Source: an uncultured Rhizobiaceae group bacterium (lineage in GTDB: Bacteria; Pseudomonadota; Alphaproteobacteria; Rhizobiales; Rhizobiaceae). Taken from it: DNA of 64,000 bases. Below are positions 1-64,000 of this stretch, piece by piece. Position 1 is the stretch's first letter; every line of letters begins with the position of its first letter. Location: contig CANMVS010000012.1 of the NCBI GenBank assembly GCA_947501445.1, forward strand, positions 1-64,000, given 5' to 3'. The notes under the pieces are model-generated. The model was not told the origin of the DNA. It did no database searches and saw only the letters and a list, made by a program, of their open reading frames with translations. The translations under genes and the position numbers were made by a program.

Positions 1-37
1 TGCCATCCCGATCTTACATGACAAGGCAGACGCCAAT

Positions 38-862
38 TCATAACTGGCGCCAGCCGCGCGGGACATAGGGTCTAGGCCCGTGTTGGCCGTCTGTACCGTC
101 TGCGCTGCCGACAAGTCCACCCATGGCACCGCCACCACCGCCACCTGAATAAAACAAGAGATTGTCATCACTTGGAGTGGCCAAGTCTCCAGTTGCACGC
201 CCGCCATCGCCGCCATTGGCGGCATTATCTACAAATGCAACATTTTCCAACTCAAGGTTTATATCACCATCCACAAACATAGAGCCTCCGAGGCCAGCCC
301 CGCCTCCGCCTGCACCGCCGCTATACGAAGCATCACCACCGTTACCGCCATTTGCGGCACCGGATTTCAATGTAAGGTTTGAGATTTTCAATGCCGCGTG
401 GTGGGGATGCTCATCCACTACATAAAAATGTCGAAAGCTGCCGCTTGTCTGTATTTCCAGTGTTTTGCCGCTATCAGGATCCGGACCGATAATGGTAAAT
501 CTGTTCTGCGTCTTCTGGGGCGTACCGAATTTCAACGGCTCATCTATCACAATGAGTGCATAGCCATTTTCGTCGTAGATGCTCTCGTCGAATTTGATTT
601 CTGAAACATTGCAATCATTCTGATCCGCGTACCGGATGGCAGCACGTAATGTCAGAGGATCATTGGTGTCGTTACCATCCCGATCGATAACTTCCACCTT
701 GTGTGTGCAATCATTACTATATGCCGGACTTGGCAGTATCAGTAAAACCAGTGCGCAACCAACGGCATATCTGACGATATTACCAGCATATCGGGCACAA
801 TAAAATATTGACCGTTTAACCGATAATATTTTTTGCAAGCGACCGTCTATTTTTAACATCAC
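38..862 (-). CDS. Secreted Gly-rich beta-helix-like protein, possibly truncated
   Basis: 274 codons. The N-terminus has a long basic region and then a hydrophobic segment (about residues 30-48) ending in an AYS-ND-like signal peptidase site, so it is probably exported. The mature part begins with a short motif region containing TLRAAIRYAD, which resembles the N-terminal cap of CSLREA-type right-handed beta-helix or autotransporter proteins. It continues with Gly/Ala/Asn runs (NGGNGGDASYSGGAGGGG and similar) typical of repetitive surface proteins. The family usually runs for many hundreds of residues, but here the frame stops soon after the Gly-rich part with a non-repetitive tail (PRGWRQL). 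A different frame remains open to the window edge, so a frameshift or natural truncation is possible. Surface or extracellular location is inferred; no enzymatic function is evident. Confidence 0.5.
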   Translation of the reverse strand: MMLKIDGRLQKILSVKRSIFYCARYAGNIVRYAVGCALVLLILPSPAYSNDCTHKVEVIDRDGNDTNDPLTLRAAIRYADQNDCNVSEIKFDESIYDENGYALIVIDEPLKFGTPQKTQNRFTIIGPDPDSGKTLEIQTSGSFRHFYVVDEHPHHAALKISNLTLKSGAANGGNGGDASYSGGAGGGGAGLGGSMFVDGDINLELENVAFVDNAANGGDGGRATGDLATPSDDNLLFYSGGGGGGAMGGLVGSADGTDGQHGPRPYVPRGWRQL

Positions 863-1264
863 TGGTAATTCTCGTTAAATATAAATCATTTATATATATC
901 TCATAGATGTATTGTTCGTTTTTTACAACTCACAATTATATATAAATGTAATACGCAATATCGTTACAATGATTAACAACAACGGAACGACTTCAAATCC
1001 TTGAACGGATTTTGCCATTGAGACTTGTGGTATCTCTCAGCGCGGGTGGATTGCGCAGGTGATCATGATTTACCGCAGCATATTGAACCGAAAACTGATC
1101 GACTTCGATGATAGTGCTGAGCAGTCCTGGCAAGCTTTGAATAGACCGCTCCACTTTTTGTCAGAAACAGGACAACGGTGTCGGTCTTTAATCCTGTTGA
1201 TGCGTTCAGGTCAGAACATCAGGCATAGCAATGACGTGTCGGTGCATATAATTGGCCAATTATT

Positions 1265-1281
1265 AATTATTGACAATAATT
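1265..1281. promoter_or_regulatory. Perfect 17-bp palindrome, likely operator of the HTH gene pair
   Basis: AATTATTG-A-CAATAATT is a perfect dyad 43 bases upstream of the DUF2975 start. It overlaps a good -35 box, so a bound repressor would block the promoter. The small HTH protein two genes downstream is the natural candidate to bind it. Confidence 0.55.
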
Positions 1282-1298
1282 TATTCATGTTTTACGAT
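1270..1298 (+). promoter_or_regulatory. Sigma-70-like promoter for the DUF2975-HTH operon
   Basis: TTGACA at 1270-1275 and TACGAT at 1293-1298 are separated by 17 bases, a near-consensus arrangement about 25 bases upstream of the start codon. The -35 box lies inside the palindrome. Confidence 0.5.
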
Positions 1299-1323
1299 AA
1301 TTTTATATCTATTGGAGTGAACC

Positions 1324-1893
1324 ATGAGTGCACAGGCAATCAACATTCATCAGGTCGGATCATCCGGCACATCGATCACGCGTATTTCAAAATTCCTGGC
1401 TTTTGCCACAACGGTTGGGGTCGTCGTTTTGCCTTTGATCATCATTGCCATTTGGATGTTTCCAAACCTGGTGACAGGACAGACAATCGGACTGGAGTTT
1501 TCGGAATTTGAGTTGACCAACACAAGTCTGGCCGCCCGCAGCGCGGGACTGGCGGTCGCATTGGTGGGGGTTGCCATTCAGGTTTACGGATTACTTGGTC
1601 TGCGCCGCACCTTTCAGGAGAGTGCTCAGGGAAGATGGTTTTCGTTGCGATCAATTCAGGGCTTTCGCCGGTTTGCCTGGGTAAGCCTTGCAATGGTGCT
1701 GGTCAGCATTGTTCAGGCGAGCGCCTGGAGTGTTATCCTGTCCATGGGAACACCCGGTGTGGAGAACCAATTGACCATTGGTTTTGGCTCAGGTGAAATC
1801 ACCAAGCTCTTTACTGCCCTTTTGTTTGTCTTTGTCGCGCATATCTTCCTCGCCGGAAGAGCTGCCGACGAAGAAAACGCATCCTTCATTTAG
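1324..1893 (+). CDS. DUF2975-family membrane protein
   Basis: 189 residues with four predicted hydrophobic segments (roughly residues 20-47, 68-90, 113-138 and 153-175), the architecture of the DUF2975 family of inner-membrane proteins. The start is set by a purine-rich TTGGAGTG sequence directly upstream. A 70-codon HTH gene follows 10 bases after the stop. This membrane-protein/small-HTH pairing is also common in Gram-positives (the YoaS/YozG arrangement), where the function is unsettled. By inference the pair is a self-regulated membrane-response module; a sensor or stress role is not demonstrated by the sequence. Confidence 0.75.
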   Translation: MSAQAINIHQVGSSGTSITRISKFLAFATTVGVVVLPLIIIAIWMFPNLVTGQTIGLEFSEFELTNTSLAARSAGLAVALVGVAIQVYGLLGLRRTFQESAQGRWFSLRSIQGFRRFAWVSLAMVLVSIVQASAWSVILSMGTPGVENQLTIGFGSGEITKLFTALLFVFVAHIFLAGRAADEENASFI

Positions 1894-1903
1894 GCGTCAG
1901 TTC

Positions 1904-2116
1904 ATGCGGATCATAGTCAATCTCGACGTCATGCTGGCCAGACGCAAAATGCGGCTGAAGGAACTGGCGGCAGCCATTGGAATCAGCGAGCAGAATGTTT
2001 CTCTGATCAAAACCGGTAAGGTCAAAGGGATTCGCTTTGAAACCCTTTGTAAAATTTGTGATGTGCTGGATTGTCAGCCCGCTGACATTCTCGAATTCAC
2101 CCGCGAGGACGCGTGA
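1904..2116 (+). CDS. Small XRE/Cro-CI HTH regulator (YozG-like)
   Basis: 70 residues, almost entirely one helix-turn-helix domain: KLKELAAAIGISEQNVSLIKTGKVKGIRFETLCKICDVLDCQPADILEF-type pattern at about residues 14-62, the short Cro/CI fold without an effector domain. The longest open frame begins further upstream inside the DUF2975 gene. The start at 1904 is preferred because it follows the upstream stop by 10 bases and gives the family's normal length. It probably represses its own operon, and the palindrome at 1265-1281 is a plausible site. Confidence 0.75.
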   Translation: MRIIVNLDVMLARRKMRLKELAAAIGISEQNVSLIKTGKVKGIRFETLCKICDVLDCQPADILEFTREDA

Positions 2117-2133
2117 AGTTCAGCCGTCCGGGT

Positions 2134-3129
2134 TCATTTTTCTACCAGAACACGCTGTTTTTGCTGCGCCGACTTTGTGGCGGCGTCAGCAATGAGCAGC
2201 GCCTTCAAACCGTCCTCACCGGTTGGTGAGATAGCTGCTCCATCACGCAGTGCGGCAATGAAAGCCGAAATTTCTGCCGCATAGGCCTCCTCATAACGTG
2301 TCATGAAAAAATCATGCAGCGGTGGCCGGTGAAACCCGTCGGCATTGGCCATCTCAATCATGACCGGACGTTGATTTTCAGCCCGAACCATACCCTTTGA
2401 GCCGTGTGCCTCAATACGCTGGTCATAGCCATAATGGGCACGGCGTGAATTGGTGATGACGCATTGTTTGCCGCTTGCTGTTTCCAGCAGAGCACTGGCA
2501 GTATCATAATCACCCAGCGTTTCAATTTGCGGATCAACCATGACGGACCCGGTTGCCGTCACGGCAGTCACATCCTCACCCAACAGGAACCGCGCCATAT
2601 CAAAATCATGGATCGTCATATCGCGGAAAATACCACCGGAACTACTGATATAATCCGCAGGCGGCGGCCCCGGATCACGTGATGTGATCTGAACAAGCTC
2701 AACTGCGCCGATCTGGCCATCATCGATAGCCGAACGTACGGCAAGAAAAGAAGGATCAAAGCGTCGATTGAAGCCGACCATCAATTTTGCATCTGTGGCG
2801 CGCACGACATCGAGGCAGGTGCGGACGCGATCAACACTCAAATCGATGGGTTTTTCACAAAAGACAGCTTTACCTGCCTTTGCAAATCGCCCGATCAGAT
2901 CAGAATGTGTATCTGTTGGCGTGCAGATAATGACCGCATCAACATCCTGCGATGCCTCTATTTCATCCATTGAACGAACGGCGCATTCATAGCGCTCGGC
3001 AACATCCAGCGCCGCTTGCGCAAAGGCATCTGTCACGGCGATGAGTTCCGCATCCGGGTTGCCGGACACTGCCTTTGCGTGAACCTTGCCGATGCGACCG
3101 GCACCCAGTAATGCGAAACGAACAATCAT
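2134..3129 (-). CDS. iolG: Inositol 2-dehydrogenase (Gfo/Idh/MocA family)
   Basis: 331 residues. The N-terminal Rossmann fold begins IVRFALLGAGRIGKVHA (GxGxxG). The catalytic-site EKP motif (VFCEKPIDLS) is at about residue 97. The central IFRDMTIHDFDMARFLLG segment contains the Asp/His pair typical of inositol dehydrogenases. The enzyme oxidises myo-inositol to scyllo-inosose with NAD+, the first step of the Iol pathway. The start at 3129 is chosen over an upstream codon because GACAGGAC lies before it. It is the last gene of the minus-strand operon SBP-permease-ATPase-iolG and faces iolCDEB across a divergent control region. iolA (methylmalonate-semialdehyde dehydrogenase), needed at the end of the pathway, is absent from the window. 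Confidence 0.88.
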   Translation of the reverse strand: MIVRFALLGAGRIGKVHAKAVSGNPDAELIAVTDAFAQAALDVAERYECAVRSMDEIEASQDVDAVIICTPTDTHSDLIGRFAKAGKAVFCEKPIDLSVDRVRTCLDVVRATDAKLMVGFNRRFDPSFLAVRSAIDDGQIGAVELVQITSRDPGPPPADYISSSGGIFRDMTIHDFDMARFLLGEDVTAVTATGSVMVDPQIETLGDYDTASALLETASGKQCVITNSRRAHYGYDQRIEAHGSKGMVRAENQRPVMIEMANADGFHRPPLHDFFMTRYEEAYAAEISAFIAALRDGAAISPTGEDGLKALLIADAATKSAQQKQRVLVEK

Positions 3130-3268
3130 GTGTGTGTCCTGTCTTGGGAAATTCAAAATTATGTCTGAACCGACGCGCTATCAGGTCCTGGCGCGGCGGT
3201 CCATCTCATTTGTTGTTGGCAGATGATCTTGCACGTAAATTGCTGCCGTGCCAATTCCACCGCAGCCG

Positions 3269-4048
3269 CTATACGGTTCCGCCGAGGGATCCTTCCAGCG
3301 TTGCCAGTTCCTGTCCGCCTGCCATGAGTTCCTGCAGTTCTTCAGGTTTGATCTCGCCGCGCTTTGCCGTACCCAGTGTCTGGCCACGGTTGAGCACGGT
3401 AAACCGGTCCCCGACAGCCATCGCATGGCGCACATTGTGCGAGATGAACACAACGCCAATGCCCTTCTTGCGCACCTTGTCGATTGTCGCCAGCACATTC
3501 GAAGTCTGACGCACACCAAGCGCTGATGTCGGCTCATCCAGGATCAGCACCTTCGCACCAAAATAGACCGAACGCGCAATCGCAACCGTCTGACGCTCAC
3601 CACCCGACAAGGTTCCAACCGCCTGCCCCGGCTCACGCAGGCGAATGCCCATGCGGGCCATTTCATCCATCGTCACCTGGTTCGCATGCTCAAAGTCAAT
3701 CAAACGCAGCGGACCAACCTTGCGGATCGGCTCACGCCCCATCCAGAAGTTGCGCGTCACAGACATCAGCGGGATCATCGCAAGGTCCTGATAGACCGTC
3801 GCAATGCCGGCATCAATCGCATGACGGGCGGTCGAGAACACAACCTGCTTGCCATCAAGCATGATCTTGCCGCGTGTCGGCTGATGCACGCCGGCCATTG
3901 TCTTGATGAAGGTTGATTTGCCAGCACCATTATCGCCAAGAAGGCAATGGCACTCACCCGCATTGACCGACACACTCACCCCGTTCAAGGCAATGACGGA
4001 ACCAAAGTGCTTCTCGATATCAACAAGTTCAATCAGTGGCGTACTCAT
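3269..4048 (-). CDS. Sugar/inositol ABC transporter ATP-binding protein
   Basis: 259 residues with a single ATPase domain: Walker A GDNGAGKST (about residue 38), Q-loop VYQDLAM, signature LSGGERQ, Walker B VLILDEPT and switch His in FISHNV. Single-domain ATPases with this MSTPLIELVDIEKHFG start belong to the FrcA-type branch of the carbohydrate uptake CUT2 class. It powers import with the permease immediately upstream (1 base apart) and the periplasmic protein at 5475-6425. Linkage to iolG and iolCDEB indicates myo-inositol as substrate, although fructose or ribose importers look alike. Confidence 0.85.
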   Translation of the reverse strand: MSTPLIELVDIEKHFGSVIALNGVSVSVNAGECHCLLGDNGAGKSTFIKTMAGVHQPTRGKIMLDGKQVVFSTARHAIDAGIATVYQDLAMIPLMSVTRNFWMGREPIRKVGPLRLIDFEHANQVTMDEMARMGIRLREPGQAVGTLSGGERQTVAIARSVYFGAKVLILDEPTSALGVRQTSNVLATIDKVRKKGIGVVFISHNVRHAMAVGDRFTVLNRGQTLGTAKRGEIKPEELQELMAGGQELATLEGSLGGTV

Positions 4049-4049
4049 A

Positions 4050-5201
4050 TCACCGCTCCCCTGTTATCGTACGGCGGATATAGGTGTTCAGGATCACTGC
4101 AAGCAGCAGGATAACACCCAGGAACACCCGGAACAGCGAACTCTCAACCCCGGCAAAGAACAGACCCTGCTGCACAACACCAAAGATAAGCGCCCCAAGG
4201 GCAGCCCCGACAACCGAACCATAGCCCCCGGTCAGCAAGGCACCGCCAATCACAACCGAGATGATCGCCTCAAACTCTTTCAGCAATCCACGGTCTGCCG
4301 CAGCAGAACCAAACTCGATCACCTGACAGGTCGCAAAGACCGTCGCACAGAACGCGGTGAACATGAACATCAGGATCTTCACCCGGTTCACCGGCACACC
4401 GGTATAGCGGGCAGCCTGTGCATCACCGCCGGCAGCAAAGATCCAGTTGCCAAACCGTGTGCGGGTTAAAAGAATATGGCCGAAGATGACAAGACCGATC
4501 GCCCACACAATCAGCATCGGAATACCATCGACCACCGGTTCACCGGCCCTGTTGCCAGCCACAAAGGTCGAGATGATCCCCTGATCACCGAGCCATACAA
4601 ACAGGCCCTTGAAGATCTTGCCGCCAAACACGGCTGCCAGCCAGTCCCCCTCAGCCGCATCACGCACACCACCAATGATCGTCTTGTTGGTGGTCTTGAT
4701 GGCGATGAAGATCGTCAGGCCGCGCAGGATATACAAAAAGGCCAGTGTCACGATGAAGGAAGGCAGGCCGGTACGAATGACCAGATAACCATTCAGCCAG
4801 CCAATCCCCAAGGCGACCACAAAGGCGATGATGATGGCCAGCCACATCGGATAGCCAAGCGTCACCGAGAACAGCGCAATGATGATCCCGGAAAAACCGA
4901 TCATCGATCCCACCGACAGGTCAAACTCGCCGGCAATCATCAGCAGGCAGGCACCCACTGCGATAATCGCGAACTGCGCCGAGACAACGCTCCAGTTCAA
5001 AATGCCTTCCGGCGAGAACATGCCTGAATCGCGTGCGATCAGAAAGAAAAACACAAAGACAAGAACAGCACCGCAGATCGAACCCAGTTCCGGTCGGACC
5101 AGCGCCTTGCGCAAGGATGAGACCTCACGAATGCGTTCATCAACATCCTCTTCAGGAGGGCCACCGTTCGGCGAACCCGTTTGCGTGTCGGCTTGCGACA
5201 T
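4050..5201 (-). CDS. Sugar/inositol ABC transporter permease
   Basis: 383 residues of a BPD_transp_2 / FrcC-like permease. It has a cytoplasmic N-terminal extension rich in Glu/Arg (about residues 1-35), then 8-10 hydrophobic segments. The conserved GEFDLSVGS-like region (ITAGEFDLSVGSMIGFSG pattern) lies near residue 90, and a Gly-rich GGALLTGGYGSVVGAALGALIFG region near the C-terminus. It forms the membrane channel of the inositol-linked importer. It overlaps no gene but is only 1 base from the ATPase, implying translational coupling. A 273-base gap with a strong hairpin separates it from the substrate-binding gene. Confidence 0.85.
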   Translation of the reverse strand: MSQADTQTGSPNGGPPEEDVDERIREVSSLRKALVRPELGSICGAVLVFVFFFLIARDSGMFSPEGILNWSVVSAQFAIIAVGACLLMIAGEFDLSVGSMIGFSGIIIALFSVTLGYPMWLAIIIAFVVALGIGWLNGYLVIRTGLPSFIVTLAFLYILRGLTIFIAIKTTNKTIIGGVRDAAEGDWLAAVFGGKIFKGLFVWLGDQGIISTFVAGNRAGEPVVDGIPMLIVWAIGLVIFGHILLTRTRFGNWIFAAGGDAQAARYTGVPVNRVKILMFMFTAFCATVFATCQVIEFGSAAADRGLLKEFEAIISVVIGGALLTGGYGSVVGAALGALIFGVVQQGLFFAGVESSLFRVFLGVILLLAVILNTYIRRTITGER

Positions 5202-5414
5202 ATCAGCCTCCGCTGTGCACCCCTACAGATGCGCTATCAATGGAAAAACAAGGCCATCAAACGTTTCCCTCGGGACAACACGTCACGTGTCCTGCAACGC
5301 TTTTGGCAATTATCAATGCAAATCATAAATGCGATGGCTGCAAACCCCAATCAACAATCCTTGCAGCCCTCGCAACGCTGACTGTGACCAAAGGCTACAG
5401 CCAACTTATTCATG

Positions 5415-5435
5415 GCCCGGCCATAACAGCCGGGC
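5415..5435 (-). terminator. Hairpin between binding-protein and permease genes
   Basis: GCCCGGC-cataaca-GCCGGGC is a perfect 7-bp GC-rich stem with a 7-base loop and no T-run. Such stems downstream of substrate-binding genes usually stabilise the upstream mRNA or partly attenuate readthrough, raising the binding protein over the membrane subunits. A second small palindrome (GGCTTTTAAAAGCC, 5462-5475) abuts the stop codon. Confidence 0.5.
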
Positions 5436-5474
5436 AAAGAGCCTTCAATTGGCCCTCAATGGGCTTTTAAAAGC

Positions 5475-6425
5475 CTAGCGGTATTCACCGGCAAACTCTT
5501 CAACCTTGCCCAGCGCATCCTTGGTCACAAAACCCGGACCGGAGTTGATGTTGTTGCCTGGCAACACGCCATAACGCTTATAGTTGGCAAGAACCACAAC
5601 CGGCAGATAGGCCTGCAGGAAAGGCTGCTGGTCGATACCCCATTGGATGGTGCCGTCCTTAATGCCTTTGACAATCTCGGTGCCAAGGTCAAACGTACCA
5701 AAATACAGGCTGCCGGCCATGCCGTTTTCCTTCAGTGCTTCAATCGTTGGATCGGCAGATGTCGGTCCAAGTGTCAAAACAGCTTCCGTGGTGGGATTGG
5801 CCGCAAGATAGGCTTTCACTTTGTTCTTGATTTCTGACGGGTCCTGACCGCTGTCAATCATGGAGCTGCCAAGTTCAACACCAAGACCGTCGGCAAAACC
5901 GCGACAACGCTCACCAACAACAGGGTTGGACACCACATGGTTCACACAAAGGAAAGAACCAATGCCATCACGCTTGGCCCGCTGACCGGCTGCAAGACCG
6001 GCATCATATTCAGGCTGACCCACATACATCAGCGCGCCCACATCGGCGGCCTGCTCAGGCGTACCGGAATTGATGATGATCACCGGAATGCCCTTGGCAA
6101 CCGCGTTTTCAATCGGGCCACGCAGCACATCAGCATCCGCAAGGGTCGTGATGATCCCGTCCGGGTTGGATGCAGCCGCCTGCTCAATGATACGGGCCAT
6201 ATCGGCAATGTCACCTGTGGGTGGATTGCGGTATTCAACCGTCGCACCAACATGCTCACCCGCAAGGGTCAGACCGTTCTTGATCGTGTTCCACCACGAA
6301 TCTGAATCCGGCGCATGGCTCACAAGCACAAAACGCTCACCCTCAGCCTGTGCACTGACAGTCAGCCCAACAACAGAACCAACCGCAAATACACCGGCCA
6401 AAAGACAGCCAATAAGTCTTCTCAT
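5475..6425 (-). CDS. Periplasmic sugar/inositol-binding protein
   Basis: 316 residues with a clear Sec signal peptide (MRRLIGCLLAGVFAVGSVVG..., cleavage after AQA at about residue 27) and a Peripla_BP_4 (type I) fold. Recognisable features are the substrate-loop segment SHAPDSDSWWNTIKNG, AAASNPDGIITTLADAD, PVIIINSGTPE and the C-terminal IQWGIDQQPFLQAYLPVV. It delivers the substrate to the downstream permease/ATPase. It is the first gene of the minus-strand half of the inositol locus, and its upstream region holds three GGAA-N6-TTTC-like operator candidates. myo-Inositol is inferred from context; the sequence alone fits ribose, fructose or inositol binding. Confidence 0.85.
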   Translation of the reverse strand: MRRLIGCLLAGVFAVGSVVGLTVSAQAEGERFVLVSHAPDSDSWWNTIKNGLTLAGEHVGATVEYRNPPTGDIADMARIIEQAAASNPDGIITTLADADVLRGPIENAVAKGIPVIIINSGTPEQAADVGALMYVGQPEYDAGLAAGQRAKRDGIGSFLCVNHVVSNPVVGERCRGFADGLGVELGSSMIDSGQDPSEIKNKVKAYLAANPTTEAVLTLGPTSADPTIEALKENGMAGSLYFGTFDLGTEIVKGIKDGTIQWGIDQQPFLQAYLPVVVLANYKRYGVLPGNNINSGPGFVTKDALGKVEEFAGEYR

Positions 6426-6566
6426 CTCAATTCTCCTCCAACGGTGTCCGGCACCACCTACCCAATCCGGATGCGCCCTTCACATAAAAAGGTGCAATGT
6501 GTTTTCAATTTTCGCCTGTTAATAAACCCAAAAACAGAACATAATCTCTGAAAACTGATATTGTCA

Positions 6567-6579
6567 GAATATATATTCC
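6567..6579. promoter_or_regulatory. Candidate IolR operator 1
   Basis: GAA-TATATA-TTCC, an imperfect member of the GGAA-N6-TTCC pattern described for rhizobial IolR, lies about 142 bases upstream of the binding-protein start in the divergent control region. Confidence 0.4.
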
Positions 6580-6638
6580 ATTATTTGCAATTGAGGTCAA
6601 TTGTCAAGTGACACACACCTTTAGGAAACCACGCATCC

Positions 6639-6652
6639 GAAACAATTATTTC
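6639..6652. promoter_or_regulatory. Candidate IolR operator 2
   Basis: GAAA-CAATTA-TTTC is a dyad with arms matching at all four positions. Its centre is 20 bases (two helical turns) from operator 3, consistent with cooperative binding on one DNA face. Confidence 0.5.
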
Positions 6653-6657
6653 CCAGG

Positions 6658-6673
6658 TGGAATGTTTGTTTCA
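6658..6673. promoter_or_regulatory. Candidate IolR operator 3
   Basis: TGGAA-TGTTTG-TTTCA has the same arms and spacing as the site in front of iolC (7610-7625). It lies about 40 bases upstream of the regulator's start codon. Confidence 0.55.
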
Positions 6674-6714
6674 TTTGTGCCAGATTGCCCGCCATCAACC
6701 GACGAGGGTCCGAC

Positions 6715-7551
6715 GTGAAGAATGAACAAGGCGATGTATTGCCGCCCCGGGATTTTGAATCCCTGCGCAGCCTGATCATTGAGAGACGCGCTGCCCTGCC
6801 AAAGCGCCTCGTACAGGTTGCGCGTTATTTTCTGGACCATCCCGACGAAATTGCATTTGGGACAGCCGCCAGCATTGCCAGCGCGGCGGCCGTGCAGCCA
6901 TCCACATTGGTACGTTTTGCACACCAGCTTAACTATGACGGCTTTTCAGATTTGCAAAAAGTCTTTCAGGGTCGGCTGCGCGAACGCACCTCCAATTACG
7001 ACGACCGTCTCAAGGCACTCAAAAACACGAAACAGGACAAACCGGAAGAAACCCAGCTTCTCAATGGGTTCATGGCAGCGGCGCAGAAATCACTACAGGA
7101 TTTTTCTTCGTCCATTGATATAGAAACATTCGCCCGCTCTGTAGGTATCCTGGCCAATGCGGATACGATCTACCTCGTCGCCAAACGGCGCTCCTATCCG
7201 CTCATCGCCCATATGGCCTATGCCTTTGGCAAACTCAGAATAAAGAACTGTATCATCGGCTCGCCCAATGGGATCGACGCGGAAATCGCCGAATTGGCAA
7301 CCCCGCGTGACGCCGCACTGGCAATCAGTTTCTCACCCTATTCGGCAGACAGTGTTGCCCATGCTCAAATGATGGTGCGAACCCAGGTCCCCCTGGTGGC
7401 GATCACTGATTCGGCATTTTCTCCCCTTGCCGTATGTGCACGCGAGTGGATTGAAATTGCCGAGGCCGACTATTCCGGGTTCCGATCACTTTCAGCCAGC
7501 ATGACCCTTTGCATGGCTTTGCCGGTTGCAGTTGCCGAAGCCCGCCGTTGA
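6715..7551 (+). CDS. iolR: RpiR-family inositol catabolism regulator
   Basis: 278 residues: an N-terminal HTH_6 domain (about 15-90; IASAAAVQPSTLVRFAHQLNYDGFSDLQKVF is the recognition-helix region) and a C-terminal SIS sugar-phosphate-isomerase-like domain (about 130-260; IYLVAKRRSYPLIAHM, ALAISFSPYSADSV). RpiR proteins sense phosphorylated sugars; in rhizobia the homologue IolR represses iol genes and responds to a pathway intermediate. A TTG at 6685 opens the frame, but GTG 6715 is preferred because GAGGG lies 6 bases upstream. It sits between the importer and iolC, and operator-like dyads flank it on both sides, so autoregulation is likely. Confidence 0.82.
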   Translation: MKNEQGDVLPPRDFESLRSLIIERRAALPKRLVQVARYFLDHPDEIAFGTAASIASAAAVQPSTLVRFAHQLNYDGFSDLQKVFQGRLRERTSNYDDRLKALKNTKQDKPEETQLLNGFMAAAQKSLQDFSSSIDIETFARSVGILANADTIYLVAKRRSYPLIAHMAYAFGKLRIKNCIIGSPNGIDAEIAELATPRDAALAISFSPYSADSVAHAQMMVRTQVPLVAITDSAFSPLAVCAREWIEIAEADYSGFRSLSASMTLCMALPVAVAEARR

Positions 7552-7581
7552 ACACGCCAACTGTCGTAAAAGAATAATAAT

Positions 7582-7595
7582 AGAATTTTTATTCT
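7582..7595. promoter_or_regulatory. Candidate IolR operator 4
   Basis: AGAA-TTTTTA-TTCT is a perfect-armed dyad of the same N6 architecture in the 105-base gap before iolC, 29 bases from the next site. Confidence 0.45.
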
Positions 7596-7609
7596 GAATT
7601 GACAAAAAA

Positions 7610-7625
7610 TGGAACTGATGTTTCA
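7610..7625. promoter_or_regulatory. Candidate IolR operator 5, before iolC
   Basis: TGGAA-CTGATG-TTTCA, followed by TT as in operator 3, lies 32 bases upstream of the iolC start, where a repressor would block transcription of iolCDEB. Confidence 0.55.
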
Positions 7626-7656
7626 TTAGAGGCAAATTTCACTTGGAGAACAACAG

Positions 7657-9597
7657 ATGGTCGACACGGCGAAAACCGGCGCACCCAAACCGCAGCTTGA
7701 TGTCATCACCATCGGGCGCTCTTCGGTCGATCTATACGGTCAACAGATAGGATCGCGACTGGAGGACGTTGCATCCTTTGCCAAATCTGTTGGTGGTTGC
7801 CCGTCCAATATTGCCATTGGAACCGCACGGCTTGGGCTGAAATCAGCCGTCATCACCCGTGTCGGTGACGAACAGATGGGGCACTATATCCGCGAACAGA
7901 TGCAACGCGAGGGCGTTGATGATGCGGGCATTGCCACAGACCCAGACCGGCTGACAGCACTGGTGCTTCTGTCGGTGGAAAATGACGCAGCCTTTCCGTT
8001 GATTTTCTATCGTGAAAACTGTGCTGACATGGCTTTATGTGAGGCAGATATTGACCCGCAATTTATTGCCAGCAGCGCTTCGGTTCTGGTCTCGGGAACG
8101 CATTTTTCAAAACCGGACCCCGAAGCTGCGCAGAGAAAAGCCATGCGGCTGGCCCGGGAAAACGGTGGCCGGGTGATCATAGACATCGACTACCGCCCAA
8201 ATCTTTGGGGATTGGCAGGACATGCTGCAGGTGACGAACGCTACATTGCTTCAAGCCACGTGTCAGACAAGCTCAAGACGATATTGCCGGATTGCGACCT
8301 CATCGTTGGCACCGAGGAAGAAGTTCTCATTGCCTCTGGCGAGGCCGACCTTCATCAAGCCCTGCGCACCATCAGAGCCTGCTCAAGCGCAACGATCGTC
8401 CTTAAACGGGGTCCCATGGGATGTATTGTCTATGACGGTGTCATTCCGCAAAACCTCGAAGATGGCATCGTCGGTGATGGATTTCCAATTGAGGTCTACA
8501 ATGTGCTGGGCGCTGGTGACAGTTTCATGTCGGGATTTCTGCGCGGCTGGCTGCGCGGTGAAGACCATAAAACGAGCGCCACCTGGGCAAATGCCTGCGG
8601 TGCCTTTGCAGTATCACGACTTTTATGTTCGCCGGAGATCCCGACATGGACTGAACTGCAATATTTCCTGTCCGAGGGTTCACCCCATCATGCATTGCGC
8701 AAGGATGAGGTCATCAATCACATCCACTGGGCAACAACCCGCAGTGCGGATATTCCTCTTTTGATGGCGCTGGCAATTGACCACCGTCTTCAGCTTACCG
8801 AGATTGCTGATGAGATTGGAGTTGAACACGAACGCATTAGTGCATTCAAAAGGCTTGCTGTGGCGGCGGCTGCGAAAGTTGCCAATGGACGTGACGGCTT
8901 TGGCATGCTTATCGACGAACGGTTTGGCCGGGATGCCTTTTTCGATGCGGCCAAACATAATTTCTCGTGGATCGGTCGTCCGGTTGAACTGCCGGGCTCG
9001 CGGCCGCTGCAATTCGAATTCAGCCAGGATATGGGTTCTCAACTGACCGAATGGCCCGTTGACCATTGCATCAAGGCCCTGTGTTTTTATCACCCGGACG
9101 ATGCACCGGAGATCAAGAATGGGCAGCAACAAAAGCTGCTGGCGCTCTATCAGGCTGCCCGCAAGGTAGGCCGTGAATTGCTCATTGAGATAATCGCCGG
9201 CAAAAACGGACCTTTGGATGATACGACAATCGCCACAGCGCTGGAGGAAGTCTACGCACTGGGCATCAAACCCGACTGGTGGAAACTGGAACCCCAGGCG
9301 TCCATCACGGCATGGAGAAACACAGAAGCCGTGATCAACCGCATTGATCCACTATGCAGAGGCATTGTTGTTTTGGGTCTGGACGCCCCACAGGATGCGC
9401 TGGAACAGTCCTTTCGTGCCGCCGCTTCCATTCCAACCGTTCGCGGTTTTGCAGTCGGACGCACAATCTTTGCTGCGGCTGCCAGGGCTTGGATGGCAGG
9501 AAAAATGAGCGACGAAGAGGCCATAACAGATATGGCCGAACGCTTTGACACCCTGTGCCAACTTTGGTTGAAATACAGAAACGATCAGCCCGCCTGA
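7657..9597 (+). CDS. iolC: Bifunctional 5-dehydro-2-deoxygluconokinase / DUF2090 aldolase-like protein
   Basis: 646 residues, a fusion. The N-terminal half (about 1-330) is a PfkB/ribokinase-type kinase: the substrate loop SVGGCPSNIAIGTARLGLKS and the catalytic NVLGAGDSFMSGFL motif (Asp base) are intact. It phosphorylates 5-dehydro-2-deoxy-D-gluconate. The C-terminal half (about 345-640) is DUF2090, a TIM-barrel related to class I aldolases (LLMALAIDHRLQL..., KPDWWKLEP, GIVVLGLDAP). It is thought to act as the next enzyme, the IolJ-type aldolase giving malonate semialdehyde and DHAP. This fused IolC is usual in Proteobacteria. It starts the plus-strand iolCDEB operon, 105 bases after the regulator and behind two operator candidates. 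Confidence 0.9.
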   Translation: MVDTAKTGAPKPQLDVITIGRSSVDLYGQQIGSRLEDVASFAKSVGGCPSNIAIGTARLGLKSAVITRVGDEQMGHYIREQMQREGVDDAGIATDPDRLTALVLLSVENDAAFPLIFYRENCADMALCEADIDPQFIASSASVLVSGTHFSKPDPEAAQRKAMRLARENGGRVIIDIDYRPNLWGLAGHAAGDERYIASSHVSDKLKTILPDCDLIVGTEEEVLIASGEADLHQALRTIRACSSATIVLKRGPMGCIVYDGVIPQNLEDGIVGDGFPIEVYNVLGAGDSFMSGFLRGWLRGEDHKTSATWANACGAFAVSRLLCSPEIPTWTELQYFLSEGSPHHALRKDEVINHIHWATTRSADIPLLMALAIDHRLQLTEIADEIGVEHERISAFKRLAVAAAAKVANGRDGFGMLIDERFGRDAFFDAAKHNFSWIGRPVELPGSRPLQFEFSQDMGSQLTEWPVDHCIKALCFYHPDDAPEIKNGQQQKLLALYQAARKVGRELLIEIIAGKNGPLDDTTIATALEEVYALGIKPDWWKLEPQASITAWRNTEAVINRIDPLCRGIVVLGLDAPQDALEQSFRAAASIPTVRGFAVGRTIFAAAARAWMAGKMSDEEAITDMAERFDTLCQLWLKYRNDQPA

Positions 9598-9614
9598 GCC
9601 GAAGGAGCGATATT

Positions 9615-11456
9615 TTGACAACGACCATACGACTGACAATGGCGCAGGCACTCACCCGGTTTCTGGCAAACCAGAAAACCGAAATTGACGGCAAAAGCGT
9701 ACCGATTTTTGCTGGTGTCTGGGCCATATTCGGCCATGGCAATGTTGCCGGACTTGGTGAGGCGCTCTATCAGCAGCGTGAGCAGCTGCCAACCTATCGT
9801 GCCCACAATGAGCAGGCCATGGCGCATGCGGCCGTTGCCTTTGCCAAAGCCGGTTTTCGGCAGCGAATGATGGCCTGCACCACCTCCATTGGACCCGGGG
9901 CTCTCAACCTTGTGACTGCGGCGGGCGTCGCCCATGTCAACAGGCTGCCTGTGCTGCTGCTTCCAGGCGATGTTTTTGCAAATCGCACACCTGATCCGGT
10001 TCTTCAGCAGGTGGAAGCGTTTGGCGATGGCACCATCTCGGCCAATGATTGCCTGCGTCCGGTATCGCGCTACTTTGATCGCATCACCCGACCTGAACAA
10101 ATCATGCCTGCGCTGCGCCGTGCCATGCAGGTGCTGACTGACCCGGCTGAATGCGGCCCGGTTACCTTAAGTCTGTGTCAGGACGTTCAGGCGGAGGCTT
10201 ACGATTTCCCGAAAACCTTCTTTGAGGAAAAAATCTGGCATACGCGCAAACCCGCACCCGATCAGCGCGAACTGAAACAAGCCACCGCATGCATCAAACA
10301 ATCGAAAAAACCAATCATCATAGCGGGCGGTGGCGTTTTGTATGCAAAGGCGGGCGAAGCGCTTCGCATGTTTGCACAAAAACACAAAATACCGGTATGC
10401 GTGACGCAGGCTGGCAAATCGTCTTTGCCGGATGATCATGCTCTTTGCATGGGATCCATCGGGGTTACAGGGACGCCGGCCGCCAATGCACTGGCAGAGC
10501 AAGCCGATATAATCCTTGCCGTCGGCACCCGGCTACAGGATTTCACCACCGGTTCATGGGCATTGTTCAAAAACGAACACAAGCGATTAATAGGACTCAA
10601 TATTCAGGCCTTTGATGCAGGCAAACACGACGCCCTGCCCATCGTCTGTGACGCGCAAATCGGGCTAAACGACCTGTCGGATCAACTCGCAGACTGGCAG
10701 GCAGACCCTGCCCATGTTGACACTGCCCACGCGCAAAAATCCCGCTGGATGGATGATCTTCATGCGGCCACTGCACCCACTAGCACGGACCTGCCATCCG
10801 ATGCGCAGGTAATCGGTGCAGTTCAACGTGGCACCAGTGACAAGACGACAGTGGTTTGTGCCGCAGGTGGATTGCCGGGTGAACTGCATAAACTCTGGCA
10901 AAGCCGGGATCCGGGGGCCTACCATATGGAATACGGTTTTTCCTGCATGGGGTACGAGATTGCCGGTGGCCTTGGAACCAAAATGGCACAGCCGGAGCGC
11001 AACGTCGTGGTGATGGTTGGAGATGGTTCCTATCTGATGCTGAATTCGGAAATAGCCACATCGGTCATGCTTGGTCTAAAGCTGGTTATCATCGTTCTGG
11101 ACAATCGTGGCTTTGGCTGCATTAACCGCTTGCAGATGGGCACCGGCGGGGCGAATTTTAACAATCTGCTGAAAGATGCTGCGCATGAAGTTCTGCCTGA
11201 CATCGACTTTCGTGCCCACGCGGAAAGCCTTGGCGCTATCGCCACCAAGGTCACGTCCCTGTCTGACCTTGAACGCGCCGTACAGGATGCTGAGCACAAT
11301 AGCCGCACAACCGTCATCGTGATCGATACTGACCCCCTTGCAACAACTGAGGCTGGCGGTCATTGGTGGGATGTTGCAGTGCCCGAGGTAAGTGCGCGCG
11401 AGGAAGTGCGCACGGCCAGACTTGCCTATGAGGCTGACCGGAAAAATCAGAACTGA
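9615..11456 (+). CDS. iolD: 3D-(3,5/4)-trihydroxycyclohexane-1,2-dione hydrolase
   Basis: 613 residues of a ThDP-dependent enzyme with the three acetolactate-synthase-like domains: N-terminal Pyr domain (VWAIFGHGNVAGLGEAL, HNEQAMAHAAVAFAKA with the catalytic Glu), central Rossmann-like domain (KPIIIAGGGVLYA) and C-terminal PP domain with the ThDP/Mg motif VMVGDGSYLML...DNRGFGCINRL. It hydrolyses the cyclic dione ring of inositol catabolism to 5-deoxyglucuronate. The longest frame starts at 9555 inside iolC. TTG 9615 is chosen because AGGAG stands 7 bases upstream; ATG 9639 is a fallback. The gap after iolC is 17 bases. Confidence 0.9.
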   Translation: MTTTIRLTMAQALTRFLANQKTEIDGKSVPIFAGVWAIFGHGNVAGLGEALYQQREQLPTYRAHNEQAMAHAAVAFAKAGFRQRMMACTTSIGPGALNLVTAAGVAHVNRLPVLLLPGDVFANRTPDPVLQQVEAFGDGTISANDCLRPVSRYFDRITRPEQIMPALRRAMQVLTDPAECGPVTLSLCQDVQAEAYDFPKTFFEEKIWHTRKPAPDQRELKQATACIKQSKKPIIIAGGGVLYAKAGEALRMFAQKHKIPVCVTQAGKSSLPDDHALCMGSIGVTGTPAANALAEQADIILAVGTRLQDFTTGSWALFKNEHKRLIGLNIQAFDAGKHDALPIVCDAQIGLNDLSDQLADWQADPAHVDTAHAQKSRWMDDLHAATAPTSTDLPSDAQVIGAVQRGTSDKTTVVCAAGGLPGELHKLWQSRDPGAYHMEYGFSCMGYEIAGGLGTKMAQPERNVVVMVGDGSYLMLNSEIATSVMLGLKLVIIVLDNRGFGCINRLQMGTGGANFNNLLKDAAHEVLPDIDFRAHAESLGAIATKVTSLSDLERAVQDAEHNSRTTVIVIDTDPLATTEAGGHWWDVAVPEVSAREEVRTARLAYEADRKNQN

Positions 11457-11482
11457 ATTGCAAAGAGTAAAGAGCCAGAACC

Positions 11483-12388
11483 ATGATCAGGTACGGTACA
11501 AATCCAATCGCCTGGACCAACGATGATGACCGGTCCATCGGCGCCCATATCAGCCTTGAAGAATGTCTGTCCGACGCCGCGCGAATTGGATTTGACGGCA
11601 TCGAAAAAGGCCACAAAATGCCCTCTGATGCACAACAGCTGCGTGATGTCCTGCAGGCCCACGGCCTGACTTTTGTCTCTGGCTGGCACTCGTTGAACCT
11701 GCTTGTCAATGATCTTGCAACCGAAAAGGCGTCTCTCCAGGTCCAGTTGGATCTGTTAAAGGCACATGAATGCAAGGTCTGCATTGTTTGCGAAACATCA
11801 AACGCCATTCATGGCAATGTTGATGCGCCTTTGTCACAACGACCGGTGCTGGAACAGGACCAATGGTCGTCGTTCACGGAGAACCTCGAGGCACTGGCCC
11901 GGTACAGTGCGCAACAGGGCATCGACCTGGTTTATCACCACCATATGGGAACCATTGTGCAGACCGGTGAGGAAATTGATCAGCTGATGCGCGACACGGG
12001 ACCGGCAACCAAGCTGCTGCTGGATACCGGCCACGCCTATTTTGCCGGTACTGATCCTGTCACGATAGCCAAAAAACACCTTTCCCGCATCAAACATTTT
12101 CACGCCAAAAATGTCCGTGGTGCGATCATGCATCATGCGCGAAAAGACGATTGCAGCTTCCTCAAAGCGGTCAAGGACGGTGTTTTTACTGTACCCGGCG
12201 ACAACGAAGGTGATATTGACTTCGAACCGGTTCTAAAAGCAATTGCAGACGGTGGGTATCAGGGTTGGCTGGTCATTGAGGCAGAGCAGGATTCAGCTGT
12301 CAGGAACCCGTTCACCTATCAGAAAATGGGCCTGGAAGCGTTGCAGTCTTTGGCACGCTCCACGGGGCTCGATACCAACAAGGGGTAA
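11483..12388 (+). CDS. iolE: Inosose dehydratase
   Basis: 301 residues of the AP-endonuclease-2/xylose-isomerase-like TIM-barrel family. Seen are [17 protein letters not shown] at the N-terminus, a metal-binding region [26 protein letters not shown] and the C-terminal [10 protein letters not shown], all standard for IolE. It removes water from scyllo-inosose to give the dione hydrolysed by IolD. It lies in the iolCDEB operon, 26 bases after iolD and 3 bases before iolB, so the products are probably co-translated. Confidence 0.9.
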
Positions 12389-12391
12389 AAC

Positions 12392-13192
12392 ATGTCTTCT
12401 CTACTGGTCAAACCACAATCGGGTAATGGTCGTGTAACACATGTGACGCCGCAAAACGCCAATTGGACCTATGTCGGTTTTGACCTGCATCGCCTTGTGC
12501 CGGGCGACAATGTCAGTGCCCCTACCGGTGAACGCGAGGTTTGTCTGGTGATGGTTACAGGCAGCGCCAAAGTGACGGTCGGCGAGCAGGATTTCGGCAC
12601 TGTCGGCGGCCGTAAAACCCCTTTCGACGGTAGCCCGGCGGCAGTCTATGTCCCGGCAGGTGCCCATTGGCAGGTCGTCGCGGAATCGCAATTGGAACTG
12701 GCCGTCTGCTCAGCACCTGACAACAGTGGCGACCTGCCTGCACGGGTCATTTCTGCAGGTGATTTGAGTCAGGAAACCCGTGGCAAGGGCAGCAATACAC
12801 GTTACGTCACCAATATTCTTCCCGAGGATCAACCTGCCCAATCACTGTTGGTCGTCGAGGTCATCACACCGGGCGGCAATACATCCTCCTACCCGCCACA
12901 CAAGCATGATCAGGACAATCTGCCCCATGAATCCCTGCTTGAAGAAACCTATTATCATCGTTTGAACCCGCCTCAGGGGTTCGGGTTTCAACGCGTTTAT
13001 ACCGATGACCGTTCGCTGGATGAAGCCATGGCTGTCGAGGACGGCGATGTGACGCTTGTGCCGCGCGGCTATCACCCCTGCGCTACCTGCCATGGATATG
13101 ATCTATATTACCTGAATGTGATGGCCGGCCCACGGCGCACATGGAAATTTCACAACGCCAAAGAACACGAGTGGCTGTTTGAACAAAAATAG
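12392..13192 (+). CDS. iolB: 5-deoxy-glucuronate isomerase
   Basis: 266 residues of a bicupin fold (KduI/IolB family). The second cupin contains the metal site SSYPPHKHDQDN...HESLLEETYYHRLNPPQGFGFQRVY and the later VPRGYHPCATCHGYDLYYLNVMAG, both highly typical of IolB. It converts 5-deoxy-glucuronate to 5-dehydro-2-deoxy-gluconate, the IolC substrate. Last gene of iolCDEB; it converges with the minus-strand RidA gene, whose stop is 37 bases away. No strong terminator hairpin is visible between them. Confidence 0.92.
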   Translation: MSSLLVKPQSGNGRVTHVTPQNANWTYVGFDLHRLVPGDNVSAPTGEREVCLVMVTGSAKVTVGEQDFGTVGGRKTPFDGSPAAVYVPAGAHWQVVAESQLELAVCSAPDNSGDLPARVISAGDLSQETRGKGSNTRYVTNILPEDQPAQSLLVVEVITPGGNTSSYPPHKHDQDNLPHESLLEETYYHRLNPPQGFGFQRVYTDDRSLDEAMAVEDGDVTLVPRGYHPCATCHGYDLYYLNVMAGPRRTWKFHNAKEHEWLFEQK

Positions 13193-13228
13193 CAGACCGC
13201 AAGCGACACCCTGGACAACGGATGCATT

Positions 13229-13624
13229 TCAGGCCTTTGGAATAATGGCTGTCGCTTCAATTTCGACTTTGGCACGGTCTTCAACCAGGGCTGTAACCTG
13301 AACAACGGCCATGGCGGGAAAATTTCGCCCGAAATGACGGCGATAGGCAGCACCAAGTTCACGCGGGTTTGCAAGATATTCCTTCTTGTCCGTGACATAC
13401 CATGTCAGACGGACAATATGCTCTGGCCCGGCGTCCGCCTCCTTGAGCACGGCTATGATATTGGCAAAGGTCTGATCGCACTGACCGACAAAATCATCTG
13501 TTTCGAAAATCTGATCGCCATTCCAGCCAACCAGACCACCGGTGACGACAAAATCACCACTGGACTGTACGCCATTGGCATAACCTTTGGCCGGTTTCCA
13601 ACCCTCAGGGTGCAGAATTTTCAT
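13229..13624 (-). CDS. RidA-family enamine/imine deaminase
   Basis: 131 residues of the YjgF/YER057c/UK114 fold: GYANGVQSSGDFVVTGGLVGWNGD, QCDQTFANIIAVLKEADAGPEHIVRLTWYV and the C-terminal PAMAVVQVTALVEDRAKVEIEATAII. The Arg in the VRLTWYV-distal region and the terminal Glu are expected in the active cleft between subunits. Family members hydrolyse reactive enamines/imines to ketones and ammonia. ATG 13624 is preferred to an upstream TTG because GGAAGAA precedes it. It is the last gene of the minus-strand anthranilate operon, 34 bases after livF. This context suggests a dedicated role on an amino-cyclohexene or amino-acyl-CoA intermediate (inference). Confidence 0.85.
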   Translation of the reverse strand: MKILHPEGWKPAKGYANGVQSSGDFVVTGGLVGWNGDQIFETDDFVGQCDQTFANIIAVLKEADAGPEHIVRLTWYVTDKKEYLANPRELGAAYRRHFGRNFPAMAVVQVTALVEDRAKVEIEATAIIPKA

Positions 13625-13658
13625 GATGGTGCTTTCTTCCAATGTTGTTTATTCGTGA

Positions 13659-14342
13659 TCATACGCCCAGATACCGGTCTTGAATTTCAGCTGATAACTC
13701 TGCAGGTGTGCCAAGCCAGACATTTTGTCCGCGTTCAAGGATGACACAGCGGTCAGCGACTTTCAAAAGTTCCTTCAACGTCTTGTCAACAATGAGGATC
13801 GACTGACCTTCATCTTTGAGCGCACGAACAGCAGACCAGATTTCCTGCCTGATCACAGGAGCCAGCCCCTCGGTTGCCTCATCCAGAATCAATAGTTTGG
13901 GATTGGTCATCAGCGCACGGCCAACCGCAAGCATCTGCTGTTCACCACCCGAAAGCGTGTTGGCATATTGACCATGACGTTCCTTCAATCGTGGGAACAG
14001 GGCATTGATCCGCTCCAGCGTCCAAAGGCCGGGCCGCGCCGCGACGACCAGATTTTCATGAACCGTCAAATTGGAAAAGCAACGTCGCCCCTCCGGAACA
14101 AGCCCAATCCCCAGCCGGGCCACCCGATGCGGGCGCAGCCCGGCGATATCCTGACCGCAAAACCGAATGGATCCGTTCCTGTAGGGCAAAATCCGACAGA
14201 GCGATTTGATTGTTGTGGTCTTGCCCATTCCGTTGCGCCCCATCAGCGCGACGACCTCACCTTCAGCCATGTCCAGATGAATGCCGAACAACGCCTGTGA
14301 ACGGCCGTAGAAGGACTGTAATCCGTCAATCTCCAGCAACAT
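13659..14342 (-). CDS. livF: Branched-chain-type ABC transporter ATPase LivF
   Basis: 227 residues: Walker A GRNGMGKTT (about residue 35), signature LSGGEQQM, Walker B LLILDEATEGLAP and the D/H-loop region ILIVDK. The residue after Walker B is Glu (ILDEATEGL), but the canonical switch His (usually in VEQN/VDKT-type loops of LivF) is not His, as is common in LivF. It overlaps livG by 1 base (TGATG). It energises the five-component HAAT importer; in this operon the cargo is more likely an aromatic acid such as 2-aminobenzoate than leucine. Confidence 0.85.
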   Translation of the reverse strand: MLLEIDGLQSFYGRSQALFGIHLDMAEGEVVALMGRNGMGKTTTIKSLCRILPYRNGSIRFCGQDIAGLRPHRVARLGIGLVPEGRRCFSNLTVHENLVVAARPGLWTLERINALFPRLKERHGQYANTLSGGEQQMLAVGRALMTNPKLLILDEATEGLAPVIRQEIWSAVRALKDEGQSILIVDKTLKELLKVADRCVILERGQNVWLGTPAELSAEIQDRYLGV

Positions 14343-15109
14343 CAGTCCTCCTCCCCCAGATAGGCTTCGCGCACATCCCTGTTTGCACGAATATCTGCAA
14401 CGCTGCCGGTCGCAATGACGCGGCCGTAAACCAATACCGTGATCCGGTCAGCGAGGGAGAAAACGGCCTCCATATCGTGCTCGACAAGAAGAATAGGCAC
14501 CTGATGGCGCAATGTATCCAGATAACCGGTCAGTTGCTTTGACCCTTCCGGTCCCATGCCAGCCATTGGCTCATCCAATAGCAGCAGCTTCGGCTGCAAT
14601 GCCAGGGCCATCGCCATTTCCAGTTGACGACGCTCTCCGTGTGATAGTTCGGCAGCAATGACATTGGCCCGGTCTTCAAGGCCGACCTCCCTCAGCCTGC
14701 CATGCGCCTGATCAATCAGTGAGCGGTCCCGCATGACCGGTTTAAAAAACCGGAAGCTAGACCCCTGCATTCCCTGTACGCTCAGCATGACATTGCGCAG
14801 GGCTGAAAACTCCGGTGCAACGGAGGAGACCTGAAATGTCCTGCCAAGGCCTTTGCGCGCTCTTTGGGCCACGCTCATGGACCTCATCTCTTCACCGAGA
14901 AATTGAATGCTTCCCGCATCCGGCATCAGCGAACCGGCTATTTGATGAATGAGTGTCGATTTTCCGGCACCATTCGGACCGATGAGCGCGTGGATTTCAC
15001 CCGGCCGCACATCCAGCGTCACATCATCCGTTGCCTTCAGTGCACCGAATGATTTCTGCAACTGGTTGAGCTCAAGTATGGCCGTATCATTGTGTGCAGC
15101 ATCAGCCAT
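14342..15109 (-). CDS. livG: Branched-chain-type ABC transporter ATPase LivG
   Basis: 255 residues: Walker A GPNGAGKST, signature LSHGERRQLEMAMALA and Walker B LLLLDEPMAGMGPE, with the switch His in VEHDM. The longer open frame starts inside livM. ATG 15109 is preferred because GGAGG lies 7 bases upstream, giving an 8-base overlap with livM. It partners LivF under the LivHM channel; substrate as inferred for the operon. Confidence 0.85.
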   Translation of the reverse strand: MADAAHNDTAILELNQLQKSFGALKATDDVTLDVRPGEIHALIGPNGAGKSTLIHQIAGSLMPDAGSIQFLGEEMRSMSVAQRARKGLGRTFQVSSVAPEFSALRNVMLSVQGMQGSSFRFFKPVMRDRSLIDQAHGRLREVGLEDRANVIAAELSHGERRQLEMAMALALQPKLLLLDEPMAGMGPEGSKQLTGYLDTLRHQVPILLVEHDMEAVFSLADRITVLVYGRVIATGSVADIRANRDVREAYLGEED

Positions 15110-16082
15110 GATCGCGCCTCCCTGCAAGAACGCCCAGCAGGCCGCCACGCACGAACAGGACGACACCGAGCAAGATCAGACCCAGAAAAAACTGCCAATG
15201 TTCGGTGACGCCGCCCAGATAAAACTCAAGAACAATAAACAATGCTGCTCCGGCCAGTGGTCCGAACAACCGTCCAACACCGCCCAATATGACAAAAATC
15301 ATGATTTCACCCGACACCTGCCAGGACAACATGGAGGGGCTGACAAAGCGGTTGAGATCGGCAAAGAGCGCACCGGCCAATCCTGTCATTGCTGCGGATA
15401 TGATGAATGCCACCAGTCGGATATTAAGCGGTGCGATACCGGTTGCGGCAAGACGCACATCATTTTGGCGGGCCACCTGCAGCGCTGCGCCAAATCTCGA
15501 GTCACGAAGGCGTGCAGAGAGCAGCAGACACACCATCAGGGCGGCGCAGCAGATTAAAAAGAACTGCAGCGGATCAAGTGTATTCAGCCCTGGAAATCCG
15601 TTGCGCACATAGATCGACAAGCCGTCTTCGCCACCGTAGGAGGGCCAGGATATGGCGAAATAATAGATCATCTGGGCGAATGCCAGGGTGATCATGATGA
15701 AATAGACCCCGGATGTGCGCAGCGTGATCAGGCCGATGAAGACAGCCACCAGCGCACAAATCACAATCGCGACCAGCCAGATAACAGGCATGTCGCTGGT
15801 GCCGGAAATCAGCAACGGCCAGGTGAACAGCGGCTCATCGTTAAAGGCGTGTTGAGACAATATCCCGGCGACGTAACCGCCGATACCAAAGAAAGCCGCA
15901 TGACCGAAGGACACCATGCCACCAAGGCCCAGCGCAATATTGAGACCAACACCGGCAAGCGCCAATATGGCAACACGGGTAGCCAGCGTTACGTAGAATG
16001 GTTCATCCAGATAAAGTGCTGCAAAGGGAAATGCCAGCAGCCCCAGTCCAAGAACCCAATTTATGATGGTTTCACGCTTCAT
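15102..16082 (-). CDS. livM: Branched-chain-type ABC transporter permease LivM
   Basis: 326 residues with about eight to ten membrane segments and the LivM motif region LGLGGMVSFGHAAFFGIGGYVAG plus VILGGVGRLFGPLAGAALF near the C-terminus. The longest frame adds 57 non-homologous codons overlapping livH. ATG 16082 (MKRETIINW) is chosen because GAGGG precedes it and the gap to livH is then 7 bases. It forms the channel with LivH. Confidence 0.85.
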   Translation of the reverse strand: MKRETIINWVLGLGLLAFPFAALYLDEPFYVTLATRVAILALAGVGLNIALGLGGMVSFGHAAFFGIGGYVAGILSQHAFNDEPLFTWPLLISGTSDMPVIWLVAIVICALVAVFIGLITLRTSGVYFIMITLAFAQMIYYFAISWPSYGGEDGLSIYVRNGFPGLNTLDPLQFFLICCAALMVCLLLSARLRDSRFGAALQVARQNDVRLAATGIAPLNIRLVAFIISAAMTGLAGALFADLNRFVSPSMLSWQVSGEIMIFVILGGVGRLFGPLAGAALFIVLEFYLGGVTEHWQFFLGLILLGVVLFVRGGLLGVLAGRRDHG

Positions 16083-16089
16083 GTTGCCC

Positions 16090-17010
16090 TCACGCGCCTG
16101 CCGCAAACAGGCCCTGAGGCTTGAGCGCCAGGATGATTGCCATGAGTATGTAGATTGCCATCGATGCAAGCGCTGAACCAACCGAGGTTGCCTGAGCGTT
16201 TTCCATGAAAAGTGCGAAAAACTGAGGCAGCAAGATACGCCCCATCGTATCAACGACCCCCACCAGAATTGCCCCGATCAACGCCCCTTTGACCGAACCA
16301 ATGCCGCCGATCACAATGACCACGAATGCAAGGATAAGAACCGGTTCACCCATGCCCACCTGCACAGACTGGATGGCCCCGACCAAAGCACCCGCCAACC
16401 CGGCAAGTGCCGCACCAAGCGCAAATACAATGGTATAAAGTGTGCGTATATCAACACCCAGGGCACTGATCATTTCACGGTCTGATTCACCTGCGCGAAT
16501 ACGCATGCCCAGACGGGTGCGCGAAATCAGTAAATAAAGCCCGAGGGCAATCGCAAGACCGGCAATAATAATGGCCAGACGATAGAGCGGATATTGAACA
16601 CCGCCCGGCAGGAAAACAGCCCCTTGCAGTATTGGCGGAATATCCAGGTAAAGCGGGAACGAGCCAAAGACCCAACGTGTACCTTCAGAGAAGATAAGAA
16701 TGAGTGCAAATGTCGCCAGAACCTGATCGAGATGGTCACGTGCGTAAAGGCGTCGAATGACGACAATTTCCATCACGGCACCGGCCGCCGCAGCGCCCGC
16801 CAGACTGGCAATAAGTCCAAGCCAGAACGAACCTGTTGCAACAGCTACAGTCGCGCAGATGAACGCGCCAATCATGTAGAGCGAGCCATGGGCGAGATTG
16901 ATCAGCCCCATGACGCCAAATACCAGTGTCAGGCCGGCTGCCATGAGGAAAAGCATAATCCCGAACTGGACACCATTGAGCAGTTGCTCTGTAAAAAGGG
17001 CAAGTGTCAT
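16090..17010 (-). CDS. livH: Branched-chain-type ABC transporter permease LivH
   Basis: 306 residues, polytopic. It has the LivH motif GLTLVFGVMGLINLAHGSLYMIGAF near the N-terminus and FVVIVIGGIGSVKGALIGAILVGVV near the C-terminus. It sits 75 bases after the binding-protein gene and 7 bases before livM. It belongs to the importer of the aminobenzoate operon. Confidence 0.87.
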   Translation of the reverse strand: MTLALFTEQLLNGVQFGIMLFLMAAGLTLVFGVMGLINLAHGSLYMIGAFICATVAVATGSFWLGLIASLAGAAAAGAVMEIVVIRRLYARDHLDQVLATFALILIFSEGTRWVFGSFPLYLDIPPILQGAVFLPGGVQYPLYRLAIIIAGLAIALGLYLLISRTRLGMRIRAGESDREMISALGVDIRTLYTIVFALGAALAGLAGALVGAIQSVQVGMGEPVLILAFVVIVIGGIGSVKGALIGAILVGVVDTMGRILLPQFFALFMENAQATSVGSALASMAIYILMAIILALKPQGLFAAGA

Positions 17011-17085
17011 AAATCAGACCGTGCTGTTGTTGAAATCGGAAATCAATGGATCGGCACGACCCCGAAAGCCCGTGCCGAAATGTGG

Positions 17086-18225
17086 TTAAAGCTTACAAGC
17101 ATCCACATAGGCGCTTGAGCGATCCTCAAGCCCGACGCCGACAATCTTGTTGGTCAGCACATCACCTTCCTTGATCACCTCACGCACGTAGATGTCCTGA
17201 ATCGGATGCTGGTTGCTGTCGAACTTGAAGTCACCGCGCACACTGTCAAAATCAGCCTCTTTCAATGCTGCCCGGAAGGCATCGGCGTCCTTGACATCGG
17301 CCTTGTTCATGGCTGAGAGGATCAGATTGGCTGTATCAAAGCCCTGACTTGCATAAAGTGACGGCAGACGGCCGTATTCCGCCTGAAACCCTTCGACAAA
17401 GGCTTTGTTGGCCGGATTATCGATGTCCTTTGACCACTGGGACGAATTTTTCACACCAATGGCGGCATCACCAACGGCCTTCAAAATACCCTGATCAAAG
17501 GAGAACGCAGGTCCCATAACCGGCGTATCAACACCCGATTGTGCATATTGCTTCATGAATGCAATGCCCATACCGCCGGGCAGAAAGAAGAAAACACTAT
17601 CTGCGCCGGAGGCTCTGATCTGGGCAATTTCAGCCGCATAGTCATTCTGGCCGAGTTTTGTATAGAGTTCTCCGGCCACATCGCCCTTGAAGAAACGCTT
17701 GAACCCGGTCAAAGCATCCTTACCGGCCGGATAATTTGGTGCCAGTATGAACGCATTCTTGAAGCCGGCGCTGCTGGCATGTCCACCCATTGCCTCATGC
17801 AGATTGTCATTTTGCCAGGCAACATTGAAATAATTTTCGTGGCACCCCTTGCCCGCCAATGCCGAAGGACCGGCATTCGGTGAGAGATAAAACACACCCT
17901 GCCCGACAGCGCCAGGTACAACGGCCATTGCAAGATTGGACCAGATAATTCCCGTCAGGATGTCCACTTTTTCCTTCTGGATCATCTTGTCAGCGATCTG
18001 CACAGCTAAATCAGGTTTGCGCGCATCATCCTCGATGACAACTTCCAGGTCCTTGTTGCCAGCCATTTTTGCGGCCAGCATAAAGCCATCACGCACATCG
18101 ACGCCAAGGCCGGACCCGCCGCCCGAGAGCGTTGTGATCATGCCAACCTTGACCGGCTCGGCCATGGCGACAGCACTTGCAGTCAAAGACAAGCCCAGCA
18201 GACTTGCAAAAATCATCTTTTTCAT
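17086..18225 (-). CDS. ABC transporter substrate-binding protein (LivK type, aromatic-acid clade likely)
   Basis: 379 residues. The signal peptide MKKMIFASLLGLSLTASAVAMA is cleaved at about residue 22. It has a Peripla_BP_6 fold (VKVGMITTLSGGGSGLGVDVRDGFMLAAK, VDILTGIIWSNLAMAVVP, YASQGFDTANLILSAM). Binding proteins of this length beside aryl-CoA ligases usually recognise aromatic acids rather than leucine. By context the ligand is 2-aminobenzoate or a related benzoate, but this cannot be read from the sequence. GGAGAGGA precedes the start. It lies 32 bases after the ligase. Confidence 0.8.
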   Translation of the reverse strand: MKKMIFASLLGLSLTASAVAMAEPVKVGMITTLSGGGSGLGVDVRDGFMLAAKMAGNKDLEVVIEDDARKPDLAVQIADKMIQKEKVDILTGIIWSNLAMAVVPGAVGQGVFYLSPNAGPSALAGKGCHENYFNVAWQNDNLHEAMGGHASSAGFKNAFILAPNYPAGKDALTGFKRFFKGDVAGELYTKLGQNDYAAEIAQIRASGADSVFFFLPGGMGIAFMKQYAQSGVDTPVMGPAFSFDQGILKAVGDAAIGVKNSSQWSKDIDNPANKAFVEGFQAEYGRLPSLYASQGFDTANLILSAMNKADVKDADAFRAALKEADFDSVRGDFKFDSNQHPIQDIYVREVIKEGDVLTNKIVGVGLEDRSSAYVDACKL

Positions 18226-18257
18226 CAGGTATTCCTCTCCATTTTTTTAATTTTGAT

Positions 18258-19886
18258 TTATTGGTTTTTTAGTCTGAACCTTTGAATCTTGCCCGTTTGG
18301 GTTTTCGGCAAGGTTTTGATAAATTTGACGGATCTGGGATATTTGAAAGGCGCTATCGTCGCTTTAACATGGTCCTGCAGACGCTTTACTGTGTCCGCAT
18401 TGGCGGCTACACCATCGACCAGAACCACATGTGCTTCAACAATCTGTCCCCGCTCCGCATCCGCAGCCCCTATGACACCACACTCCACCACATCCGCGTG
18501 TGACAGCAGTGCCGCTTCAACCTCAGGTCCGGCAATATTGTAGCCGGATGAAATGATCATGTCATCGGCACGGGCAACAAAATGGAACACACCGCCATCA
18601 TCTTGCATGAAAGCATCGCCGGTCAGGTTCCAGCCATCACGCACATAATCCTGCTGACGCCCATCATTGAGGTAGCGACACCCTGTTGGCCCGCGCACGG
18701 CCAGTTTTCCGGGTTCTCCGTGGGGAATTTCATTCATCGCATCATCAACAATTTTTGCTTCATAGCCGCTCACCGGCACGCCGGTAGCACCCGGTGCCGA
18801 ATGCCCAAGGCGATTTGAAATAAAAATATGCAGTAATTCCGTTGCGCCAATACCATCCAGCAGTGGTTTGCCGGTCTTTTGCATCCAGGCGTCATAGACC
18901 GGCGGCGGCAGGGTTTCGCCGGCTGAAACAGCAACCCGCAGGGATGACAGGTCAGCCCCCTCTTCCATCGCAGCCAGCATGGCCCGATAGGCCGTTGGCG
19001 CGGTAAAACAGATCGTCGCCCCGTAGGTCTGAATGATATCGACCATATTGGGCGGCGATGCATTTTCCAGAAGTGTCGCTGCGGCACCGAAGCGCAGCGG
19101 AAAAATGGCCAGTCCGCCAAGACCGAATGTAAATGCCAAGGGCGGTGATCCGACAAAAACATCCTGTGGCGTAACGCCCAAAACCTCACGGGCATAACCA
19201 TCGGCAACGATCAGAAGATCGCGATGGAAATGCATCGTTGCTTTCGGCTCACCGGTGGTTCCGGACGTGAACCCCAACAGTGCCACGTCATCGCGGCCGG
19301 TATCCACACTGTCAAACCGCACTGATTTGTTGAGCGCCACACGGTCCAGCTCGGCATCATGATTTGCAGTGCCGTCAAATCCAACCACTTTTTCCAGCGT
19401 TTCACTGTCCTTGGCACAGGAAACCAGCTCATCCATCAATCGTGTGTCACAAAGCGCCAGTGTCACCTGTGCCTTGTCGACGATCTTTGATAATTCCACT
19501 GCCCGCAACATGGGCATTGTATTGACGACAACAGCACCCGCTTTCGTCGCCGCCAGCCAGCAGGCGACCATCGCCGGATTATTGGCTGAACGTATCAATA
19601 TCCGATTTCCGGGTTCAACCCGGTAGTCTTCCACCAGTGCGTGGGCTATCCGGTTTGTCCAGTCCGCCAGTTCCTTATAGGTCCGCCGACGCCCATTGCC
19701 GATGAGCGCCGTATGGTCGGAGAACCCTTTCTCGACCATTTTGTCCGTCAGTTCGACGGCTGCATTCATCCGGTCAGGGTAATCAAAGCCTGAAAAATCA
19801 ATGTCCGGCCAACTTGCAAAGGGCGGCAGATTATCCCGGCTGAATGTGTCGGTATGGGCTGTTGGTCCAAGAACAATCGCGCTCAT
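18258..19886 (-). CDS. 2-aminobenzoate/benzoate-CoA ligase
   Basis: 542 residues of the ANL adenylate-forming superfamily: P-loop-like LLGFTSGTTGEPKATMHFHRD (about 205-225), the A5 region LLDGIGATELLHIF (in place of GxTE, typical of benzoate-CoA ligases), A7 WNLTGDAF, A8 ARADDMIISSGYNIAGPEVE and the C-terminal catalytic Lys in PKTQTGKIQRF. It activates an aromatic acid to its CoA thioester with ATP. The neighbouring monooxygenase/reductase fusion points to 2-aminobenzoate (anthranilate). It overlaps the acyl-CoA dehydrogenase by 4 bases (ATGA). Confidence 0.85.
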   Translation of the reverse strand: MSAIVLGPTAHTDTFSRDNLPPFASWPDIDFSGFDYPDRMNAAVELTDKMVEKGFSDHTALIGNGRRRTYKELADWTNRIAHALVEDYRVEPGNRILIRSANNPAMVACWLAATKAGAVVVNTMPMLRAVELSKIVDKAQVTLALCDTRLMDELVSCAKDSETLEKVVGFDGTANHDAELDRVALNKSVRFDSVDTGRDDVALLGFTSGTTGEPKATMHFHRDLLIVADGYAREVLGVTPQDVFVGSPPLAFTFGLGGLAIFPLRFGAAATLLENASPPNMVDIIQTYGATICFTAPTAYRAMLAAMEEGADLSSLRVAVSAGETLPPPVYDAWMQKTGKPLLDGIGATELLHIFISNRLGHSAPGATGVPVSGYEAKIVDDAMNEIPHGEPGKLAVRGPTGCRYLNDGRQQDYVRDGWNLTGDAFMQDDGGVFHFVARADDMIISSGYNIAGPEVEAALLSHADVVECGVIGAADAERGQIVEAHVVLVDGVAANADTVKRLQDHVKATIAPFKYPRSVKFIKTLPKTQTGKIQRFRLKNQ

Positions 19887-21052
19887 GCGGGTGCCCCCAT
19901 AGTGGCCATCGCCTGCCGGGCGATGATGATTTTCTGTACATCAGATGCACCTTCATAAATGCGCAGCGCACGAATTTCGCGGTACAGGCTTTCAACAATA
20001 TGGCCGGTACGCACACCGTCACCGCCGTGGATTTGCACGGCCTTGTCGATGACCTCCTGCGCCTTGTCGGTTGCATAAAGCTTTGCCATGGCCGCTTCGC
20101 GGGTGACCCGTGCGGCACCACTGTCCTTGGTCCAGGCAGCCCGGTAGACAAGCAGGGCAGCAGCATCCACATCCAGTGCCATATCAGCAATATGGCCCTG
20201 CACCATCTGCAGCTCTGCCAATGGCGCGCCGAATAACTCGCGCGACGCGGCACGGCTGATGGTTTCATCCAGCGCCCGGCGGGCAAAGCCCAGAGCGGCC
20301 GAGCCAACCGTTGAACGAAAGACGTCAAGAACGGACATGGCAATTCGAAACCCATTGCCCGCTTTGCCGATCAATGCACTTTGCGGGATACGGCAGTCCT
20401 TGAATGCCAGCCTTGCAAGCGGATGGGGTGCGATCACGTCAATGCGCTCGGCCACATCAAGACCAGGCGTGTCCGCCGGTACGATAAAGGCGCTTATGCC
20501 CTTTGCAGCTGCCCCTTCGCCGGTGCGGGCAAAGACCGTATAGACATCAGCAATGCCGCCGTTTGAAATCCAGGTTTTTTCGCCGTTCAATATGTAACTG
20601 TCACCATCGAGAGTGGCAGACATGTCCATGTTCGCCACATCGGAACCGGAGCGCGGTTCGGATAGCGCAAATGCCGAAAGCGCCTGGCCGTTTCGGGTTT
20701 TCGTCAGCCACTGCCGCCTTTGATCAATGGTGCCAAACAGCGACAGGGCACCTGTACCGAGCCCCTGCATGGCAAAAACAAAATCTGCCAGACCATTGTG
20801 ACGCGCCAGAACTTCACGCGTCAGACACAATAGGCGCACATCAATTTGCGAACCTTCGTCATCGGGATCAACAGCGCTATGGTGCAACCAACCGGCATCG
20901 CCCAGCATGCCGGCAATCCGGCGGCAGGTATCATCAATATCATCATGGCCGAGACCAGCGAGATTTCGGCTGACCCAATCATCAAACCGGTCGTGGAATT
21001 CAACGTGGCGCGGTTCGAAAAATGGCCAGTTCAGAAAACTGCGATCGGCCAT
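19883..21052 (-). CDS. Acyl-CoA dehydrogenase of the aminobenzoyl-CoA pathway
   Basis: 389 residues with the three acyl-CoA dehydrogenase domains: FAD/substrate region [41 protein letters not shown] and the C-terminal [38 protein letters not shown]. The Glu in YEGASD corresponds to the usual catalytic base of many family members. It would introduce or act at a double bond of a ring-derived CoA ester during beta-oxidation-like steps. ATG 21052 (GGGAG upstream) is preferred over TTG 21058. It starts 2 bases after the enoyl-CoA hydratase stop. Confidence 0.85.
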
Positions 21053-21054
21053 GA

Positions 21055-21867
21055 TCAATCTCCCTCGAAAACCGGCTTCTGTTTGGCAACAAAAGCATCA
21101 TAGGCACGTTTGAAGTCACGGGTCTGCATGCAAATCGCCTGCGCCTGGGCTTCAGCCTCAATGGCCTCATCAATGGACATTGACCATTCCTGTTTCAACA
21201 TTGTCTTGGTCATCATATGACCAAAATTGGGCCCGTCTGCCAATCGCCTGGCAAATGCCAGGGCATCGGTTTCCAACTCCTGTGCATCCACCAGCCGATT
21301 GTAAAAGCCCCAGCGCTCGCCCTCTTCAGCAGACATGGTCCGGCCACTGTAAAGGAGTTCCGCAGCGCGTCCCTGCCCGATGATGCGTGGCAGGATTGCA
21401 CAGGCCCCCATATCACATGCGGCAAGCCCGACGCGGGTAAACAAAAAGGCTGTTTTGGCTTGTGGTGTGGCAAACCTGATATCGGATGCCATTGCGACAA
21501 TGGCGCCGGCGCCGACACACACGCCATCAATGGCGGCTATGATCGGTTTGCCGCAACCGACCATTGCCTTGACGAGATCGCCGGTCATTCGGGTGAAGGA
21601 CAGCAGGCCCTTCATATCCATATCGAGCAAGGGTCCGATAATATCGTGGACATCACCACCGGAACAGAAATTCCCGCCATTGGAGGCAAAAACAACCGCA
21701 TCAACATCATCGACATAGACCAGTTCACGAAAGCAATCACGCAACTCGGCATAGCTTTCAAAAGTCAGCGGATTTTTGCGGTCGGGCCGGTTCAGCGTTA
21801 TGATGGCAACACGGCCATCCATACGCCAGTTAAAGTGCTGCGGCTTGAAATTGACCATGGTGGTCAT
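21055..21867 (-). CDS. Enoyl-CoA hydratase/isomerase family protein
   Basis: 270 residues of the crotonase fold: [14 protein letters not shown], the oxyanion-hole segments [11 protein letters not shown] and [21 protein letters not shown], then [25 protein letters not shown]. The position that is Glu in classic hydratases (GLaP-E-G) is Asp-Met-Gly here, so the chemistry may be hydration, isomerisation or ring hydrolysis. It has ATGA overlap with the MarR gene upstream. It acts on CoA intermediates produced by the monooxygenase/reductase. Confidence 0.82.
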
Positions 21868-22334
21868 AGTGTTTTTGCTCCCTTGATCTGAACATTGTCC
21901 AGCAGTTCAACCAGAATATCGGCATCCTTTGCATCCAGACTATCAAGCATCGATGCAATCCAGCCTTCATGTATTTTAGCCATGTGGAGGAATTCTTTTT
22001 CACCGGTTGGCGTCAGTTTCACAACCATTGCCCTGCGGTCTTCGCTGACTGGCACCCGAACAACATAGCCATCTGACACAAGTCTTTCGATGATGCCCGT
22101 AACATTGCCATTGGAGACCATCAACGCCGAAGAAAGGGCACTCATTTTCATGCCGTCCGTCTCGCGGTACAAAGCAGCCAGCACATCAAAGCGGGGTAAA
22201 GTCGTGTGAAATTCCACCCGCAACCGCTCGCGGATCTCTGCTTCCATCTGCCGCGAAATTTTCAACAGGCGCAACCAGATACGCAATTTCTGCTTGTCGC
22301 GATCTATGTCCAAATCCTGGATGGCGTTACTCAA
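21864..22334 (-). CDS. MarR-family regulator of the aminobenzoate operon
   Basis: 156 residues with a winged helix at about 45-115: [63 protein letters not shown], the MarR consensus with the DxRA wing. MarR proteins in aryl-CoA clusters usually sense the CoA thioester and release the promoter. The longest frame begins inside the SDR gene; TTG 22334 is proposed because it gives a TTGA overlap with the SDR stop and a normal family length. GTG codons further upstream cannot be excluded. It probably acts on the promoter upstream of 25380. Confidence 0.8.
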
Positions 22335-23092
22335 ATCTCGCCCCCTGACAACGTAATGGCCTGCCCGGTAATGCTGGATGTATGGGGGCCGCACAGCCAC
22401 AATACGGATTGGGCAACCTCTTCGGGTTGAATAAAGCGCCCGCTCGGATTGTCCTTCAATAATTCCTGTTCCGCTTCTTCACGGGAACGGCCTGTTTTTT
22501 CGGTTATGAATTCCAATGAGCGCTCAAGCATTGGCGTCTCGGTGAATCCCGGGCAAATGGCATTGACGGTAATGCCCGATTGAGCCACCTCAACGGCAAC
22601 CGCTTTTGTCAGCCCCAAAACACCATGTTTGGCGGCGCAATAGGCCGATACATATGCATAGCCCTTGAGCCCGGCGATCGAAGCAATCGATATGATACGC
22701 CCCCATTCACGATCTGCCATGCCTTTGAGTCCGGCATGTATCGTTAAAAACGCGCCATCCAGATTGACGTCAATCATCCGGCGCCAGCGCTCGTAGTCCA
22801 ATTTGGCAAATGGCCTGCTTTCCGCAGCGCCAGCGTTGGCAATAACAATATCCGCACAGCCATGACGCTCGGCAATTTGAGAAAACAGCGCCGCAACACT
22901 TTCCGGGTCGGTAACATCACAGATAATGGACGTAATGCGCTCTGACGTTGCGGCAACCTCGTTGAGTGAACTTTCGGTTCGCCCGGTTATGGTCACGGTG
23001 GCACCGGCCTGCGCCAGAGCCTTGGCAATGCTGGCACCAACGCCGGTTCCCCCGCCGGTTACAACGGCATGTTTTCCACCAAGGTCAAACAT
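22331..23092 (-). CDS. Short-chain dehydrogenase/reductase (3-hydroxyacyl-CoA dehydrogenase-like)
   Basis: 253 residues, classical SDR: GGGTGVGAS cofactor loop (TGxxxGxG), NAG at VIANAGAA, catalytic Ser in ISIASIAG and YxxxK as YVSAYCAAKHG with the Tyr/Lys pair. It would oxidise a hydroxyl (or reduce the ketone) of the cyclohexane-carboxyl-CoA intermediates, matching the NAD-dependent 3-hydroxyacyl-CoA dehydrogenase step. It lies 2 bases downstream of the monooxygenase/reductase stop and overlaps the MarR gene. Confidence 0.84.
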   Translation of the reverse strand: MFDLGGKHAVVTGGGTGVGASIAKALAQAGATVTITGRTESSLNEVAATSERITSIICDVTDPESVAALFSQIAERHGCADIVIANAGAAESRPFAKLDYERWRRMIDVNLDGAFLTIHAGLKGMADREWGRIISIASIAGLKGYAYVSAYCAAKHGVLGLTKAVAVEVAQSGITVNAICPGFTETPMLERSLEFITEKTGRSREEAEQELLKDNPSGRFIQPEEVAQSVLWLCGPHTSSITGQAITLSGGEI

Positions 23093-23094
23093 AT

Positions 23095-25380
23095 TTAAAC
23101 CTTCCCCATTTGCATCTCAGCACGTTCCAGCAGTCGCACATACTGATCCCGTCCGGCAAGATAGGGAAGTGGCCAATCGGTTTGTTCGTCGCCAAGACCT
23201 GCAGCCGTATGTAACGTCCAATAGGGATTGGCCAGATGGGGCCTGGCCAGACAGACAAGATCTGCACGGCCAGCCATCAGTATCGAATTTACATGATCTG
23301 CCTCAAAAATATTGCCAACGGCCATCGTTGCCATATCGGCTTCATTGCGGATACGGTCAGAGAACGGCGTCTGGAACATGCGGCCATATACCGGTTCGGC
23401 CTTGATCGACGTTTGGCCGGCCGATACGTCACAAATGTCAACACCGGCTTCCTTTAAGAGCCCGGCGATCAGGACCGCATCATCCGGGGTAATGCCCTCA
23501 TCGCCCGCCCAGTCATTTGCCGAAATGCGTACAGAGATTGGCTTTTCACCGGGCCAGACTTCCCGCACTGCATGATAGACTTCAAGCGGATAACGCATGC
23601 GGTTTTCAAGCGAGCCGCCGTATTCATCATCGCGATCATTGGTCAGCGGCGTAATGAATGACGACAGCAGATAGCCGTGGGCGGCGTGAATTTCGATCAT
23701 GTCAAATCCACAAGCGTCCGCCATGCGTGCAGCCGCTACGAATTGATCGCGCACCAGGTCCATATCGGCCCTGTCCATTCGTTTCGGTTTTTGATTTTGC
23801 GGCGACCATGCACGCTCGGATGCCGCCAGTAAGGGCCAATTGTCCTGATGCAAAGGCGCATCCATTTCTTCCCAACCAACCTGCGTCGATCCTTTGGCAC
23901 CTGAATGGCCCAGTTGCATACAGACTTTGGCAGGTGTTTGTTGATGAATAAAATCCACAATTCGGGTCCAGGCTGCCTGCTGTTCGGCACTATAGAGCCC
24001 CGGACACCCTGGAGTAATGCGCCCCTGCGGACTGACGCAGGTCATCTCGGTATAGATCAATGCTGCCCCGCCCTTCGCCCGCTCACCATAATGCACAAGA
24101 TGCCAGTCCGTCGGGCATCCATCAACAGCCTTGTATTGTGCCATGGGTGAGACCACCACGCGGTTATGCAACTTCATATTGCGCAATTGGTAGGGCGCAA
24201 ACATCGGTGCCCGGTGCCCGTTGGCGCCGGCCTGAGACTGAAACCATGCCTCTGCCTGCTCCATCCACGCGCCATCGCGCAAGCGCAGGTTTTCATGACT
24301 GATGCGCTGTGAGCGCGTTAACAGCGAATAGTTGAACTGCACCGGATCAAGATGCAGGTAGCGCTCGACATTTTCAAACCACTCAGTCGAATTTCGCGCC
24401 GCCGATTGAAGCCGCAACACCTCCACACGCCTGTCATCCTCATAACGATCAAAGGCGGCCTGCATGGTGGGCTCACTATGCAGATAGGTGGCCAGTGCGA
24501 TAGCACTTTCCATGGCAAGCTTGGTACCTGATCCAATTGAAAAATGCGCGGTTGCTGCCGCATCCCCCAGCAGCACAATATTATCATGGGACCATTTTTC
24601 GCACAGGACCCGGGGGAAATTAATCCACGCCGATCCACGAATATGGTTGGCGTTGGTCATCAATGCATGGCCACCAAGGTATTTGGCGAATATCCGCTCG
24701 CAAATCGCAATGGATTCCTGCTGGGACAGCGCACCAAATCCGAAGGCATTCCAGGTATCCTCATGGCACTCGACAATGAATGTCGCCGTGTCATCGTCAA
24801 ACTGATACGCATGCGCCCAGATCCAACCGTGTTCAGTCTCTTCAAATATGAAGGTGAAGGCGTCATCGAATTTCTGGTGCGTTCCAAGCCAGACGAACTT
24901 ACAGGCGCGCACGTCAACATCGGGTCGAAACTGTTCGGCATAATCGTTGCGGGTTTTTGAATTCAGCCCATCAGCGGCAATCACCAGATCATAGTCACTG
25001 GCATAGTCTGCGGCGCTCTCGATATTCGCCTCAAAACGCAAATCAACACCAAGTGCACGCGCCCGTTCCTGTAGCAAAAGCAGCAGTTGTTTGCGCCCGA
25101 CACCGCAAAAACCATGGCCGGTGGAGAGCTCCTTATGGCCCCGGTAATGTACTGCAATATCATCCCAATAGGCAAAATGCTGTCGAATTTCCTCAGCACT
25201 GACAGGATCGTTTTCCTGCAGGTTATCCAGCGTTTCGTCGGAAAGAACCACACCCCAGCCAAATGTGTCATCGGGTTTGTTGCGCTCAAAGACCACAACC
25301 TCATGCGCCGGATCACGCAGTTTCATGCTGATTGCAAAATAGAGGCCCGCAGGCCCTCCTCCAAGGCACGCTACTCGCAT
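23095..25380 (-). CDS. 2-aminobenzoyl-CoA monooxygenase/reductase (FAD monooxygenase-old yellow enzyme fusion)
   Basis: 761 residues in two parts. The N-terminal half (about 1-370) is a flavin monooxygenase: [14 protein letters not shown] dinucleotide motif at residue 6, DG motif [14 protein letters not shown] and the [29 protein letters not shown] motif. The C-terminal half (about 385-750) is an old-yellow-enzyme/NADH:flavin oxidoreductase: [49 protein letters not shown] and [13 protein letters not shown]. This fusion matches the Azoarcus enzyme that hydroxylates and dearomatises 2-aminobenzoyl-CoA; automated pipelines often call it salicylyl-CoA 5-hydroxylase. ATG 25380 is preferred (GGGAAG upstream). 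First gene of a 12-gene operon. Confidence 0.87.
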
Positions 25381-25478
25381 CGTCACTTCCCTGTCCTGGC
25401 TTTGCGACCTGTCAGATAACCGACATCGCATTTTGCATGTTGAACACAGGTTGCCATCAATAATAAATTATTTCAAGC

Positions 25479-25490
25479 TTAAAATTTTAA
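25479..25490. promoter_or_regulatory. AT palindrome upstream of the aminobenzoate operon
   Basis: TTAAAATTTTAA is a perfect 12-bp palindrome about 100 bases upstream of the fusion gene, next to a quasi-palindromic TTTCAAGCTTAAAA (25471-25484). It is a reasonable candidate for the MarR operator; composition is AT-rich, so chance is possible. Confidence 0.35.
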
Positions 25491-25521
25491 ATATAAAATA
25501 CATTCAAAAGCAGCCTGACAA

Positions 25522-26658
25522 TCAAGAAACCAACATGGCACGCGACGGCGTAACATCAGATAGTTCAAAACCGGTGGCAATCAGCGCATCGGGCACCGCA
25601 CGACCAAGAACCAAAGCAGCGGCCAGTTGCGAAAGACCCGGCGCGGTTTGAATCCCATAGCCACCCTGCCCTGCAAGCCAGAAAAATCCATCCACAGACG
25701 CATCGTACCCGCATACGGGGTGGTGATCCGCGACAAAGCTGCGCAATCCTGCCCAGCTGTTTTGTATGCGCCCGACGCGCAGGTCAAATGCCCGCTCAAT
25801 GCGATCAACACAGATGGCGATATCAAGTTCTTCGGGCTGTGCATCGCATGGTTCACTTGGCGTTTCATCAGCAGGGGATATCAACAAACGACCTGCGTCA
25901 GGTTTCATATAAAATTCTTCATCCACATCAACAGCCAGTGGCCAATTGTCCACGGCATGACCGTCCGGCGCAGCAACAATAAGCGCAGTGCGCCGTTTGG
26001 GGACCAATCCTACCGGTTCAGCACCCGCCATTCTCGCCACCACATCTGCCCAGGCACCGGCAGCATTAACGACCACTGGCGCCGTGAAAGCACCGCCGCG
26101 TGTGCGGATCTCCCATTGTTCGCCCTGCCGGCGCAGGTTTGACAACTCGGCGCCGCAAACCACTTTTCCACCGCGCTCGCGTAGCCCACGCAGATAACCC
26201 TGATGTAACGCGTGCACGTCAATATCCTGCGCACCTTGTTCCAAAATACCGCCAGCGGCATAGTCCGCATGCAAGAGTGGTGCATAGGTCGCCAGGTCCG
26301 ATTGGGCGACCCGCGATATTCCCGGATACTGGCCAATTTCACCATAGGTATCATTTAATTTGCCCATTTGATCATCGCGTGCAACGAGCAGGACGCCGCG
26401 TGGTGTCAAAAGCGGGTGCGCCCCAAAAATGGCCGGGGCATTTTCAAAAAAGGATCGTGCATAGCGTGAAAGCGCGCGAATGGGTGCCGGACCATAGGTT
26501 TCAGAAAACAGCGCTGCTGATCTGCCTGTCGTATGATAGCCGGGCTGATCCTCCATCTCGATCACAACAACCTTGATGTCCGCCGCCAGTTCATAGGCGA
26601 CGGACGCACCCGCAATACCTGCACCAACAACAACCACATCACAATGCTGATCCGACAT
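25522..26658 (-). CDS. FAD-dependent D-amino-acid/amine dehydrogenase (DAO family)
   Basis: 378 residues. The N-terminal dinucleotide fold is VVVVGAGIAGASVAYELA. Next comes HTTGRSAALFSETYGP, the segment that contacts flavin in DAO-family dehydrogenases, then VVNAAGAWADVVA and the C-terminal FFWLAGQGGYGIQTAPGLSQLAA. It oxidises a C-N bond of an amino acid or secondary amine and feeds electrons to FAD. AGGAGG precedes the start. It is a separate transcription unit (141 bases from the aminobenzoate operon). It lies beside sulfoacetaldehyde genes and could therefore be the otherwise missing taurine/N-methyltaurine dehydrogenase (inference); opine or D-amino-acid oxidation are alternatives. Confidence 0.75.
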   Translation of the reverse strand: MSDQHCDVVVVGAGIAGASVAYELAADIKVVVIEMEDQPGYHTTGRSAALFSETYGPAPIRALSRYARSFFENAPAIFGAHPLLTPRGVLLVARDDQMGKLNDTYGEIGQYPGISRVAQSDLATYAPLLHADYAAGGILEQGAQDIDVHALHQGYLRGLRERGGKVVCGAELSNLRRQGEQWEIRTRGGAFTAPVVVNAAGAWADVVARMAGAEPVGLVPKRRTALIVAAPDGHAVDNWPLAVDVDEEFYMKPDAGRLLISPADETPSEPCDAQPEELDIAICVDRIERAFDLRVGRIQNSWAGLRSFVADHHPVCGYDASVDGFFWLAGQGGYGIQTAPGLSQLAAALVLGRAVPDALIATGFELSDVTPSRAMLVS

Positions 26659-26779
26659 TCCCGCCTCCTGAATTACCGATAGATTCCATGCGATATCCGT
26701 GTTTCGTTATGATGTATTTTTGCAGTTTCAAAAAGGGTATGCGTCGTATTTAACCCACCGCATCAGAAAGCATGGAAAC

Positions 26780-27142
26780 CTACAGACGTCCATCAGCCCT
26801 GAACTGTCTAATTCCGGTAGCTACAAGTTTTTCAAGCTCATCAAACAAAATGGCATCGTGCTTTTTGAAATTGAAACAGGACTTGCCCTGCATGCGTTTT
26901 CTCAGCCCGTCGGAGATCGATTCAAGCAGTTCAGGATTGGTATAGACCGGCATCAGATGCGCCGAAACGTAATTCTTCCTGATTTCAACACCACCAAACC
27001 CGGTACGGTACCCATCCTTTGCACGCACCTCATGACTTCCAAGATAGTAGTGCCCCGGTTCATCACGAACGATGTGGCAGTCTCGTGCATAGGCAGCATA
27101 GATCGGTTTCAGCCTGTCAAAAACTCCCTGTAGATCCATCAT
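26780..27142 (-). CDS. Conserved hypothetical protein (about 120 aa)
   Basis: 120 residues from ATG 27142 (or 27139). The open frame extends 60 codons further upstream but with non-homologous, low-quality sequence that overlaps the divergent GNAT gene. It is soluble, with no signal or membrane segment, and rich in aromatic and basic residues. A segment around YVSAHLMPVYTNPELLESISDGLRKRMQGKSCFNF resembles a conserved family of small bacterial proteins of unknown function. It is divergently arranged with the acetyltransferase at 27261. I do not recognise a function. Confidence 0.6.
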   Translation of the reverse strand: MMDLQGVFDRLKPIYAAYARDCHIVRDEPGHYYLGSHEVRAKDGYRTGFGGVEIRKNYVSAHLMPVYTNPELLESISDGLRKRMQGKSCFNFKKHDAILFDELEKLVATGIRQFRADGRL

Positions 27143-27260
27143 AAAGCCCTTCAGTTGTATCGCAGCAAGAGAGTGCAGATGATCATTGCATAGCCTTGCA
27201 GATCGCTGCAACATGCCCATTCGCGCCCAACACCAAAGGCTCAAAATCAGGAATGCACCA

Positions 27261-27728
27261 ATGAACCCCGCACAACCACGCAGAGCTGAGATCGGTGATG
27301 CGCATGCAGTTCGCGCACTCACGCGCGCAGCTTACGCCAAATGGGTGGTGATTATCGGGCGCGAGCCGCTGCCGATGGTCGCCGACCAAACCATTGCAAT
27401 ACGGGACAATATTGTTGTTGTGTGGGAGTTGGACAACACTCTTGTGGCTGCGGTCGAGCTCTTCGTGAAGGCGGACTACTTGTTGATCGAAAACATTGCC
27501 GTGCAGCCTGGATACCAGGGGATGGGCCTTGGAAAACGTGCCTTGTGCCACGCCGAAGATATCGCCCGCAAGCACGCGCTCTTGGAGATACGCCTGTACA
27601 CCAATGCCAGATTTCTATCCAATATTACCTGGTACAAAAGGCATGGTTACGAGGAATACCGCCGCGAAGAGATGGTGCCGGGCAGTGAGACCGTTCACAT
27701 GCGCAAACCATTGCCCGACATCCACTGA
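27261..27728 (+). CDS. GNAT-family N-acetyltransferase
   Basis: 155 residues from ATG 27261 (AGGAA upstream); an upstream ATG at 27186 would add 25 unlike residues. The GNAT core is clear: LVAAVELFVKADYLLIENIAVQPGYQGMGLGKRALCHAEDIARKHALLEIRLYTNARFLSNITWYKRHGYEE, with the acetyl-CoA pyrophosphate loop Q-G-M-G-L-G-K. The acceptor substrate is unknown. It is the only plus-strand gene in this minus-strand stretch and ends 13 bases before the convergent dehydrogenase. Confidence 0.8.
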   Translation: MNPAQPRRAEIGDAHAVRALTRAAYAKWVVIIGREPLPMVADQTIAIRDNIVVVWELDNTLVAAVELFVKADYLLIENIAVQPGYQGMGLGKRALCHAEDIARKHALLEIRLYTNARFLSNITWYKRHGYEEYRREEMVPGSETVHMRKPLPDIH

Positions 27729-27740
27729 TGCTAGAAATTT

Positions 27741-30212
27741 CTAGACTCTGATTTTTTCGCTTTTTGGATCATAGAGCGGTTTCAAACTGGCGATCGCCTC
27801 AAAGCGTGTTCCGGCGACCTCAATCTCGAATTTGGAAGCCAGCATATCCGCAGCACTTTCCCCTTCCAGTACCTCAACATAGCCAAGACCAAGCGCTCCG
27901 CCCAGATAATGTCCATAGTTGCCCGAGGTCAGATAACCGGCAATTTCACCATCGCGGACAATCGGCTCGGCATGAAAAAGCAATGGCTGCGGATCGACAA
28001 GCTTGAATTGCAGCATGCGTTTTTGCAAACCTGACTGTTTGCGTTCGATCACAGCTTCCCGGCCCAGGAATGGGCCGAACTTACCGTCGGGTTTGGCTGT
28101 TTTCACAGCAAATCCAAGACCTGCTTCCAGCACATGATCCTCATCCGTTACATCGTGGCCGAAATGACGAAAACCTTTTTCCATTCGACAGCTGTCGAGT
28201 GTATGTATGCCTGCCAGACGCAGCCCCTCGTCGGCGCCTGCTTCCATAACGGTGTCGAATACGTGACGCGCCATATCGGCCGAAACATAAAGCTCCCAGC
28301 CCAATTCACCGACATAGGTAATGCGATGGGCACGAACGATGGCCATACCCAGGTCAATCGTCTTTGCCGTTCCAAATGGAAATGCCTCATTGGATAGATC
28401 AGCCGGGGTAATCTTCTCAAGTATCTTGCGGGCATTGGGACCCATGATGCCGAGCACAGCTTCGCTACTGGTAACATTGACAGCCACACAATTGGCGTTT
28501 GCAGGAATGTGCTTTTTCAGCCAGCTGAAATCGCGGGTCGCGGTGGCAGCGCCAGAGATAACCATGAATTGATCTCTTGCCAGACGCGTGACAGTCAGGT
28601 CGGCCTCAATGCCACCCCGATTGTTGAGCCATTGCGTATAGACGATTTTGCCATTTTTCACGTCAACATCATTGCCGCAGATACGTTGCAACACATCACA
28701 GGCGTCATCGCCCTCAACCAGAAATTTGGCAAAGGCCGAAAGGTCAAATGCACCTGCCTGCTCGCGGACGGCCCTGTGCTCCGCGGCGGCATAGTCAAAC
28801 CAGTTCTGTCGCTTCCAACTGTAGATATATTCAGGTTTGACACCCTTGGCCAGATCATCCGCCGGAACGAACCAGTGCGGCCTTTCCCATCCCGCAGTTT
28901 CTCCAAAGCAGGCGCCACGCGCGGCCATCTTATCGTGAAACGGTGTTGTGCGCACATCACGGGCAGAGGCATATTGGCGATAGGGAAAATGATCGGCATA
29001 AAGCAAACCAAGCGTCTCTGTGACCCGGTTTTTCAGATAGGTGCGGTTGCCCTGAAAGGGCTCCATGCGGCGTATGTCCACATCCCAAAGATCAAACGGC
29101 GACTCACCTTCGACAATCCACTCCGCCAGCACTTTTCCGGCGCCACCAGCAGATTGAATGCCAACAGAATTGAAACCGGCAGCCACGAAATAATTTTCAA
29201 CCTCGGGCGCCGGCCCGAGCAGATATCGATCATCAGGTGTGAAACTTTCAGGACCATTGAAGAATGTATGGATGCCGGCACTTTCCAGCAACGGCAGCCG
29301 CTCCACGGCTTTTTCAAGTATCGGCTGAAAATGATCGAAATCCTCAGGCAATTCGTCAAAGCAGAAATCTGTCGAAATGCCGTCCATTCCCCACGGTTTG
29401 GAGACAGGTTCAAAGGCACCCAGAAGAATTTTGCCTGCGTCCTCCTTGTAGTAGGCGCATTCATCGGGAACACGCAGGACCGGCAGATTGCCAGGGAGAC
29501 CGGAAACTGCCTCAGTCAATATGTAAAAATGTTCGCAGGCATGAAGCGGTACATTCACACCAGCCATTTTGCCCACTTCATGCCCCCACATGCCGGCACA
29601 ATTGACAACGAAATCCGCAGTAATTTCGCCCTTGTCAGTGCGTGCACCCACCGCCCTGCCATCTTTCACATGAATTTCTTCAACTTTGGTGTTTTCAAAT
29701 ATCTGAACACCATTTTGTTTGGCACCCCTGGCCAGTGCCATGGCTATATTTGCAGGATCACCCTGTCCGTCCAGCGGAATATGCAAACCACCAACAACAC
29801 CATCGGTGTTGAGGTAGGGATACATGTCCAAACACTCCTTCGCGCTGACCACATTCACGTCGACACCATGGGTCTTTGCCATGGAAGCATTGCGCAAAAA
29901 TTCTTCCATACGGTGATCACTGAGTGCCACGGCAAGTGAGCCATTGCGTCTGAACCCGGTTGCTATGCCCGTTTCAGCCTCCAGACCGCCATAAAGCTCC
30001 TGACTGTATTTTGCCAGTCGCGTCATATTCATGGTGGCGCGCAATTGCGCAATCAGGCCAGCGGCATGCCAGGTGGTTCCGCTCGTCAACTGTTTACGTT
30101 CAACCAGAACAACGTCTGACCAGCCCTGATGCGCCAGATGGTAGGCGACGGAACAGCCAACAACACCACCACCAATGATCAGCACTCTGGTTTGCTTCGG
30201 AAATTCAGCCAT
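27741..30212 (-). CDS. Dimethylglycine-dehydrogenase-like FAD/GcvT fusion
   Basis: 823 residues. The N-terminal DAO domain (about 1-370) has VLIIGGGVVGCSVAYHLAHQG and the LTSGTTWHAAGL segment, whose His is the usual covalent-flavin position in dimethylglycine and sarcosine dehydrogenases. A FAO_M linker follows, then a C-terminal GcvT/aminomethyltransferase domain (about 420-800; DLTVTRLARDQFMVISGAA, YVGELGWELYVSADMARHVFD, LDSCRMEKGFRHFG) that would pass the methyl-derived formaldehyde to tetrahydrofolate. It oxidatively demethylates a tertiary or secondary N-methyl amine. ATG 30212 follows GGGAG. A perfect 13-bp inverted repeat 31 bases upstream is shared with the mttB/tauA region, linking it to that regulon. 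Confidence 0.82.
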   Translation of the reverse strand: MAEFPKQTRVLIIGGGVVGCSVAYHLAHQGWSDVVLVERKQLTSGTTWHAAGLIAQLRATMNMTRLAKYSQELYGGLEAETGIATGFRRNGSLAVALSDHRMEEFLRNASMAKTHGVDVNVVSAKECLDMYPYLNTDGVVGGLHIPLDGQGDPANIAMALARGAKQNGVQIFENTKVEEIHVKDGRAVGARTDKGEITADFVVNCAGMWGHEVGKMAGVNVPLHACEHFYILTEAVSGLPGNLPVLRVPDECAYYKEDAGKILLGAFEPVSKPWGMDGISTDFCFDELPEDFDHFQPILEKAVERLPLLESAGIHTFFNGPESFTPDDRYLLGPAPEVENYFVAAGFNSVGIQSAGGAGKVLAEWIVEGESPFDLWDVDIRRMEPFQGNRTYLKNRVTETLGLLYADHFPYRQYASARDVRTTPFHDKMAARGACFGETAGWERPHWFVPADDLAKGVKPEYIYSWKRQNWFDYAAAEHRAVREQAGAFDLSAFAKFLVEGDDACDVLQRICGNDVDVKNGKIVYTQWLNNRGGIEADLTVTRLARDQFMVISGAATATRDFSWLKKHIPANANCVAVNVTSSEAVLGIMGPNARKILEKITPADLSNEAFPFGTAKTIDLGMAIVRAHRITYVGELGWELYVSADMARHVFDTVMEAGADEGLRLAGIHTLDSCRMEKGFRHFGHDVTDEDHVLEAGLGFAVKTAKPDGKFGPFLGREAVIERKQSGLQKRMLQFKLVDPQPLLFHAEPIVRDGEIAGYLTSGNYGHYLGGALGLGYVEVLEGESAADMLASKFEIEVAGTRFEAIASLKPLYDPKSEKIRV

Positions 30213-30242
30213 TGTTTTCTCCCTGCAGGAATGGGCGAACAT

Positions 30243-30281
30243 AAGTTTCGTGAAATTATTGGAGATATTTTCACGAAACTT
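30243..30281. promoter_or_regulatory. Perfect 13-bp inverted repeat operator, copy A
   Basis: AAGTTTCGTGAAA-N13-TTTCACGAAACTT, with the two arms fully complementary and centred 26 bases apart, lies 31 bases upstream of the dehydrogenase start. Copy B, with the same spacing, lies at 36830-36865. Confidence 0.65.
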
Positions 30282-30424
30282 TCGTAACGTCCAGCCCACA
30301 GGTGAATTTTCGTCTGTCTTTTTTTATCGAAGCATACGTAAAGTGACCAAAATTAGCCCCAGACGGATGTCTCCGCCAGCAGGCTCAGGACATTATGCCA
30401 CTGATGTGCAATCCGGATCTGGTC

Positions 30425-31345
30425 TTAATCCAGGTTGGCGCACAGTTTTGCCAGGGCAATTGATGCCAATCGGGCTTCAGCCGGATCGGCCCTGCTTGTC
30501 AGAACGATCGGAATTTTTCCACCCAGTACGACCCCAGCCGCGCAGGCTGACATGAAATAGACCATCATCTTGAACAATGCATTGCCTGTCTCGATGTTTG
30601 GGACCAGCAATATATCTGCAGCACCCGCAACCGGGCTGGTAATGCCCTTCAGGCGCGCAGCATCCACTGAGACGGCATTGTCAAATGCCAATGGCCCAAA
30701 AACATCGGCATTTGCTACATTCTGCTCAGCCCACTTTGTCAGTTCGGCAGCCTCCATGCTGGATGGCATTTGCGGCAATGGCGATTCCGTTGCTGACAGG
30801 ATGGCAAGTTTTGGCCTTGTATTGCCGACGGCATGGGCAAGCTCAACCGCGTTGATAATCGATGCCTGTTTCGTCTTGATATCCGGCGCAATATTGACGG
30901 CTGCATCGGTAATGATCAGCGCCTGCTCACTTTCCGGCACAGTCATATGAAAGCAATGGGTCATGCGTCTGCCAGACACACGAATGCCGGCTTCCGCCTT
31001 TAACAGCGCACCCATGAAGGCGTCGGTATGAACATGCCCTTTGACCACCATGGCAAGATCACCGGCACCGGCTCTTTTGGCACCAACAGAAGACAGTTGC
31101 AAATCGCCACGCGCTTCAAGAATTTCCACACTGTCCAACGAAAGGCCGATTTCCTGCGAGAGGTCGCGGATAACATCCGGTTGCCCCACCAGTACAGGAT
31201 CCAGCAATGCCAGCTCCATTGCCGATTTAACGCCTTCGAGAACTGATTGTTGATCAGCACCAATGACGACGCCTTTAACAGGCCTGCCATCGGTCGCCTG
31301 CTGTATCAATGCGCGTGGCAGTTCAACGGATTTGTTGCTGATCAT
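30425..31345 (-). CDS. pta: Phosphate acetyltransferase (sulfoacetaldehyde-pathway type)
   Basis: 306 residues of the PTA_PTB family: KGHVHTDAFMGALLKAEAGIR, SHCF-like region MTHCFHMTVP, ALIITDAAVNIAPD and the C-terminal GAADILLVPNIETGNALFKMMVYFMSACAAGVVLGGKIPIVLTSRAD. It converts acetyl phosphate and CoA to acetyl-CoA. In sulfonate degraders this short Pta accompanies Xsc, which produces acetyl phosphate plus sulfite from sulfoacetaldehyde. It is transcribed divergently from tauR, 329 bases apart. Confidence 0.87.
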   Translation of the reverse strand: MISNKSVELPRALIQQATDGRPVKGVVIGADQQSVLEGVKSAMELALLDPVLVGQPDVIRDLSQEIGLSLDSVEILEARGDLQLSSVGAKRAGAGDLAMVVKGHVHTDAFMGALLKAEAGIRVSGRRMTHCFHMTVPESEQALIITDAAVNIAPDIKTKQASIINAVELAHAVGNTRPKLAILSATESPLPQMPSSMEAAELTKWAEQNVANADVFGPLAFDNAVSVDAARLKGITSPVAGAADILLVPNIETGNALFKMMVYFMSACAAGVVLGGKIPIVLTSRADPAEARLASIALAKLCANLD

Positions 31346-31674
31346 GCTGATTGTCTCTCCGAGTTATCAATGGTCACTTAGGTCGTATACCACTGCTGCA
31401 TGTCAAAGACATCGCGAGCAGCAATGGATCCGGATATGTGATTCAGTAAATTGTTCTATATTTTTCAAATCCTTAGGCGCATACATCTGTGCTGAGGCTT
31501 TCTTGCCTGCTCAATAGATAACGTGGATCTTCTATCGGTACACAGCCAGTTAAAACTTTATTTTGGATCAGCCCTTGATATTTCAATGAAAATTGGCCTC
31601 ATTATGGAGCCAGTTGGCCCCAGACCAAAAACCACCCCGCAAACACGGGCTGAAGAGGAGTAATATGGTGAGGC
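31346..31674. other. pta-tauR divergent control region
   Basis: 329 bases without a gene. It carries two GCCAGTT elements (31545-31551 and 31609-31615, 64 bases apart) that recur in front of xsc and tauA, and an AT-rich stretch near 31450. Frames crossing it are not convincing proteins. Confidence 0.6.
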
Positions 31675-33159
31675 ATGCGTAGTTCACTCTTCCATGTGGA
31701 ACGAATGGAGATGACCACGCTCCAAACGCAGATTCGTGAGATGCTTGTCTCGGCAATGCTCTCCGGACAATTGCCGGTTGGCGCACCTATTCCATCGACC
31801 CGTGCGATGGCGAAACGCCTTAAAGTATCGCGCAATACAGTTATGCTGGCGTATCAGGCTTTGGCGTCTGATGGCTATCTTGTTGCCCGTGAACGCTCCG
31901 GCTTTTATGTATCACCGGACATTCATGACGGGACGATGGCGGATGTTGCTGCATCCAAGCCCGTCATTGACGACGAGCCAAAAACCAATTGGGATGGTCG
32001 GTTCAGGGTGCAGCCCAGCGGACAGACAAATATTGAAAAGCCGGTAAACTGGCATGATTACCCCTACCCCTTCATCTATGGCCAGGCCGATGCGGCATTG
32101 TTTCCAATCGCCGCCTGGCGGGACTGCATGCGCCAATCGATGGGGCGCAAATGGCTTGATGCCTGGACCAATGATCATTTTGCCGAAGATGACCGCATGC
32201 TCATCGAGCAAATCCGCCAGCGCATTCTCACCCGGCGTGGAATATTGGCAAATGCCGACGAAATCCTGGTGACTCTGGGGGCACAGAACGCTCTTTATAT
32301 CCTGTCCAGCCTGCTGGTGAAACGCGGAACAACCGTTGCTATTGAGGATCCCGGATACCCCGATATTCGTAATATATTTCAATTACGTACGGATGATATT
32401 CGCCACATTCCGGTGGATGATGAAGGTATCACGCTGAGCGAGGAACTGCTCGATTCCGAGCTGGTCTTCGTTACACCCAGCCACCAATATCCGACCAACG
32501 CCACCATGAGCCTTGCCCGGCGCAAGGCGTTGCTGAGCTGGGCAGGTGACAACAACAGTCTGATCATTGAAGATGACTACGAGTTTGAAACCAATTATGA
32601 GGGCGAACCGACACCGGCACTCAAGTCACTGGATCAGGGGCAGCGGGTGCTTTATGTCGGAAGCCTGTCAAAATCATTGATGCCGGGTCTGCGCATGGGG
32701 TTCATGGTTGCACCTGCACCGCTCATCCGCGAAGCGCGCGCATTGCGGCGACTGATGTTGCGCCATCCACCCGGCAACAATCAGGGTGTGGTGGCATTAT
32801 TTCTGGCACTGGGCCATCACGACACACTCATTGGCCGCCTTCACCGCAGCTACCGCAGCCGCTGGATTGCCATGGGTAAGGCGCTGGAAAAACACTTTCC
32901 CGGCTGGGCCGAAGCGCCGGGTTTTGGCGGCACATCATTTTGGGTCAAAGGCCCCGAATGGCTTGACGGCGCCCTGTTGGCCAGCAAGGCGCTGGAAGAA
33001 GGGATCGTCATCGAGCCGGGCGATATCTATTTCTCCGACCCTCAGAATCATCGAAATTTTTTCCGCCTTGGATTTTCATCCATTGCCGAGGAACGCATTG
33101 AACCGGGGATCGAACGGCTTGCCGGCATTGTCAATTCAATGAAAAATGGTAGTTATTGA
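31675..33159 (+). CDS. tauR: MocR/TauR-type transcriptional regulator
   Basis: 494 residues. The N-terminal GntR winged helix is at about 12-80 (LQTQIREMLVSAMLSGQLPVGAPIPSTRAMAKRLKVSRNTVMLAYQALASDGYLVARERSGFYV). The rest is a type I aminotransferase fold (about 130-490) with the PLP lysine in VGSLSKSLMPGLRMGFM and the conserved IIEDDYEFETNYEG. MocR proteins named TauR activate taurine genes in alphaproteobacteria with taurine and PLP as effector. It is flanked by pta (divergent) and xsc (same strand, 151 bases on), supporting control of sulfoacetaldehyde and taurine genes. Confidence 0.85.
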   Translation: MRSSLFHVERMEMTTLQTQIREMLVSAMLSGQLPVGAPIPSTRAMAKRLKVSRNTVMLAYQALASDGYLVARERSGFYVSPDIHDGTMADVAASKPVIDDEPKTNWDGRFRVQPSGQTNIEKPVNWHDYPYPFIYGQADAALFPIAAWRDCMRQSMGRKWLDAWTNDHFAEDDRMLIEQIRQRILTRRGILANADEILVTLGAQNALYILSSLLVKRGTTVAIEDPGYPDIRNIFQLRTDDIRHIPVDDEGITLSEELLDSELVFVTPSHQYPTNATMSLARRKALLSWAGDNNSLIIEDDYEFETNYEGEPTPALKSLDQGQRVLYVGSLSKSLMPGLRMGFMVAPAPLIREARALRRLMLRHPPGNNQGVVALFLALGHHDTLIGRLHRSYRSRWIAMGKALEKHFPGWAEAPGFGGTSFWVKGPEWLDGALLASKALEEGIVIEPGDIYFSDPQNHRNFFRLGFSSIAEERIEPGIERLAGIVNSMKNGSY

Positions 33160-33204
33160 TACTTCTATTATCAAAAATGGCCACTGGTTCAAACTATTGA
33201 TATG

Positions 33205-33231
33205 AACTGGCCCTACGAAATGGTGCCAGTT
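33205..33231. promoter_or_regulatory. Inverted AACTGGC/GCCAGTT pair before xsc
   Basis: AACTGGC at 33205-33211 and GCCAGTT at 33225-33231 form a 7-bp inverted repeat with 13 bases between arms (centres 20 bases apart), 80-106 bases upstream of xsc. The same heptamer recurs in the pta-tauR and mttB-tauA gaps. It is a candidate TauR site. Confidence 0.45.
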
Positions 33232-33310
33232 TACCCCTATCACACATGCAACGTGCCGAAGGCCGACGCCGTCCGGCTTTGTTCCATCCGCTACAAGAGG
33301 AATTGTCCCA

Positions 33311-35086
33311 ATGAAGATGACGACCGAAGAAGCCTTTGTGAAGGTTTTGCAGATGCATGGCATCGAACACGCATTCGGAATTATTGGTTCGGCCATGATG
33401 CCGATTTCTGACCTTTTTCCAAAGGCCGGCGTTACATTTTGGGATTGCGCCCATGAGGTCAATGCCGGAATAATCTGTGACGGCTATACCCGCTCAACCG
33501 GCAAAATGGCGATGGCCATTGCACAGAACGGTCCCGGCATCACCAATTTTGTGACCCCGATCAAAACCGCCTACTGGAACCACACACCTATGTTGCTGGT
33601 CACACCGCAGGCTGCGAACAAGACCATTGGTCAAGGTGGCTTTCAGGAAGTTGAACAGATGGCCCTTTTCCGGGACATGGTTTGCTATCAGGAAGAAGTA
33701 CGCGATCCGACACGTGTTGCCGAAGTGCTCAACCGGGTCATTGAAAAAGCAATTCGCGGTTCTGCCCCGGCACAAATCAACATCCCGCGTGACTACTGGA
33801 CACAGGTCGTTGATATCGAGTTGCCACAGATTGTGCGGCTGGAACGGCCAAGTGGTGGTGCCGAAGCCATCGAACAGGCTGCCGAACTTCTATCGTCGGC
33901 ATCATTCCCTGTAATCCTGTCTGGCGCTGGTGTTGTGATCGGTGGTGCCATTGAAGAGTGTAAGGCACTGGCAGAGCGCCTCGACGCGCCGGTAGCCAGC
34001 GGATACCAGCACAATGACAGTTTCCCCGGCAGCCATCCACTGGCCTGCGGACCGCTTGGCTATAATGGCTCCAAAGCCGCCATGGAACTCATTGCCAAGG
34101 CAGACGTGGTACTTGCGCTTGGTACGCGGCTCAATCCATTCTCGACACTGCCGGGTTACGGCATTGATTATTGGCCCAAGGACGCCAAAATCATTCAGGT
34201 TGACATTAACTCGGACCGCATTGGTCTGACCAAGAAAGTGTCTGTCGGCATTTGCGGTGACGCCAAACAGGTCGCTATCCAGCTATTGGAAAAACTGACC
34301 TCATCAGCCGGCGACGCCGGGCGTGATGCGCGCAAGGCACTGATCCACCAAACGAAATCAGCCTGGTTGCAGACCCTTAGCAGCATGGACCACGAAGACG
34401 ATGATCCAGGCACAACATGGAATGTTGATGCGCGGGCAAATCAACCTGAACGCATGTCACCGCGCATGGCATGGCGTGCTATTCAGGCTGGAATGCCAAA
34501 AGATGCGATCATTTCCAGTGATATCGGCAACAACTGTGCCATCGGCAATGCCTATCCGACCTTTGAAAAGGGCCGCAAATATCTGGCTCCAGGTCTGTTT
34601 GGCCCCTGCGGCTATGGCTTTCCGGCCATTCTTGGCGCCAAGATCGGTTGCCCGGATGTGCCGGTCATTGGTTTTGCCGGTGATGGTGCGTTTGGTATTT
34701 CAATGAATGAAATGACCTCCTGCGGCCGCAAAGAATGGCCAGCCGTGACGATGGTTGTCTTCCGCAACTACCAGTGGGGTGCGGAAAAGCGCAATACGAC
34801 GCTTTGGTTCGACAACAACTTCGTTGGAACTGAACTTGACCCACAGCTCAGCTACGCCAAAGTGGCGGAAGGCTGCGGCCTTAAAGGCGTGTCTGTGACG
34901 ACACAGGAAGACCTGACCGCCGCGCTGCAGGAATCATGCGAAGCACAAAAACACGGCGTGACGACATTCATCGAGATCGTGCTGAATCAGGAATTGGGTG
35001 AACCATTCCGCCGTGACGCAATGAAAAAACCGGTTGAAGTCGCCGGCATCGATCCAGCTGACATGCGTCCTCAACCTGGCGCATAA
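33311..35086 (+). CDS. xsc: Sulfoacetaldehyde acetyltransferase
   Basis: 591 residues, a ThDP enzyme: the N-terminal Pyr domain (AFGIIGSAMMPISDLFPKAGVTFWDCAHEVNAG, with the catalytic Glu in HEVNAG), a central Rossmann domain and a C-terminal PP domain (VIGFAGDGAFGISMNEMTSCGRKEWPAVTMVVFRNYQWGAEKRNTTLWF) with ThDP motif GDGAFG...N-Y. The IIGSAMMPISD start is diagnostic for Xsc. It cleaves sulfoacetaldehyde with phosphate to acetyl phosphate and sulfite. It is a monocistronic unit followed by a strong terminator. No sulfite exporter or sulfite dehydrogenase is in the window. Confidence 0.95.
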   Translation: MKMTTEEAFVKVLQMHGIEHAFGIIGSAMMPISDLFPKAGVTFWDCAHEVNAGIICDGYTRSTGKMAMAIAQNGPGITNFVTPIKTAYWNHTPMLLVTPQAANKTIGQGGFQEVEQMALFRDMVCYQEEVRDPTRVAEVLNRVIEKAIRGSAPAQINIPRDYWTQVVDIELPQIVRLERPSGGAEAIEQAAELLSSASFPVILSGAGVVIGGAIEECKALAERLDAPVASGYQHNDSFPGSHPLACGPLGYNGSKAAMELIAKADVVLALGTRLNPFSTLPGYGIDYWPKDAKIIQVDINSDRIGLTKKVSVGICGDAKQVAIQLLEKLTSSAGDAGRDARKALIHQTKSAWLQTLSSMDHEDDDPGTTWNVDARANQPERMSPRMAWRAIQAGMPKDAIISSDIGNNCAIGNAYPTFEKGRKYLAPGLFGPCGYGFPAILGAKIGCPDVPVIGFAGDGAFGISMNEMTSCGRKEWPAVTMVVFRNYQWGAEKRNTTLWFDNNFVGTELDPQLSYAKVAEGCGLKGVSVTTQEDLTAALQESCEAQKHGVTTFIEIVLNQELGEPFRRDAMKKPVEVAGIDPADMRPQPGA

Positions 35087-35103
35087 TCGCTGCAATCTGA
35101 ATC

Positions 35104-35130
35104 AAAAACCCCGCTCCGGCGGGGTTTTTT
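35104..35130 (+). terminator. Rho-independent terminator of xsc
   Basis: CCCCGC-TCCG-GCGGGG stem flanked by A-run and T-run (AAAAA ... TTTTTT), 18 bases after the xsc stop. The symmetric A/T flanks would let it serve the convergent mttB gene too. Confidence 0.9.
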
Positions 35131-35157
35131 ATGCGATCCAGATTTGACCTGATAGCG

Positions 35158-36726
35158 TCAGGGCAAAAGAATATTGAAGCGGGCCCGGATGGCCGCGTCC
35201 CGTTCAGCTGAGACATGCTTTGGAAACACCGTCGACAATATTCTGTTCTTCTCGGTGATGGCCGTCTGAATTATGTCGGGCCGGCCTTTTTCAACCCATT
35301 CCTTGGGGCTCGTTCGATCACCAACCACCGGATAGATATACTCGGTCTCCATCAATGACAACGTTTGATGATGCCCCAGATAGTGACCCGGCCCCTGCGT
35401 ACAAACCTCTTCAATGGACGCAAGAGACAATGTTTCGTCATTGACTTCAATACCGCGCACACAGCGCAGACACTGACCAAGCATATCATTGTCGATGATG
35501 AGGCTTTCGAGCGAAAACCCAAGCAGGGATGCATGCATGCCGGCGGATTCATACACCATATTGAGACCGGACAATCCGGCCATGACGTTGGTAATGCCCT
35601 TTTCATATCCCGCCTGAACGTCGGGGAGTTTTGAATCGGCAATTCCTGCAGCGGCGCCACCGGGAAGATTATAATAGTGGGACATTTGTGCGCAGGCTGC
35701 TGACAAGAGCGCCTGCTCTCCGGACCCACCCGACATGGCACCGGTTCGAAGGTCGGAAACAAATGGCCAGGTGCCAAATATGGCCGGGTGGCCTTTCGAC
35801 AATGCATTGACATAGACCAGTCCGGCCAGCACCTCAGCAACCGCCTGCACGACCGCGCCTGCAATTGCTGCGGGAGCCGTTGCGCCAGCCTGTCCGGCAG
35901 ATAAAAGCAAAACCGGCATGCCGCCTCTTACACAATCTTCCAGCACATAACATGCGTCCTCTGCAAATCGCAGCGGTGGTACGACAAAGCAGTTCGAGTT
36001 GGAAACAAATGGCCGTGCACGAAATGCAGCTTCACCACCGGCAACCATGTGCAATAGCTCAAGACAGGGTTGTACATTTTCGCGAACCGTAATGCTGGTT
36101 CCCACATGTTTTGTGGTGCCCAGGACACTGGCGTAAAGCGTATTGATATCCAGATCACAAGGGTCCGGAATATCGCGGGCAACCAGTGGTCGCTGGAAAA
36201 AATGTACATTGTCGAGCGTTTCAACAATACGGGCAGCATCATAAAGGTCCTGAAGCACCGACTCGCGATACTCGCGTTTTTCAACATCGACAATATGCAC
36301 GGCGGCACCAGCAGTCCCGAAATGGACCTTATTGCCGGACAGGACCAAATCATGGACGGGATCCTGAGCGCATAGGGTCAAATCGCGGCATGCATTGCGA
36401 ATGGTTTCCTGAACCAGCGCCCGGGGAAACCTCAACCGCTTGTCCTCACCATAAATGGCGCCGGCAGCAGTGCAGACTTCTATGCAGCTATCAATTGCCT
36501 GAGCAAGACCAATGTCTTCCAATATGGTCAGCGCCGCCTCATTGATGCGGTCCATATCATTTTCGCTGAGTGCGCGGTAATTGTCGGAAGACATGCCGGG
36601 TTTTACCGGGCGAACCGAACGCTCAATGGGCGCCGCGCGCATCGCGCGTCTGGCCTCTCTTCCGCCCGAGCGTCGCCCCGGTTTTTCAACACCTGGTACG
36701 TCAATCTCGTCCAACAGTTTTGACAT
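35158..36726 (-). CDS. MttB-family (non-pyrrolysine) methyltransferase
   Basis: 522 residues of the trimethylamine-methyltransferase family. An Arg-rich N-terminus precedes the TIM-barrel (about 60-520). The frame has no internal amber codon, so this is a pyrrolysine-free homologue, of the kind that demethylates glycine betaine, proline betaine or other quaternary amines. Characterised enzymes pass the methyl group to a corrinoid protein, but no corrinoid protein, methyl-H4F transferase or RamA-like activator is in the window. ATG 36726 follows GGAGG. It is divergent from tauABC and converges on xsc. By inference its substrate is a quaternary sulfonate such as N,N,N-trimethyltaurine. Confidence 0.8.
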   Translation of the reverse strand: MSKLLDEIDVPGVEKPGRRSGGREARRAMRAAPIERSVRPVKPGMSSDNYRALSENDMDRINEAALTILEDIGLAQAIDSCIEVCTAAGAIYGEDKRLRFPRALVQETIRNACRDLTLCAQDPVHDLVLSGNKVHFGTAGAAVHIVDVEKREYRESVLQDLYDAARIVETLDNVHFFQRPLVARDIPDPCDLDINTLYASVLGTTKHVGTSITVRENVQPCLELLHMVAGGEAAFRARPFVSNSNCFVVPPLRFAEDACYVLEDCVRGGMPVLLLSAGQAGATAPAAIAGAVVQAVAEVLAGLVYVNALSKGHPAIFGTWPFVSDLRTGAMSGGSGEQALLSAACAQMSHYYNLPGGAAAGIADSKLPDVQAGYEKGITNVMAGLSGLNMVYESAGMHASLLGFSLESLIIDNDMLGQCLRCVRGIEVNDETLSLASIEEVCTQGPGHYLGHHQTLSLMETEYIYPVVGDRTSPKEWVEKGRPDIIQTAITEKNRILSTVFPKHVSAERDAAIRARFNILLP

Positions 36727-37131
36727 GGCGTTTTCCTCCACCCGATGTTGCCCAAATCGGACGCTACGCGCGTTTCAAAATCGCCGATAGAACCAGATTA
36801 TAAAAGTTATACCTGTCTACCATGGGGCCAGTTTCGTGAAAATGATCGCGTGGATTTCATCAAATCATTGAGAAATAAGTATTTTATTGAATTTTTTACC
36901 CGTTGGCACCAAGAGCAGGTAACCGCTGGCACTACCTTTGCCAACACCAATAATTTCCTATTGGAACCTGGAGGAACTGTAAAATGACCAGGGAGGTTTT
37001 GCTGGTTTCCAGCCGATCGGTCATTTTCCAAATGTCGCTAGCAAGGCATATTGGCGGTTCACCCGCTAGTAAATCAACGTCGGGCACATCCGACTCAATG
37101 CACGATCACGCGTCAATAAGGGGAATAATCC
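36727..37131. other. mttB-tauA divergent control region
   Basis: 405 bases between divergent genes. It contains copy B of the AGTTTCGTGAAA inverted repeat, a GCCAGTT heptamer (36827-36833), AT-rich DNA near 36870-36900, and an in-frame ATG at 36984 with an excellent upstream TGGAGGA but no recognisable product. Confidence 0.6.
36830..36865. promoter_or_regulatory. Inverted repeat operator, copy B
   Basis: AGTTTCGTGAAA at 36830-36841, 13-base spacer, then TTTCATCAAAT at 36855-36865. The left arm matches copy A (30243-30281) in 12 of 12 positions. The right arm starts at exactly the same offset but is imperfect. The site lies about 100 bases upstream of mttB and 270 upstream of tauA. Confidence 0.55.
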
Positions 37132-38118
37132 ATGTCCGTGAAAACCAAATTGAAAGCACTCGCTGCCGGGGTGGTTCTATCCACACTTGGTGGCATTCAG
37201 GGCGCACTTGCTCTTGATGAAGTAACCGTCGCCTATTTTCTTGAATGGCCAACCGCCAATCAGGTCGCTCAAATGGAAGAAACCTACGACAAGGAAATGG
37301 GTGTCAAACTCAAATGGCGTGCCTTTGGCAATGGCAATGAAATGACCCAGGCCATGGTCTCCGGCGACGTACAGATCGCCTATAGCCAGGGCTTTGTGCC
37401 TTTCGTGGTTGGTGTCAGCACCGGCGCACCAATTCGGTTGGTGGGCATTGCCGTCACCTATGCCGAAAATGACAATTGTATTGTGCGCAACGATGCAGGC
37501 ATCACCAAGGAAAATGCCAAGGATCTGGAAGGCAAAAAAATTGCTACCCCGATCGGTAATGTGACCCACTACAAATTGCTTCGCACGCTTGATCACCTTG
37601 GTGTTGATTCAAACAAGGTCAATCTTGTTCAAATGAACCCACCGGATGGCGCCGTTGCCCTTGCACGCGGCGATGTTGCCATGGCCTGCGGTTTTGGTGG
37701 CGCACTGACCCGCATGCGCGAATATGGTGAGCCATTGATGACCGGCGCTGAACAGGAAGCAATTGGCATCAACACGTTTGACATCGTGTCGGTAACCAAT
37801 AAATTTGCCGAGGAACATCCTGATCTGGTCGAGAAATTCATGGCTGTGACGGAAGCCGCCAATGCTGCCTACAAGTCCAACCCGGACGCAGCCTATCCAA
37901 TCGTGGCAAAGGCTTCAGGCATGGATATGGATTCAACCAAATCCACCATGGCCAACTTCGGATTTCCAAGTGCAGCCGACCAAAAAGGGCCTAACTGGCT
38001 CGGTGGTGGTGTTCAGGCCATGACCAAAGGTGTTGCAGATGTGATGGTTGAAGCAGGTGGCATGGATGCCGCCCTTGACGACTACTCCGCATTCGTCGAC
38101 GATAACTATCTGAATTAA
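37132..38118 (+). CDS. tauA: Taurine ABC transporter substrate-binding protein
   Basis: 328 residues: signal peptide MSVKTKLKALAAGVVLSTLGGIQGALA cleaved at about residue 26, then an NMT1/TauA-like fold (VTVAYFLEWPTANQVAQMEETYDKEMG, GDVQIAYSQGFVPFVVGVSTGAPIRLVGIAV, LEGKKIATPIGNVTHYKLLRTLDHLGVD). The EWPT..NQ segment is typical of taurine-binding proteins. AAGGGG precedes the start. It opens tauABC, followed by a stable 11-bp hairpin before tauB. The substrate could be taurine or an N-methylated taurine given mttB across the promoter. Confidence 0.87.
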   Translation: MSVKTKLKALAAGVVLSTLGGIQGALALDEVTVAYFLEWPTANQVAQMEETYDKEMGVKLKWRAFGNGNEMTQAMVSGDVQIAYSQGFVPFVVGVSTGAPIRLVGIAVTYAENDNCIVRNDAGITKENAKDLEGKKIATPIGNVTHYKLLRTLDHLGVDSNKVNLVQMNPPDGAVALARGDVAMACGFGGALTRMREYGEPLMTGAEQEAIGINTFDIVSVTNKFAEEHPDLVEKFMAVTEAANAAYKSNPDAAYPIVAKASGMDMDSTKSTMANFGFPSAADQKGPNWLGGGVQAMTKGVADVMVEAGGMDAALDDYSAFVDDNYLN

Positions 38119-38130
38119 TGCCGCAATCAG

Positions 38131-38155
38131 ACAGGCAGCACTAAGTGCTGCCTGT
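38131..38155 (+). terminator. Stable hairpin between tauA and tauB
   Basis: ACAGGCAGCAC-taa-GTGCTGCCTGT is a perfect 11-bp stem with a 3-base loop, followed by TTGTT. It probably acts as a partial terminator or 3' stabiliser that keeps TauA in excess over TauBC. Confidence 0.6.
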
Positions 38156-38190
38156 TTGTTCTCATTCAATTCCAACTGCGGAGTGAGCAA

Positions 38191-38991
38191 TTGACCGGCA
38201 TAATAATCGATACTGTTTCAATGGTCTTCACGCTACCCGGCGGCGGCGAAGTCCATGCTCTGAATAATGTAAGCCTCGACATAAAAGAAGGCGAGCTTGT
38301 TTCGGTCCTTGGCCCATCCGGCTGCGGCAAGACAACTCTTTTGAACATCGTTGCAGGATTTCTGGCACCAACTTCAGGTGAAGTGCGACTGAACAACCAT
38401 GTGGTCAAGGGCCCCGGCTCGGAGCGCGGCATGGTCTTTCAACAGGGTGCGCTGTTTGAATGGCTGACCGTTGAGCAGAATGTTGCGTTTGGCCCGAATA
38501 TGGCAGGCAAGCCCAAAGCGGAAACAGCCCGTAAAGTTGAACATCTGCTGGATACCGTCGGTCTTTCCGATTTTGGTGAAAAACCGGTTTATCAATTGTC
38601 TGGTGGCATGCAACAGCGTGTTGCACTGGCCCGTTGTCTCGCCAATGATCCGGACGTGATCCTGATGGACGAGCCGCTCGGAGCACTGGACGCGCTCACC
38701 CGCGAAAAAATGCAGGGCCTGGTCCTCAAGCTATGGAAAGAAACCGGCAAAACCATCATCCTGATTACCCACTCGGTAGAAGAGGCTCTGTTTCTCGGTG
38801 AAAAGCTGATTGTCATGGCACCGCGCCCCGGTCGGATCGAGAAAATCTACGAGCTTCCATTTGCCGAACAGGGGATGACGATGAGCCCGCGTGACGTAAA
38901 AGCCAGCGTCGATTTCGTCGAAAAACGTGAAGAAATACTCTCCATGATCTGGGAGATGGAAGAGGAAATCATGGGGCAGGCAACGGCCTGA
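38191..38991 (+). CDS. tauB: Taurine ABC transporter ATP-binding protein
   Basis: 266 residues: Walker A GPSGCGKTT (about residue 46), Q-loop VFQQGALFEW, signature LSGGMQQRVALARCLANDP, Walker B VILMDEPLGALDALTR and switch His ITHSVEEALFLG, the nitrate/sulfonate (Ssu/Tau) ATPase type. The start is TTG 38191 with GGAGTGA 4 bases upstream; no better ATG exists. It follows tauA by 72 bases across the hairpin and precedes tauC by 14 bases. Confidence 0.88.
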   Translation: MTGIIIDTVSMVFTLPGGGEVHALNNVSLDIKEGELVSVLGPSGCGKTTLLNIVAGFLAPTSGEVRLNNHVVKGPGSERGMVFQQGALFEWLTVEQNVAFGPNMAGKPKAETARKVEHLLDTVGLSDFGEKPVYQLSGGMQQRVALARCLANDPDVILMDEPLGALDALTREKMQGLVLKLWKETGKTIILITHSVEEALFLGEKLIVMAPRPGRIEKIYELPFAEQGMTMSPRDVKASVDFVEKREEILSMIWEMEEEIMGQATA

Positions 38992-39005
38992 GTGGGAGAC
39001 ATAAT

Positions 39006-39872
39006 ATGAAAGACAAAAAACAGCCTTCTGATGTTGCCATCTGGCTGGGTATCGCCGACAACACCTTCACACGGCAAAAGACAGTTAAATTTGGCGATGC
39101 GAGCGCGGTCAACTCCGGCCGTTTCTACAGCATCCTCATCGTCTTTGCGCTTGGTGCTCTTTGGGTGCTGAGTTCTGTCATGGGTCTTGTTGAACCATTC
39201 TTCTGGCCGACCATTGGCGGAACCTGGGACAGGCTTTACCTGCTCGTCACAGAGGGTTTTCGCAATACATCCCTTTGGGAGCATATCGGCATCAGCGTGT
39301 ACCGGGTTATTTCCGGCGTACTTTATGGGTCACTGGTTGGCATTCCACTTGGTTTTGCCATGGGCTTGTCATCGACCGCGCGCGGTCTGTTTGATCCAAT
39401 TGTGGAATTCATGCGCCCGATCCCGCCTTTGGCACTGATACCATTGATCATTTTGTGGTTCGGCATTGACGAAGTGGCAAAAATATTCCTGCTCTTTCTG
39501 GCTTCGCTTTTCATCATGACCATCGCCGCGCGTTCAGGTGTATCAAGTGTCCGCATCTCAAAAGTTCATGCTGCCTACTCGCTGGGTGCATCAAAACTTC
39601 AGATATTAAGACACGTCATACTGCCGAATGCGCTACCGGAAATTTTCACTGGCCTGCGCACATCCATGGGTGTGTGCTGGGGCACTGTTGTTGCCGCTGA
39701 ACTGGTTGCGGCAGACAAGGGCGTTGGTTCCATGATCATGATCGCCAAGAACTTTCTCCAGACCGACACAGTGGTTATTGGCATCATCATTATCGGCGTC
39801 ATTGGCTATGCCATTGAGATGCTGATGCGGTTTCTGGAAAGGCGCCTGATCCCCTGGAAGGGAAAAGGATAA
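39006..39872 (+). CDS. tauC: Taurine ABC transporter permease
   Basis: 288 residues of a BPD_transp_1 permease with about six membrane segments and the EAA-type cytoplasmic loop region KVHAAYSLGASKLQILRHVILPNALPEIFTGLRTSMGVCWGTVVAAELVA, characteristic of SsuC/TauC. The hydrophilic N-terminus (about 35 residues) is longer than in E. coli TauC. It completes tauABC and is followed by a strong terminator 31 bases after its stop. Confidence 0.88.
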   Translation: MKDKKQPSDVAIWLGIADNTFTRQKTVKFGDASAVNSGRFYSILIVFALGALWVLSSVMGLVEPFFWPTIGGTWDRLYLLVTEGFRNTSLWEHIGISVYRVISGVLYGSLVGIPLGFAMGLSSTARGLFDPIVEFMRPIPPLALIPLIILWFGIDEVAKIFLLFLASLFIMTIAARSGVSSVRISKVHAAYSLGASKLQILRHVILPNALPEIFTGLRTSMGVCWGTVVAAELVAADKGVGSMIMIAKNFLQTDTVVIGIIIIGVIGYAIEMLMRFLERRLIPWKGKG

Positions 39873-39902
39873 CACCTCATCTGCAGCACACTACATTTAC
39901 GC

Positions 39903-39931
39903 AAGCCGCGGTCAGCAGACCGCGGCTTTTT
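39903..39931 (+). terminator. Rho-independent terminator of tauABC
   Basis: AAGCCGCGGTC-agca-GACCGCGGCTT is an 11-bp perfect stem followed by TTT. It lies between tauC and the convergent XRE regulator and could stop both. Confidence 0.9.
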
Positions 39932-39969
39932 CAATTCGGTCTGGTTCTGGCCTATGTGAAGGCAGAAAA

Positions 39970-40851
39970 TCAAGTGAGAACATTGTGTTCAATGAAGTCA
40001 GCCGCCTGATCACCCTTGAGAGATCGGGACCAAAGCTGATTTGTCACTGACTGATAGAGCTCTGTTGCATCAGGTGCCGAGCTGATGGTCGCGACACCCA
40101 GGCGCACATTGGCAAATGCGCCCAGACGATACGGGCTGACAGCCACCGATTTTTTGCTTGCCTGTTTGAAAATCTGGAGGCTTGCGCCAGGCATTGAATC
40201 CACCACGACACCCAGCTGAACGCCGATTGGCTGATTGCGCAGAAGCTGAACGATGTTTTCTATCTCCACACGTGCCACCGAGCGCCGTTTTTCAATATCT
40301 ACACCCCTGGGTTTGTGTGCACCAACAAACCCAAGACGCAAAAACTGGTTAAGTTCTGCGGCTGATGTCAAGCTGATGACGTTGGGTGTGCGCTTGCGAT
40401 AGGTGATTTTTCGCGCATGTAAAATTCCAATGAGCGTGTCGACTTCGTTCAGGGCCTGTTGATAGTTTTCGACGTTGTCTGGAATGCTTTCCTTCAATAT
40501 CAGCGGCAGATATTCATCATAAACATCTGTTGTCAAAAGGTAGGAAACCGGACCAAACAGAACTGTTATCTGGTCAACATTTTCTTCCAGCTGTCGCATA
40601 CGTTCAAAGAAACTGATTGCAGATGAGATATATTCAACCCCTGCTCCAAGCAATGTGGGCAGAGACACGTCAAGCAGGTCGGCGATTTTCACAAGCGTAT
40701 CAATTTTGGCTGGCTGACCGGATTCATATCGATAGATCGCGGCCCTCGAAACACCGGAACGCTTTGCCAGTTCTTCCGGTGTCAATCCTGCACCCAAGCG
40801 AAATGCTTTCATGCGCTCGCCGATTTCCTCAACTGATATGCCGTGATTCAC
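39970..40851 (-). CDS. XRE-family regulator, probable controller of the TRAP/PyrDK operon
   Basis: 293 residues. The N-terminal HTH_3 domain is at about 9-66 (IGERMKAFRLGAGLTPEELAKRSGVSRAAIYRYESGQPAKIDTLVKIADLLDVSLPTLL). It is followed by a 220-residue C-terminal domain with no clear name, which looks like a periplasmic-binding-like or ligand-sensing fold (about 95-290). GTG 40851 is chosen with AGGG 9 bases upstream; a TTG at 40860 has no spacing to that site. It is divergent from the TRAP operon across a 185-base region holding a perfect dyad and a promoter, a classic local regulator layout. The ligand is unknown. Confidence 0.75.
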   Translation of the reverse strand: MNHGISVEEIGERMKAFRLGAGLTPEELAKRSGVSRAAIYRYESGQPAKIDTLVKIADLLDVSLPTLLGAGVEYISSAISFFERMRQLEENVDQITVLFGPVSYLLTTDVYDEYLPLILKESIPDNVENYQQALNEVDTLIGILHARKITYRKRTPNVISLTSAAELNQFLRLGFVGAHKPRGVDIEKRRSVARVEIENIVQLLRNQPIGVQLGVVVDSMPGASLQIFKQASKKSVAVSPYRLGAFANVRLGVATISSAPDATELYQSVTNQLWSRSLKGDQAADFIEHNVLT

Positions 40852-40901
40852 GTGCCACAACCCTTATTTCTCGATACTGCCCCCGTATTGTTGGCATTAA
40901 A

Positions 40902-40926
40902 TGCGACACGTTACACATTTGTCGCA
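40902..40926. promoter_or_regulatory. TGCGACA-N11-TGTCGCA dyad
   Basis: A perfect 7-bp inverted repeat in the middle of the divergent region between the XRE regulator and the TRAP operon; a likely operator for the regulator. Confidence 0.55.
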
Positions 40927-40951
40927 AAAAAGCAAAAACATTCGCCAAAAA

Positions 40952-41000
40952 TCTCAATTATGAGAATATTCTTGACAGGGCGACTTTCCATCCATAGCTT
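40952..41000 (+). promoter_or_regulatory. TRAP operon promoter with adjoining dyad
   Basis: TTGACA (40972-40977), 17-base spacer, TAGCTT (40995-41000). A TCTCA-atta-TGAGA dyad (40952-40965) sits just upstream of the -35 box, where an activator could contact polymerase. The start codon of the binding protein is 37 bases downstream. Confidence 0.5.
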
Positions 41001-41036
41001 TATCGACTTCTGATACCGCGCATCTGGGAGATCATA

Positions 41037-42065
41037 ATGAAAGCGTTGATCAAATTTACAAAAATGTCACGAAGAGCTCTACTTATTGGTACGGCTGTCA
41101 CCCTGGCGGCACCGGCAGCATGGGCAGCTGACTTCACAGCAAAGATTGGCCACCTTGAATCCGACCAGCAGTCTCGCCACATTCACCTGGAAAAGGTCGG
41201 CGAACTGGTTAAAGAACGCACGAATGGAGCCGTCGAGTTCCAGATTTTCCCGTCCGCTCAACTCGGCAATCAGCGTGAGATGACAGAAGGTGTTCAATTG
41301 GGCACCCTGGAAGCGACCGTATCACCAGCGGCCTTTATCGGCGGTTTCAACCCTGCCGTTTCAATTCTTGATATCCCATTCCTCCTGCCGACCGATGCCG
41401 ACACGGCTCAAAAGCTGCGTGAGGGCGCATTCGGCGCGGCTCTGCTGGATTCTTTTTCATCAAAGGGCGTTGTGGGCGTTGCCCTTTGGCCAAACGGTCT
41501 GAAGAATTTCACATCAAACAAGCCGCTCGACAATCTGGATTCCTTTAGCGGTCAGAAATTCCGCGTTATGGATTCCAAAATCCTGATTGAGCAGTTCGAC
41601 GCACTGGGAGCATCCGCAATCGCTCTGCCATTTGGCGAACTTTATACCTCGCTTCAAACCGGTGTCGTGGATGGTCAGGAAAATCCGCTCGACACCATTC
41701 AGCGTATGAAGTTCCATGAAGTGCAGAAGCATCTTGTGATCTCCGAGCATGGTGCCATGGAAGATGTGGCAATGTTCAATCCAATTTGGTGGAACAGCCT
41801 TCCCGAAGAATACCAATCGATTATCACCGATGCATTCAAGGAAGTCATTCCCGAGCTTCGTGCCCACAAGGCCAAGGCCGTTGAAACAGCCCTTGCCGTG
41901 ATCAAGGAAGGTGACATCAACGTGCGTGTCGCTTCGCAAGAAGAAAAAGCTGCTCTTCGCGACAAGATGTATGACAAGGCAAAGGCCGCCTACATCGAAC
42001 GTGCGGGTGATGCTGGCAGGGAACTCATCGCGGTTTATGAAAAAGCCTATTCTGACGCTCAATAG
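41037..42065 (+). CDS. TRAP transporter substrate-binding protein (DctP type)
   Basis: 342 residues. The signal region MSRRALLIGTAVTLAAPAAWA (cleavage at about residue 30) precedes a TRAP_DctP fold: AKIGHLESDQQSRHIHLEKVGELVKERTNGAVEFQIFPSAQLGNQREMTEGVQLGTLEA, GVVGVALWPNGLKNFTSNKPL, QTGVVDGQENPLDTIQRMKFHEVQKHLVISEHG. The Arg expected to bind a ligand carboxylate lies in the KFRVMDS region. First gene of the operon with dctQM, a PyrK/PyrD-like pair and an amidohydrolase. Orotate, dihydroorotate or N-carbamoyl-aspartate are candidate ligands (inference). Confidence 0.85.
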   Translation: MKALIKFTKMSRRALLIGTAVTLAAPAAWAADFTAKIGHLESDQQSRHIHLEKVGELVKERTNGAVEFQIFPSAQLGNQREMTEGVQLGTLEATVSPAAFIGGFNPAVSILDIPFLLPTDADTAQKLREGAFGAALLDSFSSKGVVGVALWPNGLKNFTSNKPLDNLDSFSGQKFRVMDSKILIEQFDALGASAIALPFGELYTSLQTGVVDGQENPLDTIQRMKFHEVQKHLVISEHGAMEDVAMFNPIWWNSLPEEYQSIITDAFKEVIPELRAHKAKAVETALAVIKEGDINVRVASQEEKAALRDKMYDKAKAAYIERAGDAGRELIAVYEKAYSDAQ

Positions 42066-42161
42066 CGCCAGATACACCAGACGGGGTGTGGCACATATCG
42101 GCCAGGCCCCGTTTTCTTTTCTAAACCGTCGACAGTGTCGACCCCAAAATAGCTGAGTGTC

Positions 42162-42680
42162 ATGCATTATCTTCGGCGTTTGGAACGGGTATTCCTGGTT
42201 TCAGTCTTTCTTTCCATGGTGGTATTGTTTTCGCTCAATGTGCTTGCACGTGAAGTCGGTGGAACTTTTGCCAGTCAGTTGGCCTGGGTCGATGAAGCTG
42301 TCCGCCTGATGAACATCTTTCTCGTTTTCGGAGCGCTTGGCCTCGCTTTGGAACGAGGTCGCCATGTTGGCATCGATACGTTGAGGGAAGCACTGCCCAG
42401 GGCTGCAAGAAACACAATCCGAAAAATCGTTGATGCGGTTGGATGTCTGTTTTGCGTCTATATGACCTACCTGGCCTACCAGTTGGTTGTTTTCGTTCTG
42501 AACACCGGCCAGACAAGCCCGACACTCGATCTTCCAATGGGCTGGGTTTATATGGCGCCCGTCATTGGCTTCGGTCTGCTTGGCTTTCGGTACTTCCTGA
42601 GTTTTTTGTCCATTATTGATCGTTTCGGCCCTGATGAAAATGACGACGAAAATCCTTCTGTGGAAGGAACCCGGTCATGA
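42162..42680 (+). CDS. TRAP transporter small membrane subunit (DctQ type)
   Basis: 172 residues with four membrane segments and the DctQ pattern LERVFLVSVFLSMVVLFSLNVLAREVGG ... WVDEAVRLMNIFLVFGALGLALERGRHVGID. It couples the binding protein to the large subunit. It overlaps dctM by 4 bases (ATGA). It follows the binding-protein gene by 96 bases. Confidence 0.85.
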   Translation: MHYLRRLERVFLVSVFLSMVVLFSLNVLAREVGGTFASQLAWVDEAVRLMNIFLVFGALGLALERGRHVGIDTLREALPRAARNTIRKIVDAVGCLFCVYMTYLAYQLVVFVLNTGQTSPTLDLPMGWVYMAPVIGFGLLGFRYFLSFLSIIDRFGPDENDDENPSVEGTRS

Positions 42681-43960
42681 TTTTATTGGTCATACTGCTT
42701 GCCGCCGTTTTGCTCATTGCCGGATTTGAAATGTTGCTGGTGCTTGGCATCCCGGCGCTTGCAACAAAAATGATTTTCTATAGCTCGATGCCAGACCTCG
42801 CCTTCATTCAAAAGACCCTGGGCGGTATCAACCACACAACCCTGCTTGCAATCCCGTTCTTCATTTTTGCAGCACAACTGATGGGCTCGGGTCAGATCGC
42901 CAGTCGTTTGACCGGTTTGGTCAAGGCGCTTGTCGGGCACAAGCGTGGTGGCATGGGTTACACGGTCATCGGCGGTTCCATGGCGTTTGGTTCAGTCTCC
43001 GGCTCAGCACCGGCCACGGTCGCGGCAATGGGCCGTATGGTATATCCGCAAATGCGCAACGCCGGATTTTCTGACAAGTTCAGCCTGGGTTTATTGGTCG
43101 CCAGTGCCGAAACCGCGCTGTTGATCCCGCCATCCATTACTTTCATCATATACGGTTGGATGACAGGTTCGTCGATATCACGGTTGTTTGCCGGTGGCCT
43201 TGCCGTCGGGTTGGTTCTCGGTCTCGCCTTTGCCATTTTGGTAAAGCTGGAGGCCAAACGTTCCGGTGTTCAATCATTCGAAAAAACATCCGGGCGGGAA
43301 AAGCTTCAGGCAGTCAGGGATGCCGGTTGGTCACTGGGCATGCCCGCCATCATACTCGGCGGTATTTACGCCGGTATTTTCACCCCGACAGAAGCTGCTG
43401 CAGTCAGTGTCGTCTATGCGATCGTGATCGAGGCCTTTGTTTACAAAAATCTGGGTTTTGCCAAACTCGTCGAGTTGACCGAACGCGCCGCGATCTCAAC
43501 GGCCACGATCTTTATCCTGCTGGCTATGGGTGGCGTGCTGGCGTTCTTCGTTACACTGGCACAGGTACCGGCACAAATCACTGAATTCCTTGCCGCGATT
43601 GACGCCGGACCCATTACGTTCCTGCTTGCGGTCAATATCTGCTTTCTGATTGCAGGCATGTTCATCGATCCAAACTCTGCCCTGCTCATCCTGGTGCCAC
43701 CGCTTTATCCGGTTGCCACCGCGATGGGCATCGACCCTATTCACTTCGGCATGATCGTCACGCTCAACATAGGCATGGGCATGATAACCCCGCCCTTTGG
43801 GCTCGACATATTTGTCGCATCATCGACCCTTGATAAACCCGTTATGAGCATCATCAAAGGCGTGTGGCCGTTCGTCATTGCCAACATCATCGTGCTGATG
43901 ATCATCACCTATATACCGTCGATCTCCCTGTTCGTCCCGAACCTGATTTTCGGCCAATAG
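42677..43960 (+). CDS. TRAP transporter large permease (DctM type)
   Basis: 427 residues with about twelve membrane segments and the DctM signature GSMAFGSVSGSAPATVAAMGRMVYPQM, GGIYAGIFTPTEAAAVSVVYAI and IDPNSALLILVPPLYPVATAMGIDPIHFGMIVTLNIGMGMITPPFGLDIFV. It imports carboxylate substrates by a sodium or proton gradient. It is followed by GGAGG and the GTG-started PyrK-like gene 11 bases later, so the transporter and reductase are probably one transcript. Confidence 0.88.
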   Translation: MILLVILLAAVLLIAGFEMLLVLGIPALATKMIFYSSMPDLAFIQKTLGGINHTTLLAIPFFIFAAQLMGSGQIASRLTGLVKALVGHKRGGMGYTVIGGSMAFGSVSGSAPATVAAMGRMVYPQMRNAGFSDKFSLGLLVASAETALLIPPSITFIIYGWMTGSSISRLFAGGLAVGLVLGLAFAILVKLEAKRSGVQSFEKTSGREKLQAVRDAGWSLGMPAIILGGIYAGIFTPTEAAAVSVVYAIVIEAFVYKNLGFAKLVELTERAAISTATIFILLAMGGVLAFFVTLAQVPAQITEFLAAIDAGPITFLLAVNICFLIAGMFIDPNSALLILVPPLYPVATAMGIDPIHFGMIVTLNIGMGMITPPFGLDIFVASSTLDKPVMSIIKGVWPFVIANIIVLMIITYIPSISLFVPNLIFGQ

Positions 43961-43971
43961 GAGGCTTGATT

Positions 43972-44814
43972 GTGAAAAGCATAGCTTTGGATACTGCACC
44001 AGGAACCGGATATGCCAATCCAATTCATGAGGTCGAATGCATCATCAGGAGCAACGACACCGTCAACGGTGAATATCGCCTGCTTGTGCTGAATGCGCCG
44101 CTAGAATTACTCGATTGTGAACCCGGTCAGTTTTTCCATCTGCTCTGCCCGGTGTCGGGTACGTTCAAACCGTATTTGCGGCGCCCTATGAGCATCTATG
44201 GATACTATCCCGACAGGGGCGAATTGCATTTTCTCTATAAAGTCACGGGTGAAGGTACGTCGGCCATTGCCACATTGACGACCGGTGACACGCTCAATGT
44301 TCTGGGGCCGCTGGGTCGTGGGTTTGATATTTTGCCGAATTGGCAAAACCTGCTTCTGGTTGCGCGCGGTGTCGGATTGGCGACACTGGCACCATTGGCT
44401 TTGAAATCGCGGCGGCTCAATCGTAAATTGACGGCTATCTGCAGCGCCCGCTCCAGAAAACTCCTGTTGTCGCTCGACTATTTTAACGACCTTGGTGTGC
44501 GTGTTATCGCGGTCACAGACGAAGATGGCACATCGAGTGTTGAATCAATGCGCTCGATTATCGAAGGTCTGATTGCCGAAGACCCTATCGATGCAATGTA
44601 CACATGCGGATCAAACCGCATATTGAAACTGCTTCAGTCCGTCGCAGCTACACACCGCATTCCAGGCCAAATTGCGCTGGAGCAGCAAATGGCCTGCGGC
44701 ATCGGCATGTGCCAATGTTGCGTGCGCGCCTTCCATAGAGATGGTGGCATTGTCAATGAGCGTGTTTGTAAAGAAGGTCCCGTCTTCCACCTGCAGGAGG
44801 CAGTGGGATGCTAG
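43972..44814 (+). CDS. PyrK-like dihydroorotate dehydrogenase electron-transfer subunit
   Basis: 280 residues: FAD-binding LRRPMSIYGYY (RPxSI motif, about 65-75), NAD-binding VARGVGLATLAPLA, and a C-terminal cysteine cluster C-G-I-G-M-C-Q-C-C ... C for a [2Fe-2S] centre at about 244-262. This is the PyrK subunit of the NAD-linked class 1B dihydroorotate dehydrogenase. The open frame extends upstream within dctM; GTG 43972 is chosen for GGAGG 7 bases upstream. It overlaps the PyrD-like gene by 7 bases. Most alphaproteobacteria use a single-subunit quinone-linked PyrD, so a class 1B pair in a transporter operon is unexpected. Confidence 0.83.
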   Translation: MKSIALDTAPGTGYANPIHEVECIIRSNDTVNGEYRLLVLNAPLELLDCEPGQFFHLLCPVSGTFKPYLRRPMSIYGYYPDRGELHFLYKVTGEGTSAIATLTTGDTLNVLGPLGRGFDILPNWQNLLLVARGVGLATLAPLALKSRRLNRKLTAICSARSRKLLLSLDYFNDLGVRVIAVTDEDGTSSVESMRSIIEGLIAEDPIDAMYTCGSNRILKLLQSVAATHRIPGQIALEQQMACGIGMCQCCVRAFHRDGGIVNERVCKEGPVFHLQEAVGC

Positions 44815-45752
44815 ATATCAGCACTCAAATCGGCACGCTCAAACTCAAGAACCCGATCATGCCCGCTTCGGGAACCTTCTCTGAAGACCTTGCTGATGTA
44901 TTTGATCTGGACGTTATCGGCGCGCATGTCACCAAGACAGTCACACGGGAAAAGCGCAGCGGAAATCCGACACCACGGGTGTGTGAAGTACGCGGGTCCA
45001 TGCTCAATTCAATCGGCATACCAAGCAAGGGCGTCGAGGCGTTCAAGAAGGACGTCATTCCCTTTTACAGCCGCTACAATGCGCCATTGATCGTCAGCAT
45101 TTCAGCCGGCAGCGCGGATGAATTTGCATCCCTGTGTGAAGAGATCAGCGTGCCCGGTGTGGCGGCAGTTGAAGTAAACATATCCTGTCCGAATATAAAA
45201 GATGACGGCAAGGCATTTGCCATGCGTCCTTCAACGACGCATGCAGTGATGCGAAAACTGCGAGACTCGACCGACCTGCCCCTGTGGGCAAAATTAACAC
45301 CAAACACGGGTGAAACAACTGAAGTCGCCAAGGCGGCGGAAGAGGCCGGAGCGGACGCGCTGGTGGTTTCAAACACGCTGCTGGCCATGGCCATCGACAT
45401 CAAGACAAGACGTCCAAAACTTGGAAACCTCATGGGCGGTCTGTCAGGCCCCGCCTTCAAACCAATAGCACTGCGCATGGCGTATCAATGCGCCAAATCA
45501 GTCGATATTCCCGTTATCGGTTGTGGTGGCATTTCAACGATTGAAGACGTCATTGAATACCTCATCGCCGGTGCCGCTGCAGTTCAGATCGGAACGGCAA
45601 CCTTCATCGAACCAAAGATCATGGCGAGAATGGTTGTAGATCTGGCGGTCTATCTGGAAACCCAGGGGTTGAGCAGCGTCAGACAATTGGTTGGCTGCGT
45701 TGATGACAAGGGAGCGTCCGATGGCCTTGTATTCATGGAGGCAGCCCCATGA
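44808..45752 (+). CDS. Class 1B dihydroorotate dehydrogenase catalytic subunit (PyrD-like)
   Basis: 314 residues of an FMN TIM-barrel: LKNPIMPASGTFSED, the substrate loop SGNPTPRVCEVRGSMLNSIG, the catalytic-base region VNISCPNIKDDGKAF (Cys in NISCPN marks class 1), GCGGISTIEDVIEYLIAGAAAVQIGTAT. It uses the PyrK-like partner to exchange electrons with NAD(H). Either direction is possible: orotate reduction in catabolism or oxidation in synthesis. It is followed by a 4-base overlap with an N-carbamoyl amidohydrolase, which fits orotate -> dihydroorotate -> carbamoyl-aspartate -> aspartate if a dihydroorotase is supplied elsewhere. A dihydropyrimidine dehydrogenase is less likely because the residues follow PyrD. 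Confidence 0.83.
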   Translation: MLDISTQIGTLKLKNPIMPASGTFSEDLADVFDLDVIGAHVTKTVTREKRSGNPTPRVCEVRGSMLNSIGIPSKGVEAFKKDVIPFYSRYNAPLIVSISAGSADEFASLCEEISVPGVAAVEVNISCPNIKDDGKAFAMRPSTTHAVMRKLRDSTDLPLWAKLTPNTGETTEVAKAAEEAGADALVVSNTLLAMAIDIKTRRPKLGNLMGGLSGPAFKPIALRMAYQCAKSVDIPVIGCGGISTIEDVIEYLIAGAAAVQIGTATFIEPKIMARMVVDLAVYLETQGLSSVRQLVGCVDDKGASDGLVFMEAAP

Positions 45753-47053
45753 GCCAGGCAGATAGCCAAATCCTGACCTGGGAAGACGGTTGCAATGGGA
45801 TATTTGATGCGGAGAAAACTGCGGCCCGGATTTTTGATGATGTTGCGGCTTTTTCAGCCGATAAAACGGGTATAAGCCGCCCGGCTTTTTCTTCCATAGA
45901 GACAAAGACGCTCAAGTATCTGGAGGATTACGCGCGCAAACAGGGGCTCTCGGTTGACTACGATGCTGGTCAGAACGCCGTGTTTGCGCTCCCACAGGAC
46001 GAACAGGCCAGCAAATATGTGCTTGTCGGCTCACACGTTGACAGCGTGCCAAATGGTGGCAATTTCGATGGCCTGGCCGGGGTTATCGCTGGTCTGCTTT
46101 GTCTCGCGCGCGCAAAACACCACGGTGTGCAATTTTCCAGGCCCGTCAAGGTAATCGCCATGCGTGCAGAGGAAAGCGCCTGGTTTGGCCCATGCTATAT
46201 CGCTTCCAAAGCGTTGCTTGGCAAACTGGAAGATGATGAGCTGAGCACTCTTCACAAGGGAGACGGCCGCGAACTGGGTGCCCATATGGCCGATATTGGC
46301 ATCGATATGAACCGGGTGCGCCAGCATAAACCTTTGATTGATAGCGATCGTATCGACGCCTATATCGAACTGCATATCGAACAGGGTCCCTTGTTGATTG
46401 AAAAAGATATGCCTGCTGCTGTTGTCTCGGGTATCAGAGGCAATATTCGCCACAAAAAAATCAGATGTATTGGTGAGCCCGGCCACTCAGGCGCTGTTCC
46501 ACGGGCTTATCGCAAAGATCCCGTCCTTGCCATGGCTGACCTGCTTTCACGGCTCGATGACAGCTGGCTCACCATATTGCAAAAGGGCCAGGACCTCGTT
46601 CTGACGAGCGGCATGGTCGGGACTGATCCGGAAAAACATGCATTGAGCCGTATTCCCGACCTGGTGGATTTCAGTCTGGATTTTCGCAGTCAAAGCGCCG
46701 AAGCGCTGGATTCGATGCGAGACCTGTTGAAACAGGAAATGCGGACGGTGGAACGCGAGCGCGGTGTCAGGTTCGAAGTCGATACCGAACTACATACGGC
46801 CCCTGCCCTTTGCGACGGCGGAATTGTTGATGGTCTTTCGGCGTCCATGGCCAGCGTCAATCTCAATCCGTTTACAATGCCTTCTGGCGGTGGACACGAT
46901 GCAGCTGTTTTCGCAAATGCGGGAATACCTGCTGCGATGATCTTTGTGCGCAATAAAAATGGCTCGCACAATCCCGATGAGGCCATGGAAATTCCTGACC
47001 TGATTGTCGGCACGAACATCATATACAATTACCTCACGGGGACGGGACAATGA
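45749..47053 (+). CDS. M20-family Zn amidohydrolase (N-carbamoyl amino acid / ureido hydrolase)
   Basis: 434 residues of the HyuC/AllC branch of M20 peptidases: VGSHVDSVPNGGNFDGLAGVIAGL (first metal His and bridging Asp), AMRAEESAWFG (Glu-Glu), YIELHIEQGPLLIEKDM, a dimerisation insert and the C-terminal MPSGGGHDAAVFANAGIPAAMIFVRNKNGSHNPDE. It splits N-carbamoyl groups to amino acid, CO2 and ammonia. The EESAWFG variant of the usual EEGSRF differs from allantoate amidohydrolases. It overlaps PyrD by 4 bases. In the proposed pathway it would be a ureidosuccinase (carbamoyl-aspartate amidohydrolase); beta-ureidopropionase or hydantoinase-linked roles are alternatives. Confidence 0.83.
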   Translation: MSQADSQILTWEDGCNGIFDAEKTAARIFDDVAAFSADKTGISRPAFSSIETKTLKYLEDYARKQGLSVDYDAGQNAVFALPQDEQASKYVLVGSHVDSVPNGGNFDGLAGVIAGLLCLARAKHHGVQFSRPVKVIAMRAEESAWFGPCYIASKALLGKLEDDELSTLHKGDGRELGAHMADIGIDMNRVRQHKPLIDSDRIDAYIELHIEQGPLLIEKDMPAAVVSGIRGNIRHKKIRCIGEPGHSGAVPRAYRKDPVLAMADLLSRLDDSWLTILQKGQDLVLTSGMVGTDPEKHALSRIPDLVDFSLDFRSQSAEALDSMRDLLKQEMRTVERERGVRFEVDTELHTAPALCDGGIVDGLSASMASVNLNPFTMPSGGGHDAAVFANAGIPAAMIFVRNKNGSHNPDEAMEIPDLIVGTNIIYNYLTGTGQ

Positions 47054-47550
47054 GTATTTTGGTGGTCCCCGGCGGTGAGACAGCCGGTTCTCCTTTTGCA
47101 ACCGGGCTGACTGATAACCCGAATCTGCCCATGCATTGCAGGGACAAAAAACCAAATAGCTTTGGTCACCACCCACAAATTGAAGGCAATGCGATCGACA
47201 GTAAACGTATCCTGCCTGTTGAGGATTTGATTGCTGATGACGGCTGCAAAATCTGGTTTTGTGAAGCAATTCGCAAAGCAGGTGCGCAGTTCACCGATAA
47301 GCATGCAGTTCCAATACAGCATTTCCCCGCGACCCACGCGGCACCCGAGAAGAGTGGCCTGTGCCTTCCCTGTCTTGCCACCAGACGCGATGTTCTCACG
47401 GTCTCCAACAAGCAGAACTGCTTCAACAGGAAACCACGACAAAAGATCAGGAGCTTTCTCGATAACCCTCTCACCTGGTCGGGTGTCCATGATGGAGCCA
47501 CCGAAACATCAACTATCAACAAGAAGGATCAGTCCAATGAGTTTGACTGA
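47050..47550 (+). pseudogene. Possible degraded ThuA/glutamine-amidotransferase-like gene
   Basis: A 166-codon frame starts as an ATGA overlap with the amidohydrolase, a normal operon start, yet the product looks wrong: basic, without a clear domain. By eye, IWFCEAIRKAGAQFT and the following HAVPIQHFPATHA resemble the helix-strand and HxAxxxFPxT pattern of ThuA/DUF1355-type proteins, and LPPDAMFSRS in another frame resembles their next conserved block. This suggests a frameshifted, shortened remnant of a fifth or sixth operon gene. It is equally possible that the region is non-coding with chance similarity. The call is weak. Confidence 0.3.
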
Positions 47551-47854
47551 GCTTGTAGAAATCATTGAAGACCAGGGGAAAGGCGTACGCGCCTATGCCG
47601 AGTGTGCCCGCATGTGCCGGGATCGGTTGCAATCTCGCTCTGGCCTGTCCGCAGCCTATTTGTTGCTCACTATTGCCGCTGACAAATTCGTCGATGCCTA
47701 TGATGATCAGCCTTTGCTGAGTCAACGCGCAGAAGATGAATTTCTGCGCTTCAAAGGCTACGTTGATCAGCTTCAGGCAGGCGAACAGCAGACAGATGCC
47801 ACGGTAAAATTGGAGACGTTGAACCGAATCGCAGCTGAAATTGCCAATCACTAA
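47537..47854 (+). CDS. Small conserved hypothetical protein
   Basis: 105 residues from ATG 47537 with GAAGGATC upstream. The sequence is soluble and mostly helical by composition (SLTELVEIIEDQGKGVRAYAECARMCRDRLQSRSGLSAAYLLLTIAADKFVDAYDDQPLLSQRAEDEFLRFKGYVDQL). It has no signal, membrane segment or familiar motif. It may be the last gene of the TRAP/PyrDK operon or an independent unit; a hairpin follows the stop. I do not recognise a function. Confidence 0.55.
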   Translation: MSLTELVEIIEDQGKGVRAYAECARMCRDRLQSRSGLSAAYLLLTIAADKFVDAYDDQPLLSQRAEDEFLRFKGYVDQLQAGEQQTDATVKLETLNRIAAEIANH

Positions 47855-47894
47855 TGCAATTCAGGTTTGACGGGATAGGAAAAACCTGAATGCA
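47855..47894. terminator. Hairpin after the small hypothetical gene
   Basis: ATTCAGGTTT (47859-47868) and AAACCTGAAT (47882-47891) form a 10-bp stem, with TGCA/TGCA extending it past one bulge, just after the stop at 47854. There is no long T-run; a terminator or processing site is likely. Confidence 0.5.
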
Positions 47895-47968
47895 TCAACA
47901 CAATCAAGGGCCGACACCGTTGTCCGGGTTCTGGCAAAGCGTGAAACGGTCTAAATCAGATGGCGTAT

Positions 47969-47999
47969 CAGGGCAAACCGACGCAAGTGATTTGCCCTG
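47969..47999 (-). terminator. Hairpin downstream of the minus-strand dehydrogenase
   Basis: CAGGGCAAA-N13-TTTGCCCTG is a perfect 9-bp inverted repeat 13 bases beyond the stop of the 811-residue gene. It lacks a clear T-run. Confidence 0.45.
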
Positions 48000-48011
48000 T
48001 GTCTCAAAGCC

Positions 48012-50447
48012 TCAGCCCCTCAACCGCTCATTTTGCGGGTCATAAATAACCTCGGGAACAACTGTTGCCCGCCGCTTTTCACCAAAAATATCCACAAATA
48101 GGGAACTATCCATCGCACTGTGCTCGGCATCGACATAGCCAAGCGCAATGGACTTGCCGGTACGGTGGCCAAAGCCACCGGATGTCACAAGACCGACATT
48201 GGTTTCACCGACAAAGATAGGACTGCCATAGGGCGCCTGCGTCCCGTCTGCCGGTTCCAGTTCCATGGCGACAAAGCGCTGGGCTACGCCATTTTGGCTT
48301 TGTTCGACAAGCGCTTCGCGACCAATGAATTGTGCCTTGTTCAACTTCACAAAGCGGTCAACACCAGACGTTAGTGGCGTATATTCCGAAGACAGATCCT
48401 GTTTCCAGCTACGATAACCCTTTTCAATGCGCATGGAGTCCATGGCATACATGCCGAAATGCCCGATGCCATATTCTTCGCCCGCCGCAACAAGCAGCGC
48501 ATGAACCGCGCCCATGGTCTCCATGGGCATATGCAGCTCATATCCAAGTTCGCCGACGAAGTTGACCCGCAGTACCAGTCCCTGTGCCATGCCGACGGTG
48601 ATCGGCCGTGCACACAACCATGGAAGTGCGGCGTTTGAAACATCATTGTCAGCAATCTTTGCCAGTATATCGCGTGACCTGGGCCCGGCGAGGACCAGTG
48701 TGCCGTAACGGGCCGTGATGTCCTCAAGCACCACCGTGCCACCCGTTGGCATATGCTGCTGCAACCAGTCGCGATCATGCCAATAACCTGCCGCCGGACC
48801 AATCAGCCAGAAGCGGTTTTCCGCCAATCGGGTTACAGTAAGTTCGGTCACCACCCGCCCGCTTTCAGCGCAGAAATAGGCCAGTGATACACGGCCCTGC
48901 CGTGGCAATGCGCCGGTAATCATACTGTCCAGCCATGCATCTGCACCCTCGCCCGACAATACAAATCGGGTGAATCCGGTCAGATCCAGAATTCCGGCAC
49001 TTTCCACGACGGTTTTGACTTCCTGCGCCACAGCATCATCAAAATGCGGTCGCCCGAATGTCATGTCCGGTTCGGCCTTATCGCCTTCGCGGGCAAACCA
49101 CAGCGGCCTTTCCCAACCACCAAAGGACCCAAACTGAGCACCATTGGCAGCCATCACATCATACAGCGGCGATGTTTTTGCAGGTCGCCCGGCTGGCCAC
49201 GGTCTGTGTGGCAAATGCATGGCATATTCGTTCTGGTAGACCTCAATGGCCTTGACCGTTGCATAGGTTTTTGTCGCAAAGTCGGTAAAGCGGCGCGGAT
49301 CGAGCATCCACAGATCCAGCTCTGTTTCGCCCTCGGCAATATATTCAGCGATTACCTTTCCGGCACCACCTGCCTGACAAATGCCAAATGTAAACACACA
49401 GGCTTCATAAAAATTGGTCAAACCCGGTGCCGGTCCGACAAGCGGCATGCCGTCAGGTGCATAGGGTATCGGGCCATTGATCACTTTCTGCACACCGCCC
49501 GATGCCAACATTGGCACCCGTTCGCAGGCGGCATTGATGTACCACTCCAACCGGTCCAGATCATCGGGATATAGCTGGAAGGCAAAATCCTCAGGCGTAC
49601 CTTCCTTCAGCCAATGGGGCGTTGCCTGCCACTCATAGGGTCCAAGAATGAGGCCATTGCCTTCCTGACGCAAATAGTAGCTGTCGTCCGGGTCACGCAG
49701 CAATGGAATGCTCTTTTCCAGACCTTCCAGCTCAGAAATCGCTTCTGTTACCAGATACTGATGGGACATGCTGACCATCGGAACATCACGGCCAACCATG
49801 CGGCCTATTTCATCAGCGTAGTAACCTGCTGCATTGACAACGATATCCGCGTGAATGGAGCCCTTGTCTGTGGTTACGTCCCAGCTTCCGTCAACCCGCT
49901 GTTCGATCGCCGTTACCTTGGTAAAGCGAACAATCTTCGCACCCTTGTCCCGCGCACCTTTTGCAAAGGCCTGGGTAAGCTGGGATGGGTCAATGTCGCC
50001 GTCTTCACTGTCCCAAAGGCCGCCTTCAAGATTATGAATCTCCAGCCAGGGGTAATAGGTGTCGCGCATTTGCGTTGGCGTCAGCATTTCCATGTCCATG
50101 CCAGCCGCATTTGCCATGGCAGCGACATGTTCAAACTCCTGCATGCGCTCTTTGGATTGGGCCAGCCGGACTGCGCCGGTCATATGCCGGTTGATCGGAT
50201 AATCCACCTCATCGCCCAGCCGGTTGTACAGCCTGGAACCATAGTTTTGCAGCTTCATCAGGTTCAAATTGCCCGTGAAGTTGGGCGTATTGCCCGCTGC
50301 GTGCCAGGTGGAACCGGACGTCAGTTCGTTTTTCTCAATCAGCACCGTGTCGGTTATGCCCGTCTGGGCAAGATGATAAAGACAACTTGTACCGACAGCA
50401 CCGCCGCCGATAATGACCACATGCGCGTGGGATGCGAGCTCAGCCAT
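48012..50447 (-). CDS. Second dimethylglycine/sarcosine-dehydrogenase-like FAD/GcvT fusion
   Basis: 811 residues with the same architecture as the protein at 27741-30212: DAO domain (VVIIGGGAVGTSCLYHLAQTG, LTSGSTWHAAGNTP with the likely flavin-linked His), linker and GcvT-type folate domain (LTVTRLAENRFWLIGPAAGYWHDRDWL, NFVGELGYELHMPMETMGAVH, MDSMRIEKGYRSWKQDL, SGGFGHRTGKSIALGYV). The two proteins are clearly diverged paralogues. It probably oxidises an N-methyl amine and delivers the one-carbon unit to folate. AGGAGG precedes the start. A divergent-free neighbour 21 bases upstream on the same strand encodes an XRE-cupin regulator, probably co-transcribed. Confidence 0.82.
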   Translation of the reverse strand: MAELASHAHVVIIGGGAVGTSCLYHLAQTGITDTVLIEKNELTSGSTWHAAGNTPNFTGNLNLMKLQNYGSRLYNRLGDEVDYPINRHMTGAVRLAQSKERMQEFEHVAAMANAAGMDMEMLTPTQMRDTYYPWLEIHNLEGGLWDSEDGDIDPSQLTQAFAKGARDKGAKIVRFTKVTAIEQRVDGSWDVTTDKGSIHADIVVNAAGYYADEIGRMVGRDVPMVSMSHQYLVTEAISELEGLEKSIPLLRDPDDSYYLRQEGNGLILGPYEWQATPHWLKEGTPEDFAFQLYPDDLDRLEWYINAACERVPMLASGGVQKVINGPIPYAPDGMPLVGPAPGLTNFYEACVFTFGICQAGGAGKVIAEYIAEGETELDLWMLDPRRFTDFATKTYATVKAIEVYQNEYAMHLPHRPWPAGRPAKTSPLYDVMAANGAQFGSFGGWERPLWFAREGDKAEPDMTFGRPHFDDAVAQEVKTVVESAGILDLTGFTRFVLSGEGADAWLDSMITGALPRQGRVSLAYFCAESGRVVTELTVTRLAENRFWLIGPAAGYWHDRDWLQQHMPTGGTVVLEDITARYGTLVLAGPRSRDILAKIADNDVSNAALPWLCARPITVGMAQGLVLRVNFVGELGYELHMPMETMGAVHALLVAAGEEYGIGHFGMYAMDSMRIEKGYRSWKQDLSSEYTPLTSGVDRFVKLNKAQFIGREALVEQSQNGVAQRFVAMELEPADGTQAPYGSPIFVGETNVGLVTSGGFGHRTGKSIALGYVDAEHSAMDSSLFVDIFGEKRRATVVPEVIYDPQNERLRG

Positions 50448-50468
50448 AATGACCTCCTGGCTAATAAT

Positions 50469-51068
50469 TCAATATATGGGTGGAGAAACGACCCAAATGG
50501 CGACTGCCGGTTCACTGGTATTATTCTCCCAATGAAACTGCTCTTCCTTGAAGCGAAAACAATCGCCAGCCCGGACCGTAAAAAATCGTTCGCCGATGCG
50601 AATGTCCAACGTACCTGAAACCATGTAGGCCGTTTCCTCGGTCATGCGCAAAGTCGGCTCGTTGAGCCGCGCGCCGGGCGCAAACACACTGCGAATAACC
50701 TCATAGGAACCACCAAGATCCGGTGATAACAGCTCTTCTGCCAACCCGTCTCCACTGTCACCACTCATGCGGCGCAGGCCTGATCTGGTGATCAGACCGC
50801 GTTCAGCCTCCGAGACATCAGACAACACCAGGAACCAGCTGAGGGGAACTTCAAATAATTGGGCAACCTGTCGCAATTCCTCAGTTGAAAGGACAGAGAT
50901 GCCGCGCTCGACCTGGCTGAGAAAGCCGATTGAACGTCCCAGTTTTTCTGACATCTCGGTAAGCGTCATGCCTTTTGATTGGCGGATGGCACGAATGTCA
51001 CGACCAATATCCGTCGACACATCGCCGTCTTTGGTTTTTTCTGCCTGACCGGAGCCATCATTCGCCAT
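50469..51068 (-). CDS. XRE-cupin transcriptional regulator
   Basis: 199 residues. HTH_3 is at about 28-82 (IRAIRQSKGMTLTEMSEKLGRSIGFLSQVERGISVLSTEELRQVAQLFEVPLSWFL). The C-terminal single cupin (about 120-195; TYMVSGTLDIRIGERFFTVRAGDCFRFKEEQFHWENNTSEPAVAIWVVSPP) normally binds a small metabolite. ATG 51068 is preferred over TTG 51107. Transcribed with, and 21 bases ahead of, the dehydrogenase it likely controls. Such regulators often govern amine or polyamine catabolism. Confidence 0.82.
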   Translation of the reverse strand: MANDGSGQAEKTKDGDVSTDIGRDIRAIRQSKGMTLTEMSEKLGRSIGFLSQVERGISVLSTEELRQVAQLFEVPLSWFLVLSDVSEAERGLITRSGLRRMSGDSGDGLAEELLSPDLGGSYEVIRSVFAPGARLNEPTLRMTEETAYMVSGTLDIRIGERFFTVRAGDCFRFKEEQFHWENNTSEPAVAIWVVSPPIY

Positions 51069-51350
51069 TGTAGATTCCCAACCGAAACGAGTGCGCACAG
51101 CATCCAAGCCGGCACCTTGTATTCAGCTTCCATCAAGCGATATGAAAAATCAACCGTTTTTTTCACCAACGGCTTTGCGCCGGGAAAATCCTTCACGCAA
51201 ACCGGGCACCCAGAAATATTTGAGCACAGTCATCACCCTGACGGGTAACCCGAAAGGGGCTGTTGAGAGGGAGGCTTGAGCAAGGGTCGTATAAATTACA
51301 TTCAACAACCGCCTGCCCCGGCAGCGTTCCGATGTCTCGACCTGTCCGGT

Positions 51351-51587
51351 TTAAAATGCGGTAAAGGTCATTGTGGTCAGGGACCTGGCGATCCCTTTAA
51401 TATTGAGGACATTGTCATGGATGTATTTGCCGATATCCTCGCCCTTCGGCACATATATCTTCATCATCAGGTCAAACTCACCGGATGTTGAATAGAGTTC
51501 GGAAAAAATCTCTCGCTCATAGAGCGTATCAGCCACGCTATAGGCCTGCCCGGGGTGGCATTGAAGCTGAACAAATACGCACGTCAT
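51351..51587 (-). CDS. Stand-alone Lrp/AsnC ligand-binding (RAM) domain protein
   Basis: 78 residues that correspond only to the C-terminal RAM/AsnC effector domain (VFVQLQCHPGQAYSVADTLYEREIFSELYSTSGEFDLMMKIYVPKGEDIGKYIHDNVLNIKGIARSLTTMTFTAF); there is no HTH. These small proteins form oligomeric rings and bind amino acids, and may modulate full-length AsnC regulators. It lies alone between the XRE-cupin gene and the arylformamidase-like gene, so its partner is unknown. Confidence 0.75.
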   Translation of the reverse strand: MTCVFVQLQCHPGQAYSVADTLYEREIFSELYSTSGEFDLMMKIYVPKGEDIGKYIHDNVLNIKGIARSLTTMTFTAF

Positions 51588-51890
51588 CGTAACACCTCAA
51601 GATCATCAATATTCGGTCAACCAGTGAGCCGATGTGCTAACCGGGTTGGTCAGCCGGAACACGGCGTGACTGTCAGATATTTGTAATACACCCTTCGCCT
51701 TTGCACGCAAACAAACTTGCGCACAGACACATGATATCGGCTCCCTTTTTTGTCAAATTTCCGGGGCCTGCGAGCGTGGCGAATGTCAAATCATTGGTGC
51801 CGGGTACCACTGATTAGACTTTTACTGTCAACAAATCCGGTCTAGGTATGAACTAAATGTTGCGTAATCGGTAAGCGGACAGGTGAAAAC
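51588..51890. other. Intergenic region before the hydrolase
   Basis: 303 bases between divergent genes (AsnC-domain protein and hydrolase). I see no gene, repeat or strong dyad in it. Confidence 0.6.
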
Positions 51891-52718
51891 ATGCTGATGC
51901 ATCAGATAAGCGATTGGGACGATGCCTATGCCAATGGCATTCATATTCCCGGTGGCAACGACTACCCGGCAAAATGGACGACGCTGGCCAGGAAATTCCG
52001 CGATGATGCACAATCTGCGAACCGGGCTGAACTGGATATTGCCTATGGGTCGGGAGACAGGAACCGCCTGGATATCTTCTATCCGGAGGCAACAGCCAAG
52101 GGGCTGGTTGTGTTTGTGCATGGTGGGTTCTGGAAGGCCTTTGACAAGTCGAGCTGGTCTCACCTGGCTGCCGGTCCACTTGCACACGGTTTTGCTGTCG
52201 CTATGCCATCCTACACCCTTTGTCCGGATGCCCGGATAGCCGGGATAACGCAGGAAGTGGCACAGGCCATAAACCTGGCTGCGGCCAAGGTTGATGGTTC
52301 AATACGGCTGACGGGACATTCGGCTGGCGGGCATCTGGTGACACGGATGATGTGTCGCAATACCGAGCTGGACAGTGCCGTTTTGGAACGCATAGAGCGG
52401 ACCGTTTCAATCAGTGGCGTTCATGACCTCAGACCTTTGATGAAAACCGATATGAACCAGACCCTGAATATTGACCGTGCTGAAGCACTGACGGAGAGTC
52501 CGGCGTTGCTGGAACCGGTTGGCGACACGCGGCTTGTGTGCTGGGTCGGCGCCGGGGAGAGAGCCGAGTTCCTGCGACAAAATCAACTTTTGGCAAGCAT
52601 GTGGCGTGGTCTGGGCGCAGCAACGGTCAGTGTTGAGGAGCCCGATAGACACCATTTCAATGTCGTTGAGGGCCTGGTGGAGGCTTGGCATCCGCTGACG
52701 TGTTCTCTTTGCGCTTAG
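51891..52718 (+). CDS. Alpha/beta-hydrolase, probable arylformamidase (kynurenine formamidase type)
   Basis: 275 residues with an alpha/beta-hydrolase fold: oxyanion-hole motif FVHGGFWKAFDKSSW (HGGxW, about 85-95), nucleophile elbow LTGHSAGGH (Ser in GHSAG, about 145), and a C-terminal His in EPDRHHFNVVEGL. The HGGFW motif and length fit AFMID-type arylformamidases that hydrolyse N-formylkynurenine. Other esterases share the fold. If correct it supplies the kynurenine route to anthranilate, the apparent substrate of the operon at 13-25 kb. Its last 62 bases overlap the convergent ccoS gene. Confidence 0.65.
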   Translation: MLMHQISDWDDAYANGIHIPGGNDYPAKWTTLARKFRDDAQSANRAELDIAYGSGDRNRLDIFYPEATAKGLVVFVHGGFWKAFDKSSWSHLAAGPLAHGFAVAMPSYTLCPDARIAGITQEVAQAINLAAAKVDGSIRLTGHSAGGHLVTRMMCRNTELDSAVLERIERTVSISGVHDLRPLMKTDMNQTLNIDRAEALTESPALLEPVGDTRLVCWVGAGERAEFLRQNQLLASMWRGLGAATVSVEEPDRHHFNVVEGLVEAWHPLTCSLCA

Positions 52719-52884
52719 CCACGTCCCCGGTTCCATCGGATGACAAGGGCTCATCCTCCAAAATCCGGTGTGCCGCACCATCCAGATCATCATATTGGCC
52801 GCTGCGAATGGACCACATGAAACCGACAAGACCAAGTAGACCCAGCAACAGGGCCACGGGTATCAGATAGATCAGATTATTCAA
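52657..52884 (-). CDS. ccoS: cbb3 oxidase assembly protein CcoS
   Basis: 75 residues: one N-terminal membrane segment (NNLIYLIPVALLLGLLGLVGFMWSIRSGQYDDLDGAAHRIL), the CcoS/FixS signature including WxxRSGQYDDLxG, then a hydrophilic variable tail. It is required for cofactor insertion into cbb3 oxidase. It overlaps ccoI by 4 bases (ATGA), and its 3' end overlaps the convergent hydrolase by 62 bases. Last gene of ccoGHIS. Confidence 0.88.
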   Translation of the reverse strand: MNNLIYLIPVALLLGLLGLVGFMWSIRSGQYDDLDGAAHRILEDEPLSSDGTGDVAKRKENTSADAKPPPGPQRH

Positions 52885-55196
52885 CGCGACGGCTCCGACA
52901 GCGGCAATCCGGACTTGCGTTTGAGATCACCGTTCTTGACAGCTGGCACTGACGGAACTGTAGATTTATCCACCAGCCGCAAACGCAGTGCATTCAAAAC
53001 CACAACGATGGATGAGGATGACATGGCTAGCGCCGCGACCAGAGGTGTTGCATAGCCCAGTATGGCTGAAGGTATGGCAATCAGGTTATAGATAATCGCC
53101 AGCGCAAAATTCTGCCGGATCAATTGCCCGGCAAGTTTTGAAATGCGGATCGCGGCCGGCACAGCTGACAGGCTTTCGTGCAGAAAAACAAAATCTGCGG
53201 CATTGCGACCAACGTCTGCGGCCGTGGCTGGCGCTATGGAGGCATGCGCACTTACCAATGCCGGGCCATCATTCAATCCATCGCCAACCATAAGCACCTT
53301 ACGGCCAGCCTCTCGTTCGCGCTCGATGAATTCCGCCTTTTGTTTTGGCAAAACGCCGCTTTTGAACAGTGAAATCCCAAGCACTTGTGCAAGTTTGCTT
53401 ACAACCCGTTCCCGGTCCCCTGAGACAATCGCTACGGGCATGCCTGATGCCTGCAGCCTGGTAACGGTCGCGGCTGTATCAGCCCGCAATTTGTCTTCAA
53501 ATGCAAATGCCGCCAGGAATGCACCATCAACACCAAGCACGGCTTGAGAGCGGTCAGAATTTGTAACGTCATCGTCCGGTACATTTGCCAGCGCCCATTC
53601 AGCCCGACCGAGCCGATAGCACTTTCCATCCCTTTCCGCCTGCAAGCCGGCACCGGCAATTTCCTGGAACGTGTCGAAACCGCTGGTTTGCGGCTGATCG
53701 TGTTGTGAGTACCGTGAAAGAGCCTGCGACAGGGGATGGCGTGAGTTCTTACCCATGGCTGCGGCGATGGCCAGATATTCAGGCTCAATATCGGCACCAT
53801 TGACAAGTTCTGGCTGGCCAAGTGTGAGCGTACCGGTCTTGTCAAACAGCACCATATCGACCTCCGCCAGCCGCTCCATGGCGCCGCCGTCCTTGACCAT
53901 TATGCCGCGCTCAAACATCCGGCCCGCCGCAACGACCTGGACAACCGGCACCGCCAGACCAAGCGCACAGGGGCACGTTATGATGAGAACAGCAATGGCA
54001 ATATAGGTGGCGTGGTACCAATCACCCGAGACATAAAGCCAGCCCAGAAATGACAGAAGCGCGACCAGATGAACAATCGGCGCATAAAGTTCAGCGGCGC
54101 GATCAGCAATGCGCCGGTAGCCGGCTTTTCCATCTTCAGCCCGCTCCATAAGCTGCATCATTTCCGACAGGAAAGATTGATTTGCCGGTGCGAGCGCAAT
54201 GACGGTCATTGGCCCCGTCAGGTTTAATGTTCCCGCCCTGATTACACTACCTTCAGATACAGTCACAGGCGCACTCTCGCCACTGACAAGGGAACAATCC
54301 AGATCGCTGATCCCGTGCAATACGCGCGCATCCACCGGTACCCGGTCTCCCGCAGCAAGGAGAATTTTCATATCCTTTTGTATGTCATCAACGGACAAAA
54401 ACACCCGTGCGCCATCATCTGTAACGGTCATCGCACCACGCGGTGACAGACGCGCAAGACCTTTGACCGCCGAGCGGGCTTTTTCCCGCATCATGTGATC
54501 CAGTGTTCTGCTTATCAGCAGAAAAAACAGCAACATGGTCGAAGCATCAAAATAGGCATGAACCCCCGAATTTATGGTTTCATACAGGCTCATGGCAAAT
54601 GCCAGGGTAACCGCCAGCGTAATGGGAACATCCATATTCAATCGCCGGTGGCGAAGCGCCGAAAAAGCCGAGCGGTAAAATACGCGCCCGGAATAGGCCA
54701 GTGTGGGCGCGGCAATCATCGCTGAGATCCAGTGAAACAGATCCCGGGTCGCGGCCTCTGCACCCGACCAAACGGAGACCGACAACAACATGATATTGGC
54801 CGCAGCGAATCCGGCTACTGCCAGTGATCGCAGCAGGATCGAAAGTGTCTGATCCTCATTCACCTCACTGAAATCAAATACATGTGCTTCATAGCCCATA
54901 GAGTGCAGCGCATGGCCTATCAACGATGGATCGCCTCGTTTCTGCGACCAGACGACCCGAACTCGTTTCGTTGAAAGATTAACCCGGGCATTTTCAACGA
55001 TTTCCAGATTGTTCAATCCGTTTTCAATCGTGCGGATGCAGCCACCGCAATGTATGCCCGGCACGTTGAAGTCCGTTTGCCACAGCCCGTTACCAAGGTC
55101 CTTGCTCGACAGCATCAATTCTTCATTTGGAGGATTGGCGGTGCCGTCTGGATCCAGTTCAAGGGCCCCTTCGGTTCCTGGCGCGCAACAGCTCAT
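52881..55196 (-). CDS. ccoI: Copper-transporting P1B-ATPase CcoI/FixI
   Basis: 771 residues. The N-terminal HMA domain has HCGGC at about residues 49-53 and Cys-rich MSCC at the start. Two plus four plus two membrane segments follow, with the CPC motif (IITCPCALGLAVPV). The phosphorylation motif is DKTGTLTLGQPELVNG and the hinge VLMVGDGLNDGPALVSAHASIA. It exports or delivers Cu(I) for assembly of the cbb3 CuB centre, distinct from CopA-type detoxification by context. It overlaps ccoH by 1 base and ccoS by 4. Confidence 0.92.
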   Translation of the reverse strand: MSCCAPGTEGALELDPDGTANPPNEELMLSSKDLGNGLWQTDFNVPGIHCGGCIRTIENGLNNLEIVENARVNLSTKRVRVVWSQKRGDPSLIGHALHSMGYEAHVFDFSEVNEDQTLSILLRSLAVAGFAAANIMLLSVSVWSGAEAATRDLFHWISAMIAAPTLAYSGRVFYRSAFSALRHRRLNMDVPITLAVTLAFAMSLYETINSGVHAYFDASTMLLFFLLISRTLDHMMREKARSAVKGLARLSPRGAMTVTDDGARVFLSVDDIQKDMKILLAAGDRVPVDARVLHGISDLDCSLVSGESAPVTVSEGSVIRAGTLNLTGPMTVIALAPANQSFLSEMMQLMERAEDGKAGYRRIADRAAELYAPIVHLVALLSFLGWLYVSGDWYHATYIAIAVLIITCPCALGLAVPVVQVVAAGRMFERGIMVKDGGAMERLAEVDMVLFDKTGTLTLGQPELVNGADIEPEYLAIAAAMGKNSRHPLSQALSRYSQHDQPQTSGFDTFQEIAGAGLQAERDGKCYRLGRAEWALANVPDDDVTNSDRSQAVLGVDGAFLAAFAFEDKLRADTAATVTRLQASGMPVAIVSGDRERVVSKLAQVLGISLFKSGVLPKQKAEFIEREREAGRKVLMVGDGLNDGPALVSAHASIAPATAADVGRNAADFVFLHESLSAVPAAIRISKLAGQLIRQNFALAIIYNLIAIPSAILGYATPLVAALAMSSSSIVVVLNALRLRLVDKSTVPSVPAVKNGDLKRKSGLPLSEPSR

Positions 55197-55699
55197 CAGT
55201 CTGCACCCGGCGTTTCAATGAATATGCGTTGCACCTCGCGATAGACGACGTCACCACCACGCGAAGTTACAATCTGTATGAGCCACTGTCCGCTGTTGAG
55301 TTCCGCGGGGGCTGAATAATTGCCCTCGCCCGTTCTCTTCAGTACGAATGTCTGATCGTGGGCTTCATCAGCCGGACGGCTCAATGTGGCAGTCACTGTA
55401 TCTGCAGGCACTGCCATACCGGCGTTATCTGTTAGCTCGTATCGAACGAGCCCACTGTTGACAGAAATTCTGGAGCTCCAGCCCTGACTTTTCATTTCAC
55501 GGGTTTCGGCAACATCCTCGTCAAACTGTTGACTTGCAACATAGGTATTCTTGACAATAAGACCGCTCCAGCTGGAAGTGGCTAAATAGGCCATGGTCAC
55601 ATTGACACTGATGATGGTTCCAAAAAACAGCACCATCACCACCAACATATGCCAACCGGTAAATGTGCCACCCTGAAACAGGCTTCGTATGGCCATCAT
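55196..55699 (-). CDS. ccoH: cbb3 oxidase accessory protein CcoH/FixH
   Basis: 167 residues with an N-terminal membrane segment (FTGWHMLVVMVLFFGTIISVNVTMAYLATSSWSGLIVKNTYVASQQFDED, typical FixH) and a periplasmic Ig-like domain. The ATG at 55699 overlaps the ccoG stop by 1 base; a GTG at 55702 and a second ATG at 55696 are alternatives. It helps stabilise the cbb3 complex with CcoI. Confidence 0.88.
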   Translation of the reverse strand: MMAIRSLFQGGTFTGWHMLVVMVLFFGTIISVNVTMAYLATSSWSGLIVKNTYVASQQFDEDVAETREMKSQGWSSRISVNSGLVRYELTDNAGMAVPADTVTATLSRPADEAHDQTFVLKRTGEGNYSAPAELNSGQWLIQIVTSRGGDVVYREVQRIFIETPGAD

Positions 55700-57267
55700 C
55701 ACTTCTCCGTCGGCGCATCAAATGACGCCGTGTAGGTATCCGTTTCGTTGCTGCCCTTGTCCGCGGCCACCAGCCTGAATGCAGTCTTGCCCGGCAGGAC
55801 TTCCGACAGGGGTTGGCGAATGTAGACTTTGACCGTTCTCAGTCTGTCCGGGTCCACGGGAATGGCAAATGAGCGCCCTTCGGGCTGGTCAATACCGGTT
55901 ATCGACATCGTCGCCCCAGGCAGACCTTCCAGGGAAAGAAAAATCACCCGTGGCTCCGGGATCATATTCAGGAGCTTGACCGTATAGCCGTTGCGAATGG
56001 ACCCGTCGGACAGTCGAACAAATTGCGGGTTACGGTCATGCAGAACATTGACGCCAAGCCGGTCACGGGCGCCCAGCGCAACAAGCAGCCCAATGCCAAC
56101 CAATGCCCATATACTGAAATAGACCAGCGTGCGAAAACGCAGGATAACACGCCAATCAAACTGACGGATTTTCTCGCTGAGTTTCCCGTCAGAACCACGC
56201 ACAAGGTCCGGATTGATATCAGTTGTCCCACCGGCTGTCGCCAATGCCATATTCTCGGAATATTCACTGAGTGTTGCATAGGATATGAGACCGCGTGGTT
56301 TGCCGATCTTGTCCATCACGCTATCGCAGGCATCAATGCAGAGCGCACAGGTGATACATTCAAGCTGCTGGCCGTCACGGATATCGATGCCCATGGGACA
56401 CACGACGACACAGGCATTGCAATCGACACAATCACCGACAACCTTACCTTGAGCCTTCACCTTTTTTGCGTGACGGGAACGTGGTTCCCCCCGCCAGTCA
56501 TTATAGGTGACCGCGAGGGAGCTCTCATCAAGCATTGCAGCCTGAATGCGGGGCCACGGGCACATATAGGTGCAGACCTGTTCGCGCAGCAGACCGCCGA
56601 AAACATAGGTCGTGGCGGTCAAAACGGCGACGGTCAAATAGGCGACGGTGGCCGCCTTTCCCGTCATTGCGTCGACCAGCAAGGTCGGCGCATCGGCAAA
56701 ATAGAATATCCAGGCACCGCCAGTGGCAATGGCAATGAACAGCCAAATGGTGTGTTTGGACACACGTTTGATCAATTTGCCGGATGACCAGGGAGCCGCG
56801 TCCAGCTTCATACGCTGGTTTCGTTCGCCCTCAATTGCCCGCTCAACCACCAAAAACAGGTCAACCCAGACAGTTTGCGGACAGGTGTAACCGCACCATG
56901 CCCGGCCGACGACGGATGTGACCAGAAACAGGCCGAAACCGGCCATCACAAGTAATCCAGCCACATAGATAAACTCCTGCGGCCATATTTCAATGAAGAA
57001 GAAATAGAAACGCCGGTTGGCCAGATCAACCAATACAGCCTGATCAGGTGCATAGGGGCCGCGATCCCAGCGAATCCATGGCGTCAGATAATAGATACCA
57101 AGCGTCAAGGCCATGATGATCCATTTAAATTTTCTGAATTGGCCGCTTGCCCGTTTTGGAAAAATTTTCTTGCGCGCTTCATAAAGCGGCTTGCGTGCCC
57201 ATGCGGCATTGACCGCCTGCGCGTCAAATTGTTCAACATCTGAAATCTGTGAACTTGTGTCTGTCAT
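55699..57267 (-). CDS. ccoG: cbb3 oxidase accessory ferredoxin-like protein CcoG/FixG
   Basis: 522 residues. Several N-terminal membrane segments include the TVWVDLFLVVERAIEGERNQRMKLD region. Two 4Fe-4S ferredoxin motifs occur at about residues 270-310: C-V-D-C-N-A-C-V-V-V-C-P and C-I-T-C-A-L-C-I-D-A-C. A periplasmic C-terminal domain follows. It reduces Cu(II) for cbb3 assembly in characterised homologues. The ATG at 57267 is preferred to a TTG at 57288. A hairpin separates it from ccoP, so ccoGHIS may have its own promoter; no FNR box is visible in the 267-base gap. Confidence 0.9.
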   Translation of the reverse strand: MTDTSSQISDVEQFDAQAVNAAWARKPLYEARKKIFPKRASGQFRKFKWIIMALTLGIYYLTPWIRWDRGPYAPDQAVLVDLANRRFYFFFIEIWPQEFIYVAGLLVMAGFGLFLVTSVVGRAWCGYTCPQTVWVDLFLVVERAIEGERNQRMKLDAAPWSSGKLIKRVSKHTIWLFIAIATGGAWIFYFADAPTLLVDAMTGKAATVAYLTVAVLTATTYVFGGLLREQVCTYMCPWPRIQAAMLDESSLAVTYNDWRGEPRSRHAKKVKAQGKVVGDCVDCNACVVVCPMGIDIRDGQQLECITCALCIDACDSVMDKIGKPRGLISYATLSEYSENMALATAGGTTDINPDLVRGSDGKLSEKIRQFDWRVILRFRTLVYFSIWALVGIGLLVALGARDRLGVNVLHDRNPQFVRLSDGSIRNGYTVKLLNMIPEPRVIFLSLEGLPGATMSITGIDQPEGRSFAIPVDPDRLRTVKVYIRQPLSEVLPGKTAFRLVAADKGSNETDTYTASFDAPTEK

Positions 57268-57470
57268 TGCCTGTTTCTTTTGATGCAATACAGTGCGCTA
57301 CCGCCCTGCCAATAAGATCTTTGATGATTTCCCTGATTCAGCAAAGGTCGAGATACAATCAGTCTTGTCGGCTCAATGCCTCCAATCCGCTGTGCAGGTT
57401 ACGGCTTTCTGATCAAAAATTGACCCGCGCGATATGCGACCGAACGAAGCATTGCAGTCATCTTGTGATG

Positions 57471-57496
57471 ACAAACCCCAGCATAGTGGGGTTTGT
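57471..57496 (-). terminator. Hairpin between ccoP and ccoG
   Basis: ACAAACCCCA-gcatag-TGGGGTTTGT is a perfect 10-bp stem 39 bases beyond the ccoP stop, with T-rich arm but no long T-run after it. It probably terminates or attenuates ccoNOQP transcription. Confidence 0.65.
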
Positions 57497-57534
57497 CCGG
57501 TTTTGGCAAATTGCCGCAGTCAGGCCCAAGGGCC

Positions 57535-58398
57535 CTATTGCCCACCTCCAAGAGCGTGAACGAAGACTGCAAGCTGCTTGATTGCGGGCTCACCAAGTCG
57601 GTCGACCCATCCGGGCATTACACCATGTTTCGGGTTTGCAATCTGACTGGCAATTTCGGCTTCGCTATTGCCGTAAAACCAGATGGCATCGGCAAGATTT
57701 GGCGCCCCAAATTCCACATCACCCATTGCATCATCGCCATGACACGATGCGCAGTTTTCAGCGTAAATTTCAGAGCCCGCCGCAATCAGCCCCGCATCAC
57801 GAGGCGGGTTGGTCAGACTATAGACATAGGCCGACACTTCGCGAATCTGGCCCGGCTCCAGAATATCAGCAAAAGCCGGCATTTCAGAATATCGGGCATC
57901 ATCATCGCCTTCAAAGCGAACACCATGAGCAATGGATTGATAAATGGCATCAATGTCGCCACCCCAAAGCCAGCTGTCATCATTAAGGTTCGGATAGCCG
58001 GGAGCACCCTGCGCACCGGAACCATGACACTGGACACAATTGACCTTGAAGGCCGCAGAGCCACCAGCCACTGCGAATTGCAGAAGATCAGGGTGATTGG
58101 CAATCTCACCAACCGGCATCTGTGCAATCCGGGTGACATATTGGGCCTGGGACTCCTGCGCAGCACTCAATTCCTTGGCAACCTCTGCGCGGCTTGAATA
58201 ACCAAGCACACCTGTTGTTGCCGTATTGATCAGTGGCCATGCCGGATAGGCAATCATATAGCCAACGGCCCAGATGATCGTCAGGTAGAAGGTGATGACC
58301 CACCAGCGCGGCATCGGGTTATTGAGTTCCCGAATGCCATCCCACTCGTGCCCGGTTGTTTCCACACCGCTGATTTCGTCGATATGTTTTTCACTCAT
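57535..58398 (-). CDS. ccoP: cbb3 oxidase di-heme cytochrome c subunit CcoP
   Basis: 287 residues. The N-terminal membrane anchor has the typical HEWDGIRELNNPMPRWWVITFYLTIIWAVGYMIAYPAWP sequence. Two cytochrome c domains follow, with CVQCH (about residue 130) and CASCH (about residue 215), each with a distal Met region (SEMPAFADIL; HGVMPGWVDRLG). It carries electrons from soluble c-type cytochromes to CcoO and CcoN. GAGG precedes the start. It follows ccoQ by 3 bases. Confidence 0.93.
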   Translation of the reverse strand: MSEKHIDEISGVETTGHEWDGIRELNNPMPRWWVITFYLTIIWAVGYMIAYPAWPLINTATTGVLGYSSRAEVAKELSAAQESQAQYVTRIAQMPVGEIANHPDLLQFAVAGGSAAFKVNCVQCHGSGAQGAPGYPNLNDDSWLWGGDIDAIYQSIAHGVRFEGDDDARYSEMPAFADILEPGQIREVSAYVYSLTNPPRDAGLIAAGSEIYAENCASCHGDDAMGDVEFGAPNLADAIWFYGNSEAEIASQIANPKHGVMPGWVDRLGEPAIKQLAVFVHALGGGQ

Positions 58399-58401
58399 CT
58401 G

Positions 58402-58551
58402 TCAATCCTCATCCAGCGGGATACGGGCAATCTTGTCAGCCTCTTTCTTGCTTCCAGGGCGAAAGGTGTAGGCAACGACGCCCACAAAAACGATCACCAT
58501 GAACAGCAATCCCCAGCTGTCGGCAAAGGTACGCATTGTCTGATAGTCCAT
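58402..58551 (-). CDS. ccoQ: cbb3 oxidase small subunit CcoQ
   Basis: 49 residues: one membrane segment (FADSWGLLFMVIVFVGVVAYTFRPGSKKEAD) followed by the conserved RPG-S-K/R-K-x-A basic patch typical of CcoQ. The longest open frame is 79 codons, but its first 30 codons lie within ccoO. ATG 58551 is chosen because it starts MDYQTMRTFADSWG, the usual CcoQ N-terminus. It stabilises the complex under oxygen. Confidence 0.9.
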   Translation of the reverse strand: MDYQTMRTFADSWGLLFMVIVFVGVVAYTFRPGSKKEADKIARIPLDED

Positions 58552-58561
58552 CACACACCTC

Positions 58562-59293
58562 CTAACGATAACCGGACGTCGGGTCATAACTGGAAAAATC
58601 CACCAGTGTTCCCAACATCTGCAGATAGGCAACCAGCGCATCCATCTCGGTCAGGGCGACCGGATTGCCGTCGAAATCCCCCAGAACAACTTTTGGATAT
58701 CGCTCTTCGAGTTCCGATGTGTCGGCATCCGGGTCTGCCTGTGCCAGAAGGTCAGCCAGCGCATTGTCGATCATTGCAGCATCATAGGGCACGCCAACAG
58801 CAGCGTTGGCCTTGAGATGATCAGCGATATTTTCGACCGGCAACAGTGATTTACTCAAAAAAGCATAGCTTGGCATGATCGATTCCGGCACCACAGAGCG
58901 CGGCTCTATCAGATGCTGAACATGCCATTCATTCGAGTAGCGCGCGCCGACGCGGGCAAGGTCCGGACCGGTTCTTTTCGACCCCCACTGAAACGGATGG
59001 TCGTACATGGATTCAGCCGCCAGAGAATAGGGCCCATAGCGTTCCACCTCATCGCGAAATGGCCGGATCATCTGGCTATGGCAGGCATAACATCCCTCCC
59101 GAATGTAGATATCCCGCCCCGCCAGTTCGAGCGGCGTATAGGGCCGCATGCCCTCGACTTTCTCAATGGTGTTCTCCAGATAGAACAAGGGTGCAATCTC
59201 AACGATCCCACCAATGCTGACCACCACAAGAGAGCCAACCAGCAGCAACGATGCGTTTTTTTCCAGGAGTTGATGTTTATCCAGAATAGACAT
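58562..59293 (-). CDS. ccoO: cbb3 oxidase mono-heme cytochrome c subunit CcoO
   Basis: 243 residues. The N-terminal anchor ([21 protein letters not shown]) is followed by the CcoO segment [38 protein letters not shown], with heme motif CYACH at about residue 72 and a distal Met in IMPSYAFLS. It passes electrons from CcoP to CcoN. AGGAGG precedes the start. It follows ccoN by 11 bases. Confidence 0.94.
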
Positions 59294-59304
59294 GGTTTCG
59301 CCTC

Positions 59305-60927
59305 CTATTGTGCTGCTTGCATAGCTGGCACGCTGCCAGGTATGGGCGTTTCTTTACGCACGTGACCACGGATGGTCATGAAAATATTATAGGCCATGAC
59401 CAGACCGCCACTGAGATACATGATGCCTCCAACGGTACGAAGGATGTAGTAGGGTTTCATGGCCGCGACCGTTTCCGCGAAGGAATAGACCAGAAAGCCC
59501 TGATCATCGTATTCGCGCCACATCAGGCCCTGCTGGATACCCGCCACCCACATCACTGCCGCATAGACAACAATACCCAGCGTTGCGAGCCAGAAATGCC
59601 AGTTGACCAGACGCAGTGAATAGAGCTGCGGACGGAACCATAGTTTCGGCACCAGATAGTAGATTGCACCAAAGGATATCATCCCGACCCAGCCCAGAGC
59701 ACCGGAGTGCACATGGCCGATTGTCCAGTCGGTGTAATGGCTCAGGCTATTGACCGCTTTGATTGACATGACTGGTCCCTCAAATGTCGACATGCCGTAG
59801 AATGCAACCGATATGACCATCATGCGGATAATCGGATCTGTTCTGATTTTATCCCAGGCGCCCGACAGGGTCATGAGACCATTGATCATCCCACCCCAGC
59901 TTGGCATCCAAAGCATGATTGAAAAGACCATGCCCAAAGTCTGCGCCCAATCGGGCAGCGCCGTGTAATGCAAATGGTGTGGTCCTGCCCAGATATAGAG
60001 AAAGATAAGCGACCAGAAATGAATAATTGACAGCCGATAGGAATAGACTGGCCGTCCTGCCTGTTTGGGAATAAAATAATACATCATGCCCAAAAAGCCC
60101 GCTGTCAGAAAAAAGCCAACCGCGTTATGGCCATACCACCATTGGGTCAGGGCATCCTGAACACCGGCAAAGGCCGAATAGCTTTTTGTCCCCAGAAAGG
60201 ATACGGGAACAGCCAGATTGTTGACGATATGCAGCATTGCAATTGTGATGATGAATGCAAGATAGAACCAGTTGGCCACATAAATATGTGGTTCCTTGCG
60301 CTTGACGAGCGTTCCCATGAAAACAACCAGATAAGCCACCCAGACAAGCGTCAACCAAAGGTCGACGTACCATTCAGGTTCCGCATATTCCCGGCTTTGC
60401 GTGATGCCGAGCAAATAACCGGTCGCTGCCATGACAATGAACAGCTGGTAACCCCAAAAGACAAACCATGCGAGATTTCCACCAAAGAGGCTGGCCCGGC
60501 AGGTGCGTTGCACCACGTAAAAGGATGTGGCGATGAGTGCATTGCCACCAAAGGCGAAGACAACGGCTGACGTATGCACAGGTCTCAGCCGGCCAAAATT
60601 GAACCAGGGCTCAATGTTCAGGTCAGGAAATGCAAGTTGCGCAGCAGCGGCAACACCGACCGTGAAACCAATCACACCCCAAAACAACGTGGCAATGGTT
60701 CCATATTTGACGACTTCGTCAAAATAGCCCGATTCGCTCAAATTTCCTGATTGTGCACCTGCAGTGCTGAAGGATGCATTGCGCAGCAACACCGCCACAG
60801 AACACAAAAGCACAAAAAAGAGCACCCACATATGCGCTTCAAACATACTGTCACGCGCAAACGCCGCGCCAAGCAGAGCCAAAAAGGCCCCTATGCCGAC
60901 GGCAATAGTTTCGACACCAAATCTCAT
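59305..60927 (-). CDS. ccoN: cbb3 oxidase catalytic subunit CcoN
   Basis: 540 residues, polytopic heme-copper oxidase: heme His ligands in [15 protein letters not shown] and [32 protein letters not shown] (His-Tyr region), then [18 protein letters not shown] and [18 protein letters not shown], the CuB and heme ligand regions. The longest frame adds 47 unlike codons; ATG 60927 (GGGGAATATC upstream) begins the usual [11 protein letters not shown]. High-affinity oxygen reduction. A perfect FNR box lies 94-107 bases upstream. Confidence 0.95.
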
Positions 60928-61020
60928 AGATATTCCCCAATCAGGCAGCCGCACACGGTCCGAGAAACAACAAGTCTCGCAGACCAGGCGGCAAAATGCC
61001 AGCAAACGTAATCGCATTCC

Positions 61021-61034
61021 TTGATCTCGATCAA
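61021..61034. promoter_or_regulatory. FNR/FixK box between ccoN and the hemerythrin-like gene
   Basis: TTGAT-ctcg-ATCAA matches the FNR consensus at every position. It is 94 bases from ccoN and 92 bases from the divergent gene at 61126, so it can serve one or both. Confidence 0.9.
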
Positions 61035-61125
61035 TGCGATGAAATAACGCTGCGCCAAGATGACCCAAATAAAAGTCAAATTACCAGGTTGCAGAAAAGA
61101 GAAATCAAATGCTCATGGGAACGAA

Positions 61126-61611
61126 ATGAATATTGATACAGCACTCGCTGTTATTGAGGATTCCGCCCGGTATTTTCGTTCACCACACGGAGAGCCACTC
61201 GTCGTTTTGGAGGAAGCCCATCACGCACAACTGACGCTGTGCGAGATGCTTGAGCATATTGCAGATTCCATTCCCGAGCAGATTGATCGCCACGCCTGCC
61301 GCACGCTCGCCGACAATCTCGCCACCCTCATTTCAGACATTCATACATTCGAAGAGGATGTACTTTTCCCCCTCGTAGTGGATCGCTTTGGCGCGACGCG
61401 AAGCATTGATCAGACAATCATGCGGTTGAAATATGAACATTGTGAAGATGCATGCTTTGCCGAGGAATTGACTGAAGCTCTGCGTGAATTGGGAACCAAA
61501 AAAACACTGCGAAACCCGGAGGCGACAGGTTATATGCTGCGTGGTTTTTTTGAAGCCATGCGTCGCCATATCGCTTTTGAACGCGAACATTTGGGGCAAC
61601 TGCTCAGATAA
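61126..61611 (+). CDS. Hemerythrin-domain (HHE) protein
   Basis: 161 residues from ATG 61126 (GGGAACGA upstream; an ATG at 61060 adds unlike residues). It is helical with the diiron-type ligands of a hemerythrin bundle: LEEAHHAQLTLCEMLEHI (HH, about 34-45), DIHTFEEDVLFPLVVDRF (H...E, about 70-80) and RRHIAFEREHLGQLL (H...E..H). It probably binds or senses oxygen or NO, or protects iron centres. It is divergent from ccoN across a perfect FNR box, which suggests induction under low oxygen. Confidence 0.75.
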   Translation: MNIDTALAVIEDSARYFRSPHGEPLVVLEEAHHAQLTLCEMLEHIADSIPEQIDRHACRTLADNLATLISDIHTFEEDVLFPLVVDRFGATRSIDQTIMRLKYEHCEDACFAEELTEALRELGTKKTLRNPEATGYMLRGFFEAMRRHIAFEREHLGQLLR

Positions 61612-61634
61612 AATGTGTTGAGCTTTTCACGCGT

Positions 61635-62363
61635 TTATATGCTCGCCCTGTGCGCAAGCCGCTCAAGATCAGGCACCGTAACATGGCGATTGTTTTCAAT
61701 TGATATGACATCGGCTTTGCGCAATTTGGTCATCTGCCGACTGACTGTTTCAATTGTCAAACCCAGGAAATCCGCAATGTCAGCGCGTGTCAAAGGCAGT
61801 TCAAACGATACATTGGTGGCACTTTCAGATTCCGGATTGATATGTGTGGCGATCAGATAGAGAAAACTGGCCACTTTCTCCGCAGCGGTTTTGCGACCGA
61901 GAGTCACCATCCAGCCCCTCGCCTCATCAAGTTCATTGAGCGTTTGCTGCAACAGCCGACGCTCGAGCTCCGGCGTCTCGCTGATCATCCGGTCAATAAC
62001 GGCGCGCGGGAACGTGCATAGGCGCACTGTCGTTGCCGATTCGGCATTGGTTTCACTTGTTGCCTTGAAGGGACGCCCGAGAAAATCCGGCGCAAACTGC
62101 AGTCCAACAATCTGCTGGCGGCCATCGGCCAGTATTTTTGTCAGTTTAACCACGCCCGACAGAATATTGGCATAGGATGATGTCAGCTCAGCATCCGCGG
62201 CAAGCTCGGTTCCCGGCACAACCTCGCGCCGACTGGCTTTGGAACTCAGCTGCAGCAGCTCAGTACCTGACAAGGCTCCACAGACTCCCCGGTGACGCGC
62301 TTCGCAGGCCTGACACAGCACAGGCATGTCTGAATTATGTACGTCCGCTCGTGGCTCTGACAT
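61635..62363 (-). CDS. fnrL: FnrL-type Crp/Fnr anaerobic regulator
   Basis: 242 residues with an N-terminal cysteine cluster C-Q-A-C-E-A-R-H-R-G-V-C (CxxCx7C, about 16-27) plus a fourth Cys in VRLCTFP. This is the arrangement that binds the O2-labile [4Fe-4S] cluster of FNR/FnrL. A cNMP-like beta-roll follows, then the winged helix RADIADFLGLTIETVSRQMTKLRKADVISIE; ETVSR is the FNR recognition sequence for TTGAT. Of two adjacent ATGs the second (62363) has the better distance to GGAAGG. It likely controls ccoN and hemN, and lies divergent from hemN. Confidence 0.9.
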   Translation of the reverse strand: MSEPRADVHNSDMPVLCQACEARHRGVCGALSGTELLQLSSKASRREVVPGTELAADAELTSSYANILSGVVKLTKILADGRQQIVGLQFAPDFLGRPFKATSETNAESATTVRLCTFPRAVIDRMISETPELERRLLQQTLNELDEARGWMVTLGRKTAAEKVASFLYLIATHINPESESATNVSFELPLTRADIADFLGLTIETVSRQMTKLRKADVISIENNRHVTVPDLERLAHRASI

Positions 62364-62670
62364 CATGACCTTCCGGTTGTCATTCAATATTCGGTACTCC
62401 ACCACCGTAACACTTATAGGAGACAATGCGACCAATTGTCTTGTCTATTCCACTTGCCTAGGCAATTCGCCGCAGGCACCTCATCAGTCGTCCACAGGCA
62501 TGGCCCCCGGCCGCTGTATATCCTGTGAGCCTGGCTCACTTGACCCAGATCAATGCCACTGCCCATCGATGGTTCTAGATCGCAGTCACCATATTTGCAC
62601 GATTACCTAAAGATCAATGCTCATATCATCTGCAAATCTGGTTGTCGTTCCTTGAGCTGGAGCTGTCCTC
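62364..62670. other. fnrL-hemN divergent control region
   Basis: 307 bases without a gene. It carries the FNR box at 62540-62553. No other feature is obvious. Confidence 0.6.
62540..62553. promoter_or_regulatory. FNR box upstream of hemN
   Basis: TTGAC-ccag-ATCAA differs from the consensus at one position. It is 117 bases upstream of hemN and 177 bases from fnrL. Confidence 0.75.
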
Positions 62671-64000
62671 ATGCAGTCAATTTCAATAAGCCGGCTGAAA
62701 CAGCCAACCCCGCGCTACACAAGCTATCCAACCGCGCCACATTTTCAAAAGAGCATTGATGCGCAATCATACAAAAACTGGCTTGCTGGCCTGCCTCCCA
62801 AAAGCACCGTGTCGCTGTATCTTCATATTCCTTTTTGCGACAGGCTTTGCTGGTTTTGTGGCTGCACAACCAAGCAGACCAACCGCTACGACCCGATAAA
62901 GCGCTATCTTCGCTCGGTGCATCTGGAAATTGCCGCGGTGGCCGCACAATTGCCGAAGACCGTAAGCGTTACCGCACTTCATCTGGGTGGCGGGTCACCA
63001 ACAATGCTCGAGCCCGACGACCTGACAGCGCTCATGGCAACATTCCGGAGACACTTCTCATTTGCCGATGGCGCAGAAATCAGCGTTGAAATGGACCCCA
63101 ACGACCTGAATGATGCAAAATATGATGCACTTGCAGATTTTGGTGTGACGCGGGCCAGCCTTGGCGTTCAGGATTTTGATCCGAAGGTACAACAGGCAAT
63201 CAATCGTCCTCAGACTTTTGAACAGACCAGACAGGTCGTCGAAGCGATGCGCGCGCGCGGTGTTGGCTCCGTCAATCTGGACATGCTTTACGGTCTTCCG
63301 CACCAAAACCTGGATACCATCGATGATACCGTTGATAAAATTGTGTCGCTGGATCCGGACCGGATTGCCCTCTTCGGCTATGCACATGTTCCCTGGGTCA
63401 AGAAACATCAAAACATGATTGATGTAGCCAATTTGCCTGGCATACAGGCGCGTTACGAGCAGGCAGAACACGCAGCTGCTCGTTTCATCAAAAGCGGTTT
63501 CAGGCGCATCGGAATGGATCATTTCGCACGCCAACACGACACAATGAGTATCGCCGAGCAAGACGGTACACTGCGGCGCAATTTTCAGGGCTACACCAGT
63601 GATCATGCTGATGTTCTGATCGGGATTGGCGCTTCGTCAATCGGCCGCCTGCCACAGGGCTATGTGCAAAACACCCCATCGACCCATGAGTATCAGCGCC
63701 GCATAGAGGGCGATGAGAAATTTGCCACGGTTCGTGGCATTCACCTGTCGGATGATGACCGGATGCGCGCCTGGCTGATAGAACGGCTGATGTGTGATTT
63801 CGGATTTTCCGCTGCCGATTTATCCAGACGCTTCGGACAGGTGGCAGATGCTGCCTTGAGCGAGGCAGCAGTGCTTGCCGCCAATGATACCGAACATCAT
63901 TTCGTGCAGTCCGGTGAGCAATTTCTTGTGACAGAATCAGGACGTCCCTATTTGCGCCTCATTGCATCACAGTTTGATCGCTATCTGAAGCAGGGCGAAA
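62671..64000 (+). CDS. hemN: Oxygen-independent coproporphyrinogen III oxidase (partial, off right edge)
   Basis: At least 443 codons; no stop is reached in the window, so only the final few residues are missing from the usual length of about 450. The radical-SAM cluster motif is C-D-R-L-C-W-F-C-G-C (CxxxCxxC) at about residue 59-67, within YLHIPFC. It is followed by LHLGGGSPTML and VSVEMDPN-type S-adenosylmethionine binding regions and the C-terminal HemN domain (RRNFQGYTSD, HADVLIGIGASSIG). It makes protoporphyrinogen IX without oxygen, supplying heme for the cbb3 oxidase in microaerobic conditions. GGAG precedes the ATG. The FNR box upstream fits this role. Confidence 0.9.
   Translation, partial: MQSISISRLKQPTPRYTSYPTAPHFQKSIDAQSYKNWLAGLPPKSTVSLYLHIPFCDRLCWFCGCTTKQTNRYDPIKRYLRSVHLEIAAVAAQLPKTVSVTALHLGGGSPTMLEPDDLTALMATFRRHFSFADGAEISVEMDPNDLNDAKYDALADFGVTRASLGVQDFDPKVQQAINRPQTFEQTRQVVEAMRARGVGSVNLDMLYGLPHQNLDTIDDTVDKIVSLDPDRIALFGYAHVPWVKKHQNMIDVANLPGIQARYEQAEHAAARFIKSGFRRIGMDHFARQHDTMSIAEQDGTLRRNFQGYTSDHADVLIGIGASSIGRLPQGYVQNTPSTHEYQRRIEGDEKFATVRGIHLSDDDRMRAWLIERLMCDFGFSAADLSRRFGQVADAALSEAAVLAANDTEHHFVQSGEQFLVTESGRPYLRLIASQFDRYLKQGE

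Follow-up and report, generated by a model that had tools for sequence, protein, structure and literature searches.

What does a NAD-linked dihydroorotate dehydrogenase do when it is encoded together with a TRAP importer and an M20 hydrolase, as is the case in the window analyzed here (the whole stretch of alphaproteobacterial DNA, 64,000 nucleotides long)? Orotate is usually treated merely as an intermediate of pyrimidine synthesis. The anaerobe Clostridium (Zymobacterium) oroticum, however, converts it through dihydroorotate and N-carbamoyl-aspartate to aspartate, CO2, and NH3. The initial annotation proposed reductive orotate catabolism for this locus, and the proposal largely holds, given an apparently orotate-bound relative of DctP (from the part of the source consulted), a second predicted pyrD in the genome, and a putative dihydroorotase beside the hydrolase in related operons. 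We consider it probable (roughly 0.8) that the operon is substrate-inducible and serves to take up orotate and degrade it reductively. What is observed is the gene content, its synteny, the operator, and the similarity of DctP to PDB 4NN3; the reactions, the inducer, and the direction in which PyrDK works are all predicted.

According to the list of open reading frames and the profile searches, all named genes have intact frames and follow each other nearly gap-free in the same direction, with the XRE gene divergent (Table 1). These co-directional frames and the profile scores bear out the view that TRAP importer, PyrK, class 1B PyrD, and M20 hydrolase form one operon. The binding protein and the small and large permeases of the transporter are all present in it. 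The operon reaches position 47854, as it includes a pyrE remnant and a conserved small gene beyond the M20 gene, both previously overlooked. The TauABC-like ABC genes at 37132-39872 were also considered as part of the system. This is unsupported: they include one permease versus two in Rhizobium-type ABC sets, and a phosphorylase gene is absent among the ORFs of that interval.

Table 1. Features of the operon and its upstream region, in window coordinates.
Feature	Position	Strand	Basis
XRE-family (HTH_3) regulator	39970-40860	-, divergent from operon	Pfam HTH_3 53.7 bits vs 23
Dyad TGCGACA-N11-TGTCGCA	40902-40926		present, not conserved
Conserved operator ATCTCAATTATGAGAA (consensus TTCTCA-N4-TGAGAA)	40951-40966		49/52 upstream regions
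TRAP substrate-binding protein DctP, predicted orotate-binding	41037-42065	+	similarity to PDB 4NN3
TRAP small permease DctQ	42162-42680	+	Pfam DctQ 100.6 bits vs 28.3
TRAP large permease DctM	42677-43960	+	TIGR00786 387.7 bits vs 268.45
PyrK electron-transfer subunit (FAD, NAD, 2Fe-2S)	43957-44814	+	DHODB_Fe-S_bind 42.6 bits vs 23.9
Class 1B dihydroorotate dehydrogenase PyrD, predicted orotate reductase	44808-45752	+	NF005574
M20 hydantoinase/carbamoylase-family hydrolase, predicted N-carbamoyl-L-aspartate amidohydrolase (ureidosuccinase, EC 3.5.1.7)	45749-47053	+	TIGR01879 277.7 vs 204
pyrE remnant after loss of pyrC and the first ~76-80 pyrE codons	47050-47550	+	frame open, 166 aa
All-helical protein of 105 aa, function not assigned	47537-47854	+	co-occurs with operon

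PyrD exceeds the cut-offs of the NAD-type class 1 models (NF005574, 355.2 versus 269; TIGR01037, 324.4 versus 270) and matches the structure 5ue9_A with an E-value of 1.8e-74. Cys127, Lys43, Lys162, and Asn124, Asn129, and Asn189 are found in all 75 aligned rows, and Asn67 in 74 of them, a conservation that supports the enzyme class and not the operon alone because the rows include non-operon relatives. From class 1 structures, we take the Cys (not Ser) to be catalytic and the Asn and Lys residues to bind the ring. The adjoining pyrK gene encodes a four-Cys motif (Cys 247, 252, 255, and 271), and its product aligns with 5ksw_B at 97.7 bits while staying below the NCBIfam equivalog cut-offs (best 126.2 versus 314). 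PyrD of this class, initially described as rare in the group, is indeed uncommon: when 150 genomes were sampled from the order, 13 had a match at E ≤ 1e-70. Had it been the only pyrD in the genome, it would have been taken for the biosynthetic enzyme; this is not the case, because a separate class 2, quinone-linked pyrD lies at C3:414035-415126 (497.7 bits versus a cut-off of 366). In the PyrD tree, a 100/99 branch parts the operon PyrDs, along with three of four M20-neighbour Firmicutes PyrDs, from the Bacillus pyr-operon PyrDs, while the PyrD of locus L071 groups with the Bacillus biosynthetic enzymes. The operon PyrDK resembles the biosynthetic PyrDK of Bacillus in enzyme class and subunits, but differs in its branch and in being redundant with the class 2 PyrD of these genomes.

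The likely substrate of the importer is suggested by DctP, which scores above the TIGR00787 cut-off (227.8 versus 175.05) and is identical to PDB 4NN3 at 205 of 314 aligned residues (65%). According to the consulted part of PMC11668362 (2024), 4NN3 is a TRAP solute-binding protein of Maridesulfovibrio salexigens with orotic acid bound in the crystal. The carboxylate-site residues are common to both proteins: the 4NN3-type pattern (4P47 numbering: Lys at 152, Arg173, an aromatic residue at 196, and Asn213) is present in DctP as K156, R176, F199, and N216. K156, the Lys that replaces the usual Arg152 as in 4NN3, is found in 60 of 61 aligned rows, a count that takes in 4NN3 and the window protein. 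The Asn at position 76 in the same excerpt of that paper corresponds to DctP N78 or Q79, identical in 4NN3 either way. The excerpt names no catabolic operon for 4NN3. An unrelated ligand of the TRAP protein would have counted against the proposal, whereas the closest solved relative, from what this excerpt reports, binds orotic acid.

The predicted model of the M20 hydrolase has the L-N-carbamoylase 3n5f_A as its best structural match (E 6.3e-36). The metal-site residues H96, D107, E142, H209, and H407 are present in all 63 operon M20s. Position 301 is Arg or Lys, in place of Val or Ile, in 63/63 operon M20s versus 4/22 less related M20s, about 4 of these 22 comparators being without the metal-site residues in the alignment. 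Together with the operon context, Arg/Lys301 points indirectly to N-carbamoyl-L-aspartate as the predicted substrate, Arg301 being the predicted site for a second carboxylate.

A dihydroorotase had been named as the only enzyme missing, and this is correct. It follows the M20 gene directly, as pyrC, in G001, G002, and G004, the three other operon carriers among seven sampled same-genus genomes. In the window, pyrC and the start of pyrE were apparently lost by one deletion, leaving a remnant with 52% identity to PyrE residues 81-236 and an NF001729 score of 124.3 bits against a cut-off of 245. Relative to locus L007, codon positions 1 and 2 of the remnant are changed at frequencies of 0.30 and 0.25, compared to 0.12 and 0.03 between the intact genes of L007 and L008. 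That its frame has stayed open is unremarkable, with a simulated P of ~0.06-0.11 when 15-20% neutral change is assumed. The remnant is unlikely to be a working PyrE enzyme, because it has lost a third of the protein and has diverged at the first two codon positions; a separate pyrE is present elsewhere in the genome. Because the operon pyrC was deleted, the dihydroorotase must likewise come from outside the operon, where two are encoded: a class II enzyme at C3:179367-180386 and a class I (multifunctional)-type enzyme at C2:257697-258851 (38% identity).

The initial annotation gave the operon its own XRE regulator and an operator-like dyad. The regulator is divergent, as described, and has a conserved C-terminal part of ~200 residues; a homologue is present within the sequence retrieved for 60 of 64 M20-type loci (a weak, partial match at L059), at varying places and in varying directions. 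The dyad is real but unconserved, with 0 mismatches in the window alone and 2 in the best of 51 others, and we rejected it as the operator. The conserved operator is a different element, TTCTCA-N4-TGAGAA, which occurs with at most 2 mismatches in nearly all upstream regions (Table 1) versus ~0.56 expected from Markov-randomised regions, and is also kept in the seven ABC-type loci examined. The 6.82-Mb genome has a single copy of its core, TCTCAWWWWTGAGA, and TTGACA lies just downstream of the operator at 40972-40977.

Loci were gathered by PyrD, and the PyrK-PyrD-M20 core is present in 64 of the 80 listed among 148 matched, 56 with a TRAP and 8 with an ABC system. Loci were kept in this set if their M20 match reached 45% identity, with no minimum length; the set therefore contains L020 and L044, where the match covers 53% and 41% of the M20 length, and leaves out 16 loci (L061 and L068-L082). 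A Variovorax plasmid and a Pseudomonas putida plasmid carry the order MFS-PyrK-PyrD-M20-dihydroorotase; the transporter is swapped (TRAP, ABC, or MFS) while the core remains. In 32 of the 64 loci the hydrolase gene is followed by one for PyrC, and in 26 of these by one for PyrE as well. The operon is a module found in many genera, not a single case; cultured bacteria that carry it include Ahrensia marina and a Nitratireductor strain. In the literature searched, largely without subscription papers, we found no description of a proteobacterial orotate-catabolic TRAP operon, in agreement with the earlier statement that such a dedicated importer and reductase operon seems undescribed.

The small protein family is found in 58 of the 64 loci, and is fused to the M20 hydrolase in seven loci and on an Agrobacterium plasmid. 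Among the 150 genomes of the order, nine encode it, each time within ~3.2 kb of an operon-type PyrD. The window protein has no NCBIfam or Pfam match, and its homologue in L035 reaches DUF3069 at 12.5 bits against a cut-off of 25. The model of the small protein is confident (pLDDT 93.6), and a fold search against the PDB gave no match below E 2.2. A CagY match in the profile search of PDB sequences (E 4.1e-6) was taken for chance, with no single stretch passing; other hits were weaker. The likely role of this helical protein is to act together with the M20 hydrolase.

Under the catabolic reading, DctPQM would import orotate, which PyrDK would reduce with NADH to dihydroorotate. A dihydroorotase, from pyrC on C3 or the multifunctional-type gene on C2, would then yield N-carbamoyl-L-aspartate, to be hydrolyzed by the M20 enzyme to L-aspartate, CO2, and NH3. 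The XRE protein is probably a repressor that acts at the conserved operator and responds to orotate or a pathway intermediate.

Orotate could instead be imported for UMP synthesis via PyrE, with PyrDK and M20 merely draining a surplus or balancing the pool. PyrE lies in the operon in 43 of the 64 loci, and in four operon genomes (G062, G068, G069, and G071) of the 25 carrier entries searched the operon copy is the only PyrE found, so that operons with pyrC and pyrE may also feed pyrimidine synthesis; pyrE, perhaps pyrC, can be biosynthetic in these four. As an account of the whole operon, salvage is nevertheless unlikely: in 21 loci no PyrE was found behind the hydrolase (two of these, L039 and L042, stop at a contig end) and the window has only a decayed copy, whereas PyrK-PyrD-M20 are kept, and a carbamoyl-aspartate hydrolase would destroy a de novo intermediate. 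It is scarcely credible that PyrDK is simply the biosynthetic enzyme in an accidental neighbourhood. In Bacillus, class 1B PyrDK does serve biosynthesis, and PyrKD is surrounded by PyrC- and PyrE-like genes in a pyr-operon-like manner in L077-L080 and L082. However, a class 2 pyrD was found in each of the 29 genome entries searched from alphaproteobacteria, of which 25 carry the operon (28 and 24 if G035 and G075 are the same genome, as it looks), and 64 loci share the neighbourhood, which has an operator of its own.

It is also improbable, more so than salvage, that another ring such as a hydantoin or a substituted pyrimidine is degraded and that M20 hydrolyzes N-carbamoyl amino acids in general. 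The M20 family acts on many N-carbamoyl substrates, and L061, a gammaproteobacterial MAG whose PyrKD falls within the operon group of the tree, lacks an M20 match and has a molybdenum hydroxylase instead, along with a Hydantoinase_A protein, so operon-type PyrD may serve other pathways. Orotate is favoured by the closeness of DctP to a protein reported, in the text consulted, with orotate bound, by the unchanged orotate-site residues of PyrD, and by the neighbours in many relatives, class II PyrC and PyrE, which are enzymes of the orotate pathway.

Beyond orotate catabolism in the window, we propose only tentatively, as one joint claim, that PyrK, PyrD, M20, and the small protein make up a mobile module for orotate catabolism in alpha-, beta-, and gammaproteobacteria, that the hydrolase partners a helical subunit or domain, and that a Rhizobium-type ABC importer and a uridine-phosphorylase-like enzyme supply orotidine instead of orotate. 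If orotate catabolism is correct, orotate would be a nutrient passing between cells, with an import and degradation module widespread in proteobacteria, also on plasmids, and a genomic marker for the trait of orotate use. It would also assign a role to class 1B dihydroorotate dehydrogenases annotated as pyrimidine-biosynthetic, a narrow identity for a hydrolase now named 'Zn-dependent hydrolase', and a small protein family as a candidate.

The predicted steps (NADH-linked class 1B reduction, dihydroorotase, and N-carbamoyl-aspartate hydrolysis) are, when compared at the level of the pathway, those of C. oroticum, whose class 1B enzyme is listed in PMC10395836. The proteobacterial operon differs from that pathway as described in its TRAP importer, M20 hydrolase, XRE regulator with operator, small protein, and, often, pyrC/pyrE. 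Reductive uracil catabolism (PreTA/PydA, PydB, and PydC) follows the same logic, in which the ring is reduced and opened and the carbamoyl group removed; the orotate operon differs in its predicted substrate, in PyrDK instead of PreTA, in a distinct M20 subfamily, and in the TRAP importer. A reductive uracil cluster is present on the same contig, at C12:67792-77395.

Family searches confirmed each member of the gene set proposed in the initial annotation, namely an XRE regulator, a TRAP importer, PyrK, PyrD and an M20 hydrolase, on contig 12; the assembly has 110 contigs and a total of 6.82 Mb. PyrD exceeds the NAD-type cut-offs, DctP and DctM exceed theirs, and M20 exceeds the hydantoinase/carbamoylase cut-off; for PyrK, the iron-sulphur Pfam domain lies above its cut-off and the best NCBIfam equivalog below (126.2 vs 314). 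As far as seen, the TauABC-like genes next to the regulator show no sign of belonging to the conserved module.

Features of the operon region and of the same genome (C3, C12: contigs)
Feature	Position	Arrangement	Basis or content
TauABC-like ABC transporter genes	window 37132-39872	ending just before XRE gene	
XRE regulator	window 39970-40860	minus, divergent from operon	family search
Conserved operator	window 40951-40966	just upstream of a TTGACA	shared motif
DctP, DctQ, DctM, PyrK, PyrD, M20 hydrolase	window 41037-47053	tight operon	family searches
pyrC-start/pyrE-end remnant	window 47050-47550	open 166-codon in-frame	left by deletion
Small protein gene	window 47537-47854		105 residues
811-aa protein	window 48012-50447	minus	FAD oxidoreductase part and GcvT-like part (sarcosine/dimethylglycine dehydrogenase type)
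cbb3 oxidase subunit CcoN, FnrL-like regulator	window 59305-62435		
Reductive uracil cluster	C12:67792-77395 (L119:3792-13395)	~20 kb downstream of operon	D-hydantoinase-type dihydropyrimidinase, carbamoylase, aminotransferase AptA, PreA, PreT-like protein
Second pyrC-pyrE pair	C3:179367-181115	in G000:C3:179326-183590 (L117)	then carboxynorspermidine synthase and decarboxylase-type genes
Class 2, quinone-type pyrD	C3:414035-415126		

The likeness of DctP to 4NN3, a solute-binding protein of Maridesulfovibrio salexigens, is the strongest single piece of evidence for orotate as the predicted substrate. This is by far its closest solved relative (448.9 bits, the next 172), with 205 of 314 aligned residues identical. 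A paper in Biochem J from 2024 (PMC11668362) describes 4NN3 with orotic acid bound and with lysine in place of Arg152 of other binders, and a review (PMC5812351) counts orotic acid as one of the recently discovered ligands of TRAP systems. The lysine is kept in 60 of 61 aligned proteins (the window's, as K156, 4NN3 itself, 56 DctPs of the fetched loci and three Firmicutes DctPs); only the Firmicutes locus L071 has Arg. The M20 model matches L-N-carbamoylase and allantoate amidohydrolase. At residues 300-301, all 63 operon M20s have Ser/Thr/Ala followed by Arg/Lys, vs Asn followed by Val/Ile in the PydC-like enzyme of the same genome and Firmicutes M20s (5/5), and 22 less related M20s are mixed, with Arg/Lys in four. 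The S/A/T-R pair recurs in the Agrobacterium, Roseomonas, Variovorax and P. putida operon enzymes, and the extra positive charge at residue 301 would suit the second carboxylate of carbamoyl-aspartate.

The second, quinone-linked pyrD whose presence the initial annotation had left to be checked is found on C3, and the genome also encodes PreA. Among 31 genome entries searched, class 2 PyrD matches (at least 44% identity) occur in 29/29 alphaproteobacterial entries, 25 of which carry the operon (G035 and G075 seem one genome counted twice), and in neither Firmicutes entry (G078, G079). Class 1B PyrD is indeed uncommon in the group, with matches at E<=1e-70 in 13 of 150 genomes and 8 of 90 genera of the order.

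In a PyrD scan with one genome per species, 80 loci were listed of 148 relatives, and 64 of these 80 contain a homologue of M20 with 45% identity or more, which in L020 and L044 is matched only in part. Downstream of M20 lie PyrC and PyrE (26 loci), PyrE alone (17), PyrC alone (6) or neither at full length (15; L039 and L042 stop at the contig end, and L010 and L045 retain partial PyrE and PyrC matches). This varied absence, while PyrK, PyrD and M20 stay, suggests that these three genes form the core. In the related locus L005, PyrC belongs to class II (429.2 bits with TIGR00856, cut-off 292.95) and PyrE is an orotate phosphoribosyltransferase (380.2 bits, cut-off 245). Aligned to L004, L005 and L007, the window DNA runs through M20, skips pyrC and the pyrE start, and resumes inside pyrE, in line with the earlier remark that a dihydroorotase is missing from the operon. 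The remnant frame begins at an ATG overlapping the M20 stop, which is the pyrC start position in L005 and L007; the pyrE part then sets in at about residue 79-81. It differs from L007 by 0.30, 0.25 and 0.61 at codon positions 1, 2 and 3, vs 0.12, 0.03 and 0.47 when the intact L007 and L008 genes are compared. The remnant frame shares 14 bases with the beginning of the small gene and may keep the translation of that gene coupled to its own.

In genus-mates G001, G002 and G004 an intact pyrC-pyrE pair follows M20, and both genes are present a second time; G003, G005, G006 and G007 lack an operon-type M20 and have one copy each of pyrC and pyrE. The pathway can still be complete in the window's genome, because it keeps the second pair on C3 and on C2 encodes a further protein resembling dihydroorotase, 38% identical to the L071 enzyme of class I type. 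What speaks against a role in catabolism alone is that the only PyrE found in G062, G068, G069 and G071 lies within the operon locus; the operon pyrC and pyrE, where present, may thus also serve synthesis.

Between regulator and first operon gene, TTCTCA-N4-TGAGAA occurs with at most two mismatches in 49 of 52 regions, seven from ABC-type loci, vs about 0.56 expected from Markov-randomised regions; nine sites are perfect, and other spacers occur in 0-5 of the 52. Without mismatch, TCTCAWWWWTGAGA has a single occurrence in the whole genome. We propose that the XRE protein would bind this site and sense orotate. The operon's own regulator stands as initially annotated; the dyad at 40902, at which the initially annotated stretch begins, is window-specific among the 52 regions and is ruled out as the conserved operator. 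The stretches tried of the Variovorax, P. putida and Roseomonas operons hold no close match (4-6 mismatches).

The window's small protein has no NCBIfam or Pfam match. Its model is five-helix (pLDDT 93.6), with no PDB relative (best E 2.2). With a profile built on 42 homologues it is detected in 58 of 64 M20-type loci, weakly in L063 and L066; it is not found in L028, L043, L055 and L064, nor in L039 and L042, both of which end early. It forms the C-terminal part of M20 in seven loci (six ABC-type and L065) and likewise on an Agrobacterium plasmid, and is present in the Variovorax (E 9.1e-16) and P. putida (5.3e-13) operons. Among 150 genomes sampled from the order, nine encode it, each within ~3.2 kb of an operon-type PyrD; in a 150-genome draw whose totals are identical, operon-type PyrD (at least 72% identity) occurs in ten. 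Fusion and co-occurrence point to the M20 hydrolase as its putative partner.

Clostridium oroticum degrades orotate via dihydroorotate and carbamoyl-aspartate, the same route as proposed for the window operon. Its class 1B enzyme appears in the table and references of PMC10395836. The pathway itself is known, and the added observations are the unnamed small protein family and the conserved operator. The literature searched, which leaves out most subscription papers, yielded no description of the proteobacterial module, as the initial annotation had supposed; where a study of mutant fitness in Ruegeria pomeroyi (PMC10041152) mentions pyrE and TRAP genes, it draws no connection between them.

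A tree was built from 38 PyrD sequences, comprising selected loci and four plasmid proteins. In it, a branch with support 100/99 parts the operon PyrDs and three Firmicutes PyrDs from the Bacillus pyr-operon and three deltaproteobacterial-type PyrDs; some branches are long, and the program warns of them. The L071 PyrD falls on the Bacillus side. Inside the operon group falls L061, a gammaproteobacterial MAG locus with PyrKD beside a molybdenum hydroxylase, TRAP genes and a Hydantoinase_A protein but lacking an M20 match; it may represent a different pathway of ring degradation.

The core extends beyond TRAP importers and beyond the alphaproteobacteria. Eight loci (Rhizobium, Neorhizobium, Oryzicola, Xaviernesmea and a Rhizobiales genome) lack TRAP genes and have a divergent ABC system and a uridine-phosphorylase-like protein; this replacement is seen in L049-L051, L053, L056, L057, L059, L083 and L121. 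The Agrobacterium plasmid carries the same set, with an NMT1/SsuA-kind binding protein and a phosphorylase at 149.9 bits, below the 280.3 cut-off. The combination suggests that the substrate is orotidine. TRAP-type L006, L036, L037, L039, L042 and L052 contain a related phosphorylase too, as does L068. In Firmicutes loci L068, L069, L071 and L074, PyrKD shares a stretch with an M20 protein (29-30% identity) and a dihydroorotase/allantoinase-kind amidohydrolase, and three of the four have TRAP genes. Of 33 matching plasmid records, 20 were listed, most of these in part only; in the best six (three Nitratireductor, Roseicitreum, Pacificitalea, Paracoccus) TRAP-PyrK-PyrD-hydrolase lies under the match. 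MFS-PyrK-PyrD-M20 is followed by PyrE on a Roseomonas plasmid and by a dihydroorotase on a Variovorax and a Pseudomonas putida plasmid. The latter, p716811-VIM (L122), is typed conjugative, and there the small protein gene comes after the dihydroorotase, followed by a gene resembling malic enzyme and one for a methyl-accepting chemotaxis protein.
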